Shown: one piece after another, positions 1 to 64,000 of the stretch
Numbering within the stretch: the stretch's first letter is position 1
How the letters are laid out: each line of letters opens with the position of its first letter
Assembly (NCBI RefSeq): GCF_000203975.2
Contig: NZ_AFCF02000011.1
Location: forward strand, 1 to 64,000
Source: Leisingera sp. ANG1
GTDB lineage: Bacteria > Pseudomonadota > Alphaproteobacteria > Rhodobacterales > Rhodobacteraceae
Reading direction: 5' to 3'
Length of the DNA: 64,000 nucleotides
Translations under genes and position numbers: made by a program
Notes under the pieces: model-generated
What the model was told of the DNA's origin: nothing
Databases searched by the model: none
What the model saw: only the letters and a program-made list of their open reading frames with translations

Positions 1-2
1 AC

Positions 3-26
3 ATTTGGTCCGAAGCGGACCTAAAT
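3..26. other. Imperfect palindrome at window edge
   Basis: ATTTGGTCCG pairs with CGGACC-T-AAAT around a 3-base loop, giving a 10-bp stem with one bulged T. It lies 150 bases before the first gene. It could be an operator or the end of an upstream unit. There is no T tract, so I do not call it a terminator. Confidence 0.35.
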
Positions 27-176
27 GCCAGGGCAGGATTCCCGCCCCGGCAGCGGCGGGGAAGCGGCGTAAAGCGTTTGACAGCACCCTGTATTTATGT
101 GCTTTCGGGCCCGCATAAGCGGCAGCAGATTCATCAGACAGGCCCGGACCGGGCCCGGACAGGCAAGGAGCATCCT

Positions 177-1268
177 TTGGCAGCAGCAGCAGAGGCCCCC
201 GGCAGCGCAATCCCGGCATCGCCAGCCCCCGGCGGCGCAGGCCGCCTGGTGGCGGTGGTGGTGACCTACAACCGGCTGGACAAGCTGAAGGCAACGCTGG
301 CGCGGCTCTTGGAGAGCCCGGAGCATGAGCTGGCGGCGGTGGTGGTGGCCGATAATGCCTCCACCGACGGCACCGGTGAATGGCTGGCGGCGCAGGAGGA
401 TCCGCGGCTTGATATCTGCGCCAGCCAGACCAACCGCGGCGGCGCCGGCGGCTTCGAGATGGGCATGCGCCGGGCGATGGAGGCCCACGCCCCGGACTGG
501 CTGGCGGTGATGGATGACGACGGCCGGCCCGCACCGGGCGGGCTGGCGGCGTTCCACGGGCTGGCGATGCACCAGCAGCCGGCAGGCGCAGCAGACGGCG
601 GCGGCTGGGACGCGGTGGCAGCGGCGGTCTATTTCCCGGATGGCCGTATCTGCGAGATGAACCGCCCCTCGCGCAACCCGTTCTGGCACGCCCGCGAGTT
701 CCTGCGCACCCTCTTCGGCGGCGGCCGCTCCGGCTTTCATGTGCAGCCCTCGGATTACGAGGGGCCGGGCATGCAGATCGATGTCACCTCTTTTGTCGGC
801 TTCTTCATCTCGGCGGATGCGGTGCGGCGGATCGGTTTTCCGGATCCGGAGCTGTTCATCTATGGCGATGACGGCATCTATACGCTGGGGCTGACCAAGG
901 CGGGCGGCCGGATCGGCTTTGAGCCCTCGGTGCGGTTCGAGCATGACCTGTCGACCTTCCAGGGCGGCGCCAAAGAGCCGGCCGGGGAGAAGGCCAAGGC
1001 GGATGCCGCGCAGCGCGGCCGCTTCGTGCCGCTGTGGAAGGCCTATTACTACCACCGCAACCTGCTGCTCTTGTACCGGATGGCGGCGGGCTGGCTGTTC
1101 TGGCCGGCGCTTTGCGTGGTGCTGCCGAAATGGGCCCTGAAACTGCGCCATCACCGCGGCGCCCGGCGCGCCTTTGCCCGGCTGCTGGCGCATGCGGTGC
1201 GCGACGGGCTGCTGCGGCGCACCAGGGTGAGCCATGCACGGGTGCTGGAGCTGGCCGCCGAAGACTGA
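177..1268 (+). CDS. Glycosyltransferase family 2 (GlfT2/rhamnosyltransferase-like)
   Basis: Predicted cytoplasmic, nucleotide-sugar-dependent GT-A glycosyltransferase of about 363 residues. Visible are the GT2 opening AVVVTYNRLDKL near residue 25, the VVVADNASTDGTGEW segment, a DDDGRP metal/nucleotide motif around residue 110, and a GDDGIYTLGL segment with a following EHD that recalls the catalytic region of galactofuranosyl- and rhamnosyltransferases. I chose the TTG at 177 because AAGGAG sits six bases before it. The reading frame is open back to a TTG at 78, but that stretch is low in domain-like sequence and has no Shine-Dalgarno. A UDP-galactopyranose mutase lies 6 kb away and rml genes 50 kb away, so galactofuranose or rhamnose is a plausible donor. 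The acceptor cannot be read from the sequence. Confidence 0.85.
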   Translation: MAAAAEAPGSAIPASPAPGGAGRLVAVVVTYNRLDKLKATLARLLESPEHELAAVVVADNASTDGTGEWLAAQEDPRLDICASQTNRGGAGGFEMGMRRAMEAHAPDWLAVMDDDGRPAPGGLAAFHGLAMHQQPAGAADGGGWDAVAAAVYFPDGRICEMNRPSRNPFWHAREFLRTLFGGGRSGFHVQPSDYEGPGMQIDVTSFVGFFISADAVRRIGFPDPELFIYGDDGIYTLGLTKAGGRIGFEPSVRFEHDLSTFQGGAKEPAGEKAKADAAQRGRFVPLWKAYYYHRNLLLLYRMAAGWLFWPALCVVLPKWALKLRHHRGARRAFARLLAHAVRDGLLRRTRVSHARVLELAAED

Positions 1269-1329
1269 CCCCCGGCCCGCGCGGCATGCGCCCCGGGCCG
1301 GGCAGGCCGGCGGTTTCAGGCGGGCGGGT

Positions 1330-2199
1330 TCAGCGGTTCAGGATGTCCCGGTGGTAGCGCCCGGTCAGCACCAGCCCCAGCGCCAGCAGCCCGAGGCTGC
1401 TGAGCAGCACAAACGGCACGCTGGCATAAGAGGCGGTATAGGTCGGGTAGAAGCCGGTGCGCATCAGCCCGGTGATATGGATCAGCGGGTTGAACCACAG
1501 GATGTCCTGGGCCAGCGGCGGCAGGTCCTCATAGATGAACAGGATGCCGGAGGCGATGAACAGCGGCCGGGTCAGGATCGACCAGGCGACCTCCCACAGC
1601 GGGAACAGCCCGCTGAGGACGCAGTTCAGGGCGCCCACCCCGAGGCCGAGAATCATCGCCAGGAACATCGCCAGCACCGCCGGCGGCAGGTCCAGCACCG
1701 CGCGGCTGTCGATGACGGCCAGCACCGCTCCGGTCAGCAGCAGGGTGACCAGGATGCCGGTCAGGCTGTTGAGCAGGAACCGGGCCAGCAGCGCATCAAT
1801 CCAGGTCACCGCCGGGTAGCGCAGCAGCGGCCGCGAATAGCTGAGCGCCCGGGCCACGGTGTTGGACACGCTCTGGTAGAGATTGAACGGCAGGAAGCCG
1901 GTGGCATAGAACAGCAGGAAACTGGTGCCCAGCGATGGGTTGCGGATCACCAGCGAAAAGCCGACCGACAGGAACAGGATCGCCGCCAGCGGCTCCAGCA
2001 CCGCCCAGAGGTAGCCGCCCGGGGTGCGCCCGTAGCGGGTCGACATCTCGCGCAGCATCAGCGCGGCGATGGTGCGCAGCGCGGCAAAGCTGCGGGCGCG
2101 CCCGGTGCCGGGACGCTGGGCAGGAGGGAAGGCCGGAGCGGCGGCCGAAGACGGGGCAGGGGACGGGGCCGGGGCTGCCGCGGATGTGGGTCGGGTCAT
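1330..2199 (-). CDS. kpsM: Polysaccharide ABC transporter permease (KpsM/Wzm-like)
   Basis: ABC-2 type inner-membrane permease of about 289 residues, predicted to form the channel of a capsule/O-antigen exporter with the ATPase encoded at 3672. The Pro/Ala-rich cytoplasmic head (residues 1-35) is followed by about six hydrophobic segments, at roughly 66-84, 95-110, 145-165, 175-195, 210-222 and 262-280, and by the conserved LREMSTRYGRTPGGYLW and LLRYPAV segments of this family. The ATG at 2199 was chosen because the upstream extension is rich in Cys and Arg and looks non-coding. It is divergent from kpsE with 91 bases between them, so the two halves of the exporter probably share one regulatory region. 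Confidence 0.9.
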   Translation of the reverse strand: MTRPTSAAAPAPSPAPSSAAAPAFPPAQRPGTGRARSFAALRTIAALMLREMSTRYGRTPGGYLWAVLEPLAAILFLSVGFSLVIRNPSLGTSFLLFYATGFLPFNLYQSVSNTVARALSYSRPLLRYPAVTWIDALLARFLLNSLTGILVTLLLTGAVLAVIDSRAVLDLPPAVLAMFLAMILGLGVGALNCVLSGLFPLWEVAWSILTRPLFIASGILFIYEDLPPLAQDILWFNPLIHITGLMRTGFYPTYTASYASVPFVLLSSLGLLALGLVLTGRYHRDILNR

Positions 2200-2290
2200 G
2201 AATAGCCATTGTGAATATGCGCGCTGCAGGCGATAATATGAAAGAAAGACGAGGCAATTACAAACGGCTGCAGGCCGGGGTAAGCAGATT

Positions 2291-3661
2291 ATGACACAGG
2301 ATCGTCCGGCGGCGCAGCGCACAGCGGCCGCCCAATTCCGTTCTGGCCGCAAGGATGCGGACGGTAAAGGTGCCGGCGGCAAGGACACTGGCCCGGCGGC
2401 AAGGCCCGGTCCTCTTGAGCCGGAGGTGAAGATCGCCCAGCAGAAGCGCCGGATCGGCCGCCTGCTGGTCCGGGCCGAGGCCGCCGAGGCGGAGCTGGAA
2501 GCGCTGCAGCAGCAGCAGCCCGCCTATCCGATTGCCCGCGCCGCCCATATGAAGCGGCGCCACTGGGGGCTGATCGCCTCTTTCGGGCTCTTGGTCCTGC
2601 TGCCGCTGGCGGCGGCGGTGTTCTACCTGTTTGCGGTGGCCGAAGACCAGTATGCCTCCACCGCCGGTTTCACCGTGCGCAGCCAGGACAGCGCCGGCGC
2701 CAATGACATCCTGGGCGGGCTGGCCAGTTTCACCGGCAACAGCACCGCCTCCGACAGCGACATCCTCTATGAATTCATCCAGAGCCAGGAGCTGGTGGCC
2801 GCAGTGGAGGCGCGCACCGGCCTCAGCGCCCATTATGCCAGCCGCTGGCCCGGCGACTGGGCCTTTGCGCTGTGGCCCGGCGCCACGCTGGAGGATCTGA
2901 CCTGGTACTGGCAGCGTGTGGTGCGGATCGCCTATGACAGCGGCTCCGGCCTGACCGAGGTGCAGGTGACCGCCTATGAGCCGCAGATGGCCCAGGCCAT
3001 CACCCGCGCCATCGTCGAGGAAAGCCAGATCCGCATCAATGCGCTCAACGAGCAGGCCCGCACCGATGCGATGCGCTATGCCGAGGCCGATCTGGCGGAG
3101 GCGCTGGAGCGGCTGAAAGCGGCCCGCGAGGCGCTGACCCGGTTCCGCTCCCGCACCCGCATCGTCGACCCGGCGGCGGATATCCAGGGCCGCATGGGGG
3201 TGATGAACAACCTGCAGCAGCAGCTGGCCGAGGCGCTGATTGAATACGACCTGCTGGCGGGCACGGTGGCAGAGGGCGACGTGCGGCTGGCCAAGGCGCA
3301 GCAGAAGATCGAGGTGATCCGCGACCGCATCGACATCGAGCGCCAGACCTTTGCCTCCAGCAACACCGACACCGGCGGCGTCGGCGAGGACTATCCGACG
3401 CTGATCTCCGAGTTCGAGCGGCTGACGGTGGACCGGGAATTTGCCGAGGAGACCTACCGCGCGGCGCTGGCGGCGCTGGAGGTGGCGCGCGGCGAGGCGG
3501 CCCGCCAGAGCCGCTACCTGGCCACCTATATCAAGCCGACCCTGGCCAGCGAGGCGGAATACCCGCGCCGCTATGTGCTGAGCGGGCTCACCGGGCTGTT
3601 CCTGCTGCTGGTCTGGTCGATCGGGGGGCTGATCTATTACTCGGTCCGCGACCGCAGCTGA
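2291..3661 (+). CDS. kpsE: Capsule export inner-membrane protein (KpsE/PCP family)
   Basis: Polysaccharide co-polymerase of the KpsE type, 456 residues, anchored by two membrane segments (about 92-114 and 430-449). The large periplasmic domain between them has long Ala/Glu/Arg-rich helices (about 250-400) likely to be coiled coil. It should bridge the ABC transporter and an outer-membrane OPX protein. The 90-residue cytoplasmic N-terminus, rich in Gly, Lys and Gln, is longer than in E. coli KpsE. It lies 10 bases before the ATPase gene, so the pair is one transcription unit. No OPX gene is beside it. The two OPX lipoproteins at 25601 and 48917 are the only candidates in the window. Confidence 0.9.
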   Translation: MTQDRPAAQRTAAAQFRSGRKDADGKGAGGKDTGPAARPGPLEPEVKIAQQKRRIGRLLVRAEAAEAELEALQQQQPAYPIARAAHMKRRHWGLIASFGLLVLLPLAAAVFYLFAVAEDQYASTAGFTVRSQDSAGANDILGGLASFTGNSTASDSDILYEFIQSQELVAAVEARTGLSAHYASRWPGDWAFALWPGATLEDLTWYWQRVVRIAYDSGSGLTEVQVTAYEPQMAQAITRAIVEESQIRINALNEQARTDAMRYAEADLAEALERLKAAREALTRFRSRTRIVDPAADIQGRMGVMNNLQQQLAEALIEYDLLAGTVAEGDVRLAKAQQKIEVIRDRIDIERQTFASSNTDTGGVGEDYPTLISEFERLTVDREFAEETYRAALAALEVARGEAARQSRYLATYIKPTLASEAEYPRRYVLSGLTGLFLLLVWSIGGLIYYSVRDRS

Positions 3662-3671
3662 GGGCAGGGCG

Positions 3672-4325
3672 GTGATCCGGTTCGAGAACCTGACCAAGAG
3701 CTTCTGGATCAAGGGCGAGCGCAAGATTGTCATCGACAATCTGAACCTCACCCTGCCGGGGGGCAAGTCGCTGGCGCTTTTGGGCCGCAACGGCGCCGGC
3801 AAGTCGACGCTGCTGGAAATCATCGCCGGCACCCTGCGCCCCGATCACGGAAGGGTGGTCTCCGACGGCACCATCTCCTGGCCGGTGGGGCTGGCGGCCT
3901 CGTTCCACCGCGATCTGACCGGCGCCGAGAACGTCCGCTTCATCGCCCGCATCTACGGCGTCGACAGCGACGATCTGGTGGCCTTTGTCGAGGAGTTCTC
4001 CGAGCTCGGCAAATCCTTCCACATGCCGATGCGCAGCTATTCCTCCGGCATGCGCTCGCGGCTGACCTTCGGCGCCTCGATGGGGATCCGCTTTGACACC
4101 TATCTGGTCGATGAGGTGACGGCGGTGGGCGACAAGGCGTTCCGCCGCAAGAGCCAGGCGGTGTTTGCCGACCGGATGAAGCTGTCCGGCGCCATCATGG
4201 TCAACCACTCGATGAAGCAGGTGCGCCAGTTCTGCAATGCCGGCCTGGTGCTGGAGAAGGGCGAGATGCGCTATTACGAGGACCTGGAGGAAGCCATCGC
4301 CGTGCATGAGGCGATGCTGTCCTAG
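3672..4325 (+). CDS. kpsT: Polysaccharide ABC transporter ATPase (KpsT-like)
   Basis: Cytoplasmic ATPase subunit of 217 residues, powering export through the KpsM-like permease. Walker A is GRNGAGKST at 38-46, the signature is SSGMRSR at about 124-130, Walker B is TYLVDE at 143-148 followed by VTAVGD, and the switch His is H179 in VNHSM. The length and the absence of a C-terminal carbohydrate-binding extension fit KpsT rather than the longer Wzt. The start is GTG at 3672, preceded by GGGCAGGGCG. Its stop codon overlaps the stop of the convergent LicD-like gene inside a shared CTAG. Confidence 0.93.
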   Translation: MIRFENLTKSFWIKGERKIVIDNLNLTLPGGKSLALLGRNGAGKSTLLEIIAGTLRPDHGRVVSDGTISWPVGLAASFHRDLTGAENVRFIARIYGVDSDDLVAFVEEFSELGKSFHMPMRSYSSGMRSRLTFGASMGIRFDTYLVDEVTAVGDKAFRRKSQAVFADRMKLSGAIMVNHSMKQVRQFCNAGLVLEKGEMRYYEDLEEAIAVHEAMLS

Positions 4326-5572
4326 GGGGCAAACAGGTCTGCGGGGATCTGCCAGCCGCCGTCTGCGGCGGGGGTGATATGGCCTGCGCGCTGCATCTGC
4401 GCCAGCAGCGCCTGCCGCCGCGGGCTGCCGGCGCTGAGCCGCAGCTGCCAGAGCGCCTGGGCCAGCGACAGCGGGTTGGGCAGCAGCTGCAGGTTGGGGG
4501 TGTCGGAGCCGCAGTGGAAATCGCGCTTGGGCACCTGCCAGTTGCCGTAGTTCTCGGTCAGGTAGCGGCCGGCGTCATCCGGGCCCTGCACCTCGATGCC
4601 GGCCAGCGGATAGGATGCCAGGCCGAAGTCGGCATTGTCCCAGCGGTACTGCGAGGAGCCGTGCCACAGCAGCCCGTCCTCGCGGTAGTGCAGGAAGATA
4701 TCGGCGACGGTGCCGTTGGCGTGGCGCAGCTTGTAAAGCACCGGCAGGTCGCGCCGGGCCAGGCGGCCGCTGCCATCGCGCTCCAGCCGGGTCTGGCAGG
4801 CGCTGGCAATGCAGCGGAACGGCGGGCTGCCGTGCAGCACCGCTTCCAGCCGCTCCAGATCGGTCTCCTCTGCAATCACCCCGAGGTCGATGTCGTAGTC
4901 ATGCTCCAGGATCGCCTTCTCGCGCACCGCCCCCAGGAAGGTGCCGGAGAGCACAAAGGCGCGGATGCCGTTCTGCTCCAGGAGCGCCAGGGTGTCGCGC
5001 AGCGCCTGTTCGGCGCCGGGGCGGGAAAACTGCTGCTGGATCGGCGTCCCGGCGGCGGGCGGCTGGCTGGCAGGCGGCACCGGCGCGGCATCCAGCGCCC
5101 CCTGCAGGGCGGCGGCGGCGTCCTGGCGGAACAGCTGCAGGCAGCGGGGATAGTCCGGGGTGCCGAAGGCGGCGAGGGCGGCGCTGGCCGAGATCAGGCA
5201 CAGCTCGCCCTGCAGCACATCCGGCGCCAGCCGGGCGGCGCGGCGGCTGAGGAAGCGGCGCAGCGCCGCCAGCTCGCGCGGGGCCAGCTCCTGGTAGAAC
5301 ACCGGCACCGGGTCCTGCGAGATGTCGATGCCGGGCCAGCCGCGCCGCAGGTACCAGGACAGCCGCCGCATGCCGGTCAGGAACTGGTCGCCGTGCAGCC
5401 GCCGGAACATTTCGCGCGCCAGGGCCGGGGTGCCGGTCACCGCCAGGGTGGCGCCGGCCGCGGCCAGGGCGGTGCCCCAGCGGGCGGCGCGGCCATGGCT
5501 GCGGGTCAGGAACTGGCCGGGAAACAGGGTGCGGGCAAGCCGGGCAGCGGGGCGGGAAGCGGTCAGCGTCAT
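4322..5572 (-). CDS. LicD-family nucleotidyltransferase-fold protein
   Basis: The C-terminal half carries the LicD/fukutin hallmark: GTFLGAVREKAILEHDYDIDLG starts at residue 210 as GTFLGA, and DYDIDLG is at 225-231 with the metal-binding acidic residues. LicD enzymes transfer phosphorylated groups such as phosphocholine from CDP donors onto glycans. The substrate here is unknown, but CDP-glycerol-type chemistry is predicted nearby at 8.4-11.6 kb. The N-terminal 180 residues are Ala/Arg-rich and match nothing I know. I chose the ATG at 5572. The frame stays open to 5797 but that part is Pro/Arg-rich. No clear Shine-Dalgarno precedes it. It overlaps kpsT tail-to-tail by four bases. The 289 bases up to the next gene hold only short GGCCTGTTGC direct repeats. 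Confidence 0.75.
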   Translation of the reverse strand: MTLTASRPAARLARTLFPGQFLTRSHGRAARWGTALAAAGATLAVTGTPALAREMFRRLHGDQFLTGMRRLSWYLRRGWPGIDISQDPVPVFYQELAPRELAALRRFLSRRAARLAPDVLQGELCLISASAALAAFGTPDYPRCLQLFRQDAAAALQGALDAAPVPPASQPPAAGTPIQQQFSRPGAEQALRDTLALLEQNGIRAFVLSGTFLGAVREKAILEHDYDIDLGVIAEETDLERLEAVLHGSPPFRCIASACQTRLERDGSGRLARRDLPVLYKLRHANGTVADIFLHYREDGLLWHGSSQYRWDNADFGLASYPLAGIEVQGPDDAGRYLTENYGNWQVPKRDFHCGSDTPNLQLLPNPLSLAQALWQLRLSAGSPRRQALLAQMQRAGHITPAADGGWQIPADLFAP

Positions 5573-5861
5573 CGGGGAGAAAGAGGTCCTGGTGGCGGTC
5601 TTCGGGGCAGGGCAGGCGGCGGCGGCGGGGCCGCTCCGGCTGGCTAGATAGCCTGTTCCGGAGGATTTGGATAGGGGCCTGCTGCGGGCTTGCGGCGGGC
5701 CTGTTGCAGGCCTGTTGCGGGCCGGGGGAGGGGGCTGCGCGCCGGTCCGCCCGGCCGCGGCCTGCGGGCAAAGCGCGGTGGCCTTCCGCCGCGGCAATGC
5801 GTAGTATCCGGCGCGGGAAACAGCCGCGGCCCGCGCGGCGCAACAGAGCAGCCGGAATACA

Positions 5862-7025
5862 ATGAATCAGGTCACTTTGCACATCGGCACCACCAAGACC
5901 GGGTCGACCAGCATCCAGAGCTTCATGGCCGCCAACCGGGAGCGGCTGGCGGAGCAGGGCATTCTCTATCCCCGCAGCCTGGGCGAGGTGCCCCATAACG
6001 CCATCCCGGTGTTCCTGCAGGGGCGGCAGCGGCAGACCCAGCTGCAGGAGACGCATAATATCCGCACCCAGGCGGACTACGAGAAGTTCGAGCGCCGGGT
6101 GCAGGCGGCGCTGGCGGAGGAAACCGCCGCCCATCCGGACAAGCATATCGTGATTTCCAGCGAGCATATGCATTCGCGCTGCACCACGCCGGAGCATTTC
6201 GCGCGGCTGAAGACGCTGCTGGCGCCGGCGCTGGAGGGCCGCCGCCTGCGCATCGTGGTCTACCTGCGGCCGCAGATCGACCACGCGGTGGCGCTTTATT
6301 CGACCATGCTGCGGCACGGGCTGGAGGAGGATGTGGACAGTTTCCTGGCGCGCCACATGCACCCGCCCAAACGCGGCTATTTCAATTTCCGCAAGCTGCT
6401 GGAGAGGTGGGGCCGCGAGTTCGGCCCGGAGGTGCTGGAGGTGCGCGCCTTTGCCGCCGCGAAGGGGCTGCCGCATGGGGTGGTGTCGGATTTCGCCGCC
6501 CTGCTGGGGCTGGATCCGGAGGCGCCGGGCTGGGAGCAGCCGGAGCGCGAGAACACCAGCATGGGCGTCTGGGCCGCCGGGGTGCTGCAGGCTCTGAACA
6601 GCGGCGAAACCGGGATGGAGCTGCCGCCCCATGCCGATTTCCAGCTGCGCCAGTGGCTGCGCAACGAGGTGCCGCCCGGCAAGGTGCTGCCGGGCCTGGA
6701 CACCGCCCGGGCGTTCCAGAAGAGCTTTGCCGGGGGCAACAAATGGGTGGCGGCGCAGTATTTCAAGGACCGCCCCGGCGCGCTGAAGGTTGACTGGACG
6801 CCGTTTGAAACCCCGCCGCCGCAGCCGCAGCAGGATGTCAGCCCCGAGGCGCTGATCCGGCTGGCCGAAACCATGATGTATTGCGGCAAGCCCGCGCCCG
6901 AGCGCTGGGTCCGGCGCTGGTGGCGCCGCCTGTTCGGCAGCGAAGAGGAGGCGCAGGCGGCCTCCGCTCCGGCACCTTTGCCGCGTCCCGAAAGCAGCCC
7001 GTCCGGCAGCGGCTCGCCCGGCTGA
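5862..7025 (+). CDS. Sulfotransferase-like P-loop protein
   Basis: 387-residue protein opening with LHIGTTKTGSTSIQSF, which matches the 5'-phosphosulfate-binding loop of PAPS-dependent sulfotransferases. VVYLRPQIDHAVALYS at about 128-143 corresponds to the 3'-phosphate-binding strand and helix. The family transfers sulfate from PAPS to hydroxyls, and in this setting the acceptor is probably the locus polysaccharide. The C-terminus from about 340 is a Pro/Ser/Glu-rich tail after a basic WVRRWWRR patch and may be a membrane-proximal or disordered extension. It is the first of four sulfotransferase-type genes in the window. It ends ten bases before the end of the convergent glf gene. Confidence 0.8.
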   Translation: MNQVTLHIGTTKTGSTSIQSFMAANRERLAEQGILYPRSLGEVPHNAIPVFLQGRQRQTQLQETHNIRTQADYEKFERRVQAALAEETAAHPDKHIVISSEHMHSRCTTPEHFARLKTLLAPALEGRRLRIVVYLRPQIDHAVALYSTMLRHGLEEDVDSFLARHMHPPKRGYFNFRKLLERWGREFGPEVLEVRAFAAAKGLPHGVVSDFAALLGLDPEAPGWEQPERENTSMGVWAAGVLQALNSGETGMELPPHADFQLRQWLRNEVPPGKVLPGLDTARAFQKSFAGGNKWVAAQYFKDRPGALKVDWTPFETPPPQPQQDVSPEALIRLAETMMYCGKPAPERWVRRWWRRLFGSEEEAQAASAPAPLPRPESSPSGSGSPG

Positions 7026-7035
7026 TGCCCGGTGC

Positions 7036-8247
<1,212 letters not shown>

Positions 8248-8425
8248 CTATTGTGCCGCAGGCGGCGGCGGATGTCATACGGCTGTCATGCTCTGCGGGT
8301 TAAGTGCCCCGGAAAGCCGCCGGCAGGGCGGCAGGGCACAGGAGGCGGCAGTCGGGGAACAGCAGGCATACCACGGGGTCCGCCCGCATCCGCTGCGGCC
8401 GGGGCAAAGCCGGGCGGCGGCGGGG

Positions 8426-8830
8426 TTATTCGGCAGCGGTGCTGAGCCCCTGCATCTTGTTGCGGATCATCGTGCTGGAGATTTCCGGCGTGCGCGGCAT
8501 GTAGATGACCTGGCAGAGATCCGACAGGAAATCGAATTCGCCGGTCCAGTCATCGCCCATGGTGAAGACGTCGATATTGTGGTCCTGCACGTCCTGGCGC
8601 TTCTGCTCCCAGGTGTGCTCCGGAATCACCAGGTCCACATAGCGGATCGCCTCGAGGTCGCGCTTGCGCTCCTCCCAGGAGAATTTCGAGGTCTTGCCCT
8701 TGAGCTCGTTGAACTCGTCGGAGGACAGTGCGACGACCAGGTAATCACCCAGTTCCCGGGCCCTGCGGAGCAGGCGGATATGTCCGAAATGAAGGGTGTC
8801 AAAAGTGCCGTAAGTAATCACACGCCGCAT
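8426..8830 (-). CDS. tagD: Glycerol-3-phosphate cytidylyltransferase-like (TagD)
   Basis: Small cytidylyltransferase of 134 residues, the usual TagD size, predicted to form CDP-glycerol from CTP and glycerol-3-phosphate. GTFDTLHFGH at 8-17 contains the HxGH nucleotide-binding motif, and RTPEISSTMIRNK at 113-125 is the ISTTxI-type second signature. The ATG at 8830 has GGAG seven bases ahead. Longer starts at 8842 or 8893 lack this. The next gene upstream on the same strand encodes a CDP-glycerol glycerophosphotransferase-type enzyme, which supports the substrate. Related cytidylyltransferases act on other polyol phosphates or ethanolamine phosphate, so glycerol is likely but not proven. The 265-base gap to 9096 has a slightly AT-rich stretch around 8940-9000 that could hold its promoter. 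Confidence 0.88.
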   Translation of the reverse strand: MRRVITYGTFDTLHFGHIRLLRRARELGDYLVVALSSDEFNELKGKTSKFSWEERKRDLEAIRYVDLVIPEHTWEQKRQDVQDHNIDVFTMGDDWTGEFDFLSDLCQVIYMPRTPEISSTMIRNKMQGLSTAAE

Positions 8831-9095
8831 TAATAACTCCATATTCACACGCCCCGTGCCGGAAATCTGTTTTCCGGTCCGGTCTGGCTGCAATTCCGCT
8901 TTCCCGCCGGGGCCTGACTGCTCGTGCCGGGATGCCTCTCTTAGCTGTGGAAGCGTTGATAGCCGGTTAAGCGGCCTTTGGGTAGACCCCGGATCAATTT
9001 AGCCCGCCAGCCGCGGCCGGCAGGCCGCATTCTGCCGCTGCCGGGTCTGTGCAGGCCTGTTTCCGCCCGGTCCGGAAAGGGGCCGGGACGGGGGG

Positions 9096-11555
9096 TCAGG
9101 CCGGCGGCAGGCGCTTGGGGGTGAAGCCGAGAATGCGGTCGAAGAAATCCTGCAGCGCCGCCTCGCAGTAGCGTTCGGCGTCGAAGTCGGCGCCGCTGAT
9201 CCGGCCCTCGATGAAATGGCGCATGCCCTCGGCAACCCCGTCGACGCTGGGCGGCACCAGGTGGCCGTACTCGGTGCCCAGCACGCTGCGGGCGCCGGGG
9301 ATGTCGGTGGCCAGCACCGGCTTGCCCAGGGTGAGCGCCTCCAAGAGCACCATCGGCTGGCCTTCGTAGTCGGAGCTGAGCAGGAAGCAGCTGGCGCGGG
9401 CGATCACCGGGAAGGGGTTGCTGACATGGCCTGCAAAGATCACCAGGTCCTCGACGCCGCAGTTGCGCGCCTCTTCCTTCAGTTCCTCCTCCAGCGGGCC
9501 GGTGCCCATGATCACCAGCGCCGCCTCGGTGCCTTCGGCGCGCAGCCGGGCCAGGGCCTGGATCGCCCGGTCCTTGGCTTTCTCCGGCGACAGCCGCCCG
9601 GCCATCACGAAGACCGGCTTGTCCTGCGGCAGCTGCAGCTCCAGCTCCCGCGGCAGCGGCGCCTGCGCCCGGGTCCGGATCTGGTCCGGGCGGATCACGT
9701 TGCGCACGGTGAGCGCCGCCTCCGGCGCGGCGTAATAGGCGGTGAGATTGCCGGCATTCACCTGCCGGGTCTCATCCGAGACGCTGGCAATTGCGTCATA
9801 CCATTTGTAGGTGGCAAAGACGCCGTTGAGGATCGCGAACCGCTTGTCGGCCTCCGAGCGCATGTCGTTGTGCTGGTAGATCGCATGGCGCTTGGCCGGC
9901 AGCATCGCCATCAGCAGGCTCCAGTAGCGGGCATAGCCGCTGAAATCCACTGCCGCGTCAAACTCCATGTCGCCCGCGAGCCGCCGTGCCTCGCGGCGGA
10001 AGACGGCGGTCACCGCGGCCTCATGCTCCGGGTTTTCAAAGCCGTTCAGCGTATAGAACTGCTCCACCTGGAGGTTCTCTTCCGGGCTGCGCAGCATGGC
10101 GCCGGCCCGGTGGATCAGCCGCACCCGCGGCCCGGCCCGGCGCAGGTTGGCGCGCAGCTCTTCGGATTTCTCCAGCGGCAGGCCTTCGGTCAGCACATAG
10201 ATGTCGAGGTCGAACTCCTGCAGCGCCGCCAGCAGGTTCAGCATCGAGGAGGTGATGCCGTTGTTCTTCCAGCCGCCGCCGAAGAAGGCGACCCGGGGCC
10301 GCTGGCGGCTGCGCGGCGGCACCGGCCCCTTGATGGCCTCCAGCGCGCGGGCGCTGGCCTGGCCGTCCTCCAGCGGGAAGAACTGCGCCTTGGCCGCCTC
10401 AAACTGCGGCAGCGCATCGGCGCGGGTGCCATCCTGGATGGCGTCGATCACCTCGCCGGGGCGCATGCACAGCTGCGCGGGCAGATCCTCAAGGCTGGCA
10501 TTGAGGCCGCGCAGCTCTTCGTATTCGGCGCGGTCGTAGACATAGAGGATCAGCTGCCGCCCGGTGGCCAGGTAGTCGAACATGATGCTGGAATAATCGC
10601 TGACCAGCACATCCGCGGCCGCCATGAAGCGGTTGGTGGACATGCCGGCGGGCACTGCCTTGGCGTTTTTGGCGCGGGTGCCGGTGAAATTGTGCATCTG
10701 GGCAAAGACGGCGTATTCTTCCGGGTCCAGCCCGTTCAGCGCCGCCAGCAGCGCCTCCAGCATCGGCGCCTTCTTGTCGGCCTTGCCCAGCTCGCCGCGC
10801 CAGGTCGGCGCCACGAAGATCAGCTTCTGGCCGTCGCTGAGACCCAGTTCGGCGCGCAGCGCATCGCGGTCTGCGGTCAGCGTCTCATCCACCCGCGGCG
10901 CGCCGATGCAGCTGAGCCGTGCGCCGACGGCCTCCTGCACATCCGCAGCCCCCAGCAGGGCATCGGCGGTGAAGCTGTTCTGCAAGAGCACATGCGAGGC
11001 CTGCAGGAAGTTGCGCTGGCTGTTGCGGTGCACGGTCGGGCGCAGGGCGTCCTCGTGCTTGAACATCCGCTTCAGCGGCACCCCGTGCCAGGTGTTGACA
11101 TAGGACTGCCCGTCGCGGCGCAGGTACCAGGTCGGCAGGGTGCTGTTGGAGATGATCGTGCCGGCGGTGGCCAGCAGCTGCGCATACTCCGCCGAGCCCG
11201 GCGCCACGAAGCGCACATTGGGGTGCTCCCGCAGCGCGTCCGGCGCCAGGCCGGGCTTTTTCAGCGACCAGACATGCTGCAGCCCCTGCTGTTCCGGATC
11301 CTCCAGCAGCGCGTCGAAGATGGCGCGCGGGCTGCAGTTCATCGAGCTGCCGTGGAAGCTTTCATAGAGCATCACCCCGGGCTGGACCGGATCGTTTTCC
11401 AGCGCCCGGATGAAATGGGTCTCAGGCGCCTTGCGGGGGGCTTCGGTCCGGGCCCGGTAAAAGGCCCCGATCCTGCGGCGCAGCCCGGCGGGCATGTAGG
11501 TGCTGGTCCAGTAGAACCGGCGGTAGGCGCTGCGCAGGAGGGGCTTCAGGGTCAT
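9096..11555 (-). CDS. TagB/TagF-like glycerophosphotransferase fused to GT4 glycosyltransferase
   Basis: Two enzymes in one 819-residue chain. Residues about 60-405 look like the CDP-glycerol glycerophosphotransferase family: NTWHGVPLK at 154-162, FVAPTWRG near 247-254 and VSDYSSIMFD at 318-327. Residues about 420-810 form a GT-B family 4 glycosyltransferase: FFGGGWKNNGITSS opening, GRLSPEKAKD near 660 and an E-x7-E-type segment EGQPMVLLEALTLGKPVLA near 740. The chain would add a glycerol-phosphate unit and a hexose, or build an alternating polymer. TagF-type enzymes are best known from Gram-positive teichoic acids, so the setting is unusual. The tagD-like gene follows on the same strand after 265 bases. 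No signal peptide is seen. It is probably membrane-associated through the basic N-terminus. Confidence 0.85.
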   Translation of the reverse strand: MTLKPLLRSAYRRFYWTSTYMPAGLRRRIGAFYRARTEAPRKAPETHFIRALENDPVQPGVMLYESFHGSSMNCSPRAIFDALLEDPEQQGLQHVWSLKKPGLAPDALREHPNVRFVAPGSAEYAQLLATAGTIISNSTLPTWYLRRDGQSYVNTWHGVPLKRMFKHEDALRPTVHRNSQRNFLQASHVLLQNSFTADALLGAADVQEAVGARLSCIGAPRVDETLTADRDALRAELGLSDGQKLIFVAPTWRGELGKADKKAPMLEALLAALNGLDPEEYAVFAQMHNFTGTRAKNAKAVPAGMSTNRFMAAADVLVSDYSSIMFDYLATGRQLILYVYDRAEYEELRGLNASLEDLPAQLCMRPGEVIDAIQDGTRADALPQFEAAKAQFFPLEDGQASARALEAIKGPVPPRSRQRPRVAFFGGGWKNNGITSSMLNLLAALQEFDLDIYVLTEGLPLEKSEELRANLRRAGPRVRLIHRAGAMLRSPEENLQVEQFYTLNGFENPEHEAAVTAVFRREARRLAGDMEFDAAVDFSGYARYWSLLMAMLPAKRHAIYQHNDMRSEADKRFAILNGVFATYKWYDAIASVSDETRQVNAGNLTAYYAAPEAALTVRNVIRPDQIRTRAQAPLPRELELQLPQDKPVFVMAGRLSPEKAKDRAIQALARLRAEGTEAALVIMGTGPLEEELKEEARNCGVEDLVIFAGHVSNPFPVIARASCFLLSSDYEGQPMVLLEALTLGKPVLATDIPGARSVLGTEYGHLVPPSVDGVAEGMRHFIEGRISGADFDAERYCEAALQDFFDRILGFTPKRLPPA

Positions 11556-11611
11556 GGGGGCGGATCCGGGTCAGGGGCAGGTCAGGGGGCGGCGCGGGGA
11601 GCGGGCGGGGG

Positions 11612-12247
11612 TCAGGCGGGGGAGCTGATTTGCAGATCCTTCGGCAGCTGCTCCGGGTCATAGCCGAAACGCTCGAAATCCGCCGCATAGAACTTGCGGA
11701 TCCTCTGCAGGGTCTGTTCGGTTGCGCTCAGCGTGTCGCGCTCGGATTTGCGGGCGTGGTGGATCTCGAGGGCCTCCGTGTCCAGGCCCAGATGCTCAAG
11801 CCCGGCCCGCACCGGGCTCTCCAGCCCGTCTTCGAGACGGAACACCTCGACGCGGGCGCCGATGAATTCGCCTTGCGGCCGGATGTGGTTGTCCAGGATG
11901 AAGCTGTCCTCGCCATAGCGCTTGAGCTGCCGCCGCACCCAGGTGTCGAAATCCGGCAGTTCCCGGGTCTTGGTGAGCACCCGGCGCCAGCGGTATTCGC
12001 TGACCATCCGGGCCATCGGGTGGCGGACCACCGCAAAGGCGTAATCGTAGAACCCCGCAGGCAGCCAGTGTTTCAGCACTTCCCAGTGCATGTGCTGGGG
12101 GGTGGCGTTGGAGTAGCCCAGCCGCTTGTGGTACTTCAGCGCCTGCGGTGCGCCCGCGGCCTTCAGCACCTCTTCCACCGTAGAACCGCCGGTTTTGGGA
12201 ATATGGACAAAGAGAATGACTTTATCGCCGTTCCGGTAAAGGGGCAT
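11612..12247 (-). CDS. Sulfotransferase family 2-like protein
   Basis: About 211 residues, opening VILFVHIPKTGGST near residues 9-22, the PAPS 5'-phosphosulfate loop typical of carbohydrate sulfotransferases (heparan/chondroitin/uronyl type). VVRHPMARMVSEYRWRR supplies the 3'-phosphate site. The fold is short but complete, ending with basic and acidic helices. I chose the ATG at 12247, which has AGAAGG ten bases upstream. An alternative ATG at 12292 adds a polar 15-residue segment without a ribosome-binding site. It is 56 bases upstream of the TagF/GT4 gene on the same strand, so they are probably co-transcribed and the sulfate may decorate the same glycan. Confidence 0.82.
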   Translation of the reverse strand: MPLYRNGDKVILFVHIPKTGGSTVEEVLKAAGAPQALKYHKRLGYSNATPQHMHWEVLKHWLPAGFYDYAFAVVRHPMARMVSEYRWRRVLTKTRELPDFDTWVRRQLKRYGEDSFILDNHIRPQGEFIGARVEVFRLEDGLESPVRAGLEHLGLDTEALEIHHARKSERDTLSATEQTLQRIRKFYAADFERFGYDPEQLPKDLQISSPA

Positions 12248-12378
12248 GCAGTTGCGGCCTTCTGTTCTGGAGTCGTTTTCTGCGGGTGTCATAGCCGGCG
12301 CGGCAGGGGTTTCAAACCCGAAAGGCAGGCGCTGCGGCAGGAGCGCGTATATTGGCCGCGGACCGCGTCCCGCAGGCC

Positions 12379-13563
12379 TCAGCGCACCAGCCATTCCTCG
12401 AGGTCCGGACCTGCCTGCCGCATCCGGATCCAGCCCGGGGCCGCGGGCTGGCCCTGGCGCAGGCGCAGCTTGCCCAGAAGCCCCGTCAGCGCCCATTCCG
12501 GGCGCGCCTCCCGCGGCACATAGGCCCGGGAGGCATCATAGGCGGGGTTCTCCTGCGGGTTACCGTCCGCATCGCGCAGCAGGGCGCCGTAGGCATCGCG
12601 CAGCCAGCGGTGCTTCCAGCCGTCCATGTCGCCGTCGCCGATCACCGCCGGATTGGCGCTGATCACGCCGAACGGCGTCTCGCCGGCGTTTGCGGCGCGG
12701 ATTTTTGCGCCTTCCAGCACCACGGACAGCCCGCGGCGGTCTTCGCCCGCAGGGTTGCCGTCAGCCCATTCGAACCATTCTGCGTAATCGGCGCCGCCGC
12801 CGGACCAGGCGCCGGAGCAGCTGCCGTTGCCGTCTGATCCCAGCCGGAAATCGGCGCCGCCGCCATCACCGGCCAAGAGGTAATCATCGCTGCTGCCCCG
12901 GATCTCCAGATGCGCCGCCGGGCTGGCGGTGCCAAATCCCGCGCGCCCGTTCGGCTTCAGCGCCAGGGCGGTGCTCCAGCTGCTGCCATCATCCGACAGT
13001 TTCACCGCGAAGTCATTGCTGCCCGCCAGCCCGATCTCGGCGCGGCCGCTCCAGTTTGACTGGAACAAGAGCGAGGCGGTCTCTGCGCTGGCGGATTTGT
13101 TGATCTTGAGCTGATGGCCGGCGCCTGCGTGGCTCAGCAGCGTTGCCGGGCCGGAGACCGCCAGCGGGTTGGCGGCATCACCCGCGGTGCCCACCCCGAG
13201 GCGGGTGAGGTTCTGGGTGTCCGCCGGCGGCAGCACCCAGGCGCTGCCGTCCCAGACCCTGAGTTCCTGTTCCGCGGTGCCCCAGGCGCGCCAGCCGGGG
13301 CGGGGGGTGAGGAACAGCCAGCCCTCGCCCTGCCAGACGGCAATGGCATGGGGATGGCCGGCCCAGGCGCCGGCGGGGCTGGCCGACAGCACATGGGTCT
13401 CGCCCGGGGCGGGCGCGGCGGGGGGCGTGGCGGCATCAAACCCTTCAGCGCTGAGCTGCACCAGCGCGTCCAGCATCTGCAGCGCTTCGTTGTGGGTCAC
13501 ATGTTTCTGCGCCTGGGAGGGCATCAGGTAGGGCAGGGCGAGGATCGGCGAGGCCTGGGTCAT
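12379..13563 (-). CDS. DUF2793 / peptidase-G2 phage-fibre-like protein
   Basis: 394 residues. The N-terminus (ILALPYLMPSQAQKHVTHNE and the following 80 residues) matches the DUF2793 module seen in Rhodobacteraceae phage and gene-transfer-agent-like tail proteins. Residues about 150-240 have the NxLxVSGPATL...GFGTASPAAHLEI pattern of trimeric tail-fibre repeats. From about 265, YAEWFEWADGNP...FGVISANPAVIGD resembles the intramolecular autoproteolytic domain of phage neck-appendage proteins (peptidase G2 or related IMC chaperone). No other phage gene is nearby. It is divergent from the RTX gene across 271 bases and 131 bases upstream of the sulfotransferase on the same strand. It could be a domesticated glycan-binding or surface fibre protein. 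No signal peptide is visible. Confidence 0.75.
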   Translation of the reverse strand: MTQASPILALPYLMPSQAQKHVTHNEALQMLDALVQLSAEGFDAATPPAAPAPGETHVLSASPAGAWAGHPHAIAVWQGEGWLFLTPRPGWRAWGTAEQELRVWDGSAWVLPPADTQNLTRLGVGTAGDAANPLAVSGPATLLSHAGAGHQLKINKSASAETASLLFQSNWSGRAEIGLAGSNDFAVKLSDDGSSWSTALALKPNGRAGFGTASPAAHLEIRGSSDDYLLAGDGGGADFRLGSDGNGSCSGAWSGGGADYAEWFEWADGNPAGEDRRGLSVVLEGAKIRAANAGETPFGVISANPAVIGDGDMDGWKHRWLRDAYGALLRDADGNPQENPAYDASRAYVPREARPEWALTGLLGKLRLRQGQPAAPGWIRMRQAGPDLEEWLVR

Positions 13564-13637
13564 CGGCGGGGCTCCGGCATGGGAAAACGGGATCGCCGGC
13601 CAGAGTGCCAGAGCCAGGTCAAAACGGCGCTAACGGG

Positions 13638-13743
13638 GCGTACGCAGGGTACGCAACACCCCCCTGCGGGGCCCGCGCGGTCCCGCTCTGTTCCCGACTT
13701 AGTCCCGGCCTGTTCGCGCAATTGTTCTCAATCTGTAAACAAT
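13638..13743. promoter_or_regulatory. Divergent regulatory region with two inverted repeats
   Basis: Between the fibre-like gene and the RTX gene, GCGTAC-5-GTACGC is a perfect inverted repeat at 13638-13654 and ATTGTT-11-AACAAT is another at 13721-13743. The latter lies in the only AT-rich patch of the gap, about 90 bases before the RTX start. These are the spacing and symmetry expected of dimeric regulator sites. No regulator can be assigned from sequence. Confidence 0.45.
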
Positions 13744-13834
13744 GTCCCCGGTTTTGCCCGATTTGCCGCCCGCTTTGCGCCGCCCGGCCCCGCCAGTCTC
13801 GCCCCCGGGTTCTGCAGCGCATGGGAGCGGCACA

Positions 13835-16744
13835 ATGGCACTGGCATTCACGGGACGGTTCGGCACCGGCGACATGATTTTCGGCACGGATCTGCGCGAT
13901 CTTGAGATCGCGGTGCAGGACGGCCAGGCCACGCTTTATGCCATCAGCGGCATGAACGGCGGCATCAGCCGCTGGCAGCTGCCGGGCAATGGCGGGCTGC
14001 CGCAGCTGGCGGGCCAGCAGCTGCACAGCCAGGCGTCCTTGCGCACCGGCAGTTTCGAGCTGGCGGAGATGGGCGGCGGTGTGCGGCTGGTGCAGGAGCA
14101 CGCGGGCGGCGGCCTCAGCTATTATGCCCTGGGCAGCGGCGGCAGCCTGGGCAGCCGCCAGCAGGACAGCCTGGCGGCTGCAGATGCGGGCGGGCTTGGC
14201 GATGCGGCGGTGCTGCAGCTGCAGGGCGGCCGGTCGGCGCTCTATGCGGTCGGGCAGTCCGGCGGCGGATTGCAGGGCTGGCGGCTGGATGCGGATGGGA
14301 CTGTGCAGGCGCAAACCGGCGCAGCCGGCGGCGCGGATGCTTACCAGCTGGATCCCGCGGCGCTGCTGGCCGCGGTTGAGACCGCGGGCGGGCCGGTGCT
14401 GCTGGCAGCCGGCGCCGGGGGCTTGCGCGGCTACAGCGCGGATGCGGCGACCGGCGCGCTCACCCCCGGGGCGGTGCTGGGCGCGGAGCAGGGGCTTTCG
14501 GTCTCGGGCATCACCGCGCTGGAAAGCTTTGAGACGGATGGCAAGGCCTGGGCGCTGATGGCGGCGGCGGGCAGCAGCTCGCTGACGCTGGTGGAGGTGG
14601 ATGCGGCGGGCGGGCTGCAGTTCCGGGCGCAGCTGCAGGACAGCGCGATGACCCGCTTCGGCGGGGTGTCGGCGCTGGAGGTGGTGCAGGCGGAAGGCCA
14701 TACCCTGGTGCTGGCGGCGGGCAATGACGGCGGTCTCAGCCTGTTCACCCTGACCCCGGGCGGCGCGCTGATCCATCTGCAGAGCCTGGAGCATATGCCC
14801 GGCCTGGGGCTGCAGAATGTGACCGCGCTGGAGGCAGTGGCGGCACATGGGCAGCTGCAGGTCTTTGCGGCCTCGGGCGCGGAAGACGGCATCAGCCGGT
14901 TCACCCTGCCGCTGGCGGAGCTGGGCGTTGTGCGCCGGGGGGAGGCAGGCGATGCGCGGCTTGATGGCAGCGCCGCAAATGACGTGCTGGAGGGCGGCGC
15001 AGGGGCGGCGGATCTTTATGGCCATGCCGGCGATGACGTGCTGGTCTCGGGCGCGCAGGGCGGTGAGCTGACCGGCGGCGCAGGCGCTGACATCTTTGTC
15101 ATTACCCCGGGTGCAGAGGCGGTGACGGTGCGCGATTTCACCCCCGGCGAGGATGTGCTGGACCTGTCGCTGTTCGAAGGGCTCTACAGCCCGGCCCAGC
15201 TGCAGAGCCGCGGCCGCAGCTTCGGCATCGACCTGGAGGCCGGCGGCACCAGGATCGCGGTGGTGCAGGCGGGCGGCGGGCGGCTGGAGCTGGAGGATGT
15301 GTTCGGCCCGGCGCTGCACTTCCAGTTCCCGCAGCGCCAGGGACTGGGCGATACCCTGCCCGGCGGCGGCTACTACGGCGGCAGCGGGCATGATGTGCTG
15401 GAGGGCACCGGCGGCCGCGATGCGCTTTACGGATGGGAGGGCAACGACCGGCTGGACGGCAAGGATGACCGCGACACGCTGCTGGGCGGCAGCGGCAATG
15501 ACACGCTGCTGGGCGGCAGCAGCGGCGATGTGATGCAGGGCGGCAGCGGCCGCGACAGCCTGGCGGGGCAGGACGGATATGACTGGCTGTGGGGCGGCAG
15601 CGGCGATGACAGGCTGCTGGGAGAGAACGGCTATGACAAGCTGTGGGGCGGCACCGGTGCCGATATGCTGGACGGCGGCGCGGGGCATGACCAGCTGACG
15701 GGGCAGACCGGGCGCGACACGCTGGCAGGCCGCGACGGCGATGACCGGCTGGCCGGCGGGCGCGACAACGACGTGCTGCGCGGCGGCGCCGGCAATGACA
15801 CGCTGCTGGGGGAGAGCGGCGCGGATTTCCTGGCCGCCAGCAAGGGCGATGACCGGCTGTACGGCAGCAGCGGCAACGACACGCTGCGCGGTGAGGCCGG
15901 AACCGACAAGCTGTGGGGCGGCACCGGAACGGACCATCTGGAGGGCGGCGATGGCGACGACCAGCTGTGGGGCGGGGACGGCAATGACCGGCTATGGGGC
16001 GGCGAAGGCGCCGACATGCTGGACGGCAGCGATGGCCACGACCGCCTGGCCGGCCAGACCGGGCGCGACACGCTGGCGGGCGGCGAGGGCGATGACCGGC
16101 TGGCCGGCGGGCAGGACAATGACGTGCTGCTGGGCGGCAGCGGCGATGACACGCTGCTGGGGGAAGGCGGCGCGGATGATCTGGCGGCTGGCGGCGGCAA
16201 TGACCGGCTGTACGGCAGCGGCGGCAGCGATACGCTGCGCGGCGAAGGCGGCGCCGACAAGCTGTGGGGCGGCAGCGGCACTGACCGGCTGGCCGGCGGG
16301 CGCGGCAATGACGTGCTGGATGGCGGCAGCGGCGATGACACGCTGCTGGGGGAGAGCGGCGCGGATTTTCTGGCGGCTGGCAGCGGCGATGACCGGCTCT
16401 ATGGCAGCAGCGGCAATGATACGCTGCGCGGCGAAGCCGGGGCGGACCGGCTGTGGGGCGGCACCGGCGCGGACCTTCTGGAGGGCGGCAGCGGCAATGA
16501 CCGCCTGGCGGGCGGCGAGGGTGCCGATGTCTTTGTCTTTGCCGGCAGCCACGGCAGCGATACGGTCACCGATTTCACCCCCGGCCTCGACCGGATCCGC
16601 CTGAGCGGCACCGGCGCGGACAGTTTTGCGGATCTGGAGATCCGCCAGGCCGGGGACGGTGTGCTGGCGGACAGCGGCAGCGGCTGGATCCTGCTGGAGG
16701 GGCTGCGCCCGGATCAGCTGGCGGCGGATGACTTCCTGTTCTGA
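13835..16744 (+). CDS. RTX calcium-binding protein with propeller-like N-terminus
   Basis: 969-residue secreted protein of the RTX superfamily. Residues about 1-365 contain repeated segments such as [18 protein letters not shown] and [17 protein letters not shown], resembling beta-propeller blades found in Rhodobacteraceae calcium-binding proteins. A short first RTX block lies at about 372-425 and a long block of GGxGxDxLxG nonapeptides at about 508-900. The C-terminus ends in DFLF after a low-charge hydrophobic stretch, as expected for a type I secretion signal, and there is no N-terminal signal peptide. The start at ATG 13835 follows GGGAG by seven bases. An in-frame ATG at 13742 would add a Pro-rich leader. 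Export is presumably by the type I system at 61.3 kb, since none is adjacent. It has no cysteines in its repeat block, in contrast to the second RTX protein. Confidence 0.9.
15370..16530 (+). repeat. Tandem 27-bp RTX repeats with higher-order duplication
   Basis: The coding DNA is built of 27-base units (nine residues). On top of this, the segment GCTGCTGGGGGA recurs at 15802, 16153 and 16342. The distances are 351 and 189 bases, that is 13 and 7 units, so multi-unit blocks were duplicated. The blocks share the order ...RLAGG..NDVL..DTLLGE..GADFLAA...DRLYGS...DTLRGE...LWGG. Confidence 0.9.
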
Positions 16745-16853
16745 GCAGGCCGCCGGCCGCCGCGGCTTGCTCCGCCGCGGGCAGGGCGGTATCACCGCCG
16801 GACCCTGATGCCCCCTGCGCCGCGGCGCAGGCCAACCGGAGAGCTCTCTGCCC

Positions 16854-17630
16854 GTGCTGTCATCGCTGCTGCAAAAGCTCAGGCTGCAAAAATCCGGCCC
16901 GCAGAAATCCGGCCCGCAGGCCTCCGGTATGCCTGCCGGTTTTGCGGCGCCGGCGCCTGGCGAACCGCTCTGCGTGATCGGCGATGTGCATGGCTGCCTG
17001 GACCTGCTGGAACGGATGCTGGCGCAGGTGCCGCAGGGCCACCGGATCGTGCTGGCCGGCGATTACACCGGCCGGGGCGAGCAGAGCGCAGAGGTGCTGC
17101 GCTGTCTCAGCGCGCGCCCGGATCTGACCTGCCTGAAGGGCAATCACGAGGACATGCTCCTGCGCTTCCTGCGCGATCCCGGACGCGAGGGCGGCCGCTG
17201 GATCAGGAACGGCGGGCTGCAGACCCTGGCCTCCTTTGGTGTGCCGGGGGTGCGGCCGCAGATGCGCGCAGAGGAACTGCGCGCGTGCCGGGATCATCTG
17301 CAGGAGCGGATGGGGGCGGCGCTGATCAACTGGCTGGCCGGGCTGGAGGCCTCGCTGCTGTCGGGCAATGTGCTGGTGGCGCATGCCGGTGCGGACCCGC
17401 AGATTGCCGCGGACCGGCAGGCGGAAGAGGTGCTGATGTGGGGGCACCCGGCGTTCCTGGGCACCCCGCGCCGCGACGGGGTCTGGGTGGTGCATGGCCA
17501 TACCATCGTGGACCATCCCGCTGCCGCGCAGGGCCGGATTGCCATCGATACCGGCGCCTATGCCAGCGGGGTTCTGTCGGCGGTCTGCCTAGGCGGCGGG
17601 GCGGTGCGGTTCCTGCAGGCCGGGCGCTGA
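16854..17630 (+). CDS. PPP-family metallophosphoesterase with altered motif
   Basis: 258-residue serine/threonine-phosphatase-like protein. GDVHG is at 43-47, GNHED at 96-100, a late HAGAD motif and VVHGHT near 218 follow in the correct order for a bimetal PPP-fold enzyme. The second signature, normally GDxxDRG, reads GDYTGRG at 69-75, so the aspartate that pairs with the GNHE histidine in PP1-type enzymes is glycine. The enzyme may be weak, altered in substrate, or inactive. Start is GTG at 16854. The alternative upstream frame is a shadow. The nearest clear partner is the RTX gene 109 bases before it, and the ExoP tyrosine kinase lies 2.3 kb on. A role in signalling to the EPS machinery is only a guess. 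Confidence 0.82.
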   Translation: MLSSLLQKLRLQKSGPQKSGPQASGMPAGFAAPAPGEPLCVIGDVHGCLDLLERMLAQVPQGHRIVLAGDYTGRGEQSAEVLRCLSARPDLTCLKGNHEDMLLRFLRDPGREGGRWIRNGGLQTLASFGVPGVRPQMRAEELRACRDHLQERMGAALINWLAGLEASLLSGNVLVAHAGADPQIAADRQAEEVLMWGHPAFLGTPRRDGVWVVHGHTIVDHPAAAQGRIAIDTGAYASGVLSAVCLGGGAVRFLQAGR

Positions 17631-17762
17631 CGCAGACCGGTGCAGCCCGGACACGGGGCGGTGGCAAAGCCGCAGCCGGCGGGGGCTGGAAGTTGCGCGT
17701 ATTTTTGGAAAATGTTAACGGCTTTTGCAGGGGTGTGAACGCGAACCAGTTGAGGCCGAGCA

Positions 17763-18035
17763 ATGAAAACTTTTCTGACTGCAGCCGCCGCTGCACTTGC
17801 GGCGCACTGCCTGACCCTGACGGCTGCCTTTGCCATGGGCAACGGCAATGGATACGGCATTGGCAACGGCAATGGCGGCAACAATGGAAACGCCGGCGGC
17901 AATGGCTGGAACAACGGCGTTGGCAACCCGCACGGGGTGCCGGAAATCGATGCAAGCACCGGCCTGCTGGCACTGGCAGCCGTGAGCGCCGCCCTGGTCC
18001 TGGCCTGGGAAGTGAACCGCCGCCGCCGCGCCTGA
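17763..18035 (+). CDS. VPEID-CTERM sorted surface protein (Gly/Asn-rich)
   Basis: 90-residue exported protein. It has an N-terminal signal peptide (1-24, cut after AFA), a middle region of about 33 residues made almost only of Gly and Asn with single Tyr and Trp, and the tripartite C-terminus of exosortase substrates: VPEID at 59-63, a hydrophobic helix at about 66-82, and RRRR at 86-89. VPEID-CTERM is the signal read by exosortase E, whose gene is at 39032 in this window. The mature part after sorting would be only about 35 residues, so it could be a tiny anchor or glycosylated matrix peptide. The 132-base upstream gap has an AT-rich patch at about 17695-17730 that may hold the promoter. TTGAGGCCGAGCA precedes the ATG with only a weak Shine-Dalgarno. 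Confidence 0.88.
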   Translation: MKTFLTAAAAALAAHCLTLTAAFAMGNGNGYGIGNGNGGNNGNAGGNGWNNGVGNPHGVPEIDASTGLLALAAVSAALVLAWEVNRRRRA

Positions 18036-18128
18036 CGCGCGCGGATTTCCGAGGCGGGGTTTCGCGCCGGAGCGCAGGCCCGGACAGAGCGCGGCGCAGA
18101 TGGCAGCGAAGCTCCAGACAGACAGGCC

Positions 18129-18944
18129 ATGGCCATGGAAAGCACGATGAGTCCCAAGCCCCCCGCCAAGGCGCCGCGGCGCCGCAAACCGCTGGTGGCG
18201 GCCCGGATTGAGTCGGAAGACTATAACGGCAACCCGCAGATCTCCTCCCTGGTCTTCATCTGCGGATTGCACCGCAGCGGCACCACCCTGCTGGAGCGGA
18301 TGCTGACGGCGCAGTTCGAGCTGTCCTGCCTGCGGGCCACCGTGCCTGAAAGCGAAGGCCAGCATATGCAGAATGTGTTTGCCTCCGCCCGGGGGTTCGG
18401 CGGCCCGGGGGCCTTTGCCTTCAGCCGCCGGATGCGGGAGGAGCTGCAGCAGCTGACGGATTACGCGGGCTGCCGGGAGCGGATCCTGCAGGACTGGAGC
18501 CGCTTTGTTGTCGGCAGCGCGCCGGTGCTGCTGGAGAAATCGCCGCCGCATCTGACAAAGATCTGGTGGCTGCGCCGGGTGTTTCCGGGCTGCCGCTTCA
18601 TCATCGTCACCCGGGACCCGCGGGCGGTTGCGGCGGCGACGCAGAAATGGAGCAAGACCTCGCTGCCGGAGCTGATGATGCATTGGAACGCGGCCTATTC
18701 CCAGGCCGATGCGGATTTCTCCGAAGCGGATTGCATCATCAGCCGCTACGAGGACTTCGTGGAGCAGCCGGGCGCGGAGATGCAGCGGCTGGGGGCGTTC
18801 CTGCAGGTGCCCGCGCGCCGCGGCGCTGTTGCGATGGAAGAGCGGTTTGCAGAGCTGGAAAACTCGAACCCCAAGTATATCGAAGCGCATGAGGGAACTG
18901 TCTATGGCCGCGGGGTCTGGGACAGGTTCGGCTATTGCGTGTAA
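18129..18944 (+). CDS. Sulfotransferase family protein
   Basis: 271-residue protein with FICGLHRSGTTLLERML near residues 42-58 (5'-phosphosulfate loop) and RFIIVTRDPRAVAAATQKWS near 155-174 (3'-phosphate site), as in PAPS-dependent sulfotransferases. A basic Lys/Arg/Pro N-terminus precedes it, with three nearby ATG codons (18129, 18135, 18147) as possible starts. The third of four sulfotransferases in the window. It lies 93 bases after the VPEID-CTERM gene on the same strand and may be co-transcribed, which would fit sulfation of sugars linked to that system, although the acceptor is unknown. An intrinsic terminator-like hairpin lies 134 bases downstream. Confidence 0.82.
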   Translation: MAMESTMSPKPPAKAPRRRKPLVAARIESEDYNGNPQISSLVFICGLHRSGTTLLERMLTAQFELSCLRATVPESEGQHMQNVFASARGFGGPGAFAFSRRMREELQQLTDYAGCRERILQDWSRFVVGSAPVLLEKSPPHLTKIWWLRRVFPGCRFIIVTRDPRAVAAATQKWSKTSLPELMMHWNAAYSQADADFSEADCIISRYEDFVEQPGAEMQRLGAFLQVPARRGAVAMEERFAELENSNPKYIEAHEGTVYGRGVWDRFGYCV

Positions 18945-19041
18945 GGGCGCATCCCGCCGCCGGCAGACCGGCCGGGGGCCGGGCCTGTTCCGTGCCGCTG
19001 CGGCAAAAAACAGCCAGGGTCCGGAAGTATGAGAATTCCTA

Positions 19042-19060
19042 CTTAATTTTATTACAATTA
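19042..19060. promoter_or_regulatory. AT-rich element upstream of exoY (Ros/MucR-box-like)
   Basis: CTTAATTTTATTACAATTA is one of the few long AT-rich tracts in the window, with TAATT/AATTA symmetry. It resembles the ATTTTATTGTAAT core of the Ros/MucR boxes that control exo genes in rhizobia. That a MucR-type protein acts here is inference. It could equally be a plain promoter UP element. Confidence 0.35.
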
Positions 19061-19077
19061 GGGTGTATCAAGCGTGG

Positions 19078-19110
19078 ACTGCTCGCGTTAAGCGGGTGGT
19101 TTTTTATTTA
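19078..19110 (+). terminator. Terminator/attenuator hairpin before exoY
   Basis: ACTGCTCGC pairs with GCGGGTGGT (three G-U pairs) around a 5-base loop, followed directly by TTTTTATTTA. It ends only about 28 bases before the exoY start codon. It may end the sulfotransferase transcript or attenuate exoY. Confidence 0.5.
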
Positions 19111-19137
19111 TCTGTTTGAATTTACGGGTGTTTGACG

Positions 19138-19842
19138 ATGCGGGATTTTGCACTGCAGCCCTATGCTCTCGAGGAGACCGGTCAGGAGCCGGGCCAGGAG
19201 AGCAGCCTGGAGACCGGCCCGGCGTTTGCGGGGTTTTATGCCCGCACCGGCAAGCGGGTTTTCGACATCGGCTTTGCCCTGCTGCTGCTGCCGGTCCTGG
19301 TTCCGGTCATCCTGGTCTTGTGGGGGGCCGTGCGCTGCGACGGCGGTGCGGGGTTTTTCGGCCATGTCCGGGTCGGCCGGGGCGGCAAGCCGTTCCGGTG
19401 CTGGAAGCTGCGCAGCATGGTGCCCGATGCCGAAGCCCGGCTGCAATCCTACCTGGACGCCGATCCCGCGGCGGCCGCGGAATGGGAGCGCAACCACAAG
19501 CTGGCCGATGATCCGCGCATCAGCCGGCTGGGCCGGATCCTGCGCAAGACCAGCCTGGATGAGCTGCCGCAGGTCTGGAACGTGCTGAAGGGCGAGATGA
19601 GCTTTGTCGGCCCGCGCCCCATCGTCACCGGGGAACTGGCCAAATACGGCAGCAGCGCCCCGGCCTATCTGGCCCAGAAGCCCGGCATCACCGGGTTGTG
19701 GCAGGTCTCCGGGCGCAACGGCATCAGCTATGACGAGCGGGTGGCGCTGGATGTGGCCTATCTCACCCGGCGCAGCTTCCTTAAGGATTTGAAAATCATC
19801 GCCAAAACCGGCCTGGCGGTGATCGGTACCACCGGCCGCTGA
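19138..19842 (+). CDS. exoY: ExoY-like undecaprenyl-phosphate sugar-1-phosphate transferase
   Basis: Initiating phosphoglycosyl transferase that loads the first sugar phosphate (galactose in the ExoY model) on undecaprenyl phosphate at the inner membrane. It has one hydrophobic re-entrant/TM segment around 42-63 after KRVFDIGFA, then the catalytic core: [38 protein letters not shown] and the [13 protein letters not shown] motif. At 234 residues it matches ExoY, with no N-terminal multi-TM domain. ATG at 19138 is taken. A TTG two codons earlier is possible and the Shine-Dalgarno is weak. It is followed after 94 bases and two GC-rich hairpins by exoP. Confidence 0.93.
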
Positions 19843-19866
19843 GCGGCGGCGGCCTTTCTTCTTGCC

Positions 19867-19908
19867 GCCCCCGCGTGTATGCGGGGGCTGACGCGCCGCA
19901 GCGGCGCG
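19867..19908. repeat. Two adjacent GC hairpins between exoY and exoP
   Basis: GCCCCCGC-6-GCGGGGGC (19867-19888) and CGCGCCGC-A-GCGGCGCG (19892-19908) are perfect 8-bp stems. Neither has a T tract. They may stabilise mRNA ends or set the exoY:exoP ratio. Confidence 0.6.
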
Positions 19909-19936
19909 CTGCGGGTCTCACGGGTTTCGGGTCATC

Positions 19937-22081
19937 ATGAAACAATCGCCTTTGAATGAAGCTTCCTTCCCGGCGCCGCGCCCGGTGGCCGCAGAGGCGC
20001 CGGAAGACGATGCCGTCGATCTGGGCGCCCTGGCGGCCACCCTGTGGCGCGGCAAGTGGATCATGGCGCTGGCCGCAACGGCCGCCATTTTCCTGGGCGG
20101 CCTCTATGCCTTTGTGGCGGCGGTGCCGCTTTACACCTCCAGCGCCGTGGTGATGCTGGAGACCAAGCAGCAAAGCGTGGTCGACCTGCAAAGCGTCGTC
20201 AGCGGGCTGTCGGGCGATTACGCCGAGGTCAACTCCGAGCTGGAGGTGCTGCAGTCGCGCGGGCTGATGGGCAAGGTGGCGGACAAGCTGAATCTGGCGG
20301 AGGATCCGGAGTTCAACGGCGCCCTGGCGGAACCGTCTGCCCTGGGGGTGCTGGTCCGGTCCGTCAAATCGGGGATCAAATCGCTGCTGGGGCTGCACCG
20401 CCCCCGGGCGCCGCTGCCGGAAGAGCTGGCTGAGCAGCTGCTGCGGGACAGCGTGGTCTCTGCCCTGCTGGGCAAGGTCACGGTGCAGAACGTGCCCAAC
20501 ACGCTGGTGTTCCGGGTGTCCGTGGAAACCGAATCCGCCCGCAAGTCGGCGCTGATCGCCGACACCATCGTCGATCTCTATATCCTCAACCAGATCGAGG
20601 TGAAATTCGACGCCACCGAGCAGGCGACAACCTGGCTGACAGGCCGGGTGGCGGAGCTGAAGGCGGAGCTGGAAACCGCCGAGGCCAGGGCCAATGAATT
20701 CAACGCCGCCACCGCGCTGGTGTCGCCGGAGGCGCTGCAGGCGCAGGAGGTGCAGCTGAAGGACCTGCGCGAGCGCATCCTCCTGGCCGGCACCGCCGCG
20801 GAGACCGCGCAGGCGCGCTATGACGGGCTGCGCAGCGCAGAGACCCGGGAAGCGCAGGCCGAGATCAGCCAGGACCGGCAGCTGCAGCGCCTGCTGGCGC
20901 AAACCGGCACTGATGCGGGGGATGCTGCCTTTGACACCGCTTTCCAGCGGCTGCTGGCCCGCGCCGCGCTGGACGCCCGCCGCGCCGCCCAGCAGCTGCA
21001 GACGCTGGTGCAGTCGGAGGCGGAATTGTCCCGCCAGACCGCCCGCCAGGGCGAAGACCTGATCACCCTGCAGCAGCTCAGCCGCGAAGCGGAGGCGGTG
21101 CGGCTGCTCTATGAGTATTTCCTGACCCGCCTCAAGGAAACCTCGGCCCAGGAGGGCATCCAGAAGGCCGACAGCCGGCTGCTGTCGCGGGCGGTGATCC
21201 CGCTGCGGCCCTCGGCGCCGAAGAAATCCCTGATCCTGGCGGTGAGCGGCCTCCTGGGGCTGATGCTGGGGGCGGGCATTGTGCTGCTGCTGGAGGCGCG
21301 GCGCAAGGGCTACCGCTCCGCCCGGGAGCTGGAGCATAAGACCGGCTGCAGCGTGCTGGGGCAGATCCCGGTGTTCCCGGCCAGCGGGCGGCGCAAGGTG
21401 CTGGAATACCTGGCCGAGAAACCCTCCTCAGCCACTGCCGAGGCGGTGCGCAACCTGCGCACCTCGCTGATGCTGTCCAATGTCGACCAGCCGCCGCAGG
21501 TGGTGGTGATCACCTCCTCGCTGCCCGGCGAGGGCAAGACCACCAACGCGCTGGCGCTGGCGCAGAACTTTGTTGGCATCGGTAAGAAGGTGCTGCTGGT
21601 CGAGGGCGATATCCGGCGCCGGACCCTGACCGCGCAGCTCAAGGATGTGCCGCCGCAGGGCATCGTCTCGGTGCTGGCAGGCGACGTGCCGCCCGAAGAC
21701 GCGGTGTTCCGCGATCCGCTCCTGGGCTGCGACGTGCTGGCCGGGGAGGCGACCTCGGCCAATGCCGCCGACCTGTTTGCCTCGGAGCGGTTCCGCGCCT
21801 TCCTGCAGCAGATGCGGCAGCGCTATGACGTCATTCTGATCGACACGCCGCCGGTGCTGATCGTGTCTGACGCGCGGCTGATTGCGCGCCATGCGGATGC
21901 GGTGCTGCTGACGGTGAAATGGGACGGCACGGCGGAGCAGGATGTGGCGGAATCCCTGCGCCTGTTCCACACCGACAACCAGCGCCTGACCGGGATGATC
22001 CTGGGCCAGGTCAACACCCGCCGGATGAAGCAGTACGGTTACAGCTACGGCGATTATGGCGCGAAATACTACGTCAGCTGA
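19937..22081 (+). CDS. exoP: ExoP/Wzc-like polysaccharide co-polymerase with tyrosine kinase
   Basis: 714-residue inner-membrane protein that sets chain length and couples polymerisation to export. The Wzz-type N-terminal part has TM1 at about 47-67 and TM2 at about 430-452, with a coiled periplasmic domain between. The C-terminal BY-kinase has Walker [11 protein letters not shown] near 526-535, a Walker A' that reads LLVEGDIRR where LxDxD is usual, and Walker B VILIDTPP. The C-terminus is a tyrosine cluster ([13 protein letters not shown]), the autophosphorylation target in this family. It follows exoY and is followed by a strong terminator and the yjb genes, an order like E. coli group 4 capsule loci. 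The phosphatase normally paired with BY-kinases (Wzb/Etp type) is absent here. Confidence 0.94.
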
Positions 22082-22113
22082 GGTGCCGCCCGGGGGCGGG
22101 CGCCCTGCGGAAA

Positions 22114-22147
22114 CGGCGCGCCCCGCTTGGGGCGCGCCGCTGCTTTT
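22114..22147 (+). terminator. Rho-independent terminator after exoP
   Basis: CGGCGCGCCCC-GCTT-GGGGCGCGCCG is a perfect 11-bp stem followed by CTGCTTTTG, starting 33 bases after the exoP stop codon. Confidence 0.8.
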
Positions 22148-22176
22148 GCTCCTGTCAGGCTTGCCGGCCGGGCCGG

Positions 22177-22201
22177 GGTTCCCCGGAGGCTCCGGGGAAC
22201 C
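22177..22201 (-). terminator. Hairpin just after yjbE (copy A)
   Basis: GGTTCCCCGGA-GGC-TCCGGGGAACC is a perfect 11-bp stem, nine bases past the yjbE stop on the minus strand. No T tract follows, so termination efficiency is uncertain. Confidence 0.5.
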
Positions 22202-22209
22202 GGGCCGGA

Positions 22210-22497
22210 TCAGTTGGTGCTGACGGTGCTGGTGGTGGAGGGGGTGGAGCCGCCGCCCGCTGCGGCGGCAAGGCCGGCCGCTGCCGCGGCGGCGCCCAGG
22301 GCCGGAGCCACCAGCGGCACGAAGCCGGTGACGCCTTCCGCTTCCGCTGCCGCGGCGGCGTCTGCTGCGTCCGCCAAAGCGCCGATGCAGGCGTCGTCGT
22401 CATTGGTCTGGTTTTCTTCGCAGTCGTCCTGGCTGGCAGTCTGGGCGGCAACGCCGGTTGCGGACAGGGCCAGTGCCAAAAGGGTAATCCGGATCAT
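22210..22497 (-). CDS. yjbE: YjbE/GfcA-like small exported protein (copy A)
   Basis: 95-residue secreted protein: signal peptide MIRITLLALALSATGVAAQ (cut near residue 19), an acidic Asp/Asn/Glu stretch with two Cys (residues about 24-38), a hydrophobic Ala-rich segment at about 58-80, then a Gly/Ser/Thr tail ending STVSTN. This matches the YjbE/GfcA pattern of small EPS-locus proteins with Thr-rich tails. I chose ATG 22497 with AGGAG seven bases upstream. An adjacent ATG at 22500 is possible. The gene is divergent from yjbH. The two Cys could form a disulfide and are not present in copy B. Confidence 0.75.
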   Translation of the reverse strand: MIRITLLALALSATGVAAQTASQDDCEENQTNDDDACIGALADAADAAAAAEAEGVTGFVPLVAPALGAAAAAAGLAAAAGGGSTPSTTSTVSTN

Positions 22498-22810
22498 CAT
22501 CAATCTCCTGAACCTATTCGGCGCGAGCCTATCATGCCCGGGCTGTTCTGAGAATGCCGCACGGTTGCAAAAGCCCGCAAGCCCTCGCTTTTTTGCGGTG
22601 TTCCGCCTGCCGGCCCGGCAGGCGTTGCGGGTGCTGGCCTGCCGGCGCCGCGGCGGCGCCGGCAAGCGGGGCTGCGGGGCCCTGAACGGGCAAGAAAACA
22701 GGCAGATTCGCCACAGGCAGGAGACAATTCGCCCGGCCCCGCCCGGCGGCGGGACAGCCCGCCGGAAAACGGATATGGGGAAGCGGGCCACAAGCGGTTT
22801 TTCAAGCGGT
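22498..22810. promoter_or_regulatory. Divergent yjbE/yjbH intergenic region (313 bp)
   Basis: No gene seen. It holds a hairpin GCCGGCGCCG-CGG-CGGCGCCGGC (22641-22663, extended by a T-A pair) and an oligo-T patch near 22590. Promoters for yjbE and yjbH must lie here, but no clear -35/-10 could be read. Confidence 0.5.
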
Positions 22811-24940
22811 ATGAGACAACGGATACTCCAGGGACGGCATTTTCTGCTGGCGGCGCTGGTGCTGGCGGCCCCTGCCGCGCTGAGGGCCCAGACCACCTCG
22901 AATTACGGCACGCCGGGGCTGATCGAGACGCCCACCGCCGAAATGTATCCCGATGGCACCCTGGCCTTCACCAGCGGCATGCTGGACCAGACGCTGCGGG
23001 CCACGATGACCTTTCAGATGCTGCCCTGGGTGCACGGCAGCTTCCGCTACGGGGCGGTCGAGGGGTTCTTCCCGGACCGGCCGGATGGTGCGCAGACCCT
23101 GTATGACCGCAGTTTCGACATTCATTTCCTGCTGCGCGGGGAAAGCCGCAGGGGCCCGGCCCTGGCGCTGGGGCTGCGCGACTTCGGCGGCACCGGGGTT
23201 TATGCCTCGGAATATCTGGTGGCCACCAAGACCTTCCGGGAGCGGCTGAAGATTTCCGGCGGCATTGGCTGGGGCCGGATGGCCGGGCGCGGCAGTTTTT
23301 CCAACCCGCTGGGGGTGCTGTCGGACCGGTTCAAGACGCGCGAGACCTCCGGCGCGGGCGGCATTTCAACCACCGGCCAGCTGGATTTCGGCAATTGGTT
23401 CCGCGGCGATGCGGCGCTGTTCGGCGGCGCCAGCTGGCAGTACAATGACCGTCTGACCCTGCTGGCGGAATATTCGCCGGATCTTTATACCCGGGAGCAG
23501 GCCCGCAACGGCTTCGAGGTCAATTCGCCGTTCAACTTCGGCCTCCAGTACCGGTTCAAAAACGGCGCGCAGCTGACCGCCTCTTATCTCTACGGCAGCA
23601 CCCTGGGGGTCAATTACAGCTATTTCATCGACCCGCGCCAGAGCGTGGCGCCGGGCGGGCAGGGGGCGGCGCCGCCGCCCTTGCTGCCGCTGAACCAGGC
23701 GGCGCTGGCCAGCTGGAACCTGCCGTCCGCGCCCGCCGCCGCCGCCCGCCGCCAGCAGGTTCTGGCGCAACAGCTGCAGCAGGAAGGGCTGCGGCTGGTC
23801 TATCTGGAGGACGCGGGCGGAACCTTCCGCATCGGGGTGGAAAACGGCCGCTACGGCCAGGCCGCCCAGGCCATCGGCCGCACTGCCCGGGTGCTGGCCA
23901 ACACCCAGCCCGCAGGCGTGCAGGCCTTTGACATCGCGCTGATGGCAAACGGGGTGCCGCTCAGTTCGGTGCGGATTGCCCGCGATGACCTTTATGAGCT
24001 GGAGCATGACCCGGACGGCGCCTGGCGCAGCTTTGCCCGCGCCGAGGTGTCCGACAGCATCTCCCTGGTCAAGGGCGGCTTCACAAGGGATGCCTATCCG
24101 CATTTCAGCTACCGCTTCGGCCCCTATCTGCAGGCGTCTTTCTTCGACCCCGACGCGCCTTTCCGCTATGAGGTTGGCGCCCAGCTGGGGCTGGACTACA
24201 CGCTGTCGCCGGGGCTCAGCCTGTCGGCCGGGCTGCGCCAGCCTGCGGCCGGCAATCTGGACGACAGCCAGCGCCGGTCCAACTCGGTGATCCAGCGGGT
24301 GCGCTCGGACTGGGGGCTTTATGCGCAGCAGTCCGACCTGCGCATTGAGCATCTGACCGGTGAATACATCTGGCGGCCCGGCGAAAACCTCTATGCCCGC
24401 GCCACGCTGGGCTATCTGGAAACCATGTACGGCGGGCTGTCGGGGGAGCTTTTGTGGTTCCCGGCCAACAGCCGCCTGGCGCTGGGGGCTGAGCTGAACT
24501 ATGTGCGCCAGCGCGATTTCGACGTGCTGTTCGGCTTTCAGGATTATTCCACCGTGACCGGCCATCTGTCGGCCTATTACGATCTGCCAGGGGAGTATCA
24601 CGCCCAGATCGATGCCGGCCGCTACCTGGCGGGCGATTACGGCGCCACCGTCACCCTGGACCGGGAATTTGCCAATGGCTTCAAGGTCGGCGCTTTCTTC
24701 ACCCTGACTTCGGTGGGGTTCAGCGACTTCGGCGAGGGCAGTTTCGACAAGGGGATCCGGCTGGAAATACCAATTTCCTGGCTGACCGGCCGCCCGTCGC
24801 GCGACCGGCTGGCGCAGGTGATCCGCCCGGTGCTGCGCGATGGCGGCGCCCGGCTCAACGTGCGCAACCGGCTCTATGGCGTCACCCGCGAGGCGCGGGC
24901 CCAGCAGCTGGTCAAGGGCTGGGGGAGGTTCCTGCGATGA
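22811..24940 (+). CDS. yjbH: YjbH-like outer-membrane EPS protein (copy A)
   Basis: 709-residue member of the YjbH (GfcD) family, predicted outer-membrane beta-barrel for EPS secretion. Signal peptide MRQRILQGRHFLLAALVLAA... is cut after about residue 26 (LRA|QTT). The family opening GTPGLIETPTAEMYPDG is followed by LRDFGGTGVYASEYLVATK and, near the C-terminus, GRYLAGDYGATVTLDREF and FGEGSFDKGIRLEIPISW. Aromatic alternating strands fill most of the chain. The ATG at 22811 fits the signal peptide. An ATG at 22775 would lengthen the N-region. It overlaps yjbF by four bases (ATGA). A paralogue lies at 42727-44940. Confidence 0.9.
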   Translation: MRQRILQGRHFLLAALVLAAPAALRAQTTSNYGTPGLIETPTAEMYPDGTLAFTSGMLDQTLRATMTFQMLPWVHGSFRYGAVEGFFPDRPDGAQTLYDRSFDIHFLLRGESRRGPALALGLRDFGGTGVYASEYLVATKTFRERLKISGGIGWGRMAGRGSFSNPLGVLSDRFKTRETSGAGGISTTGQLDFGNWFRGDAALFGGASWQYNDRLTLLAEYSPDLYTREQARNGFEVNSPFNFGLQYRFKNGAQLTASYLYGSTLGVNYSYFIDPRQSVAPGGQGAAPPPLLPLNQAALASWNLPSAPAAAARRQQVLAQQLQQEGLRLVYLEDAGGTFRIGVENGRYGQAAQAIGRTARVLANTQPAGVQAFDIALMANGVPLSSVRIARDDLYELEHDPDGAWRSFARAEVSDSISLVKGGFTRDAYPHFSYRFGPYLQASFFDPDAPFRYEVGAQLGLDYTLSPGLSLSAGLRQPAAGNLDDSQRRSNSVIQRVRSDWGLYAQQSDLRIEHLTGEYIWRPGENLYARATLGYLETMYGGLSGELLWFPANSRLALGAELNYVRQRDFDVLFGFQDYSTVTGHLSAYYDLPGEYHAQIDAGRYLAGDYGATVTLDREFANGFKVGAFFTLTSVGFSDFGEGSFDKGIRLEIPISWLTGRPSRDRLAQVIRPVLRDGGARLNVRNRLYGVTREARAQQLVKGWGRFLR

Positions 24941-25575
24941 AACACCTGTGGCCGGTGCTGTCCGCCTTGCTGCTGCTGATCTCCTGCGGCGAGGCCAAGG
25001 ACGATCTCGATCTGTTGCGCGGCGCGCTGCAGCCCGATGCGCCCCGGTTCCATCCGCGCGCCTCGGCGCTGGCCTCTGTCCGGCCGATCCCGCCGCGGCT
25101 GGAGGTGTCCTTCCCGAGCCGCGATCTGAGCGGTGTCATGCTCTTGGAGACCGAGCGTGCGGGGGTGCAGACCTGGCTCACCGCCGATGGCGCCACCATC
25201 ACGCTCAAGCAGGGGTTCCTGACCTCGGCCAAGGGCTTCGGCTCCGGCCTGGCGGCCTCGGATGTGCAGCACAGCGCGGATCTGGTGCTGGCGGCGCGGG
25301 AGGGCACCGTGGAGCGGTTCCACAGCTTCCTCAATGGCAACGACCAGATCGAGCTGCACGCCTACCGCTGCGCGGTCACGCATGCGGGCGCGGAGACCAT
25401 CTTCCTGCGCGGCGAGCCGGTGGCGGTGCAAAAGCTGGAGGAGCGCTGCCACGGGCTGGCGGACAGCTTCACAAATACCTATTGGGTCCGGCAGGGGGCG
25501 GTGTTGCAGTCCTCGCAGTGGACCGGCAGTTTCCTGGGCAACCTCTTCATGAAGACGGTGCCGGATGAAAATTGA
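24937..25575 (+). CDS. yjbF: YjbF/GfcB-like lipoprotein (copy A)
   Basis: 212-residue predicted lipoprotein: LLLLISC places the lipidated Cys at 17. The body, with LEVSFPSRDLSG, ITLKQGFLTSAKGFGSGLAAS and NTYWV near the end, matches the YjbF family, which acts with YjbH in EPS secretion. Translationally coupled to yjbH by ATGA. The next gene starts 25 bases after the stop. Copy B at 42038 shares the TxRGLGxGLxS and NDYWV positions. Confidence 0.88.
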   Translation: MKHLWPVLSALLLLISCGEAKDDLDLLRGALQPDAPRFHPRASALASVRPIPPRLEVSFPSRDLSGVMLLETERAGVQTWLTADGATITLKQGFLTSAKGFGSGLAASDVQHSADLVLAAREGTVERFHSFLNGNDQIELHAYRCAVTHAGAETIFLRGEPVAVQKLEERCHGLADSFTNTYWVRQGAVLQSSQWTGSFLGNLFMKTVPDEN

Positions 25576-25600
25576 ACGACAGTTGATTGGAGGACGCATC

Positions 25601-26980
25601 GTGCGCCGCATTTCCCTTGCCCTCAGCGCCCTGGCCCTGGCCGCACTGGCTTCCGGCTGCTCGACCATCTACCGCAGCCCCGCCGTGAAGGCCGGCGTGT
25701 CGGACGCCGGCAAGGTGCGGGTGGTGGCGGTGACGCCGGAAACCGTGCTGGTCGCCAACCGCGCCGCCTATCAGCCCAAGGCCCTGCCGGCCGTCTTCGG
25801 GGTTTCCGCAGGCTCGGGCGCGGGCGCCAGCCCGCGGGGGCCGGGCACCCTGCCGCAGGCGCCCTCCTCCCAGGACGGCAGCCGCCAGGGGCTGCGGCTG
25901 GACCCGCCGCCCAGCATCGACCCCGGCCCCTATACCATCGGCACCGGCGATGTGCTGGTGCTGTCGACGCCCTCGACCCAAGGCACGGTGGCGGAGCTGT
26001 CCGGCCTGCTGGCGGCGCAGAACAGCCGCAACGGCTACACGGTGCAGGATGACGGCGCGATCAACATTCCGGATGTGGGCCGGGTGCGGGTTGCGGGCCT
26101 CACCGTGGACGAGGCCGAGGCGCTGTTGTTCCAGCGGCTGGTGGAAAGCCAGATCGACCCGACCTTCAGCCTCGAGGTTTCCGAGTTCAACTCCCGCCGG
26201 GTGTCGGTCGGCGGCGCTGTCGGCCAGCCCGGCGTCTACCCGATCACCCTGACCCCGCTCACCCTGGGCGAGGCGCTGGCCGCCGCAGGCTCGGTCTCGG
26301 TGGCGGATATCGACACCAGCTCGGTCCGGATCTACCGCGATGGCACCATGTACCAGATCCCGCTCGAGGATCTCTATGCCCGCCCGGCGCTGCAGCGCCT
26401 GCCCCTCTTGGCGGATGACTCGGTGTTTGTGGACACCGACTACGATCTCAGCCGCGCCGAGCGTTATTTCACCCAGCAGATCGAGCTGCAGAGAGCCACG
26501 CTGGCAGGCCGCCGCGCCGCGATCGACGAGCTGACTGCGGCGCTGACCCTGCGCCGTGCCGATCTGGATGAGCGGCGCGACAACTTCTCCCAGGCGCTGG
26601 AGCTGGACGCGGTGGACCGGGATTACGTCTATCTCAGCGGCGAGGTCCGCACCCAGGGCCGCTACACGCTGCCGTTCGGGCGCAAGGCCATGCTGGCGGA
26701 TGCGCTGTTCGACACCGGCGGCGGCATCGCCAAGGAGACCGGCGACGCCAGCCAGGTCTATGTGCTGCGCGCGGCGCAGGACGTGCGCGAGTTCGGCGCG
26801 GTCACCGCCTGGCACCTGGACGTGCGCAACGCCGCGCATCTGCCGCTGGCGGCCCGGTTCGAGCTGCGCCCCGGCGACATCGTGTTTGTGGCGGAAAACC
26901 CGGTCACCCGCTGGGGCCGCACCATCGACCAGATCACGCCGTCGCTGATCACCACGCCGGTCAATGCGCTGAGCGACTGA
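25601..26980 (+). CDS. OPX polysaccharide export lipoprotein (Wza/KpsD type, copy A)
   Basis: 459-residue outer-membrane polysaccharide export protein. GTG at 25601 follows GGAGG by seven bases and gives signal peptide MRRISLALSALALAALASGC with lipidated Cys20. An in-frame ATG at 25565 would bury this. Residues about 115-205 form the polysaccharide-export domain (YTIGTGDVLVLSTPSTQGTV), followed by SLBB-type segments (VSVGGAVGQPGVYPI, YVYLSGEVRTQGRYTLPF). A predicted helix at about 290-335 rich in Arg/Glu lies between them. Last gene of the yjbH-yjbF-OPX run. It likely forms the outer-membrane exit for the ExoP-dependent polysaccharide. Confidence 0.92.
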   Translation: MRRISLALSALALAALASGCSTIYRSPAVKAGVSDAGKVRVVAVTPETVLVANRAAYQPKALPAVFGVSAGSGAGASPRGPGTLPQAPSSQDGSRQGLRLDPPPSIDPGPYTIGTGDVLVLSTPSTQGTVAELSGLLAAQNSRNGYTVQDDGAINIPDVGRVRVAGLTVDEAEALLFQRLVESQIDPTFSLEVSEFNSRRVSVGGAVGQPGVYPITLTPLTLGEALAAAGSVSVADIDTSSVRIYRDGTMYQIPLEDLYARPALQRLPLLADDSVFVDTDYDLSRAERYFTQQIELQRATLAGRRAAIDELTAALTLRRADLDERRDNFSQALELDAVDRDYVYLSGEVRTQGRYTLPFGRKAMLADALFDTGGGIAKETGDASQVYVLRAAQDVREFGAVTAWHLDVRNAAHLPLAARFELRPGDIVFVAENPVTRWGRTIDQITPSLITTPVNALSD

Positions 26981-27002
26981 TCCGGCGCCGGGGCGGGCGC
27001 GG

Positions 27003-27869
27003 CTATTCGCTGTAGCCGAAGGCCTGCAGCGACGGGCGCAGCCGCCGGGTCAGCCCGGCGGCCTCCTGTGCACTCAGCCCGTCCCGCCATTTGCCGGACC
27101 CGCCGCGCCGGAAGGTGTGCGACTTCGACGGGGCAATGGCGCTTTTCAGGGTCTCCAGCAGCGCCTCCGGACTGCCAGCCGCGGCGGAGCTGCGGGCGGC
27201 AAAGCCGGCGATGATGCGGGCCAGCTGCGCCTCCTGGCCGGCGCCTGCGAGGTCCTCGTAGCGGATCGCCAGGGTGCCGGGATCCTGCAGCCAGCCGGCA
27301 TAGGGCAGCAGGCGGGCATTGCACTCCGGATAGCGGCTGTCGAACCCGTCCAGGGCCAGCTGCAGCCGCTCCCGGCTGCCGGGCAGCCGGGCAAAATGCC
27401 GGTGCATCCGGTGCCAGCGGTTCATCTCGCCCAGGTAATGCGCCTCAGAGACCAGAACGTCGCGGGGGTCGCGGTAGATGAAGAGATGCAGGGCGTTGAT
27501 CCGCGCCAGCGCCGCGGCGGCTTCGGGGGAATAATGCAGATGGCTGCCCAGGGTTTCCGACGGCAGGATCCGGCTGATCCGCCGGGCCAGCGCTGCCGGG
27601 GAGCGCTGCCGCAGGGTCACCGACGGGCTGGTTGCGATGAAGCGGCCGAGATAGCGGGCCTCGGGCAGCGCCCGGGTCACCTGCAGCAGCAGATGGGTGC
27701 CGCTCTTGGGCAGGGAGTTGGCAAAAACCGGGGGATGCCCCTGATACTGGCTGTCGCTGATCCGGCGCCGCTCCAGCGCGGCCGCCGGTTCCCGCAGGAA
27801 GGCAATCCCCTTTCTCAGCAGGGAGGACCTGCGCACGGCGGGGAGGTCGGCGATCTGGTCAATGTTCAT
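27003..27869 (-). CDS. Sulfotransferase domain protein
   Basis: 288-residue protein matching cytosolic-type sulfotransferases. FANSLPKSGTHLLLQ near 49-63 is the 5'-phosphosulfate loop, HLFIYRDPRDVLVSEAHY near 127-144 is the 3'-phosphate site, and FRRGGSGKWRD near 253-263 matches the RKGxxGDWK nucleotide-binding signature. Fourth sulfotransferase of the window and the best conserved. It is the last gene of the minus-strand manC-to-wzy operon, 52 bases after the glycosyltransferase, so it probably sulfates the Wzx/Wzy-made repeat unit. Its 3' end faces the OPX gene with 22 bases between. Confidence 0.88.
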   Translation of the reverse strand: MNIDQIADLPAVRRSSLLRKGIAFLREPAAALERRRISDSQYQGHPPVFANSLPKSGTHLLLQVTRALPEARYLGRFIATSPSVTLRQRSPAALARRISRILPSETLGSHLHYSPEAAAALARINALHLFIYRDPRDVLVSEAHYLGEMNRWHRMHRHFARLPGSRERLQLALDGFDSRYPECNARLLPYAGWLQDPGTLAIRYEDLAGAGQEAQLARIIAGFAARSSAAAGSPEALLETLKSAIAPSKSHTFRRGGSGKWRDGLSAQEAAGLTRRLRPSLQAFGYSE

Positions 27870-27921
27870 CTGGAAACCGTTTCCATGTTGCAGGGGTGGC
27901 GGCTGCGGGCGGCGGCCTGGC

Positions 27922-28863
27922 TCAGCGCGGCTTCAGCCGCGGGACCGCGTCCCGCAGCCGCCGCCGCATCCTGCCGAGCCGGGCATTGAGGCGGAGGATA
28001 CGCCATTCCGGGCTGGTGATGACCCGATGGGTGAAATCAAAATCCAGTTTGACCTCGGCGGGAAGCTGGAAATCCATCCGCCCCGGCGTCTTCTGTCCCA
28101 GCCCGAACAGGCTTGGCAGGCTCAGCCGGGAGGCATGGGTGCCGCCGCCGAAGCCGGAGTTGCGCAGCATCGGCACCGGCGGAAACAGCGACATGCCGCC
28201 GTGTTCGGCGATGGTCCGCTGCCAGTGCACATACCAGCTGCTGATGCGGCCGGCCTCCTCCATCTCCAGCATGCGGGTGAAGTCCCGCAGCCCGTGCGCA
28301 TTGAACCGGTCCCGGAAGGCGCGGCAGCGGCGGGCCTCGCGGCTCAGGCTGCAGGTGCCGGTGAACTTGGCCCAGCGGTCCGACCAGGTGGCCCAGCCCC
28401 AGGAACTGCCCGCGGGCATGAAATGGGCGGTCCCGCGGCCATAGCCCTTGAGGTCGGGGACATCGCCGCAGATGCTCCAGACCCGCATGTCGGCGCCATA
28501 GGCATCAAGCGCCTGGTTGAAATAGCGCAGCGCATCCGGGCTGAGCACCAGGTCGTCTTCCAGCACGATGAGGCTGGCGTGGCGGCTGCAGACCTCGCTG
28601 ATCCCCGCCGACAGCGACGCCTTGAGGCCGCGGTTCTGCGGCCGGGCCGCCACTGTCATCGCCGGGTGGCCGAGGGTTTCGAAGAACTGCCGGACCGCGT
28701 CTGTCCGGGCCCGCTCGGCTTCCGTTCTGGGGCCGTCCACAAAGACATAGGCCTGCGACTGCCGCCACTCCGGGTTTGCGTCCAGCGACGCGGCGAGCTT
28801 TTGCGCCAGGTCCAGGCGGTTGAAGGCAAAGATCGCAATGGGCGCCAGGGCGGGATCAGGCAA
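27922..28863 (-). CDS. Glycosyltransferase (GNT-I-like/GT2 fold)
   Basis: 313-residue GT-A enzyme. It opens APIAIFAFNRLDLAQKL. The donor motif is LIVLEDDLVLSPDALRYF near 98-115, where EDD is the metal-binding triad also found in GNT-I-type N-acetylglucosaminyltransferases. FMPAGSSWGWATWSDRW near 148-164 is typical of this bacterial family. It starts eight bases inside the end of the polymerase gene, so translation is coupled. Donor sugar unknown. Confidence 0.83.
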   Translation of the reverse strand: MPDPALAPIAIFAFNRLDLAQKLAASLDANPEWRQSQAYVFVDGPRTEAERARTDAVRQFFETLGHPAMTVAARPQNRGLKASLSAGISEVCSRHASLIVLEDDLVLSPDALRYFNQALDAYGADMRVWSICGDVPDLKGYGRGTAHFMPAGSSWGWATWSDRWAKFTGTCSLSREARRCRAFRDRFNAHGLRDFTRMLEMEEAGRISSWYVHWQRTIAEHGGMSLFPPVPMLRNSGFGGGTHASRLSLPSLFGLGQKTPGRMDFQLPAEVKLDFDFTHRVITSPEWRILRLNARLGRMRRRLRDAVPRLKPR

Positions 28864-30097
28864 GGGGCGGCTCCTTTCCGGGATCCTGCGGCGGCGCGGC
28901 TGGCCGGTGCCGGCCGGCCTGTCTTTTGCCGGCCTGTCTCCGGCCTGTCAGCGGCAGGAACATCAGAAGGCCGAAATAGAGCCACAGGGAAGGGTCGAAG
29001 AAAAAGAATTTGGCCACGATCAGCGGCAGGCTGGCCAGCAGCAGGCCGGGGCCTGCATGCAGCACCGCCATCACCGCCAGCCAGAGGAGCAGCGGCACCG
29101 CCAGCAGGATGCCCGCAAACCACAGCATGTTGATCAGCGTGCCCAGGTCCTGCGGCGAGCCGCAGGTTTCGCAGAAGGAGCGGCCCAGCGGGTGCGGGAA
29201 CAGCATTTCCGTTCCCAGCCTGGCGGTCCAGGCATTCCAGGCCTGCAGCTTCATCACCATCGAGCCGGAGGCATCCTCGGTTTCGAAGCGGTCGAGGAAA
29301 TACTGGATATAAGCCGTGTTCTGGAAATCCAGCGACTTGACGAGCAGCAGGCAGGGAATGGCGGCGGCGGCCAGCACCGCGGCAATGGCCAGGGCCTTGT
29401 GGCGCCGCCGGTTCAGCAGGGCTTCCACCAGGCAGCCGCAGAGGTAGCTCAGAATGGCCAGCACCGCCCAGGCCGACAGGGTGATCGCGGTCGACAGGAT
29501 CGCCGCGGTTTCCAGCCGCCCGGCCAGCCGCCCGCGCAGGACGGCTGCCAGCAAGGCGCAGAAATACACCGTTGCGGTGTAGGTGCCCGGCTCGATCTGG
29601 AACCCGGTGACCCGGTAGTAGCCCATGAACTCATGGATCCGGGCTGCGCTCCAGGGGAACATCAGGCCGTGAAAGTCGATGGCCAGGCCGCCGCCGTAAT
29701 AGGCGGCCGCCGCCAGGCAGAGGCCGGCGAAGTTGACCAGCAGGTAGACGCGCACCAGCCGCAGGAAGAGCGCCCGGGTCCCGGGCCGGTGCTGGATCCC
29801 GCCCAGCAACAGCCCGGTGAGGATGGCAAAACAGGCGATCACCGCAAAAGGCGAGGGGTCGGCAGCATTTGACAGCAGGAAGATCACGGAGATGAAAACC
29901 GCCCAGATCAAGGGGCTGAACCGCAGCCCGGCGCGGTGCAGCTGCACCAGCTGGACCAGCAGCGCCGCCCCCGCCAGGCCCCGCAGCAGGTAGGAGAGGC
30001 CGGCAAAGGTGCCCAGGGCCGGAAATTCCGTCCGGGTCATGAACAGAAAGAAACAGATGTGCAGCATAAGCTGCGGCAGCGGTCCGGGGCGTGTCAT
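28856..30097 (-). CDS. wzy: Wzy-like polysaccharide polymerase
   Basis: 413-residue integral membrane protein with about ten to eleven hydrophobic segments and a long periplasmic loop (about 255-315: FLDRFETEDASGSMVMKLQAW ... PLGRSFCETCG). This topology, lack of other motifs and position between wzx and glycosyltransferases indicate an O-antigen/EPS polymerase. Wzy proteins have little sequence conservation, so the call rests on topology and context. The charged tail after 385 is cytoplasmic. Overlaps the upstream GT4 gene by four bases. Confidence 0.78.
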   Translation of the reverse strand: MTRPGPLPQLMLHICFFLFMTRTEFPALGTFAGLSYLLRGLAGAALLVQLVQLHRAGLRFSPLIWAVFISVIFLLSNAADPSPFAVIACFAILTGLLLGGIQHRPGTRALFLRLVRVYLLVNFAGLCLAAAAYYGGGLAIDFHGLMFPWSAARIHEFMGYYRVTGFQIEPGTYTATVYFCALLAAVLRGRLAGRLETAAILSTAITLSAWAVLAILSYLCGCLVEALLNRRRHKALAIAAVLAAAAIPCLLLVKSLDFQNTAYIQYFLDRFETEDASGSMVMKLQAWNAWTARLGTEMLFPHPLGRSFCETCGSPQDLGTLINMLWFAGILLAVPLLLWLAVMAVLHAGPGLLLASLPLIVAKFFFFDPSLWLYFGLLMFLPLTGRRQAGKRQAGRHRPAAPPQDPGKEPPLA

Positions 30098-31380
30098 CTG
30101 CCGCCCCCGTCTTCTGCAAGGGCAGCAAGGGCCGCCGCGTGCCCGGCAAAGTTCCGCCCCGCGTCAAACCGCTCTTGCCACAGCGCCCGCGGGTCCAGGC
30201 CTGCCGGGCGGGTCGGCCCCAGCAGCGCTTCCGCCTTGTCTGCCAGGCGGGCGCTGTCCTGGGCCTCTGCCAGGCTGCACAGGCTGCCGCTCCGGCCGTC
30301 CACAACCGCTTCCGGGGTGCCGTCGACCGCAGTGGCCAGCACCGGAATGCCAAAGGAGACCGCCTCCATGATCGACACCGGAATGCCTTCGGATTTGGAC
30401 AGGTTGACAAACAGGTCCACCGCCGTTGTGCGGTAGAAGGCCATCAGCTCCGCGTTTTCGACCCAGCCGTGCATCCGGATGCTGAGGCCCTCCTGCGCCC
30501 GGGCCGCCTCGATGGCCTGCAAGGCGGCATCCTCCTCCCCGGTTCCGAAATGGTGCCATTCCACCTGCCGCCCGCGGCGGGCCAGCTCTGCCGCCAGCCG
30601 GGCGATCAGATGCACCTGCTTGACCTGGGTGATCCGCGAGCAGGACGCCAGCACCAGGGGGCCCGCCCGGGGCGCCTGCCGGCCCTGGCCCATGTCCGGG
30701 GTGCCGAGGCGGGAGACCACGGCCCTGCCGGCAAAGCCGGCTCCGCCCCATCGGTCCCCGAAATAGCTGCAGCCATGCTCGGAGATGAACACCAGCCGGG
30801 CGGCCCCCTCCAGGTCGCGGCGCCAGGGGAAGCTTTGCAGCGGGCTTTGCCCGGCGGTGTAATCATGGCCGCCGTATTCATAGAGATCGACCCTGTGAAA
30901 GCGCACCGCAAAGGGAATGCCTTCGCGGGCGAACAGGCCCGAGGCCAGCGCCGGGGTGTGCCCCCAGTAGGAATAGGCCGCCCTGGGGCCTTTGGCCGCC
31001 AGCAGGCGGCGCACCCCTTCGGACTGCTCAAGGCGCTTGCGGATGGCGGCCCAGGCCAAGAGCCGCTTCCAGTCCGCCGGATCGCCGCTGCGGCGCAGCT
31101 GCCGCCGTTCCGCCAGGGCCATCTTCCACACTGCCGGATCCAGCAGCGCCTTCACGGCAAGGGCCTTGCGGTCCTTGCCGTGGTACAGCGGCGGGCACAG
31201 CTCAAAGCCCTCCGGCAGCTCCCGGCGCTGCGGCGCGCCCATCACCGGCTGCACGATGACCCGGGCGAACCGCGCCTTCAGATAGGGCAGCTCTGCCGCC
31301 AGGAAGGGCTCGCCGCTGGCATAGGGGTATTTGAATGTGGTCAGCAGAAGCGTTGACGGGTGTGCCGCGGCATGCGTCAT
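30094..31380 (-). CDS. Glycosyltransferase family 4
   Basis: 428-residue GT-B enzyme. N-terminal acceptor domain opens TLLLTTFKYPYASGEPF. The C-terminal donor domain has VLASCSRITQVKQVHLIARL near 228-247 and the retaining-GT4 motif NLSKSEGIPVSIMEAVSFGI near 334-353, where the E-x7-E pair binds the nucleotide sugar. A PEAVVDGRSG segment follows. One base separates it from wzx and four bases overlap wzy. Adds one sugar of the lipid-linked repeat unit. Donor not known. Confidence 0.88.
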   Translation of the reverse strand: MTHAAAHPSTLLLTTFKYPYASGEPFLAAELPYLKARFARVIVQPVMGAPQRRELPEGFELCPPLYHGKDRKALAVKALLDPAVWKMALAERRQLRRSGDPADWKRLLAWAAIRKRLEQSEGVRRLLAAKGPRAAYSYWGHTPALASGLFAREGIPFAVRFHRVDLYEYGGHDYTAGQSPLQSFPWRRDLEGAARLVFISEHGCSYFGDRWGGAGFAGRAVVSRLGTPDMGQGRQAPRAGPLVLASCSRITQVKQVHLIARLAAELARRGRQVEWHHFGTGEEDAALQAIEAARAQEGLSIRMHGWVENAELMAFYRTTAVDLFVNLSKSEGIPVSIMEAVSFGIPVLATAVDGTPEAVVDGRSGSLCSLAEAQDSARLADKAEALLGPTRPAGLDPRALWQERFDAGRNFAGHAAALAALAEDGGGR

Positions 31381-31381
31381 C

Positions 31382-32656
31382 TCAGCCGGCCTCCTTCTGC
31401 GAAGCGTTGCGGGATGCTGCCAGCCGCCAATACCAGAAAAGCATGGCGGTCATATAGGGGACAGACAGCCAGACGGAGGTGCCGAGGGCCCGGAACATGC
31501 TGCCGCCACCCCAGTGCCCCAGCAGAAAGCCGCCCAGGAAGACCGCGGTCTGACCGCAGGCCACCGCCAGCATCGCCTTCTGGCGGCCGGCCAGAAGATA
31601 GCAGGGCGCCACGGTGGCAAGCACCATCTGCAGGACGATATAGGGGGCAAAGACGGCCGCCATCAGGCCGGCCGGCTGCCATTGCGGCCCCAGCACCAGG
31701 ACAAAGAGATCCGGCCCGAAGAGGACCAGGACGGCGGCGGTCAGCGCGCCAATTCCCAGAAGCGGTGCCGCGGTTGCCTTCAGCGCGCCCCTGAAAGACC
31801 CGGCCTGGCGCTGTTCTTCTGCGGCGGTGCGGAAGAACACCTGGCTCAGCGCCCCCGAGACAAGCGTGGAGGGCATCATCACCACCCGGAACATCATGAA
31901 ATAGGCGCCGGCCTCGGCGGCGGAGTAGAGGGCGGTGATCAGGGCCGCCATGATCCAGCGGGACACCTGGTTCACAAACACATGCGGCAGGTTCCAGAGC
32001 GGCTGACTGGCATAGAACCGGGCCAGCCGGCCGGCATAGCGGCGGCCGCGCGCGCTGCGCCAGAGGACGGGGCCTTTGCCCCCGGCCCGCAGCACCGGCA
32101 GGATGGACAGCGCCGCGCCCAGGGTTTCGCCCGCAATCAGCGCCCCGGTGCCGCCCCAGAGCGCATAGGCCAGAGCCACCTGGAGGGCGAAGGCGGCGGC
32201 AGGTTTGACCACGCGGGCCGCGGACACCGCACCGAACCGGCCCAGCCGCACCGCCATGAAGCTGAGCGACGTCTGCACGGAGACAAAGAAGCCGGCCGCG
32301 GGCACCGCCATCCACGCCGCCCCCAGGGAGGCGCCGCTCCAGGCGTCGAGCTGGTGCCGGAACAGCCCGGACAGCAGCACCAGGGCAAGCGCCGCCGCCA
32401 GCGCCGTTGCCTGCGCCAGCTGCAGGGTGTGCCGGGCCCGGGCCTGGGACCGGCACAGCATGATGGCCTGCTCGTAGCGCCCGGCCAGGGAGGCGCCCAG
32501 CACCTGCATGCCGAAGAAGAACAGCGCAAAGGTGCCGAAATCCTCCGGCGAAAACAGCCGGGACAGGACCGGGTAGGACAGGATGCCGATCGCCTGGGAG
32601 GCCAGAACCCCGGATCCCATGACCGCACCGTTGCGCAAGAGGCCCCTGGGTTTCAT
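31382..32656 (-). CDS. wzx: Wzx-like lipid-linked oligosaccharide flippase
   Basis: 424-residue MATE/MOP-type membrane protein with about twelve hydrophobic segments. It begins LLRNGAVMGSGVLASQAIGILSYPVL and contains LSRLFSPEDFGTFALF, both typical for polysaccharide flippases. It should move undecaprenyl-PP-linked repeat units across the inner membrane for the Wzy-like polymerase. Start at ATG 32656, which overlaps the TGA of the preceding gene by one base (TGATG). A GTG three bases earlier is an alternative. Confidence 0.9.
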   Translation of the reverse strand: MKPRGLLRNGAVMGSGVLASQAIGILSYPVLSRLFSPEDFGTFALFFFGMQVLGASLAGRYEQAIMLCRSQARARHTLQLAQATALAAALALVLLSGLFRHQLDAWSGASLGAAWMAVPAAGFFVSVQTSLSFMAVRLGRFGAVSAARVVKPAAAFALQVALAYALWGGTGALIAGETLGAALSILPVLRAGGKGPVLWRSARGRRYAGRLARFYASQPLWNLPHVFVNQVSRWIMAALITALYSAAEAGAYFMMFRVVMMPSTLVSGALSQVFFRTAAEEQRQAGSFRGALKATAAPLLGIGALTAAVLVLFGPDLFVLVLGPQWQPAGLMAAVFAPYIVLQMVLATVAPCYLLAGRQKAMLAVACGQTAVFLGGFLLGHWGGGSMFRALGTSVWLSVPYMTAMLFWYWRLAASRNASQKEAG

Positions 32657-33729
32657 CACCGGACGGCACTGCTGCCGAAAAACGCATCAAGGGCTTTCCG
32701 GATCTCCGCGGCGTTTGCGGCAAAGGCCTGCGCGAGGGTGCCGCGCCATGTGCCGCGGTCCGCAACAAACCCGGCCAGGGCGCCGGCATTGGCATCCGCC
32801 GGGGCGCCGGCCTCCAGGATCAGGGGGGCGAGCCCGGCCTGTTCGAACACCCCGCGGATCTTCTGTTCGCCGCTGTTCAGCAGCGGCACCGGGATGGCCC
32901 CGCGGGAGGCGGCGATGAGCAGCCCGTGCAGCCGGTTGGAGACAATCACGGCGGCCTCGCCGTAAGCCTCCAGCGCGGCTTCCAGCCGCCCCTCGCAGTT
33001 GCCGGGGAGGGGCAGGATCCCGGCTCCGGTGAGCGCGGCCAGGCGGCGGTTGCAGGCCTCGTCCCGCGCCACCTGCCAGCCGAACACGGGGTCCAGGCCC
33101 ATCTCCCTGGCCTGCGCCACCAGGGGAGCCAGATGTTCTGCAAACGCCTCGGCCCCGGTGCCGGGGTCGCGGAACATGAACAGCGCCTTGCCGCCGCGCC
33201 CGGAGGGGGCGAAGTCCAGCAGGAAGGCCAGGTCGGGCACGATCCCGGCCCGGATGCCCGCGGCTTGCAGCGCCTGCAGGGAATAGCCGTCCCGCACCGT
33301 GATCTTGCCGGATCTGTCTGCGGCCCGCTGCAGCCACACCTGTTCGCTGCGGCCGGCCTGCAGCCGCGAGGCGCCGATCTGGGCAATCTCCAGGAAGGGC
33401 AGCCGCGACAGCAGGCCCATGGCCCGGTCCCGCTTCCGATTGGGCCTGGCGCGGGTGACGTCGCCGCAGGACAACAGCATCACGCTGCCCGGCGGCAGCA
33501 GGCTGCCGAGCAGGAGCCGGAGCAGGCCGCGCGCCCTGCCGCGCAGGAATTCCGCCTGCGGGGCGCCTGCCGGCAGCCAGGACGCAATGTTCGCCCGGTA
33601 CCAGTCCGGCGCCTTGCCGGTGAAGATGCGCAGCCGGGCCCGCCGGGCGGTTTCCCGGAGCAGCAGCGCGTTGATCACCTCGTCCCCGAGGTTTTCGAAT
33701 TGCGTATCAAGCGAGACATAGACTGGCAT
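32656..33729 (-). CDS. Polysaccharide pyruvyl transferase family protein
   Basis: 357-residue protein of the pyruvyltransferase (CsaB/ExoV-like) family, which adds ketal-linked pyruvate from phosphoenolpyruvate to sugars. Visible are YVSLDTQFENLGDEVINALL at the start, a central ITVRDGYSLQAL and VPDLAFLLD, and the C-terminal SNRLHGLLIAASRGAIPVPL, the family hallmark with the conserved Arg-Leu-His. ATG 33729 is preceded by AGGAAAG. Upstream in-frame sequence to 34308 is antisense to the neighbouring GT gene and is not coding. Pyruvate would give the EPS extra negative charge. Confidence 0.88.
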   Translation of the reverse strand: MPVYVSLDTQFENLGDEVINALLLRETARRARLRIFTGKAPDWYRANIASWLPAGAPQAEFLRGRARGLLRLLLGSLLPPGSVMLLSCGDVTRARPNRKRDRAMGLLSRLPFLEIAQIGASRLQAGRSEQVWLQRAADRSGKITVRDGYSLQALQAAGIRAGIVPDLAFLLDFAPSGRGGKALFMFRDPGTGAEAFAEHLAPLVAQAREMGLDPVFGWQVARDEACNRRLAALTGAGILPLPGNCEGRLEAALEAYGEAAVIVSNRLHGLLIAASRGAIPVPLLNSGEQKIRGVFEQAGLAPLILEAGAPADANAGALAGFVADRGTWRGTLAQAFAANAAEIRKALDAFFGSSAVR

Positions 33730-33817
33730 CGAAGAGACTTTCCTGAGCGGACGGCCCTGAAGGCCCTGGGTGCAAGCGCCCTGGGGCAGCGGGCCGGCCT
33801 TCTCTGACCGCTTCAGG

Positions 33818-35014
33818 TCATAGGCCATTGCGGGCTTCGCTGAACAGGGTTTCGAACTTGTCCGCAACGCGCTCCAGGTCGAAATGCGCCTCGGCATAGG
33901 CCCGGCCGGCCGCGCCGGCGGCCTGGCGGGCCGCCGGGTCATCGCGGAAGGCCTGCGCGGCAGCGGCAAACCCTTCGGTGTCTTCGGGCTCCACAACCTG
34001 TCCCGCACCGGTTTCCCGCAGGATCTGCGCCGCCAGGTTGTCGCCCGGCGCGGCCAGCACGATGGGGCGGCCGGCACAGAGATAGGACAGGATCTTGGAG
34101 GGCACCGAAAAGGTTCCCGCCTCCCGTTCGATGACCGCCAGCAGAATGTCCCCCGAGGCCAGGACCTGCGGGAACACCTCAAAAGGCTGCAGCGGCAGAA
34201 CCCGCATCCCCGGCAATGTGCCGTCTGCAGCCCGCGCCGCCAGCCCGTCCGCGCCGACGCCCGCCGACACCAGCACCACCTGGTCCCCAGCCGTGACAGC
34301 CCGTGCAAGCCCCGCCAGAAGCTCCGGGTTGTGCTTCATGGCCAGGGTGCCGGAATAGAGGAACCGGGTGCCCGGGCCCAGGCCGTTGGCCTGCGCCCAG
34401 GCGGTGTTCCTGTCCAGCACGCCGATCTCATCCAGCGCCCCCCAGTTGGGGATCACGGACACGCGCTCCCGGGGGATGCCCCAGGCATCGGTCTGCGCCC
34501 GGAAGCTTTCGGTGATGTGCAGGACACGGCTTGCGCGCCGCATCTGGCGGCGCTCAAGAAACCGGTAATAGCCGCCGATCAGGTGGCCCGGCCCCGGCAG
34601 TTTCCGGGCCAGGAGCCTGGAGGCTGCCACCGAGTAGAAGTCCTGGCACCAGTAGATGAAGGGCGTGCCGGTCTGCCTGCAGGCCCTCTGGATGCCCTCC
34701 TGCGCCTCGGTCGGCGTGTTCCCGGAAATCACCACATCCGGCTTCATGGCGCAAATGGCCTGCCCCAGCTCCTTCCCGTAGGCGATATCGCCGGCCCGGC
34801 GCCGGAGAAAATCCGTCTTCGAGTAGCGGAGATCCTGCCCTGCGGGCAGGAAGGCGAGCGTGTCCGCGTCGCCTTCGGTGCGGGCCATCCGGCCCTTGGG
34901 GCCGGTATCGCCCGCAAACCAGGCATGGGTGACCCTGTGGCCGCGCCGGGCCAGCGCGCGGGACAGCTCCGCCTGAAACGGGTGGCCCGCAAAATCATGA
35001 AGCAAGATGTGCAT
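33818..35014 (-). CDS. Glycosyltransferase family 4 (WbuB-like)
   Basis: 398-residue GT-B glycosyltransferase. The N-terminal domain reads HILLHDFAGHPFQAELSRAL, and IYWCQDFYSVAA near 118-129 recalls WbuB/WcaI-type enzymes. The donor domain has FLYSGTLAMKHNPELLAGL near 218-236 and EREAGTFSVPSKILSYLCAG near 300-319, which holds the nucleotide-sugar contact residues. 88 bases separate it from the pyruvyltransferase gene and ten bases from the epimerase gene upstream. Confidence 0.87.
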   Translation of the reverse strand: MHILLHDFAGHPFQAELSRALARRGHRVTHAWFAGDTGPKGRMARTEGDADTLAFLPAGQDLRYSKTDFLRRRAGDIAYGKELGQAICAMKPDVVISGNTPTEAQEGIQRACRQTGTPFIYWCQDFYSVAASRLLARKLPGPGHLIGGYYRFLERRQMRRASRVLHITESFRAQTDAWGIPRERVSVIPNWGALDEIGVLDRNTAWAQANGLGPGTRFLYSGTLAMKHNPELLAGLARAVTAGDQVVLVSAGVGADGLAARAADGTLPGMRVLPLQPFEVFPQVLASGDILLAVIEREAGTFSVPSKILSYLCAGRPIVLAAPGDNLAAQILRETGAGQVVEPEDTEGFAAAAQAFRDDPAARQAAGAAGRAYAEAHFDLERVADKFETLFSEARNGL

Positions 35015-35024
35015 CCGGCGGCCT

Positions 35025-35999
35025 TCAGACGTGGTTGGGACGGCGGCTCAGCTCTCCGGAAATCCAGTCGAAGGTCCGCTCCATCCCGGTCCGCAGCGGC
35101 ATCTGCGGCGCCCAGCCGAGGCGTTCGGCGATCAGCCGGTTGTCGGAATTGCGGCCGCGCACGCCTTCGGGGCCGGGGATGTTCCGGATCGAGATGCTCT
35201 TGCCGGAAATCTCCGCCACCATGCGGGCCAGATCGTTGATCGAGATCATCTCCTCGGAGCCGATATTGACCGGGCCTTCAAACTCCGAGCGCAACAGCCG
35301 GGTGGTGCCTTCCAGGCATTCGTCGATGTAGAGGAAGGAGCGGGTCTGCAGCCCGTCGCCCCAGACTTCGATCTCGCCGCCGTCGGGGGTGGCGGCCACT
35401 TTCCGGCACAGGGCCGCCGGCGCCTTTTCCTTGCCGCCGTCCCAGGTGCCTTCGGGGCCGAAGATATTGTGGTAGCGCGCCACCCGGCATTCCATGCCGA
35501 AGTTCCGGTTATAGGCCAGATAGAGCCGTTCCGAGAACAGCTTCTCCCAGCCGTATTCACTGTCGGGGTTGGCCGGGTAGGCGCTGTCTTCGGCGCAATT
35601 GGGATTGTCCGGGTCTTCCTGGTTGTGGCTCGGGTACATGCAGGCCGAGGAGGAATAGAACACCCGCTTGATGGTCCGCTTGTGGCAGGCATCCAGCACG
35701 TTCAGGTTGATGGTGGCGGAGTTGTGCATCACGTTGGCATCGTTTTCGCCGGTGAAGATATAGCCCGCGCCGCCCATGTCGGCGGCCAGCTGGTAGACCT
35801 CGTCGAACCGGCGGTCGATGACGCTGCGGACCACCTGCTGGTCCCGCAGATCGCCGATCACGAAATCATCGGCTTCGGTTTCCGCGTGCTCGTGGAATTT
35901 GATATCCACGCCGCGCACCCAGAACCCTTCCCGTTTCAGGCGCTTGACCAGATGCCCGCCGATGAAGCCCCCGGCTCCCAGAACAAGTGCGGTCTTCAT
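35025..35999 (-). CDS. GDP-mannose 3,5-epimerase-like SDR
   Basis: 324-residue extended SDR. NAD-binding GAGGFIG is at 8-14. ADMGGAGYI (73-81), SSSACMYP (116-123, Cys120), YGWEK (Tyr149, Lys153), and RYHNIFGPEGTWDGGKEKAP (from 175) line up with plant GDP-mannose 3,5-epimerase, in which the corresponding Cys and a Lys in the GGxEKAP segment are the acid/base pair. Lys192 fits the latter. The product would be GDP-L-galactose and/or GDP-L-gulose. GDP-mannose is supplied by manC in the same operon. Other SDR epimerases lack the Cys and the EKAP segment together. ACGAAGGAGA sits just before the start, a good ribosome-binding site. Confidence 0.88.
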   Translation of the reverse strand: MKTALVLGAGGFIGGHLVKRLKREGFWVRGVDIKFHEHAETEADDFVIGDLRDQQVVRSVIDRRFDEVYQLAADMGGAGYIFTGENDANVMHNSATINLNVLDACHKRTIKRVFYSSSACMYPSHNQEDPDNPNCAEDSAYPANPDSEYGWEKLFSERLYLAYNRNFGMECRVARYHNIFGPEGTWDGGKEKAPAALCRKVAATPDGGEIEVWGDGLQTRSFLYIDECLEGTTRLLRSEFEGPVNIGSEEMISINDLARMVAEISGKSISIRNIPGPEGVRGRNSDNRLIAERLGWAPQMPLRTGMERTFDWISGELSRRPNHV

Positions 36000-36059
36000 G
36001 TCGTTCTCCTTCGTAAATGCTTTTAAAGATCGGTTTCAAAAAAGGCTTCCGTGCCGGGC

Positions 36060-37226
36060 TCAATCCGCCCCGGACAGGTCGCGGGTAAAAACTTTTTCCG
36101 CCACATCGCGGAGCTCGCCGCTCAGCCGGTTGGCGACAATCAGATCGGATTCCGCCTTGAAGGCGGCCAGGTCGCGGACCACCCGGGACCGGAAGAAATG
36201 CGTCTCCTCCAGCACCGGCTCATAGACGATCACCTCGACCCCCTTGGCCTTCAGCCGCTTCATGATGCCCTGAATGGAGGACTGGCGGAAATTGTCCGAG
36301 CCGGCCTTCATCACCAGCCGGTGGATCCCCACCACCTTGGGCCCGCGCATCAGGATCCGGTCGGACAGGAAATCCTTGCGGGTGCGGTTGGCGTCGACAA
36401 TGGCGCGGATCAGGTTCTGCGGCACATGGTTGTAATTGGCCAGGAGCTGCTTGGTGTCCTTGGGCAGGCAATAGCCGCCGTAGCCGAAGGAGGGGTTGTT
36501 GTAATGGCTGCCGATCCGCGGATCGAGGCCGGCACCTTCGATGATCTGGCGGCTGTCCATGCCGCCGGCCATGGCGTAGCTGTCCAGCTCGTTGAAGAAA
36601 GCCACCCGCATCGCGAGGTACGTGTTTGCAAACAGCTTGATCGCTTCCGCCTCATCCGGGCCGGTGAACAGCATCGGCACATCGGTTTCCGCGGAGCCTT
36701 CCAGCAGCAGCCCGGCAAAGGCCCGCGCGCGTTCCGACTGCTCGCCGACGATGATGCGGCTGGGATGCAGGTTGTCGTGAAGCGCCCGGCCTTCGCGCAG
36801 GAACTCGGGCGAGAAGATCACCTGGTCCGTCTCCAGCTCCGCCCGGATCCGGCGCACATAGCCCACCGGGATCGTCGATTTGATCACGATGGCGGCGGTC
36901 CGGTTCACCGCGATGGCCTGGCGGATCACCGCCTCCACCGAGGCGGTGTCGAAACAGTTGGTCCTGGGGTCGTAATCCGTGGGCGTGGCCACAATCACGT
37001 AGTCGGCATCGCGGCAGGCCGCAGCCGCATCCAGCGTGGCGGTCAGATCCAGCGGGCGGCTGGCGAGGAACTCCTCCAGTTCCGGGTCTGCGATGGGGCA
37101 TTTGCGGGCATTGACCATCCTGACCCGGTCCTGCGACAGGTCAACGGCGGTGACCGTGTGGTTCTGCGCCAGCAGAACCGCATTGGACAGGCCGACATAC
37201 CCCAGTCCTGCAACCGCGATTTTCAT
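36060..37226 (-). CDS. ugd: UDP-glucose 6-dehydrogenase
   Basis: 388-residue NAD-dependent enzyme that oxidises UDP-glucose to UDP-glucuronate. The Rossmann motif is GLGYVGLS at 7-14, the catalytic Cys253 lies in [10 protein letters not shown], and IKSTIPVG and FSPEFLREG are conserved active-site segments. Its length is close to that of compact bacterial Ugd. ATG 37226 lies four bases after the manC stop with GAGGGC ahead, so the two are coupled. It supplies glucuronate for an acidic EPS. Confidence 0.94.
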
Positions 37227-37230
37227 GCCC

Positions 37231-38691
37231 TCAGCCCCGCGCGTAGACATCTTCGTAGCGGATGATGTCATCCTCGCCGACATAGGCGCCGGTCTGCACC
37301 TCGATCAGCACCATCGGCACCTTGCCGGGGTTCTCCATCCGGTGCACCGCGCCCAGCGGCACATAGACGCTCTCGTTCTCGGTCACCAGCTTTTCGACCC
37401 CGTCCACCGTCACCTTGGCGGTGCCCTCGACCACGATCCAATGCTCGGAGCGGTGCACATGGCTCTGCAGGCTCAGGGCCGCGCCCGGGTGCACCAGGAT
37501 CCGCTTGACCTGGAACCGGTCGCCCACTGCCAGGCTCTCGAACCAGCCCCAGGGGCGGTGGTCCTTGGGGAACTGGGTGGCCTGGGGGGCGGCCTTCTTC
37601 TTCAGCGCCGCCACCGCCAGCTTGACGTCCTGGGCGCGGGATTTGTCGGCGACCAGAACCGCATCGTTCATCGCCACCGCCATAATGCCGTCCAGGCCGA
37701 TGCCGACCACCTCCAGCCGCTCGCTGTCGGCGCGCAAGAGCGTGTCCCGGCAATCAATTGCGGTGGCGCCGCTGCTGGTGACGACGCCGTCTGCATCCGG
37801 GGTGCTCTCGCGCCAGACCGCATCCCAGCCGCCCAGGTCGGACCAGGCCGCATCAAAGGGCACCACCGAGAGGTTCGCGGCCTTTTCCATCACCGCATAG
37901 TCGATCGAGATATCCTCGGCAGCGCTCCAGGGCTCAGGCGCCAGGCGCAGGAATCCGAGATCGGGCTTGGCCTGATCCAGCGCCGCCTGCACCGGCGCGA
38001 TCAGGGCCGGCGCATGGGCCTTGAAGGCGGCGATGATATCGGCGGCGCGGAACAGGAAGATGCCCGCGTTCCACTTGAAATTGCCCGCCGCCAGCATCTC
38101 GGCGGCCCGGGCCGCATCGGGTTTTTCCACGAACTGCTTGAGCGGCACCGCACCGCCCTCCGCGCCCCCCCCGGTCTTTGGCGCAGCGGCCAGCTCGAGA
38201 TAGCCATAGGCGGTTTCGGCATGGGCGGGGGTGATGCCGAAGGTGACCAGCTGGCCCGCTGCCACTGCCTCAAGGCCGCGGGCAACGGCGGCGTGGAAGG
38301 CCGCGGTATCCGGAACCACATGGTCCGAAGGCGCCACCAAGAGCACCGCATCGGGATTGTCCGCCCGGGCGCGCAGGGCCGCGGCCAGCACCGCAGGCGC
38401 GGTGTTGCGCCCCTCCGGCTCGATCAGGATGGCGCCGGGGTCGATGCCTGCGCCCTGCAGCTGCTCGGTGACGATGAAGCGGAAATCGGAGTTGGTCAGC
38501 ACCATCGGCGCGGCAAAGCGCAAGCCCTCTGCCTGCCCCGGACCCGGCCGGGCGGACAGCCGCCGGGCCGAGGCCTGGAACAGCGTCTCTTCACCCATCA
38601 AAGGCACGAACTGCTTGGGGTAGCTCTTGCGCGACAAGGGCCACAGACGGGTTCCGGAGCCTCCGCACAGGAGGACGGGTGTAATCAACAT
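37231..38691 (-). CDS. manC: Mannose-1-P guanylyltransferase / mannose-6-P isomerase
   Basis: 486-residue type II bifunctional enzyme of GDP-mannose synthesis. The pyrophosphorylase signature [20 protein letters not shown] starts at residue 7. [10 protein letters not shown] lies mid-chain. A C-terminal cupin domain ([20 protein letters not shown] from about 397) carries the isomerase histidines. First gene of a minus-strand operon that continues through ugd and the epimerase. Two TTTAATC direct repeats precede the ATG and no Shine-Dalgarno is obvious, which hints at a leaderless or regulated start. Confidence 0.94.
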
Positions 38692-39031
38692 GATTAAAAC
38701 TCGATTAAAGCTTGCCTGTCTCCGGTCCTAGTGAATGCGTGCCGCACTGACAAGCCTTAGGGGCGAAACGCCGTAAAAAATTCATCTTGTGATTTAGCTG
38801 GCGGGACTGGGCACAGCCTGCGGAAGGGATGGCGGCTGCGGCTGCGGGGCGGGCAGGTTTCCGCCAGAGGGCCTGTGCAGAGGCGGCGGCGGCGGCCCCG
38901 GCAGGGATGACGCCGGCCGCAATACGTGCCATTGATCCGGGCACCACAGATATGCTCCGGAACAGCGGCACGGCCGGATCCGGCCGCACGCCCCGCACGG
39001 CAGGGGCCGGGAAAGGCAGGCAAGGACAGTG
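38692..39031. promoter_or_regulatory. manC/xrtE divergent intergenic region (340 bp)
   Basis: No gene seen. Near manC, GATTAAAA and GATTAAAG are ten-base-spaced direct repeats (38692-38709), and an AT-rich patch lies at about 38772-38800. Near xrtE, CGGCCGGATCCGGCCG is a perfect 16-base palindrome (38971-38986). These are candidate sites for a shared regulator. Confidence 0.45.
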
Positions 39032-40630
39032 ATGCAGGCGGTTTACTCAAGGCCATTCCTCCCCCGGCTGGCGGTCTTTGCGGCCGTCCTGCTGGCCGAA
39101 GTGCTGGCCATCCGCCTTGCCTTTCAGTTCAGGGAGACGTTTTCCTGTGCCGCCACCACGCTGCCCGGCCTGTGCGCCTGGATGAAAACCCTGCCGCTGC
39201 GCACGGTCTTTTCGGGCCTGGCCCTGGCGGCTGCGGTTGCGCTGAAGCCGTCTCTCTGGGGCGCGCGCGGGGCCCGGCCGGCCGCCGCTGCCGGGCTGCG
39301 CCCGAAGCCCGCGCTGCTGCATCTGGGGGGGCTGGTGCTGCTTTTTGCACCGCTCTGGCAGCTGTCCTTTGCGGATCTGGAGGCCCGGTTTGCCCTGCTG
39401 GCGCCGGTGTTTCTGCTGGGCGCCTTCTGCGCCGCCGCGGGGGCGCTGCTGTGGCTGATGCCGCTGCGGGCCTGGCGGCAGGGGCTGTCCGGCAGCGGGC
39501 TGGTGCTGCCGCTCACCCTGGCGGCCTTCTTTGCGCTGCCGGATATCGTGGACGCCTCCGGGGCCGTCTGGGGCGACAATCAGCTGCTGACCCGGCTCAC
39601 CTTTGCCGCCGTGGACCAAGTCCTGTCGCTGTTTCACACCACAGTCACCAGCCTGCCCGAAGAGCGCATCTTTGCGCTCAACGGCTTTGCGGTCCAGGTC
39701 GGCGATGCCTGCTCCGGGATCGAGGGGTTTGCCCTGATTGCCCTGTTCATGGGCGGCTATGCGCTGCTCTGCCGCGGCAGCCTGCGCCTGCGGCCCTACT
39801 GGCTGGTGCTGTTCCCGCTGGCGGTGCTGCTGAGCTGGGCCTTCAACGTCCTGCGGATCTCGGTGCTGATCTGGATCGGCGCCTATGTCTCGCCGGCGCT
39901 GGCGGTGGAGGGGTTCCATTCCTACGCGGGCTGGCTGGTGTTCTCGCTGCTGGCGCTGGCGATCCTGATTTCCGCCCACAACATGCCGCTGTTTCAAAAG
40001 CCGGCGGCGGACAGCGCCCCGTCTTTGGCCCCGTCCCTGGCGGCGGATCCGCTGTTTGCCCGGATCGTGCCCTTCATCCTGTTCATGATCAGCGGCACGC
40101 TGACACCGCTGTTCTGGGAGGTCCCGTCCGAGGGCTACCCGCTGCGGGCGGCGCTGATGCTGCTGGGGCTGGGGCTGTTCTGGCCCGCGCTCAAGACGTT
40201 CAGCTGGCGGGCCGGGCCGCTGGACTGGCTGGCGGGCGCCGCGGTGGCGGCGCTGTGGCTGTGGACCGCACCGGAAAGCGGCGGCAGCACCGCCGCGGCG
40301 CCGGATCCGGTCTGGATCATCTGCCGCCTGCTGGGCACGGTGCTCCTGGTGCCGGTGATCGAGGAGCTGTTCTTCCGCGCCTATGTGCTGGAGCGCATCG
40401 CCGGCGGCCCCGGCGCGCCCGCCTGGCGGGCCTGGGCCGGTCTAGCGGCCAGCAGCCTGCTGTTTGCGGCGCTGCATGGCCGCTGGCTGGCCGGGGGCGG
40501 GGCGGGGATCGTCTTCGGGCTGCTCTACCTGCGCAGCCGCCGCCCCGGCGGCGCGGTGCAGGCGCATATCCTGGCCAATGCCCTGATTGCCGCTGCCGCC
40601 CTCGCGGCGATGGATTTTGATCTGCTCTGA
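39032..40630 (+). CDS. xrtE: Exosortase E/CPBP protease fusion (VPEID-CTERM system)
   Basis: 532-residue polytopic membrane protein in two halves. The exosortase half has the transpeptidase-like triad in order: Cys227 in GDACSGIEG, Arg275 in FNVLRIS and His296 in GFHSYAG. The C-terminal half is a CPBP (CAAX-type) intramembrane protease with EELFFR at 444-449, LLFAALHGR (His482) and HILAN (His512, Asn516). This fusion is the known architecture of exosortase E. It should cleave VPEID-CTERM proteins at the membrane and pass them to a surface acceptor. Its only substrate seen here is at 17763. ATG 39032 follows AAGGA by five bases. A GTG lies one codon earlier. Confidence 0.92.
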   Translation: MQAVYSRPFLPRLAVFAAVLLAEVLAIRLAFQFRETFSCAATTLPGLCAWMKTLPLRTVFSGLALAAAVALKPSLWGARGARPAAAAGLRPKPALLHLGGLVLLFAPLWQLSFADLEARFALLAPVFLLGAFCAAAGALLWLMPLRAWRQGLSGSGLVLPLTLAAFFALPDIVDASGAVWGDNQLLTRLTFAAVDQVLSLFHTTVTSLPEERIFALNGFAVQVGDACSGIEGFALIALFMGGYALLCRGSLRLRPYWLVLFPLAVLLSWAFNVLRISVLIWIGAYVSPALAVEGFHSYAGWLVFSLLALAILISAHNMPLFQKPAADSAPSLAPSLAADPLFARIVPFILFMISGTLTPLFWEVPSEGYPLRAALMLLGLGLFWPALKTFSWRAGPLDWLAGAAVAALWLWTAPESGGSTAAAPDPVWIICRLLGTVLLVPVIEELFFRAYVLERIAGGPGAPAWRAWAGLAASSLLFAALHGRWLAGGGAGIVFGLLYLRSRRPGGAVQAHILANALIAAAALAAMDFDLL

Positions 40631-40689
40631 TCCGGCCTTTGCGGACAGGCCTGTTCAGAAAATGCGGCGCGGCGCGGCGGCGCAAACCC

Positions 40690-40819
40690 TTAAAATTTGC
40701 CTAACATGAGATCTAAAGTGTTGATAATGTGCTAATTTTTGCCACATCCGCAACCCGGTCAGCGCGCAACGCTTTCTTAATCAGTCTCCAACGCCCGTTA
40801 ACGCTTTGGAGGCCTGACC
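40690..40819 (+). promoter_or_regulatory. AT-rich upstream region of secreted ClpP-like gene
   Basis: A 60-base AT-rich stretch (40686-40740) and a GTTAACG motif at 40797-40803 precede the gene, with GGAGG seven bases ahead of the start. GTTAACG also occurs upstream of the VPEID-CTERM gene (about 17711), which may be coincidence. Confidence 0.4.
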
Positions 40820-41332
40820 ATGCTGGCACAGAACACCGCATCTTCCGCCGCCGCCCTAATTGGCCGCCGCCGCACCCTGTTTCATTCCGCCGCAAAAGCC
40901 GCCGCCGTGCTGGGCCTGGCGCTGATGGCGCTGCAGCCCTCTGCCGCCGCCGCCCAGCAGACCTATGTGGTTGGCAGCGACCGCGGCGGCTATCTGCATG
41001 ACCGGCTGATCGAGCTGAAGAATCTGCAGCAGAACGGCGTCCGGGTCGAGATCCGCGGCAAGGTCTGCTATTCCACCTGCACCATGTTCCTCGGCCTGCC
41101 GGGCGCCTGCGTCGATCCGGCCACCACTTTCGGCTTCCACGGCCCCTCGCGCGGCGGCCGCCGCCTGACGCAGGAGAAATTCGACTACTTCAGCCGGGTG
41201 ATGGCCGGGTATTATCCGGCGCCGCTGAAGAGCTGGTTCATGGCCGAAGGCCGCAACCGGATTTCCGGGGTCCACAAGATCAAAGGCAGTGAGATCATCC
41301 GCATGGGCGTGCCGGCCTGCCGCAACGCCTAA
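40820..41332 (+). CDS. Secreted ClpP/crotonase-fold-like protein
   Basis: 170 residues. The long N-terminus has RRRTLF followed by a hydrophobic stretch and PSAAAAQQ, which looks like a twin-arginine or long Sec signal peptide cut near residue 45. The mature part has KVCYSTCTMFLG (Ser85 between Cys83 and Cys87), ACVDP and FGFHGPS (His107), a pattern seen in exported ClpP-like predicted proteases of alphaproteobacteria, in which the Ser and His are proposed catalytic residues. Function unproven. Its position right after exosortase E, 189 bases away and on the same strand, suggests a possible link with surface-protein processing, but it has its own AT-rich upstream region. Confidence 0.7.
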   Translation: MLAQNTASSAAALIGRRRTLFHSAAKAAAVLGLALMALQPSAAAAQQTYVVGSDRGGYLHDRLIELKNLQQNGVRVEIRGKVCYSTCTMFLGLPGACVDPATTFGFHGPSRGGRRLTQEKFDYFSRVMAGYYPAPLKSWFMAEGRNRISGVHKIKGSEIIRMGVPACRNA

Positions 41333-41376
41333 GTAGTACCCGCTGCCGGCAGGGCCGTGTGCCCGGCTGTTTCCCG

Positions 41377-41410
41377 CGCCCCCGCTGCAGGAGCTCCCGC
41401 GGCGGGGGCG
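41377..41410. repeat. GC hairpin downstream of ClpP-like gene
   Basis: CGCCCCCGC pairs with GCGGGGGCG over a 16-base loop, 45 bases past the stop codon. No T tract. Possible transcript-end stabiliser. Confidence 0.5.
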
Positions 41411-41552
41411 TACTCTTGTGCGCAGGCCTCTGTGCACCTGGCAGGACAGGGCATTTTCCCTGCGCCGGCCGGATCGGCGATTCTCGCCCGCAACCATAGC
41501 CTGTAATGGGTATTATGGAAAATAACTCCGGGCAGCCCGGGAGGCGGACAAA

Positions 41553-41580
41553 AAAACGGGCCTCTGCAGAGGCCCGTTTT
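41553..41580. terminator. Bidirectional terminator, 28-base perfect palindrome
   Basis: AAAACGGGCCTCTG and CAGAGGCCCGTTTT form a perfect 14-bp stem with A/T tracts on both flanks, so it can work on either strand. It lies between the convergent ClpP-like gene and yjbE copy B, 43 bases past the yjbE stop. Confidence 0.88.
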
Positions 41581-41623
41581 CCAAAGATTGCGGTGCCGCC
41601 GGTGCCGGCAGCAGGCCGTCAGA

Positions 41624-41851
41624 TCAGTTGGTGGTGGTGGTGGTGGTGGTGCTGACGGAATCGTCGTCGTTGGCAATCACGCCGACCACAACCAGGGCAC
41701 CGACGACAGCTGCAGCGGTGCCGGCGGTCACGCTGGTGCCGAGGATGCCGGTTTGTTCGCCGCCGGTCGGTGCCGGAGCGGTTTCCTGTGCGGAAACGGC
41801 AGTTGCCGACGCCAGGGCTGCCAGGGTCAGAGCGGACAGAAGATTTTTCAT
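41624..41851 (-). CDS. yjbE: YjbE/GfcA-like small exported protein (copy B)
   Basis: 75-residue secreted protein: signal peptide MKNLLSALTLAALASATAVSAQ, a short polar segment, a hydrophobic segment (TAGTAAAVVGALVVVGVIA at about 43-61), then NDDDSVS and a run of Thr ending TTN. It closely matches YjbE architecture, including the Thr tail. ATG 41851 is preceded by AAAGGAG with seven bases between, which is ideal. Last gene of yjbH-yjbF-yjbE copy B, followed by a strong terminator. Confidence 0.8.
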   Translation of the reverse strand: MKNLLSALTLAALASATAVSAQETAPAPTGGEQTGILGTSVTAGTAAAVVGALVVVGVIANDDDSVSTTTTTTTN

Positions 41852-41916
41852 TTTCAAACTCCTTTGGAGAACTGTGATAGGTGCGTTGAGGCGACCTTAT
41901 GGGAGGCGGATGGTTA

Positions 41917-41951
41917 TTTCAACGTATGGAATAGCGGCAAAACTGTTGAAA
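41917..41951. promoter_or_regulatory. Inverted repeat upstream of yjbE copy B
   Basis: TTTCAAC and GTTGAAA are separated by 21 bases in the 186-base gap between yjbF and yjbE. It is AT-richer than its surroundings. It may mark a separate yjbE promoter or operator. Confidence 0.4.
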
Positions 41952-42037
41952 TCCCGTTTGCATTGAAGATTTTTTCCGCCCGTTGCCGCAATGCCGCGGG
42001 GACAGGGTGGAAACCGGCGCGGAAAACCGGCGCAGCC

Positions 42038-42730
42038 TCACCGCTGCAGCTGGCGGATTCGGATATATCCAATTTCCGGGCCAGCCCATTGCCGCGATTG
42101 CCAGACCCGGATGCGCCCCGGGCGGGAATCAACCCAGTAGTCATTGACCACCGCCCCGCCGGCGCCTTCGCAGCGCTCCTGCAGGTGGCGGGCCGGATGG
42201 GTGATCTCGACAATTTCCACTGGTTCCGGGCCGAGGTCGTGCAGGCTGCAGGCCATGTTCAGCACCCGCTGGCTGTTGCCATCGGCGCGCACGGTATAGC
42301 GGCGCGCGCCGCCGCGCGCCGGGCCGCCCTTGCCGTCTGCGGCCGGCACCTGCGCCGACAGCAGCCCGCCGCCCAGGCCGCGGGTGGCAATCAGCATGCC
42401 CTGGCGCAGCGCAACGGAGGCATTGTCCCGGCTGCGCCAGACCTCGATTTCGCCGGCATGGCTGTCGCGGCGGCGCAGCCCCGGGGTCAGGTAGGCGGTG
42501 ACCGCGCGATTCTCGATGGTGAGCTCGATATGGGGCAGGGTCTCGTTGTCCAGGAGCGCCCGGGTCAGCTTGGGCAGCGGCGGCGGGCTGCGGCGGCGTT
42601 TGAACTGCTCTGCCACCGCCTGCACAACTTCCAGCTCGGCCTGGGTCTTTTCCGGCCCCTGGCTGCAGCCCGCCAGCAGCAGCGCAGCGGCCAGGGCGGC
42701 GGCGGCCATCCGGATCATGCTCATGCTCAT
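42038..42730 (-). CDS. yjbF: YjbF/GfcB-like lipoprotein (copy B)
   Basis: 230-residue predicted lipoprotein with LLLAGC (Cys22). The body contains LTIENRAVTAYLTPG, VALRQGMLIATRGLGGGLLS and NDYWVDSRPG, matching YjbF. The four bases ATGA overlap yjbH upstream, as in copy A, though the chain is only distantly similar. A Lys/Arg-rich linker (KRRRSPPPLPK) follows the lipid anchor. The Met at 42724 or 42718 could also serve as start. Confidence 0.86.
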   Translation of the reverse strand: MSMSMIRMAAAALAAALLLAGCSQGPEKTQAELEVVQAVAEQFKRRRSPPPLPKLTRALLDNETLPHIELTIENRAVTAYLTPGLRRRDSHAGEIEVWRSRDNASVALRQGMLIATRGLGGGLLSAQVPAADGKGGPARGGARRYTVRADGNSQRVLNMACSLHDLGPEPVEIVEITHPARHLQERCEGAGGAVVNDYWVDSRPGRIRVWQSRQWAGPEIGYIRIRQLQR

Positions 42731-44940
42731 TCCCAGAACCTCGCGCGCTGGTCTTCCAGGCTCTTGCGGTGGGCCTCGCGCACCGGACCGTAGAGCCGGT
42801 CCGGCACCGCCACCCGCTGGCCGCCGTCGCGCTGGGTCGGGCGGATGGTCAGGCCGAAGCCCGACCGCGACGGTTTGCCCAGCAGCCAGTCGACCGGAAT
42901 GCGGAAGCGGAAGCCCTTGTCAAAGGAGCCCTCGCCGAAATCCTCGGCGGAAACATTTGTCAGGGTAAAGAAGGCGCCGACCAGGAAGCCGTTGTCGAAC
43001 TCCCGGTTCAGGCTGAAGGTGCCGCCGTAGTCGCCGGCCAGGTAGCGGCCCGCATCCAGCTGCAGCAGATAGCCCTTGCCCAGCTCCGCATAGGCCGAGG
43101 CATGGCCGGTGAAGGTGCGGTAATCGCGGAACGAAAACCGCTGGTCGAAATCGCGCTGCACCACATAGTTGGCCTCCAGCCCGAAGCCGATGCGGCTGTT
43201 CACCGGTTTCCACAGCACCTCGCCCGAAATGCCGCCGTACATCGTCTCAAACAGGCCGGCGGTGGCGCGGGCATAAAGGTTGCGGCCCGGTTTCCACAGG
43301 CGGCTCACATAGAGGTTTTCCAGGGTGGTGCCGAACTGGGCGTATTCGCTCTGGTCGGTGCGCACATGCGGCAGCACCGAGTTGGAGGCGCGGCCGTTCT
43401 TCACATTGCCGGCCAGCCGCTGGCGGATGGTGCCGGCGATGCGCCAGCCGGGCGCGGGCGCATATGAGGCGGTGAAATCGAGGCCCGCATCAATCCGGAA
43501 CGGCTTTTCGGGATCGAAATAGGCGGGCTCGGTATAGGGGCTGATGGAGCTGGCAAACGCCGGGTACAGCTCGCTGGAGAACAGCGCATCCGCGGGCAGC
43601 GGCCCGGCGTCCTGCACCCCGGCGGCGGCGAACAGCGCGTCCGCGGCTTCCGGGTCGAACTCCAGCGCCTCCAGGTCGGAACGGCGGATCTCGATCACAG
43701 ACAGGCCGAGGCCGCGGCGCACCGGCACCAGCCGGAAGCTCTCCACCGAGGGCGGCAGGGTCTGGGCCAGGGCGCGGGCGGCGCGGCCCGCTGCCTGGCT
43801 CTGCGAGCGGTAGCGGATGTTGCGGTAGCGCAGCTCGGCGCTGGTGCCGGTGAGGGTGATCGCCTCCAGCACCAGCCCGTCCGCCTTCAGCGCCTCGGCG
43901 GCCCGGTCGCGGACGGTGCGGGACTTGGTTTCGCTGGCGGCCCAGTCCTGGCTCCAGTGCGCCTCTTCGGTGGCCCATTGGCTGCGCGGGTTGACCGGGT
44001 GCGGCGCCGGCACCGCCATCAGGGTGGGCGGATGCTTCGGATTGAGCTGGATCTGCGCGGTCAGGCCGATCTCGGAGCCATAGAGGTAATAGGCGCCCAG
44101 GCGCACCCGGTCGGAATACTGGTATTCCACCCCGAAGTTGGCGGCCGATTTATGCTCGAACACATCCGATCTGCGGGTTTCGGTCACATAGGCGTCGGTG
44201 GAATATTCCGCCTTCAGGCTCCAGCGCTCATCCGGCTGCCATTCAAAGCCGGCAAAAGGCGCGACGGGGCCGCGGAACCACTGGTCCGTGGCCAGCTTGC
44301 CGCCGGTGCTGCCGCCGACAAAGCCGGGGCGGGTGCCGGTTGAGCCGATGCCGCCGTTGCTGCCGAGCCGCCCCCAGCCAAGCCCTGCCGAGATCTTCAG
44401 CCGGCCGGGACCGCGGCCCCAGCCCAGGGCGGCGGCCTGAAACCGCTTGGTGGCAACAAAATACTCTGCGGCATAGATGCCGGTGCCGGCAAAATCCTGC
44501 AGCCCCATGGTGACCTCGGGCAGCCAGCCGCGCTCGCGCCAGAGCCGGGCGCGCACATCGAAGCCGCGGTCGTAATAGGTGCTGAAGCCGAACAGGTTCA
44601 GGTCCTGGATGCCGTTGTAGCGGAACGAGGCGCTGAGCCAGGGCAGCGCCTGGAAGGTGATGTTGTAGCGCGACGTGCCCGCGAACCAGGAGTAGGTGAC
44701 CGCATACTGGCCGTCGGGCAGCATTTCGGCGCTTGGCATATCGATGAGGCCGGGGCTGCCGTAGAAGTTGAGACTGGGCGGCGGCAGCGGTTTCAGCCGC
44801 GGCGCCGCGGCTTCCGTGCCCGGGGCCGCCTGCGGATCGTCGCGGGTGATCTGCGGCACCTCTGCCTGTCCCGGAGCGGCAGCCAGGCACAGCAGCGCCA
44901 ACGCTCCGGTGCTGTGCAGAAGGGTCTTGATCGGGGTCAC
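42727..44940 (-). CDS. yjbH: YjbH-like outer-membrane EPS protein (copy B)
   Basis: 737-residue paralogue of the protein at 22811. Signal peptide to about residue 26 (GQA|EVPQ), then GSPGLIDMPSAEMLPDGQY, LQDFAGTGIYAAEYFVATK, and near the end GRYLAGDYGGTFSLNREF and FGEGSFDKGFRFRIPVDW. These are shared almost segment for segment with copy A. A periplasmic-looking charged insert at about 320-400 (HWSQDWAASETKSRTVRDR...) differs between copies. Its gene order, yjbH-yjbF-yjbE on one strand, also differs. Confidence 0.9.
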   Translation of the reverse strand: MTPIKTLLHSTGALALLCLAAAPGQAEVPQITRDDPQAAPGTEAAAPRLKPLPPPSLNFYGSPGLIDMPSAEMLPDGQYAVTYSWFAGTSRYNITFQALPWLSASFRYNGIQDLNLFGFSTYYDRGFDVRARLWRERGWLPEVTMGLQDFAGTGIYAAEYFVATKRFQAAALGWGRGPGRLKISAGLGWGRLGSNGGIGSTGTRPGFVGGSTGGKLATDQWFRGPVAPFAGFEWQPDERWSLKAEYSTDAYVTETRRSDVFEHKSAANFGVEYQYSDRVRLGAYYLYGSEIGLTAQIQLNPKHPPTLMAVPAPHPVNPRSQWATEEAHWSQDWAASETKSRTVRDRAAEALKADGLVLEAITLTGTSAELRYRNIRYRSQSQAAGRAARALAQTLPPSVESFRLVPVRRGLGLSVIEIRRSDLEALEFDPEAADALFAAAGVQDAGPLPADALFSSELYPAFASSISPYTEPAYFDPEKPFRIDAGLDFTASYAPAPGWRIAGTIRQRLAGNVKNGRASNSVLPHVRTDQSEYAQFGTTLENLYVSRLWKPGRNLYARATAGLFETMYGGISGEVLWKPVNSRIGFGLEANYVVQRDFDQRFSFRDYRTFTGHASAYAELGKGYLLQLDAGRYLAGDYGGTFSLNREFDNGFLVGAFFTLTNVSAEDFGEGSFDKGFRFRIPVDWLLGKPSRSGFGLTIRPTQRDGGQRVAVPDRLYGPVREAHRKSLEDQRARFWE

Positions 44941-45130
44941 GGGGAAACCTGCCTTATGGAACTGCCTGCCGCCGGTCTTCGCGGTCCCGGCCTGTTGTCT
45001 GTGGCCCGCTTAGACCATGGGGCGGGCGGCGGATCAATTGCCGGCGGCGCCGGGGCCGCGGTTTTGCCGCCATTGCTGCCCCCGGGCCGCACTCCGGCCC
45101 GCCTGCCCGGCCGCAGAGGCCGGCGCGTTG

Positions 45131-47011
45131 TCAGGAACTCTTGCGCTCCGGGGCCGGCGCCTGGCAATAGCCTTCGACCCAGTGCCGCACCACCTGCAGC
45201 GCCGCCGCCTCGTCGCCCGCGGCCACCGCCTGGCGCAGGCTGCGCAGGAAGCCCGCGACCTCGATCTCCGACAGCACGGTTTCGCGGGCGCAGAAGATCT
45301 TCTGGTGGCGGGTGTGGATCAGCTCCTCGCTGAGGGTCAGCTCTTCTTCCATCTTCTCGCCGGGGCGCAGCCCGATGATCTCGATGGCGATGTCGCCCTC
45401 GGGATGCTCTGCATCGCGCACCGTGTGGCCCGCGCTTTCGATCACCTGGCGGGCCAGCTGCAGGATCGGCACCGGCGCGCCCATATCCAGCACGAAGACC
45501 TCGCCGCCCTTGGCCATATCGCCTGCCTGCAGGACCAGCTGCACCGCCTCGCTGATGGTCATGAAGAAGCGCTTCACATTCGGGTCGGTCACGGTGACCG
45601 GGCCGCCGCGGCTGATCTGCTCCTGGAACAGCGGCACCACCGAGCCGGAAGAGCCCAGCACATTGCCGAAGCGCACCATGGTGAACACGGTGCGGCTGCC
45701 GAAGCGGGTGGCCAGGTCCTGCACAATGAGCTCTGCCATCCGCTTGGAGGCGCCCATCACATTGGTGGGGTTCACCGCCTTGTCCGACGAAATCAGGATG
45801 AAGCGCTCGACGCCTGCGCGCGCCGCGGCGCGGGCCAGGGTCTGGGTGCCGAAGACGTTGTTGGCCAGCCCCGGCAGCGGGTTGGCTTCGACCAGCGGCA
45901 CATGTTTATAGGCGGCCGCATGCAGCACCACCTGCACCTCATGGGCATTCAGAACCATCCGCACCTGGCGCGGATCGGTGACCGAGCCCAGGACCGGCAC
46001 CAGCTCGATGCCGGCTTCCTCGGCCAGCGGCCCCAGTTCCTGATGCACGGTGTAAAGCGCCAGTTCGCTGAGCTCGAACAGCACCAGCTTGGACGGGCGG
46101 CAGGCCAGCACCTGGCGGCACAGCTCCGAGCCGATCGAGCCGCCGGCGCCGGAGACCAGCACCGATTTGCCCTGGTAGGAGCCGGCCGCTTCCTGCAGCG
46201 GCACATCGCGCGCGGCCCGGCCCAGGAAGGCCTGCGGCGCCACCGGCGTCAGCTTGTCGACCAGCGCCTCCTCGCCGATCAGCTGGGCAAAGGAGGGCAG
46301 CGCCTGCACCTCCAGCCCCAGTTTCTGCAGCCGCTGGGTGATCTGCGCCTGGCGCGGCTGGCTCTGCGAGGGCATCGCCAGCAGCACCCGGCGGATCTGG
46401 CGCGCCTGCACGATCTCGGCAATCCGCGACGGCGCGAACACCGGCAGCCCGACCAAGGTCAGCCCCTGCAGCGAGGAGTTGTCATCGGCAAAGGCGACCG
46501 GGTCGATGCCGCTGTGCGCCTTCAGCGCCTGCGCCAGCTGGGTGCCGGTATTGCCGGCGCCGTAGATCAGCACCCGGCAGCGCGGCTTGGCGCGGCGGTA
46601 GACGGCCAGCACCAGCTGCAGCATCGCGGCGCGGGTGACCACCATGAACAGGAAATAGCAGATCGCAAACACCACATGGGTGCCGGGGCCCAGCACCGGC
46701 CCGAAGATGGCGGTGAGTGCCGCCAGCACCAGCGCGGTGCCGGCAGCCAGCAGTGCGCTTTGCGCCGCGGCGTGGCGCTCATAGGCGTTGAGCTGCACAT
46801 AGGGCAGCCCCAGCCACAGGGTCAGCGCCGCGGCGGCGGCCATCACATAGGGCAGCAGCGGCGACAGCTGCGCCAGGGTGGCCAGCGCCGGCTCCGGCAG
46901 CGGCTGCACCTCAAGGGTGAACAGCAGCGCCAGCGGCAACAGCGCCAGGTCCACCGCCAGGAAGACGTAGGATTTCTGCCTGCGCGACAGCGCGCTGATC
47001 AGGTTGTACAT
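45131..47011 (-). CDS. CapD/FlaA1-type membrane nucleotide-sugar dehydratase
   Basis: 626-residue polysaccharide biosynthesis protein of the WbpM/CapD family: four N-terminal membrane helices (about 15-33, 52-72, 83-105, 112-135), a first Rossmann domain (GAGNTG at 151-156) and a catalytic SDR domain (GAGGSIGSEL at 288-297). The active site SSDKAVNPTNVMGASK (408-423) has the Ser/Asp...Met...Lys arrangement of 4,6-dehydratases in which Met replaces the usual SDR Tyr. Likely acts on UDP-GlcNAc at the inner membrane to start amino-deoxysugar synthesis. A single gene between the yjb copy B operon (190-base gap) and a 279-base intergenic region that has an AT-rich patch at 47095-47115. Confidence 0.92.
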   Translation of the reverse strand: MYNLISALSRRQKSYVFLAVDLALLPLALLFTLEVQPLPEPALATLAQLSPLLPYVMAAAAALTLWLGLPYVQLNAYERHAAAQSALLAAGTALVLAALTAIFGPVLGPGTHVVFAICYFLFMVVTRAAMLQLVLAVYRRAKPRCRVLIYGAGNTGTQLAQALKAHSGIDPVAFADDNSSLQGLTLVGLPVFAPSRIAEIVQARQIRRVLLAMPSQSQPRQAQITQRLQKLGLEVQALPSFAQLIGEEALVDKLTPVAPQAFLGRAARDVPLQEAAGSYQGKSVLVSGAGGSIGSELCRQVLACRPSKLVLFELSELALYTVHQELGPLAEEAGIELVPVLGSVTDPRQVRMVLNAHEVQVVLHAAAYKHVPLVEANPLPGLANNVFGTQTLARAAARAGVERFILISSDKAVNPTNVMGASKRMAELIVQDLATRFGSRTVFTMVRFGNVLGSSGSVVPLFQEQISRGGPVTVTDPNVKRFFMTISEAVQLVLQAGDMAKGGEVFVLDMGAPVPILQLARQVIESAGHTVRDAEHPEGDIAIEIIGLRPGEKMEEELTLSEELIHTRHQKIFCARETVLSEIEVAGFLRSLRQAVAAGDEAAALQVVRHWVEGYCQAPAPERKSS

Positions 47012-47290
47012 GCCTGTTTGCCCTTGAATGCCTGCATTCCTGCCCTGCTCTGTATCCGTTTGCCTGTTCCGGCAGCGCCCTGCTGCCGGATAGCAGAAAA
47101 AAGTAAATCAAACACGGCCCAGATGCGCTGAAATCCGGTGCGCGGCCCATAAAACACAGTTTCTATCATAGCCGGCTTCCCCTGTTCCGCAAAACGGCCG
47201 GCGGCGGAAACCCGCCGGACAGCGCCAGCCGTCTGGACAGCCTGCCCCGGCCAGGCGGCGCAGGCTATGCGGGAATCACTAAAACTGTGT

Positions 47291-47902
47291 CTACCCCCGG
47301 CGGAATATGTTGCCAATGGTCTGGAACACGATGTCGAAATCAAAGCACATGCTTTGATGGCGCTGGTAGATCAGGTCCAGCCGCGCCTTCATCGGCACGC
47401 AGAGCCGGGAATAGACCGCATGGGTTTCTTCGGCGCTTTTGCAGCGCGCCAGCAGCGCCGCCTCATGCTTGTGATAGGTGATCGAGGCGAGCCCGGTGAC
47501 CCCGGGGCGCGATTTCAGCACCTCTGCGTAAAGCGCGGGGTTTGCCTCCACATACTGCCTGAGCGGCGGGCGCGGCCCGACAAAGGAAATGTCGCCCTTG
47601 AGGATGTTCCACAGCTGCGGAAACTCATCCAGCCGCTTGCCGCGCAGCCAGGCGCCGGTGCGGGTGATGCGGGCCGACTTGTCGCCGCCCGACACCCCGG
47701 TGTCGGTGTCCACCACCGTCATCGTCCTGAGCTTCCAGAGGCGGAAGGGCTGGTCCACCCCCTTCATCCGCTCCCCCGCATAGAACAGCGGCCGCCCCTC
47801 CTTCCACAGCAGCCAGCCCATCAAGAGCAGCAGGACGGGGCCCAGCACCGCGATCAGCAGGCTGGCAAAGAACAGGTCGAACAGCCGTTTGCGCCAGGTC
47901 AT
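47291..47902 (-). CDS. Initiating phosphoglycosyl transferase (PglC/WbpL-region type)
   Basis: 203-residue small bacterial sugar transferase, the second initiating enzyme in the window. One N-terminal hydrophobic re-entrant helix (RLFDLFFASLLIAVLGPVLL) is followed by FRLWKLRTM, RLDEFPQLWNILKGD, ISFVGPRPPL and RPGVTGLASI, the catalytic series of monotopic PglC-type enzymes. It probably transfers a modified amino-sugar phosphate, which fits the CapD-type dehydratase nearby. An SDR gene ends 18 bases upstream on the same strand, so the two are likely co-expressed. Confidence 0.92.
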   Translation of the reverse strand: MTWRKRLFDLFFASLLIAVLGPVLLLLMGWLLWKEGRPLFYAGERMKGVDQPFRLWKLRTMTVVDTDTGVSGGDKSARITRTGAWLRGKRLDEFPQLWNILKGDISFVGPRPPLRQYVEANPALYAEVLKSRPGVTGLASITYHKHEAALLARCKSAEETHAVYSRLCVPMKARLDLIYQRHQSMCFDFDIVFQTIGNIFRRG

Positions 47903-47920
47903 GTCGTGTCTTTCATCAGG

Positions 47921-48769
47921 TTAGTCATCCGCCATATCAGGCTCTAATGCGGCCCATTCTGCCGCCATGGCGCCCGCATCCGCTGCGGGCAGCGGGACGG
48001 GCAGCAGCGCCTGCAGGCGGGCCGCATCCAGCGCCACCTCCGGGATTGCCGCGGGCGGCGCCGGGCGGGTGGCAAAGGGTTTGCCTGCCGCCTGCAAGAG
48101 CGCGCCCATCTCCACCGCTCCGGGCTGCGCGACATTCAGCACCGGCGGCAGATCCGGCGCTCTCAGCAGCGCGCCCAGCACCTGCGCCAGGCAGCGCACC
48201 CCGATGTAGCTGCGCCGCGGGGTGGCGCCATCGGCGAACCGGTCCAGGGTGAAGCCTCGGCGCCAGCCGCCCAAGGCCGCGTCAAAGCCCGCAATATTGC
48301 CGATCCGCAGGGAACAGACCGGCACCGCCAGTTCCGCCCCCAGCGCCGCGGCGCGCGCCTCCATCTCTGCCTTGGCTGCGCCGTAAGGATTGGCGGGCTG
48401 CAGGGCTGCGTCCTCAGCCAGCAGGCCGGAGCCCGCGCCGTAAACCGCCGCTGAGGAGGCCAGGAGCACCCGGGCGCCCGCAGCGGCACCGGCCCGCACC
48501 GCCGCTTCGCCCAGATGGATATGGTCTGCCATCTCTGCGCCGCTGCGTCCGGGCACCGGCCCCGCCAGGCAGAGAATCGCAGCCGCGCCCTCTGCAGCGC
48601 GCGCCAGCGCCGCCGGCTCTGCCAGCGGATCGAAAATGTGCCAGTCTCCCGGCAGCTGCGGCATCCGGCGCGCCTGCAGGCGCAGATCCAGGCCTTCGGG
48701 CGGGCACAGCTGCAGCAGCCGCCCGATGCGCCCTGTTGCGCCCAGAACCAATACGGCGTGTTTCGCCAT
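47921..48769 (-). CDS. NAD-dependent epimerase/dehydratase (SDR)
   Basis: 282-residue extended SDR. VLVLGATGRIGRLL at 6-19 is the NAD site, SSAAVYG near 109 and YGAAK near 132 supply Ser and the Tyr-x3-Lys pair. With the CapD-type dehydratase it could complete an N-acetyl-fucosamine- or quinovosamine-type sugar (4-reductase role, as for WbpV/WbpK), but the substrate is inferred. ATG 48769 was chosen because it starts the Rossmann strand. The upstream in-frame part is Cys/Gly-rich and shared with the divergent promoter region of the OPX gene. Confidence 0.8.
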   Translation of the reverse strand: MAKHAVLVLGATGRIGRLLQLCPPEGLDLRLQARRMPQLPGDWHIFDPLAEPAALARAAEGAAAILCLAGPVPGRSGAEMADHIHLGEAAVRAGAAAGARVLLASSAAVYGAGSGLLAEDAALQPANPYGAAKAEMEARAAALGAELAVPVCSLRIGNIAGFDAALGGWRRGFTLDRFADGATPRRSYIGVRCLAQVLGALLRAPDLPPVLNVAQPGAVEMGALLQAAGKPFATRPAPPAAIPEVALDAARLQALLPVPLPAADAGAMAAEWAALEPDMADD

Positions 48770-48916
48770 CGCGGCTGCCCGTTCCTGTTGAACCCTCTCG
48801 CCCAGCCCAGTATCCTTTGCCCGGACAAAAATCAAAGCGGTTCCCCCGGGCATGGGCCAGACATTGGCAAGACATGGGTCAGGGGGCGCCCCGAGCGCTT
48901 CAAGGGCAGGCTCCCG

Positions 48917-50035
48917 ATGCTGAAACTACTTCCCTGGCTGGCCGCTGCCGGCCTTTGCCTTCTGCCCGCGGCCTGTTCCCGCCTGCCCGGCGGCGCCCCC
49001 GCCAGCGAGGAGATTCTGAAGGAATCAGGCGAGGCGGATGCCAATTTCGCGCTCTACAAGGTGAACCGGGCGCTGCTGCCCACGGTGGCGGCCTGGCCGC
49101 CCACCGGCAAGCAGGAACGGCTCTCCTGGCTGCACGCCCGCCAGGGTGCCCGCACCCAGATCATCCAGCCCGGCGACCTGCTGACGCTCAGCATCTGGGA
49201 CAGCAACGACAATTCGCTGCTCACCTCGCTTGAAGAGAAGATGGTGCAGCTGCAGGACATGAAGGTCGCCGCCAACGGCACCATCTTCATGCCCTATGTG
49301 GGCGATGTGAACGTGAACGGGCTGACCCCGGACCTGGCGCGGCGCAAACTGCAGGAGGCGCTGGAGCCTGTTGTTCCGTCCGCCCAGGTGCAGCTGGCGA
49401 TGGCCGAGGGGCGCGGCAACTCGGTGGATCTGGTCTCCGGCGTTGCCCAGCCCGGCACCTATCCGATGCCCGACCGCAACTATACGGTGATGGGGCTGAT
49501 CTCCGCGGGCGGCGGCATCAGCGCCACCCTCAACAACCCGCAGATCCGGCTGGTGCGCGGCCAGTCGATCTATGGCACCTCGGTCGACAATCTGCTGAAC
49601 AACCCGCGCCTCGACACCTTGCTGCGCGGCGGCGACCGGGTGTTTGTCGAGGAGGACGAGCGCTATTTCCTCTCCTTCGGCGCCACCGGCGAGGAAGACC
49701 TGCACATCTTCTCCAAGGATGAGATGTCGGCGATGGACGCGATGTCCGTGGCAGGCGGCTTTCAGGACGGCAAGGCCGATCCCAAGGGCCTGCTGATCCT
49801 GCGCGAATACCCGGCATCCGCCATTGCGCCCGGCGTGCGCGGCCCGCGCCAGCAGCGGGTGGTGTTCTCGCTCGACCTCACCTCCGCCGACGGGCTGTTT
49901 TCGGCGCGCCAGTTCCAGATCAACCCGGGCGACCTGGTGATGGCCACCGAATCGCCAGTCAACGACGTGCTGACCGTCTCCAACATCTTCGGCAACTTCT
50001 TCGGCGTCTTCAGCCGCGCCGGCGTGATCGAGTAA
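48917..50035 (+). CDS. OPX polysaccharide export lipoprotein (Wza type, copy B)
   Basis: 372-residue export protein. Lipoprotein signal MLKLLPWLAAAGLCLLPAAC with Cys20. IQPGDLLTLSIWDSNDNSLL near 75-94 starts the polysaccharide-export domain, and VAANGTIFMPYVGDVNVNG and VDLVSGVAQPGTYPMPD match the SLBB region. It lacks the long helical insertion of copy A. The ATG at 48917 lies close behind AGGGCAGG. It is divergent from the SDR/sugar-transferase pair and ends before a cluster of hairpins. Which exporter it serves (KpsMTE or the Wzy route) is not evident. Confidence 0.92.
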   Translation: MLKLLPWLAAAGLCLLPAACSRLPGGAPASEEILKESGEADANFALYKVNRALLPTVAAWPPTGKQERLSWLHARQGARTQIIQPGDLLTLSIWDSNDNSLLTSLEEKMVQLQDMKVAANGTIFMPYVGDVNVNGLTPDLARRKLQEALEPVVPSAQVQLAMAEGRGNSVDLVSGVAQPGTYPMPDRNYTVMGLISAGGGISATLNNPQIRLVRGQSIYGTSVDNLLNNPRLDTLLRGGDRVFVEEDERYFLSFGATGEEDLHIFSKDEMSAMDAMSVAGGFQDGKADPKGLLILREYPASAIAPGVRGPRQQRVVFSLDLTSADGLFSARQFQINPGDLVMATESPVNDVLTVSNIFGNFFGVFSRAGVIE

Positions 50036-50067
50036 ACTGCCGCTGAGGGGAAACTCCCGCGCCTTGC

Positions 50068-50090
50068 CCGCGGCATCAAAGATGCCGCGG
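50068..50090. repeat. Hairpin 1 of intergenic palindrome cluster
   Basis: CCGCGGCATC-AAA-GATGCCGCGG, a perfect 10-bp stem with triloop. Confidence 0.75.
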
Positions 50091-50107
50091 CAGAAGCCTT
50101 GGGCCCG

Positions 50108-50134
50108 GCGCCGCTGGCGCGGCGCTGTTTTCTT
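50108..50134 (+). terminator. Rho-independent terminator after OPX copy B
   Basis: GCGCCGC-TGGC-GCGGCGC, a perfect 7-bp stem, followed by TGTTTTCTT. Confidence 0.75.
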
Positions 50135-50145
50135 GCTGAGAAGCG

Positions 50146-50170
50146 CTTCAGGTGCGGCCTGCACCTGAAG
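50146..50170. repeat. Hairpin 3 of intergenic palindrome cluster
   Basis: CTTCAGGTGC-GGCCT-GCACCTGAAG, a perfect 10-bp stem. Confidence 0.75.
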
Positions 50171-50205
50171 ACGCCTTGTCCATGGGACCGGCGGCCAGCG
50201 CCGCC

Positions 50206-50251
50206 TCAAGGGCAAGCCGCGCAGATGCGCGGAGGCTGACGCCTCCCTTGA
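50206..50251. other. Potential three-way-junction element
   Basis: TCAAGGG (50206-50212) pairs with CCCTTGA (50245-50251) and encloses two perfect hairpins, CCGCGC-AGAT-GCGCGG (50217-50232) and AGGC-TGAC-GCCT (50233-50244). The fold is compact and almost fully paired. It lies just past the rmlA stop codon on the minus strand. It is not a tRNA. Confidence 0.6.
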
Positions 50252-50279
50252 CCCGGCGCCGGCCTGAAAGGCAGGCCCG

Positions 50280-51152
50280 CTACTTCAGCAGCCCTTCCAG
50301 ATAGGCGCCATAGGCGTTCTTGGCGAATTTCTCCGCCCGTGCCTTCAACTGGGCGTCATCAATCCAGCCCTGCTCATAGGCGATCTCTTCCGGGCAGCCG
50401 GTCTGCAGGCCCTGGCGCTCCTGCAGGGTGCGCACGAAATTGCCCGCATCCAGCAAGGACCCGTGGGTGCCGGTGTCCAGCCAGGCATAGCCGCGGCCCA
50501 TGGTTTCGACCCGCAAGGCCCCCTCGTTCAGGTAGCTTTGCAAGAGATCGGTGATCTCCAGCTCGCCGCGGGGGCTGGGCTTGACCTGACGCGCCCGCTC
50601 CGGCGCGGTTCCATCCAGGAAATACAAGCCCGTCACCGCATAGTTCGAGGGCGGAACGGGGGGCTTCTCGATGATCTCGCGCGCCTTGCCGTCCCCGTCA
50701 AAGGCCACCACGCCGTAGCGCTCCGGATCGGCCACGTGATAGCCGAAGACGGTGCCGCCCGCGGCCTGCCCGTCTGCGGCGGCCAAGAGTTTCGGCAGGC
50801 CATGGCCAAAGAAGATGTTGTCGCCCAGCACCAGCGCCGAGGGCGCGCCCGCCAGGAAGTCTTCTGCCAGGATAAAGGCCTGCGCCAGCCCGTCGGGCGA
50901 GGGCTGCACCACGTAAGTGAGCTCAACCCCCCACTGGCTGCCGTCGCCCAAGAGGCGGATGAACTGCTCCTGATCCTGCGGCGTGGTGATGACGCAAATC
51001 TCGCGGATGCCCGCCAGCATCAGCACCGACAGCGGATAGTAGATCATCGGCTTGTCATAGAGCGGCAAGAGCTGCTTGGAGACCGCCATGGTGATCGGAT
51101 AGAGCCGGGTGCCGGAGCCGCCTGCCAGGATAATGCCTTTGCGTGCTGTCAT
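50280..51152 (-). CDS. rmlA: Glucose-1-phosphate thymidylyltransferase
   Basis: 290-residue RmlA, which makes dTDP-glucose from dTTP and glucose-1-phosphate. [16 protein letters not shown] is the nucleotide-binding signature, and [20 protein letters not shown] and [12 protein letters not shown] are diagnostic for this enzyme. The C-terminal helices ([12 protein letters not shown]...) match the allosteric-site region. Last gene of rmlC-B-D-A, overlapping rmlD by four bases. Confidence 0.97.
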
Positions 51153-52000
51153 GAGAGCTCTCCCAAATCCTTCAGAATATCATCCAGCCCCAGCCGCCAG
51201 TCCGGCTGCGGGATGCCAAAAACAGTGTCTAATGCGGTGCAATCAAGCCGTGAGTTCAAGGGCCGCGCCGCCGGCGTCGGATAGGCAGTGGTGGGAATGT
51301 CCTCCACGCCGCAATCTACCCTTGCGCGGGCAAAGATCTCCCGCGCGAACCCGGCCCAGCTGGTCTGCGGCTGGCCCGCAAAATGATAGGTGCCGGATTT
51401 GCCCGGATCCGCCGTCAGCTGCCGCGCCATCGCAAGGCAGGCCGCCGCAATATCCCGTGCCGGCGTCGGCGCGCCAATCTGGTCGGCGACGATGGTCAGC
51501 CGCTCGCGCTCCTTGCCCAGACGCAGCATGGTCTTGACGAAGTTATTGCCGTGGGCCGAGACCACCCAGGAGGTGCGCAGCACCGCATAAGGTCCGCCCG
51601 CCGCGCGCACCATCTCCTCGCCCTTGAGCTTGGAGCGGCCATAGGCATTCAAAGGCGCGGTGGCATCCCCTGTCTGCCAGGGCGCATCCCCGCTGCCGTC
51701 AAAGACGTAGTCGGTGGAAACGGTGACAAAGGGAATGCCCATGTCCGCGCAGGCCGCCGCCATCGCGCCGGGGGCGGCGCCGTTGATCACGGTTGCCAGC
51801 GCCTCTTCTTCTTCGGCCTTGTCCACGGCGGTGTAGGCGGCGGCATTGATCACCGCCTGCGGCTGCGCCTGCCGGATCGCCGCTGTACAGGCCGCCGGAT
51901 CAGACAGATCCGCCTGATCCCGGCCCAGGCAGGTGACGCCGTCATAGGCTGCCAGTTCCTGCGCCAGCTGGCCGGTCTTTCCGAATACGAGGATGGTCAT
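51149..52000 (-). CDS. rmlD: dTDP-4-dehydrorhamnose reductase
   Basis: 283-residue NAD(P)H-dependent SDR that forms dTDP-L-rhamnose. [13 protein letters not shown] is the dinucleotide site, VSTDYVFDG and YGRSKLKGE hold the catalytic Tyr-x3-Lys, and [20 protein letters not shown] is family-specific. 47 bases after rmlB, four-base overlap with rmlA. Confidence 0.96.
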
Positions 52001-52047
52001 GCTTCAGTCCTTTTCCGGAACAGAGGAAGGCGCCGGCCCGGCCGCGC

Positions 52048-53100
52048 TCACTTGCCGGTGCCCAGCCGCTGGCCGACGCCGTCGCGGTCCTGCAGGGCGC
52101 GCCACCAGGCCTCGTTGTCGAGATACCACTGCACGGTCTTCTCCAGACCTTCCTCCACCGTCACCGAAGGCCGCCAGCCCAGTTCTTCGCGGATGCGGCT
52201 GGGGTCGATCGCATAGCGCGCGTCATGGCCCGGGCGGTCACTGACAAAGGTGATCTGGTCTTTGTAAGACCGCCCATCCTCCCGGGGCCGCTTGCCGTCC
52301 AGAATCTCACACAGCGTATTGACCAGCTCCAGGTTCGAGCGCTCATTCTCGCCGCCGATATTATAGGACCGTCCCAATGCGCCCTTTTGCACCACCAGGA
52401 GCAGCGCATCAGCGTGGTCTTCGACATAGAGCCAGTCGCGCACGTTGGAGCCATCGCCGTAGATCGGCAGCGGTTTGCCCGCCAGCGCATTGAGGATCAC
52501 CACCGGGATCAGCTTTTCCGGGAAGTGATATGGCCCGTAGTTGTTGGAGCAGTTGGTCAGCACCACCGGCAGCCCGTAGGTCTCAGCCCAGGCGCGCACC
52601 AGGTGGTCGCTGGCGGCCTTGCTGGCCGAATAAGGCGAGCGCGGATCGTAAGATGTCTCTTCGGTGAACTGCACCGACGGGTCGGCAGGCAGGCTGCCGT
52701 AGACCTCATCCGTTGAAATATGGTGGAAGCGGAAACCCTCCGGCTTGCCCGCCTGGGTCCAGTATTTCCGGGCTGCTTCCAGCATGTTGAAGGTGCCGGT
52801 GATATTGGTCTCGATGAAATCGCCCGGCCCGTCGATTGAGCGGTCCACATGGCTCTCGGCCGCCAGATGCATCACCGCGTCGGGTTTATGGGTCTCAAAC
52901 ACATGGTCCAATGCGGCGCGGTCGCGGATGTCGGCCTGTTCAAAGGCATAGTCCGGGCTTTCAGCCGCTTCCGCCACATTGTCCAGGCAGGCGGCATAGG
53001 TGAGCGCATCGAGGTTCACCACCTGATGGCCGCGGGCGATGGCCAGCCGCACCACGGCTGAGCCGATAAAGCCGGCGCCGCCGGTCACCAGTAGTTTCAT
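52048..53100 (-). CDS. rmlB: dTDP-glucose 4,6-dehydratase
   Basis: 350-residue extended [12 protein letters not shown] at 6-14 binds [11 protein letters not shown] (129-136) supplies Asp131 and Glu132, the dehydration pair, and YSASK (157-161) the Tyr and Lys. It gives dTDP-4-keto-6-deoxyglucose. Between rmlC (32-base gap) and rmlD. Confidence 0.97.
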
Positions 53101-53132
53101 GCCGCACCTCCGGTTGCGCGCAGTTTCATCTC

Positions 53133-53687
53133 TTATCCTTCCCAGACAAAGGGGCTGGCGAAATCCGCAAGCGCCGGCGCTGCGGCGTCTTTCCCGGACA
53201 GCACCGGGGTGCCTTCGAATTCCCAGTCAATGCCGCAGCTGTCCCAGGCCACCGCGCCGTCGCAGTCCGGCGCGTAGTAATCGGTGCATTTATAGACCAC
53301 CTCGGTATCGGGCACCCGGGTGATGAAGCCGTGCAGGAAGCCCTTGGGCACCAAGAGCTGTTTGCCGTTTTCCGCGCTCAGCTCGATGCCGAACCATTCC
53401 CCGTAAGACGGCGAGCCCTTGCGGATGTCCACCGCCACATCAAACAGCGCGCCCTGGCCGCAGCGCACCAGCTTGTCCTGGGCCGCGGGCGGCGCCTGGA
53501 AATGCAGGCCCCGCAACGTGCCGGGCTCGCGCGACAGCGAATGATTGTCCTGCACGAAATCCAGATCGATCCCGGCCTCCTGCATCCGCCGCCGGTTCCA
53601 GCTTTCGCTGAAAAACCCGCGCGCATCGCCGAACCGGGCCGGTGTCAGCACCTTCAGCCCCGGCAGCCCCGTTTCCTCAACCTGCAT
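53133..53687 (-). CDS. rmlC: dTDP-4-dehydrorhamnose 3,5-epimerase
   Basis: 184-residue cupin-fold epimerase. RGLHFQ with His62 is the catalytic base motif, followed by [23 protein letters not shown] and the [10 protein letters not shown] segment with the catalytic Tyr. First gene of the rml operon. Its start faces a GT4 gene across 140 bases, which therefore carry the operon promoter. Confidence 0.96.
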
Positions 53688-53827
53688 TCCTGTCTCCGCG
53701 TCATCGCATTCATGCCTTTGCCACTCCTAGCCCCGCGCTGGCGGCAGGGCAACAGCCGCGGCAGTTCCCTGCCCGCGCCCGCCTCCCGCGCTTGCATCCC
53801 CGCCGCCGCCCCGGCAAGCATACCCCC

Positions 53828-55069
53828 ATGAAAATCCTGTTTGTGCATCAGAACATGCCCGGCCAGTACCGCGAGCTGGCCCCCTGGCTGGCCGCCCAGG
53901 GCGGCCATGAAATCGTCTTTCTGACCCAGCGCGGGGGCGTGCAGCTCCCGGGCATCAAAACCGTGGTCTACAAGCCCTTCCGCACCCCGGAAAAAGACGC
54001 CTTCGGCCTCTCCAAGGACTGGGAGGCGGCGGCCGGCGCGGGCCTTGGCGCGGCGCTGGCGGCGCGGCAGCTGCGGGATGCGGGCTTCACCCCCGACATC
54101 ATCATCGGCCACACCGGCTGGGGCGAGCTGATGTTCATCAAGGACCCCTACCCCGATGTGCCGGTGATCGGCTTCTTCGAGTATTTCTACCAGACAACCG
54201 GCGGGCTGGTCGGGTTCGACCCGGAAAACCCGGCCAACGACCAGGCCTATTTCTTTGCCGAGGCGCGCAACTCCGTGCCTTACGCCAGCATTGAGCAGGT
54301 GGACCTGGGCCATGTGCCCACCATCTGGCAGCGCGACCGTTTTCCGGCCAGCTTCCATGACCGCATGTATCTCTGCCATGACGGCATCCGCACCGACCGG
54401 CTGGGCCCCGATCCGGCAGCTTCGGTCAGCCTCGGGCGGCTGGACAGGCCGCTTACCCGCGACGACGAGGTGGTCACCTATATTGCCCGCAACATGGAGC
54501 GCGCCCGCGGCTTCCACATCATGATGCGCGCCCTGCCCCGGATCCAGGCGCAGCGCCCGAATGCGCGCATCCTGATGATCGGCGGCAACGAGACCTCTTA
54601 TGGCGCCGAGAGCAAGCACCCCGGCGGGTTGCGCGGCGAGATGGAGGAGGAACTGGGCGATAGCGTCGACTGGAGCCGGGTGCATTTCCTCGGCAAGGTG
54701 CCGTATGACGACCTCACCCGGATCATCCAGATCAGCCGCTGCCACATCTACCTGACGATGCCCTTCGTGCTCAGCTGGTCGCTCCTGGAATCGATGGCGA
54801 TGCAGGCCACCGTGGTGGCGGCGGATGTCGCCCCGGTGCGCGAGGCGATCACCCATAATGAGACCGGGCTGCTGGTCGATTTCTTCAGCCCGGAGGCGCT
54901 GGCCGATCAGGTGGCGGATGTGCTGGCCAATCCTGGCCCCTACGCCCATATCGGCCCCGCCGCCCGCGCCCATGTGGTGGAGACATATGATTTCCTGACC
55001 CGCTGCCTGCCGGAGCATATCGCCCGGATCAATGCGCTCGTGCCGGAGGCACGGAGAATAAAGGTCTAG
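53828..55069 (+). CDS. Glycosyltransferase family 4
   Basis: 413-residue GT-B glycosyltransferase. KILFVHQNMPGQYRELAPWL is a distinct opening common in EPS-locus GT4 proteins. IIIGHTGWGELMFIKDPYP and VIGFFEYFY follow. The donor domain contains YIARNMERARGFHIMMRALP near 219-238 and YLTMPFVLSWSLLESMAMQA near 310-329 with the nucleotide-sugar glutamate. It is divergent from the rml operon, so rhamnose is a reasonable donor, but this is inference. The C-terminal codons lie in the first copy of a 27-bp tandem repeat. Confidence 0.88.
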   Translation: MKILFVHQNMPGQYRELAPWLAAQGGHEIVFLTQRGGVQLPGIKTVVYKPFRTPEKDAFGLSKDWEAAAGAGLGAALAARQLRDAGFTPDIIIGHTGWGELMFIKDPYPDVPVIGFFEYFYQTTGGLVGFDPENPANDQAYFFAEARNSVPYASIEQVDLGHVPTIWQRDRFPASFHDRMYLCHDGIRTDRLGPDPAASVSLGRLDRPLTRDDEVVTYIARNMERARGFHIMMRALPRIQAQRPNARILMIGGNETSYGAESKHPGGLRGEMEEELGDSVDWSRVHFLGKVPYDDLTRIIQISRCHIYLTMPFVLSWSLLESMAMQATVVAADVAPVREAITHNETGLLVDFFSPEALADQVADVLANPGPYAHIGPAARAHVVETYDFLTRCLPEHIARINALVPEARRIKV

Positions 55070-55122
55070 CCGGAGGCACGGAGGATAAAAGTCCAGCCGG
55101 AGGCGCGGCGGATCAGGCTCTG
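55042..55122 (+). repeat. 27-bp tandem repeat, three copies
   Basis: Copies start at 55042, 55069 and 55096 with GCCGGAGGC. The first two match at 24 of 27 positions, the third is degenerate after about 20 bases. Copy 1 encodes the end of the GT4 protein and its stop codon, so copies 2 and 3 are duplicated gene-end sequence. Confidence 0.8.
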
Positions 55123-55180
55123 TTCAGGCCGTTTCCGCCTGTTCCGGGTCAAGACCGGCGCAGCCGCCGCGCAGCGGCGC

Positions 55181-55227
55181 CCAAGACTTTTTGAAAAGTC
55201 TTGGCAAAAGTTTTCGAAAACTTTTGC
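55181..55227. terminator. Twin-palindrome bidirectional terminator
   Basis: CCAAGACTTTT-TG-AAAAGTCTTGG (55181-55204) adjoins GCAAAAGTTTT-CG-AAAACTTTTGC (55204-55227), sharing one base. Both are perfect 11-bp arms with internal T/A runs. It lies between the GT4 gene and the convergent LuxR-type gene and likely stops transcription from both sides. Confidence 0.8.
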
Positions 55228-55350
55228 GCACCGGGTTGGCCCACCGGCCGGATGCGGCGGGCCCCGGCCCCGCCCGCATCCGGCAAGCGGCGCCGCCGGC
55301 CATGGGCCGGGGCGCCTGTTGCATGTCTGGCGCTGCCGCCCGCAGCCCGC

Positions 55351-56007
55351 TCAGTGGCGGTGCGCCTGCGGCGGCAGCTGCTCGGAGGCCCAAAGCGCCG
55401 CCTGGGTGCGGTTCTTGGCGCCGATCTTGCGGAAGCAGGTGCGCAGATGCACTTTCACCGTGGCTTCGCAGATCCCCAGTTCATTGGCGATGCTCTTGTT
55501 GGTGGCGCCTTCCGTGAGCTTGGCCAGGATCAGCTGCTCGCGGTCCGACAGCCCGTGCCGCACGTCCTGGCGGGCCGGTGCCGCCGCCTGCGGCTCCGCC
55601 CCGTTCAGCATTTCCGGCACCGGCCCTGCCGCCGCTGCGGCGGACAGCACGATGCGGTAGCCGTCCTGCACCACCTGCAGCGCCGCAATCAGCGCGCCGG
55701 CCGATTTGCGCTCCGGGATCACCGCCTCGGCATACTGGCTGAGCTGCATCTGGGCCGAGGCCGGGCAGCCGTCGCCGGTGATCAGGATCAGCGGCACCGC
55801 GCCGTTGCGGCTGCGGAAGGCCTGCAGCTCCTGCTGCAGCTCCGCGCCGGCCGCATGGCTGTAGCACAGCACCATGTCGCGCTCCGGCAGCTGCGGCAGT
55901 TCCGCCAGGGCGCCGCAACAGCGCCCGGTCTCATAGTCGTTTGCTTCACAGATGGTCAGAAACATGTCCCTGAGAAGCCTGCTTTCCCCCACAACGTGCA
56001 CAGGCAT
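55351..56007 (-). CDS. LuxR-family regulator with degenerate receiver (CsgD/VpsT-like)
   Basis: 218 residues. The N-terminal 120 residues have receiver-domain shape, but the acidic pocket is lost (VHVVGES in place of a DD motif) and the phospho-acceptor position reads DMVLCYSHAAG, with no Asp at the end of that strand, so phosphorylation is unlikely. The C-terminus from about 151 is a LuxR/NarL helix-turn-helix: LSDREQLILAKLTEGATNKS, IANELGICEATVKVHLRTCF. This layout is that of CsgD/VpsT-type biofilm regulators, but the VpsT c-di-GMP motif W[FLM][TS]R is not seen. ATG 56007 has AAAGGAG six bases upstream. Divergent from a second LuxR-type gene. Confidence 0.87.
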   Translation of the reverse strand: MPVHVVGESRLLRDMFLTICEANDYETGRCCGALAELPQLPERDMVLCYSHAAGAELQQELQAFRSRNGAVPLILITGDGCPASAQMQLSQYAEAVIPERKSAGALIAALQVVQDGYRIVLSAAAAAGPVPEMLNGAEPQAAAPARQDVRHGLSDREQLILAKLTEGATNKSIANELGICEATVKVHLRTCFRKIGAKNRTQAALWASEQLPPQAHRH

Positions 56008-56696
56008 CCAAAACTCCTTTACTCGTAACATGCCGGAAATTGCCTCCGGCCCGTCCCCCTGGAGCGTGCTGTTTCGGCTGGCCCACCCCCGCAGACCGCC
56101 GGATTTGCAATGCGCCGGCACACCCCGGAACACAACTCACCTGCTTGCCGCCGCCTGGGCCCCGGCAGCGCCCGCGCGCCGCCGTTTCCGGATCGTGATA
56201 AATACAGAACACACCCGGAAAAAACGTCCCGGACCAGGCAGCGCACGCCGGCATTCAAACACTTCAGATGCGCATTGCTGTGGATAAACCGTAGCGAATC
56301 CAGCCTTTATTGTTAAGAAACTTCCCCTCCCGGAGCAGTGCTTTTTGGCAGCGGCAGTGCCGGTTCCGGGGCCTGCCCCGCCCTACTGGCCTGTTTTTTC
56401 ACGCGATCTGCCCCCGGCGCCCTACCCCCTTGGCATTGTCCCCAAAGCGGAAACGCAGTGTTTCCGATTGGGTTTCTACAATTTTAAGACATTCGTACTT
56501 TTTGGAATCACAACCTCAGGTTTCAGCGATTCGCCGCTTCCGGCCCCGGCAGCTACCCCCATGGTGGTATTTTGCCCGGGCGCCCAGCCAAAGGCCGCAG
56601 CGCCGCCCGGCCTTTGGCGTACCCCCTATGCCCGGTTTGACCCTGACGCCAGAGTGCTACCCTCAAGACATTCATTATGTCATGCCGGGGGGCAAC
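56008..56696. promoter_or_regulatory. Large divergent regulatory region (689 bp) between two LuxR-type genes
   Basis: No convincing gene lies here, although the frame of the downstream gene stays open back to 56310. Three TACCCCC heptamers occur at 56423, 56554 and 56620, with a variant TACCCTC at 56658. A perfect inverted repeat CGGAAAC-5-GTTTCCG is at 56448-56466. An AT-rich stretch is at 56470-56520. These have the form of multiple regulator sites. Confidence 0.55.
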
Positions 56697-57788
56697 ATGG
56701 TTATGTTGAGTGCGTCCGTTTCGCAAACGGGCAGGTTGTTTTTCACGCGGTCTCTCCAGAGGCAAATCTCATCCCTGACACATCTGGCCCTGGTCCAGCC
56801 CGGCCACCGGCATGCCCCGGTGCTGACCAGCGACGACAGCCTGGGCGGCGCCTGTTCCAGCGCCGCCGCGGCGCTGCTGCGGCGCCAGCTGCAGCCCGGC
56901 AGCGCCACCGCCTTCCGCCCCCGCCAGCCCGGCGGCGCCGCGGCGCGGATGCTGGCCGCACAGCTGGCCGCGGCAGACCAGCCGCAGCTGGCTGAGCTGG
57001 CAGCGGAGCTGGCGGCTGGGCGCGGCTGGGCCATGTTCACCTGCAGCTTCGAGGACGGCAGCGAGGACCTGATCGCGCTGCGCCTCGAAGGCGGCCCGCA
57101 TGATGCCCATTGCGGCGACATCCTGCAGGCGATCTGGCCGGTGCTGCGCGAGGACTCCTTGCGCGAGCTGGCCGGCGAAACCCAGGCGGCAGTGACCAGC
57201 GCGCTGCTGTGGACCGTCTCCAAGAAGACCGACAGCGCGGTGCTGGTGCTCGATGCCGAAGGCGCGCTGCTGCACTGCAATGAATCGGGCCGCGACATGC
57301 TGGATGGCGGCGACCTGCTGAGCGACCAGTCCGGCCGCCTCAGCTGCGCCCGCCCCGGCGAGACCGCGGGCTTTTATGCAGCCGTCGCCGAATGCGCCCG
57401 CTCGCGCCGCGGCAGTGCCCGCGGCCCGCAGGAGCTGATCCTGTTCCTGGAGGACCGCAAGAGCGGCATGCGGCTGCCGGTGTCGCTGACCCGCTACCGC
57501 TGCGCCGGCTCCGGCCAGCCGCTGGTGGTGGCGATCCTGCCGCGCCAGCCCGACCGCCGCCGCATCGAGATGCTGGCCCAGAAAATGGGGCTGTCGCCGG
57601 CCGAAGCGCGGGTGGCGGCGCTCATTCAGCTCGGGCTCTCCAACCGCGAGGCGGCGCATATCGCCGGCCTCAAGGTGCAGACCTTCAACACCTATGCCAA
57701 GCGGGTGCTGGCCAAGATGCAGGCCCCCGGCCGGGCTGAAATGGCGCAGCGGCTGACCTGGCAGGCCTCGCTGGGGAGAGCGTCATGA
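56697..57788 (+). CDS. LuxR-type HTH regulator with PAS-like middle
   Basis: 363 residues. The C-terminal helix-turn-helix (298-345: LSPAEARVAALIQLGLSNRE, AAHIAGLKVQTFNTYAKRVL) is of the LuxR/GerE class. Residues about 170-210 (LLWTVSKKTDSAVLVLDAEG, ALLHCNESG) look like a PAS fold. The N-terminal 160 residues are unassigned. I chose ATG 56697 since GGGGGGCAAC precedes it. ATGs at 56628 and 56682 are in frame and possible. The following gene overlaps by four bases, and an RTX gene and secretion system lie downstream on the same strand, making this a candidate activator for that unit. Confidence 0.82.
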   Translation: MVMLSASVSQTGRLFFTRSLQRQISSLTHLALVQPGHRHAPVLTSDDSLGGACSSAAAALLRRQLQPGSATAFRPRQPGGAAARMLAAQLAAADQPQLAELAAELAAGRGWAMFTCSFEDGSEDLIALRLEGGPHDAHCGDILQAIWPVLREDSLRELAGETQAAVTSALLWTVSKKTDSAVLVLDAEGALLHCNESGRDMLDGGDLLSDQSGRLSCARPGETAGFYAAVAECARSRRGSARGPQELILFLEDRKSGMRLPVSLTRYRCAGSGQPLVVAILPRQPDRRRIEMLAQKMGLSPAEARVAALIQLGLSNREAAHIAGLKVQTFNTYAKRVLAKMQAPGRAEMAQRLTWQASLGRAS

Positions 57789-58444
57789 ACAAGATGGCAC
57801 AGGACACCCCGTTCCAGGGCCCGCCCGCGCCGGCTGCCCCGCAGGCCCAGGCAACTCAGGCCCAGGCAACTCAGGCTCAGACAGCTCAGCCCCAAACCGC
57901 GCAGGCCCAGGCCGCAGCGGCCCGGATGGAGCAGCCCGCACAGGACAAACCCCAGGGCAATTCCCAGGACAAGCCGGTGCAGCCGCCGCGGCTGAGCAAC
58001 GCGGTGCTGGCGCAGATCTCCGCCGCGCTGCGCCAGGGCGGCGAGCCGCTGGCGGCCCAGGCCGACCTGGTGGCGCTGCACAAGCGCATCGCCGAGATGT
58101 TCACCACCCTCAACGAGGGGCTGGGCGAGCGCCACGCGCAGAAGGCCGCGGCCGACCGCGCCGCGCTGACCGCCCGCATCGACCAGCTGGAAACCGCGGT
58201 GAACCGGATGGAGGGGGCGCTCAGGATCGAGTTCGAACCGGTGCTGAAGGCCGCGGTGGCCGAGGCGCTGGCGCAGGCCGCGCCGCCGCCGCGCCGCCGC
58301 CGCGGGCTGGCCGCGGCCGCGCTCCTGCTGGGCGCCGCCGGTCTGGCGGCCGGGGTTTATTGGCACGCCCCCCTGCAGGAAATGGCCCAGGCCGCTGCCG
58401 CGGCTGCCGAAAGCCGCACCGGCTGGCAGCTGCCCGGCCTTTAA
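57785..58444 (+). CDS. Coiled-coil single-pass membrane protein, unknown function
   Basis: 219 residues, no family recognised. Residues 18-50 are Gln/Ala/Thr-rich with repeated AQATQ, coded by near-identical 15-base repeats. Residues about 72-165 are heptad-like helices with a likely coiled coil (LTARIDQLETAVNRMEGAL). RRRR at 170-173 followed by a hydrophobic segment (174-193) predicts the N-terminus in the cytoplasm and a 25-residue periplasmic tail. ATGA overlap with the LuxR-type gene shows they are co-translated. It could be a membrane-bound partner of that regulator or an accessory of the RTX export unit. Both are guesses. Confidence 0.75.
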   Translation: MNKMAQDTPFQGPPAPAAPQAQATQAQATQAQTAQPQTAQAQAAAARMEQPAQDKPQGNSQDKPVQPPRLSNAVLAQISAALRQGGEPLAAQADLVALHKRIAEMFTTLNEGLGERHAQKAAADRAALTARIDQLETAVNRMEGALRIEFEPVLKAAVAEALAQAAPPPRRRRGLAAAALLLGAAGLAAGVYWHAPLQEMAQAAAAAAESRTGWQLPGL

Positions 58445-58469
58445 TCGGCATTTTGTCCCCATTTGGGGG

Positions 58470-58489
58470 CATCCGCTGCGGCGCGGATG
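58470..58489. repeat. Hairpin upstream of RTX gene
   Basis: CATCCGC-6-GCGGATG in the 195-base gap after the coiled-coil gene. It could attenuate read-through into the RTX gene. Confidence 0.5.
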
Positions 58490-58639
58490 CGCTGCAATAC
58501 TCCCAGAAGGCATGATCCCGCCTTTTTGCGCCAGCGGCCCCCCGGGGAATTCCTTCCAGGGCCGCGGCACCGGCGGGGGCGCGGCCCCGGGCATCCGCCC
58601 GCAGCCCCGCCCCGCATTTTAACGAGGAGGAAGTTTACC

Positions 58640-61156
58640 ATGGGTATTGAAGACCAGAATCCTGAGTGGGAAGTCTGTGATCCGGAGTGCAGGATCGAGT
58701 TCTCCAAGGACAAGAATGATCCGAACTACAACAACGGCGCCACCGAACAGGGCGACGGCGGCGGCAACGTCATCAACCTGAACGACCACTATGCGGCAGA
58801 CAACGCCCGCGGCGGGGCCGGCGATGACGCGATCTACGGCAACGAGCGCAACAACAAGCTCGATGGCGAAGAAGGCCAGGATTACATCGAAGGCCAGGAC
58901 GGCGACGACAAGATCAAGGGCGGCACCGGCAACGACAAGCTGTTCGGCGGCGACGGCGACGGCAAGGGCCGTTACGAGAAGGTGGTGGCCTATTACGAGA
59001 CCAAGATCGACTACGACACCTGGGAAGAATATGAGGTGCCGGTCTACAAGACGATCTATATCGACGACGGCGATGACTGGATCGACGGCGAGGAAGGCTG
59101 CGACTACATCGACGGCGAAACCGGCAACGACACCCTGCTGGGCGGCCTGGATGCCGACACCGTGTTCGGCGGCGACGGCGATGACCACATCTTTGGCGAC
59201 GATGCCGACGGCGACTACAGCATGCGCGGCGGCAGCGACGACAAATGGGGCTATGACGGCTACGGCAAAGGCCGGCCGGAAGGCGACGGCGATGCCGGCG
59301 ACTACCTCTACGGCAACGACGGCAACGACTGCATGGATGGTGAAGGCGGCGACGACTGCATGTGGGGCGACGACGGCCAGTTCGACCTCTACGGCAATCT
59401 GGATTACGACCATTCCAACAACAACGACACCATGTACGGCCGCGACGGCAATGACCGGATGAACGGCCAGCAGGGCAACGACCGGATGTCCGGCGGCCTC
59501 GGCGACGACCTGGTGATCGGCGGCTCCGGCGACGACGAGATGTTCGGCGACGAGCGTCAGGGCCAGGGCGACGATCTTGACTTCGGCGCCGACAGCGGCA
59601 CCGGCGACAAGAACGGCGAGGTCGATGGCGACGACTGCATGCTGGGCGGCACCGGTGAAGACACCATGGACGGCCAGGGCGGCAACGACACCATGTTCGG
59701 TGAGGAAGACAACGACCTGATGCAGGGCGGCCGCGGCAACGACGTGATGGGCGGCGGCGAAGGCGACGATGACGTCAACGGCGGTGCCGGCAAGGACACC
59801 ATGCGCGGCGGCACCGGCAATGACGTGCTGGAAGGCGGCGCCCAGGGCGACCTGATCTTCGGCGACCGGGCCGACAACCTTGGCAGCGACCACTACAAGG
59901 CGCCTTATGTCGACTGGAGCTGCTGCGACGACGAAGAACCGTCCACGGCATCCAACGAGCATGGCGGCGGCCACAATATGAAGCCGGTTGATTGCCCGGA
60001 CTGCTACGAGCCGGAAGACAACGGCGAGAAGGTCGAGGGCCACGACGTGATCCGCGGCGGCTCCGGCAACGACACCATCTTCGGTGAAGGCGGCAATGAC
60101 GTCATCTACGGTCAGACCGGCAATGATGTGGTCAGCGGCGGCGACGGCGAGGACATCATCAAAGGCGGCCTCGGCAACGACAAGCTGTCCGGCGATGACG
60201 GCCATGACTGCCTGCATGGTGAAGACGGCCACGACCTGCTGAAAGGCGGCTCCGGCAACGACACCATCAAGGGCGGCGATGATGCCGACAAGGCCTTTGG
60301 CGGCACCGGCAACGACAAGATCTTCGGCCAGGAAGGCGATGACACGCTGCACGGCGGCGATCACGACGACTACATCAGCGGCGGCACTGGCCGCGACGTG
60401 ATCTTCGGCGACGACGGTGACGACAAGCTGATGGGCGGCCGCAGCCAGGACTTCATCGATGGCGGCAAAGGCGAAGACACGCTGAAAGGCGGCAAGGCCG
60501 GCGACGTGCTCAAGGGCGGTTACAACGACGACACGCTCTATGGCAACACCGGCAAGGACTGCCTCTATGGCGAAGAAGGCTACGACAAGCTGATGGGCGG
60601 CTTCGGCAACGACTTCCTGGATGGCGGTTCCGGCAACGACAAGCTGTTCGGCAACGCCGGCAACGACTGGCTGAAAGGCGGCACCGGCGACGACTGGCTG
60701 GTCGGCGGCACCGGCAAGGACGTCTTCATCATCGACCTGGAATGGGACGGCTACAGCTTCACGTCGAACGATGGCCATGACACCATTCATGACTTCGACA
60801 TCGACGAGGATCATGACGTGCTGCTGTTCCGTGTCCACGGCGACATCTCGGCGCAGGACGCCTTCGAGAAGCTCAATGGCGGACCGGACGGTGTTGGCGG
60901 CCACGCACAGGTCACCGAATCCGGCGGCGATACCCAGATCAAAGTGGGCGGCGCCTGGGTCACCATCAAGGACCTGCAGGGCAACGAAGCGCCGTTCTCC
61001 TCGCTGGGCCATGACACCAACCCATGGGGCGGTGTCGGCATCAACGCGGTCTCCAGCGGCGACGCGGGCAGCTATGAAGCGATCCGTGTGGTCACAGCTG
61101 ACGACTTCGATGACAGCTACGACAACATCTGGGGCCACCTCAACTACGGTGCCTGA
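58640..61156 (+). CDS. Cysteine-containing RTX calcium-binding protein
   Basis: 838-residue acidic protein built of GGxGxDxLxG-type nonapeptides from about residue 50 to 705, with two non-repeat insertions: about 113-142 (GRYEKVVAYYETKIDYDTWE...) and about 415-455 (WSCCDDEEPSTAS..., VDCPDCYEPED). The C-terminal about 130 residues form a non-repeat domain beginning FIIDLEWDGY and likely containing the type I secretion signal. ATG 58640 follows GAGGAGG with seven bases between, a very strong site. About twelve Cys are spread over the N-terminus, insertions and repeats, which is rare for type I substrates. The secretion genes start 154 bases downstream, so this is almost certainly their cargo. 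Confidence 0.92.
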   Translation: MGIEDQNPEWEVCDPECRIEFSKDKNDPNYNNGATEQGDGGGNVINLNDHYAADNARGGAGDDAIYGNERNNKLDGEEGQDYIEGQDGDDKIKGGTGNDKLFGGDGDGKGRYEKVVAYYETKIDYDTWEEYEVPVYKTIYIDDGDDWIDGEEGCDYIDGETGNDTLLGGLDADTVFGGDGDDHIFGDDADGDYSMRGGSDDKWGYDGYGKGRPEGDGDAGDYLYGNDGNDCMDGEGGDDCMWGDDGQFDLYGNLDYDHSNNNDTMYGRDGNDRMNGQQGNDRMSGGLGDDLVIGGSGDDEMFGDERQGQGDDLDFGADSGTGDKNGEVDGDDCMLGGTGEDTMDGQGGNDTMFGEEDNDLMQGGRGNDVMGGGEGDDDVNGGAGKDTMRGGTGNDVLEGGAQGDLIFGDRADNLGSDHYKAPYVDWSCCDDEEPSTASNEHGGGHNMKPVDCPDCYEPEDNGEKVEGHDVIRGGSGNDTIFGEGGNDVIYGQTGNDVVSGGDGEDIIKGGLGNDKLSGDDGHDCLHGEDGHDLLKGGSGNDTIKGGDDADKAFGGTGNDKIFGQEGDDTLHGGDHDDYISGGTGRDVIFGDDGDDKLMGGRSQDFIDGGKGEDTLKGGKAGDVLKGGYNDDTLYGNTGKDCLYGEEGYDKLMGGFGNDFLDGGSGNDKLFGNAGNDWLKGGTGDDWLVGGTGKDVFIIDLEWDGYSFTSNDGHDTIHDFDIDEDHDVLLFRVHGDISAQDAFEKLNGGPDGVGGHAQVTESGGDTQIKVGGAWVTIKDLQGNEAPFSSLGHDTNPWGGVGINAVSSGDAGSYEAIRVVTADDFDDSYDNIWGHLNYGA

Positions 61157-61165
61157 GCTATAGGA

Positions 61166-61257
61166 ACGGCGGGCCCGGGGTTTGCCTCGGGCCCGTCCAG
61201 CCCTGGTTCAGGACAGCGATTTGGTCCCCGGCCAAGGATTGCATCCTTGGACCAGGG
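61166..61257 (+). promoter_or_regulatory. Structured leader between RTX and secretion genes
   Basis: An 11-bp stem (61170-61195, CGGGCCCG arms, loop TTTG, one G-U) starts 13 bases after the RTX stop. Then CCCTGGT (61201-61207) pairs with ACCAGGG (61251-61257), enclosing CCAAGGAT-TGC-ATCCTTGG (61232-61250). No T tract. It may lower read-through so that cargo exceeds transporter. Confidence 0.55.
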
Positions 61258-61310
61258 CGCTGACCTCCAGATTTTACAACTTCACTTCGTGCAGCCGGGG
61301 GGCAACGACA

Positions 61311-63080
61311 ATGAAGACAAAACGGGTATTCGACGGACAAAGGGGTGTGCTGGCAGCCATCTTCACCGCCAGCATCTTTGTGAATCTCCTGATCCTGACA
61401 GCGCCACTCTACATGCTGCAACTGTTTGCCCGGGTCATGGCCTCGGGCAGCATTCCAACCCTGATTGCTCTCACCACCGGCGCGTGCATCGCGCTGGTGT
61501 TCTTTTTTATTTTCGACATGCTGCGCCAGCGCCTGGTGGCGCGGCTCGGCTCCCGCCTCGAGGCCCGGCTCAGCCCGGTGGTGCTGGAAGGCATGATCAA
61601 CGGCGAACTGCCGCCGGCCCTGCGCAAGGCGGAACCGGTCCGCGACATCCAGGAGCTCAGGAGCTTTGTCACCAGCCCGGTGTTCCTGGCGCTGCTGGAC
61701 GCGCCCTGGTCGGTGATCTTCCTGGCGCTGATCTTCATGTTCAGCCCGGTGCTGGGAATGGTGGCGCTGGCGGGCATCGCGGTGCTGTTCAGCCTGGCGC
61801 TGCTCAACGAGATGCTGGCCCGCAAGCCGATGGATGAAGCCGGCAAGCAGGCCACCGAGACCAATGCCGCAGTGGCCGAGATGATGCAGAACGCAGGCCT
61901 GATCCGCGCCATGGGCAAGACCGGCCCGCTGATCGGGCGCTGGCAGCTCAAGGCGTTCTCGGCGCTGCTGTTCAACACGCTGGCCACCGACCGGGTGGCG
62001 CTGATCACCTCGCTGGCCAAGGCCGCGCGCATGGGGCTGCAGATCGCGGTGCTGGGCGTCGGCGTGGTGCTGGTGATCAACAACCAGCTGACCCCGGGGC
62101 TGATGATTGCCTCCTCGATCCTGCTGGGCCGCGCCGCGGCGCCGGTGGAACAGTCGATCGCCGGCTGGCGCGGCTTTCTCAAGGCGCGCAGCGCGCAAGG
62201 GCGGCTCAACACCCTCTTGGCCCATCTCGGCGCCGCGCCGGAGCGGCTCACCCTGCCGGAGCCGGAAGGCCGGCTGGCGGTGGAAAACGCCACCGTGGTG
62301 CTGCACGGCCGCCCGGATCCGCTGCTGATGGACATCTCCTTTGAGCTGAAGCCCGGCCAGTCGCTGGGGCTCATTGGCCCCTCCGGTGCCGGCAAGACCA
62401 CCCTGGCCCATGCGCTGGCAGGGCTGCAGCCCTTGGTGCGCGGCCATATCCGCATCGACGATGCTGCGCTTTCGGACTGGGATCCGGCGCAGATCGGCCA
62501 GCATGTCGGCTTCCTGCCGCAGCGGGTCGAGCTGTTCCAGGGCACGGTGGCGGAAAACATCGCGCTGATGGACCCGGACGCCAAACCCTCCGATGTGGTG
62601 GCGGCGGCCAAGCTGGCGCAGGTGCATGAGATGATCCTGGCGCTGCCCGGCGGCTACAACGCCGAGGTCGGCCCGCGCGGCGAGTTCCTGTCCGCAGGCC
62701 AGCGCCAGCGCATCGGCCTGGCGCGCGCCTTCTTCGGCGACCGCAAGCTGATCATCCTGGATGAGCCCAACGCCAATCTCGACCCCGAGGGCGAAGAGGC
62801 GCTGGCCTGCGCCATCGAGGAAGCCTGCGCCCGCGGCGCTGCGGTGGTGGCGGTGACCCACCGGCTCAGCCTGCTGCGCCGGGTCAGCCATGCGGCGCTG
62901 TTGCAGGACGGCCGCCTGGCCCGCTTCGGCGAGGCCCGCCAGGTGATCGAGGCGGCGGCGCAGCCGATGGCGGCCGCCCCGGCGCATCCCGACGACCCCA
63001 AGATCGCCCCGTTCCGCCACCGCAAGGGCCCGGCGGACCAGGACAACCGGATCCCTCCGGCTGAAGGAGAAAGCGCATGA
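61311..63080 (+). CDS. prsD: Type I secretion ABC transporter (PrsD/AprD family)
   Basis: 589-residue inner-membrane exporter. N-terminal membrane domain with about five to six helices (about 14-35, 50-70, 125-145, 148-165, 245-272), then a nucleotide-binding domain: Walker A GPSGAGKTT at 356-364, signature LSAGQRQRI at 460-468, Walker B LIILDEP at 480-486, and switch His in VVAVTHRLS. It has no N-terminal peptidase-C39-like domain, as in PrsD/AprD. The final 60 residues are Pro/Lys-rich. ATG 61311 lies behind GGGGGGCAACGACA. Adjacent to its RTX cargo and overlapping the adaptor gene by ATGA. Confidence 0.94.
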   Translation: MKTKRVFDGQRGVLAAIFTASIFVNLLILTAPLYMLQLFARVMASGSIPTLIALTTGACIALVFFFIFDMLRQRLVARLGSRLEARLSPVVLEGMINGELPPALRKAEPVRDIQELRSFVTSPVFLALLDAPWSVIFLALIFMFSPVLGMVALAGIAVLFSLALLNEMLARKPMDEAGKQATETNAAVAEMMQNAGLIRAMGKTGPLIGRWQLKAFSALLFNTLATDRVALITSLAKAARMGLQIAVLGVGVVLVINNQLTPGLMIASSILLGRAAAPVEQSIAGWRGFLKARSAQGRLNTLLAHLGAAPERLTLPEPEGRLAVENATVVLHGRPDPLLMDISFELKPGQSLGLIGPSGAGKTTLAHALAGLQPLVRGHIRIDDAALSDWDPAQIGQHVGFLPQRVELFQGTVAENIALMDPDAKPSDVVAAAKLAQVHEMILALPGGYNAEVGPRGEFLSAGQRQRIGLARAFFGDRKLIILDEPNANLDPEGEEALACAIEEACARGAAVVAVTHRLSLLRRVSHAALLQDGRLARFGEARQVIEAAAQPMAAAPAHPDDPKIAPFRHRKGPADQDNRIPPAEGESA

Positions 63081-64000
63081 GCCTGGTCAAGCAAGAGACC
63101 CGCACCCCGGCCCGCAGCAGCACAAGCCCGGACGGGCTGCAGAACGGCTTCCGCGACCTGATGCCGGCAGGGGCCGGCCAGGACATCCCGCTGCCCAAGC
63201 ACCCGCCCACCCGGGTGCGCCAGCTGGTGCTGTGGCTGGTGGTCTGCGGCTTCGGGTTGTTCGGCGGGCTGGTGTTCTGGGCCTCCAAGGCGGAGCTGAC
63301 CAGCGCGGTGGTGGCCGGCGGCAGCTTCAACGTGGCCGGCGACCGGCTGGCGGTGCAGCATTTCGAAGGCGGCATCCTGCGCGAGCTGAATGTGAATGAA
63401 GGCGACCGCGTCCGCGAAGGCCAGGTGATCGCCCGGCTCGACGGCCGCCGGATCCAGGCGCAGCTGTCGATCCTGAACAGCCAGCTGGCCAGCGCCCTGG
63501 CGCAGCAGGCGCGGCTGGAGGCTGATCTGGCAGGGGCCGATACCCTGCAGCCCGGCGCCGAGCTGGACCGGCTGATCACCGCGGCGCCGGAACTGGCACG
63601 GCTGGTGGCAGTGCAGCAGGACCTGCTGGCCTCCAACCAGTCGCTGCATCAGGGCCAGATCGAAATCATCCAGGGCCGCATCACCCAGCTGGGCGACCAG
63701 CTCAAGGGCCGCGATGCCCGCATCCGCGCCACCGAGGAGCAGCTGGATCTGGTGCAGACGGAGCTGGCGGATCTGACCGGCCTGTTCGAAAAGGGCCTGG
63801 TGCCGAAAACCCGCATCAGCCAGCGGCAGATGCAGCAAAGCGACCTCCTGGGCACCCTCGGCGCGCTGGAAAGCGACCGCGGCAATGTTCTGGAGCAGAT
63901 CGGCGAGATGGAAGAGCGGCTGCTGCAGACCGGCCGCGACCGGGTGGCGCGGATCGCCGCCCAGAGCCTGGAGGTGCAGGAAGAGGTGCTGGACTTGCGC
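63077..64000 (+). CDS. prsE: Type I secretion membrane-fusion protein (HlyD/PrsE family), partial
   Basis: The first 308 codons of a periplasmic adaptor, cut by the window end with no stop in frame. After a 48-residue cytoplasmic N-terminus comes one membrane helix (about 50-69, LVLWLVVCGFGLFGGLVFWA), then the HlyD beta-barrel/lipoyl-like half AVQHFEGGILRELNVNEGD, VREGQVIARLD near 93-122, and a long coiled-coil hairpin (about 125-308). Its start overlaps the ABC transporter stop (ATGA). It should join the transporter to a TolC-like outer-membrane channel. None is in the window. Confidence 0.93.
   Translation, partial: MSLVKQETRTPARSSTSPDGLQNGFRDLMPAGAGQDIPLPKHPPTRVRQLVLWLVVCGFGLFGGLVFWASKAELTSAVVAGGSFNVAGDRLAVQHFEGGILRELNVNEGDRVREGQVIARLDGRRIQAQLSILNSQLASALAQQARLEADLAGADTLQPGAELDRLITAAPELARLVAVQQDLLASNQSLHQGQIEIIQGRITQLGDQLKGRDARIRATEEQLDLVQTELADLTGLFEKGLVPKTRISQRQMQQSDLLGTLGALESDRGNVLEQIGEMEERLLQTGRDRVARIAAQSLEVQEEVLDLR

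Follow-up and report, generated by a model that had tools for sequence, protein, structure and literature searches.

The window, by which we mean the whole stretch of 64,000 nucleotides of Leisingera sp. ANG1 that was analyzed, carries on its forward strand the gene xrtE, exosortase E/protease (39032..40630, +). The frame encodes 532 aa when read from the ATG at 39032, or 533 aa from an alternative GTG start at 39029, and ends at 40630. An open reading frame in a different frame (38926-40620, 564 aa) overlaps it. In an NCBIfam search the xrtE product matched TIGR04162 with 602.8 bits (cut-off 150) across profile positions 4-515 of 516 and residues 19-532, and it also exceeded the cut-offs of TIGR04178 (59.6, cut-off 23) and of TIGR03008, pepcterm_CAAX (89, cut-off 81.05, residues 343-531); the remaining NCBIfam models with matches to the product all scored under their own cut-offs. 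The two halves were recovered separately in Pfam, Exosortase_EpsH (PF09721, 48.4 bits, cut-off 25.7) at 39209..39970 (+), which bears the Cys, Arg and His, and the Rce1-like CPBP domain (52.3 bits, cut-off 22.4) at 40310..40585 (+), in which the Pfam match together with an alignment placed the EExxxR, FxxxH and HxxxN motifs. The first-pass annotation had read the gene as an exosortase E fused to a protease in a single chain and proposed a search with exosortase E and CPBP models as the check; both kinds of model were passed and the fusion stands. The enzyme kind is already known and the NCBI name xrtE is already given, as the full-length TIGR04162 match, the plasmid annotations and a 2006 report of such fusions (discussed below) make clear: in each of 12 matching plasmid records the best place is annotated 'xrtE: exosortase E/protease, VPEID-CTERM system'. 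The gene was thus read correctly, as one more member of a known family, and its setting is notable. It is the sole exosortase-family match (E 0.001) in the whole 4.59-Mb genome, and a sequence search found no relative of XrtE with a solved structure.

Conservation of the catalytic residues was assessed in an alignment of 70 XrtE sequences, which includes the window's own sequence, near-duplicates and one truncated sequence. The exosortase Cys, Arg and His (Cys 227, Arg 275 and His 296 in the window's enzyme, numbered from the ATG) were invariant in the 69 of 69 sequences having those columns, and the CPBP residues EE, R, H, H and N were present in all 70, so that the triad and the full CPBP motif set first read from this one chain hold across the aligned sequences. 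With both sets invariant, there is no sign that either half is a relic. When the predicted model of XrtE was read as 15 helices, Lys+Arg per loop ranged from 1.1 to 3.5 inside and from 0.1 to 2.4 outside, an imperfect pattern in which the first outside loop has a mean of 2.4; these counts would place the Cys and His loops of the exosortase half outside. The model has a pTM of 0.58, and the placing of the two halves relative to each other is uncertain.

A gene for a VPEID-CTERM cargo of 90 aa (17763..18035, +; TIGR04161, 65.1 bits) lies 21 kb upstream of xrtE. Its product comprises a predicted signal peptide, approximately 34 Gly/Asn-rich residues and the sorting tag (17937..18029, +; TIGR04161), with the cleavage site and the length of the ectodomain given by an in-house heuristic signal-peptide rule. 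This is the only TIGR04161 match over cut-off in the genome, the other match at E 10 scoring 13.9 bits and having a stop inside. The VPEID protein that had been expected thus exists, though at a distance from its enzyme.

Between and around these two genes lies a polysaccharide cluster. The cargo gene is adjoined by a calcineurin-like phosphoesterase (16854..17630, +; PF00149, 42.6 bits), which also neighbors the cargo gene in Leisingera sp. S132, and is followed by a sulfotransferase (18129..18944, +; PF13469, 91 bits), a bacterial sugar transferase (19132..19842, +; PF02397, 197.6 bits) that we take to be of the priming type, and a Wzc-like EPS tyrosine autokinase (19937..22081, +; Wzz and AAA_31), whose S132 homologue is so named. 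Further along are a first copy of YjbH whose true start is uncertain (22895..24940, +; PF06082, 698.5 bits), a Wza-like polysaccharide export protein (25565..26980, +; Poly_export and SLBB), a sulfotransferase (27003..27869, -; PF00685, 31.9 bits), a polysaccharide pyruvyl transferase, again of uncertain start (32656..34308, -; PF04230, 41.8 bits), and, as the gene upstream of xrtE, a ManC/AlgA-type GMP/PMI (37231..38691, -; TIGR01479, 557.3 bits). On the other side, xrtE is followed by a gene for a 170-aa protein (40820..41332, +) that holds this place in the Leisingera clade, with homologues at loci L004, L005, L007, L008, L009 and L106 but no match to either Pfam or NCBIfam models at E 0.001, and then by second copies of the YjbF/GfcB lipoprotein (42038..42730, -; PF11102, 83.8 bits) and of YjbH (42727..44940, -; PF06082, 692.2 bits). 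The EPS context is therefore solid in the window itself, with sulfotransferases, a pyruvyl transferase, a sugar transferase, an autokinase, YjbH twice and YjbF; the sulfotransferase domains, at 27003, 18129 and 11612, and the pyruvyl-transferase domain bear out the glycan setting from which the first-pass annotation had suggested a sulfated, pyruvylated polymer. In Leisingera sp. S132 xrtE comes first and is followed by the genes for the 170-aa protein, the phosphoesterase, VPEID, the sugar transferase and the EPS kinase, and then by a small gene, YjbH, YjbF and the export protein. The window's cluster is made up of the same kinds of gene, but there xrtE and the gene for the 170-aa protein stand at its far end.

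Several other features of the region were recorded. The contig, of 64,845 bases, is rich in polysaccharide genes and by eye includes a likely rmlABCD set at 50280-53687. A small Thr-tailed secreted protein that presumably resembles GfcA/YjbE is encoded at 41624-41857 (-), ahead of the second YjbF/YjbH pair. Two large proteins with RTX calcium-binding repeats were seen, at 13742-16744 (Pfam) and 58463-61156 (by eye). Parts of the first 25 kb of the window match Leisingera and Phaeobacter plasmids, with a best coverage of 54%.

Enzyme and cargo were then compared across 296 genomes drawn from the family (numbered with the prefix G). XrtE exceeded its cut-off in 33 of these, and 32 had a VPEID match at E 0.001 (over cut-off in 24); the two occurred together in 30 genomes (Fisher p 2e-35, kinship ignored). 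The three XrtE genomes with no TIGR04161 match (G007, G016 and G128) have divergent tags (VPEVG, APEIN and VPEVS/T) within 1 kb of xrtE, and two of the 263 genomes without XrtE over cut-off (G043 and G121) had a VPEID match. At 57 of 63 non-redundant loci a tag gene and xrtE are no more than 2 kb apart, and at 52 no more than 500 bp; the window is one of the six loci where the distance exceeds 2 kb or no tag was found. The tags of L031 and L142 came from a looser pattern and those of L019 and L109 score only about 23 bits, and the near-duplicates L006, L010, L014, L025, L028 and L134 and the truncated L034 were left out before counting. In L. daeponensis (L008) and Leisingera sp. SS27 (L007), too, the 170-aa gene, ManC and the second type of YjbF/YjbH lie no more than 10 kb from xrtE; no cargo was found at these two xrtE loci, and both genomes have one elsewhere. 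Two different xrtE genes were seen per genome in the MAG HF-Dia18 (L004 and L009) and in Roseivivax halodurans (L019 and L023). A MAG contig labelled Thiotrichaceae (L031) carries xrtE with a VPEIG tag gene, by transfer or mis-binning.

The reading that we favor, and to which we give about an even chance, is that XrtE is a polytopic enzyme with two active sites devoted to one very small substrate, in which the exosortase half cuts the tag and passes the peptide to an acceptor that is likelier to be an amine lipid than EPS, and in which the CPBP half is an obligate second protease. The tag helix of the VPEID precursor would be embedded in the inner membrane, with the basic tail inside, and what signal peptidase would leave outside is the segment of about 34 Gly/Asn-rich residues. 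From the periplasmic face, the exosortase Cys would cut at the VPEID motif and hold the peptide as a thioester, to be resolved by an amine acceptor, phosphatidylethanolamine or another amine lipid being likelier than EPS. As obligate partner, the CPBP half might cut the left-over tag helix, or might cut first and so make the tag accessible to the exosortase. The modified peptide would serve, in the Leisingera clade, the matrix that the YjbH/YjbF/Wza-type EPS cluster produces, and in other lineages the same module of enzyme and peptide would serve other surface machinery. We infer which acceptor is used, where the tag is cut and which cut comes first. The preference for an amine lipid follows from the archaeosortase analogy and from the EPS linkage not being general for XrtE. 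According to the accessible text of the archaeosortase report, loss of HvPssA or HvPssD, the enzymes proposed for archaetidylethanolamine synthesis, blocks cleavage of the substrate, and loss of HvPssA blocks its lipid attachment (PMC7157517). A lipid acceptor for XrtE would be an analogy drawn across domains of life.

A reverse division of labor, in which the CPBP half does the cutting and the exosortase half just transfers or modifies the peptide, or acts on another substrate, is a serious rival because myxosortase, a CPBP enzyme, shows that such an enzyme can serve tag cleavage, although we consider it rather unlikely. The accessible part of the myxosortase work describes the enzyme as needed for cleavage of the C-terminal tag (PMC11980579), and describes the tag as cleaved in E. 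coli on co-expression. In XrtE the invariance of the CPBP residues in all 70 sequences, together with the match of this half to a model named pepcterm_CAAX, is what such a division would lead one to expect, but the exosortase triad is equally invariant (69/69), and in the predicted model its Cys and His would be on the side of the membrane at which the VPEID motif is expected.

Another possibility is that the acceptor of the VPEID peptide is the sulfated, pyruvylated EPS, or the lipid-linked precursor of that EPS, and that XrtE thereby builds the peptide into the matrix. An EPS-layer fate was proposed by Haft et al. in 2006 for PEP-CTERM proteins, in the portion of that paper available (PMC1569441). 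Within Leisingera the genes agree with it, since the window's cargo gene lies beside a sulfotransferase and the sugar transferase, and the S132 cluster runs from xrtE through VPEID to the sugar transferase, EPS kinase, YjbH, YjbF and export protein. We examined how far this holds using 32 EPS proteins of the window (one of which, at 53820, is mis-framed) to query the flanks of the other loci, with the Leisingera clade defined as the starred branch of seven rows on a quick tree. At least three kinds of EPS gene lay within 10 kb of xrtE in six of 62 other loci, and five of these six belong to the Leisingera clade, which has six loci besides the window; the clade's remaining locus, L004, is on a 7-kb contig and has two kinds. 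Outside the clade, 46 of 56 xrtE loci had no EPS query match within the available flanks, and the 10 with at least one kind (10/56) compare with 1 of 20 control regions (p 0.27), the controls being hand-placed in 20 genomes and flank lengths differing among loci. Queries taken from the window favor its close relatives and may overlook distant EPS genes: near xrtE at L107 and L110 there are RefSeq-named EPS genes of which the queries caught just one each. By annotation, settings outside the Leisingera clade vary: EPS genes stand beside xrtE in Limimaricola and Rhodovulum, and in Paracoccus ferrooxidans no EPS gene is annotated around xrtE. Over the 296 genomes XrtE and YjbH were unassociated, YjbH occurring in 23 of the 33 XrtE genomes versus 155 of the 263 others (Fisher p 0.26).

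An EPS association as a rule for the whole XrtE family is rejected by these genome and flank counts. EPS genes flank xrtE consistently solely in the Leisingera clade, as far as queries derived from the window can tell, and the sugar-polymer setting looks like a trait of one group of relatives. The earlier suggestion of an EPS-linked surface protein loses its force for XrtE at large, and a lipid link, the other option named with it, is still a candidate. EPS may be the acceptor within Leisingera, where it is retained as a candidate because the cargo gene is close to the sugar transferase and the EPS tyrosine kinase; this strong linkage in the window's own clade favors an EPS role there and counts against the lipid model. 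As the acceptor for XrtE we nonetheless hold EPS to be improbable, and the comparison warns that an acceptor should not be read from EPS neighbors.

The favored reading takes the substrate to be very small, and cargo lengths were compared. Of 60 cargos with a predicted signal peptide, 54 have 6-40 residues between signal peptide and tag, so that the word 'protein' hardly fits so short a cargo. The signal-peptide rule is clearly wrong for L119 (values 1 and 5), and for six cargos it predicted no signal peptide. L018, L020, L025, L028 and L119 (one) have VPEID/VPEMD cargos of about 50-65 aa in which no signal peptide was recognized, by the rule or by eye, and in these a short N-terminal tail would have to cross the membrane unaided. 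At 19 loci with an adjacent thioester-domain partner, described below, the median ectodomain was 11 residues (6-18, n=19 cargos), and outside those loci it was 28.5 residues (n=38 cargos), a group that includes four cargos with no adjacent xrtE (L143-L146) and leaves out three values of 120 or more, all from L140. Such lengths, and the name CPBP itself (CAAX protease and bacteriocin processing), would suit an XrtE that matures and releases a short unanchored peptide as a signal or matrix component, which we nevertheless regard as very doubtful, since the five VPEV[ST]-tagged frames of G128 (L140, 11690-17790), 203-539 codons long and no farther than 6.5 kb from the single xrtE there, look like ordinary surface sorting, and since no receptor gene was conspicuous among the inspected entries of a noisy and partial list of recurring neighbors. 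In the G128 genome TIGR04161 had no match at E 0.001, and two of the five frames had no NCBIfam match; as an exception, these large tagged frames make ordinary surface sorting possible for XrtE. The neighbor clustering is noisy because stop-to-stop frames were used: some large clusters were by eye apparently shifted or antisense frames, and part of the list was inspected, with ten proteins taken through Pfam.

In a sister clade a different neighbor recurs. At 19 of the 63 loci xrtE and a mini-cargo, mostly tagged VPEIS, stand beside a large protein with a C-terminal thioester domain, as judged by motifs and fold; examples in Rhodobacterales are L030:5918-9481, L108:11104-14019 and L129:11206-16401, with 16 more loci. 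Sequence model, conserved Cys and Gln motifs and fold all matched a thioester domain, and its internal Cys-Gln thioester is predicted. SdrD_B was found in 12 of the 13 partner proteins scanned, and most end in DC[LI]C or close to it. The association is partly circular, as the model was built from 19 domains at xrtE loci, many from the genomes searched. The independent model PF08341 gave a weaker picture, matching 12 of the 296 genomes at E 0.01 with six over cut-off, and was found in 6 of 33 XrtE genomes versus 6 of 263 others (p 7e-4). Five of these 12 matches were at xrtE loci (G030, G062, G065, G112 and G154), one was in G121, at a VPEIS locus that has no xrtE, and that of G285 was on a different contig than its xrtE. 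Inspected by eye, the starts of the thioester protein showed no obvious signal peptide. A common export system for it was considered and rejected, as type I secretion genes exceeded thresholds in just two of 20 partner loci.

The adhesin beside xrtE in this related group is predicted, from sequence and modeled fold, to stick covalently. It is interesting to speculate that in this one clade the mini-cargo is a covalent docking point instead of cargo: once XrtE had attached a peptide of 6-18 residues to the envelope, the neighboring SdrD_B adhesin would, through its C-terminal thioester domain, react with an amine there or use the peptide as a scaffold, so that a large adhesin would be displayed on a Gram-negative cell through two successive thioester chemistries, with the window's XrtE as an EPS-adapted branch of the module. 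We consider this a long shot. Should the thioester protein do what its fold suggests, its occurrence next to xrtE in a lineage of Gram-negative bacteria would connect exosortase sorting with covalent adhesion.

XrtE offers a clean and favorable test case for finding the acceptor used by bacterial exosortases. With one enzyme, one cargo having about 34 residues outside the membrane, and no other exosortase match in the genome, mass spectrometry of a single small peptide could reveal it.

Among the literature matches listed, no paper dealt with the XrtE enzyme or with the thioester partner, many subscription papers lying outside the search. For the partner, the known counterparts are the Gram-positive TED adhesins such as SfbI and Cpa. 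As far as its accessible text goes, a 2015 survey placed TEDs in Gram-positive bacteria only, almost always at the N-terminus, and gave formation of the internal thioester as a mass loss of 17 Da (PMC4450167). The partner's domain is C-terminal, in Rhodobacterales, and beside xrtE and a mini-cargo, and the partner itself is not in the window. Myxosortase MrtX and the MrtJ/JDVT-CTERM system resemble XrtE in being CPBP enzymes of C-terminal tag processing, MrtJ also pairing with one target, but are described in the available accounts without an exosortase domain; in the same accounts the MYXO tag has an invariant Cys, and the VPEID tags collected here are without that Cys. The EpsH-CAAX fusions of Haft et al. 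(2006), four proteins that were taken as Rosetta-stone evidence, are the same domain fusion as XrtE, with no dedicated cargo assigned in the accessible portion of that paper (PMC1569441). The XrtE/TIGR04161 system itself is matched by the window's genome in its full-length enzyme, both active sites and single VPEID-tagged cargo, and differs in that enzyme and cargo here stand 21 kb apart, whereas a tag gene is within 2 kb in 57 of 63 loci.
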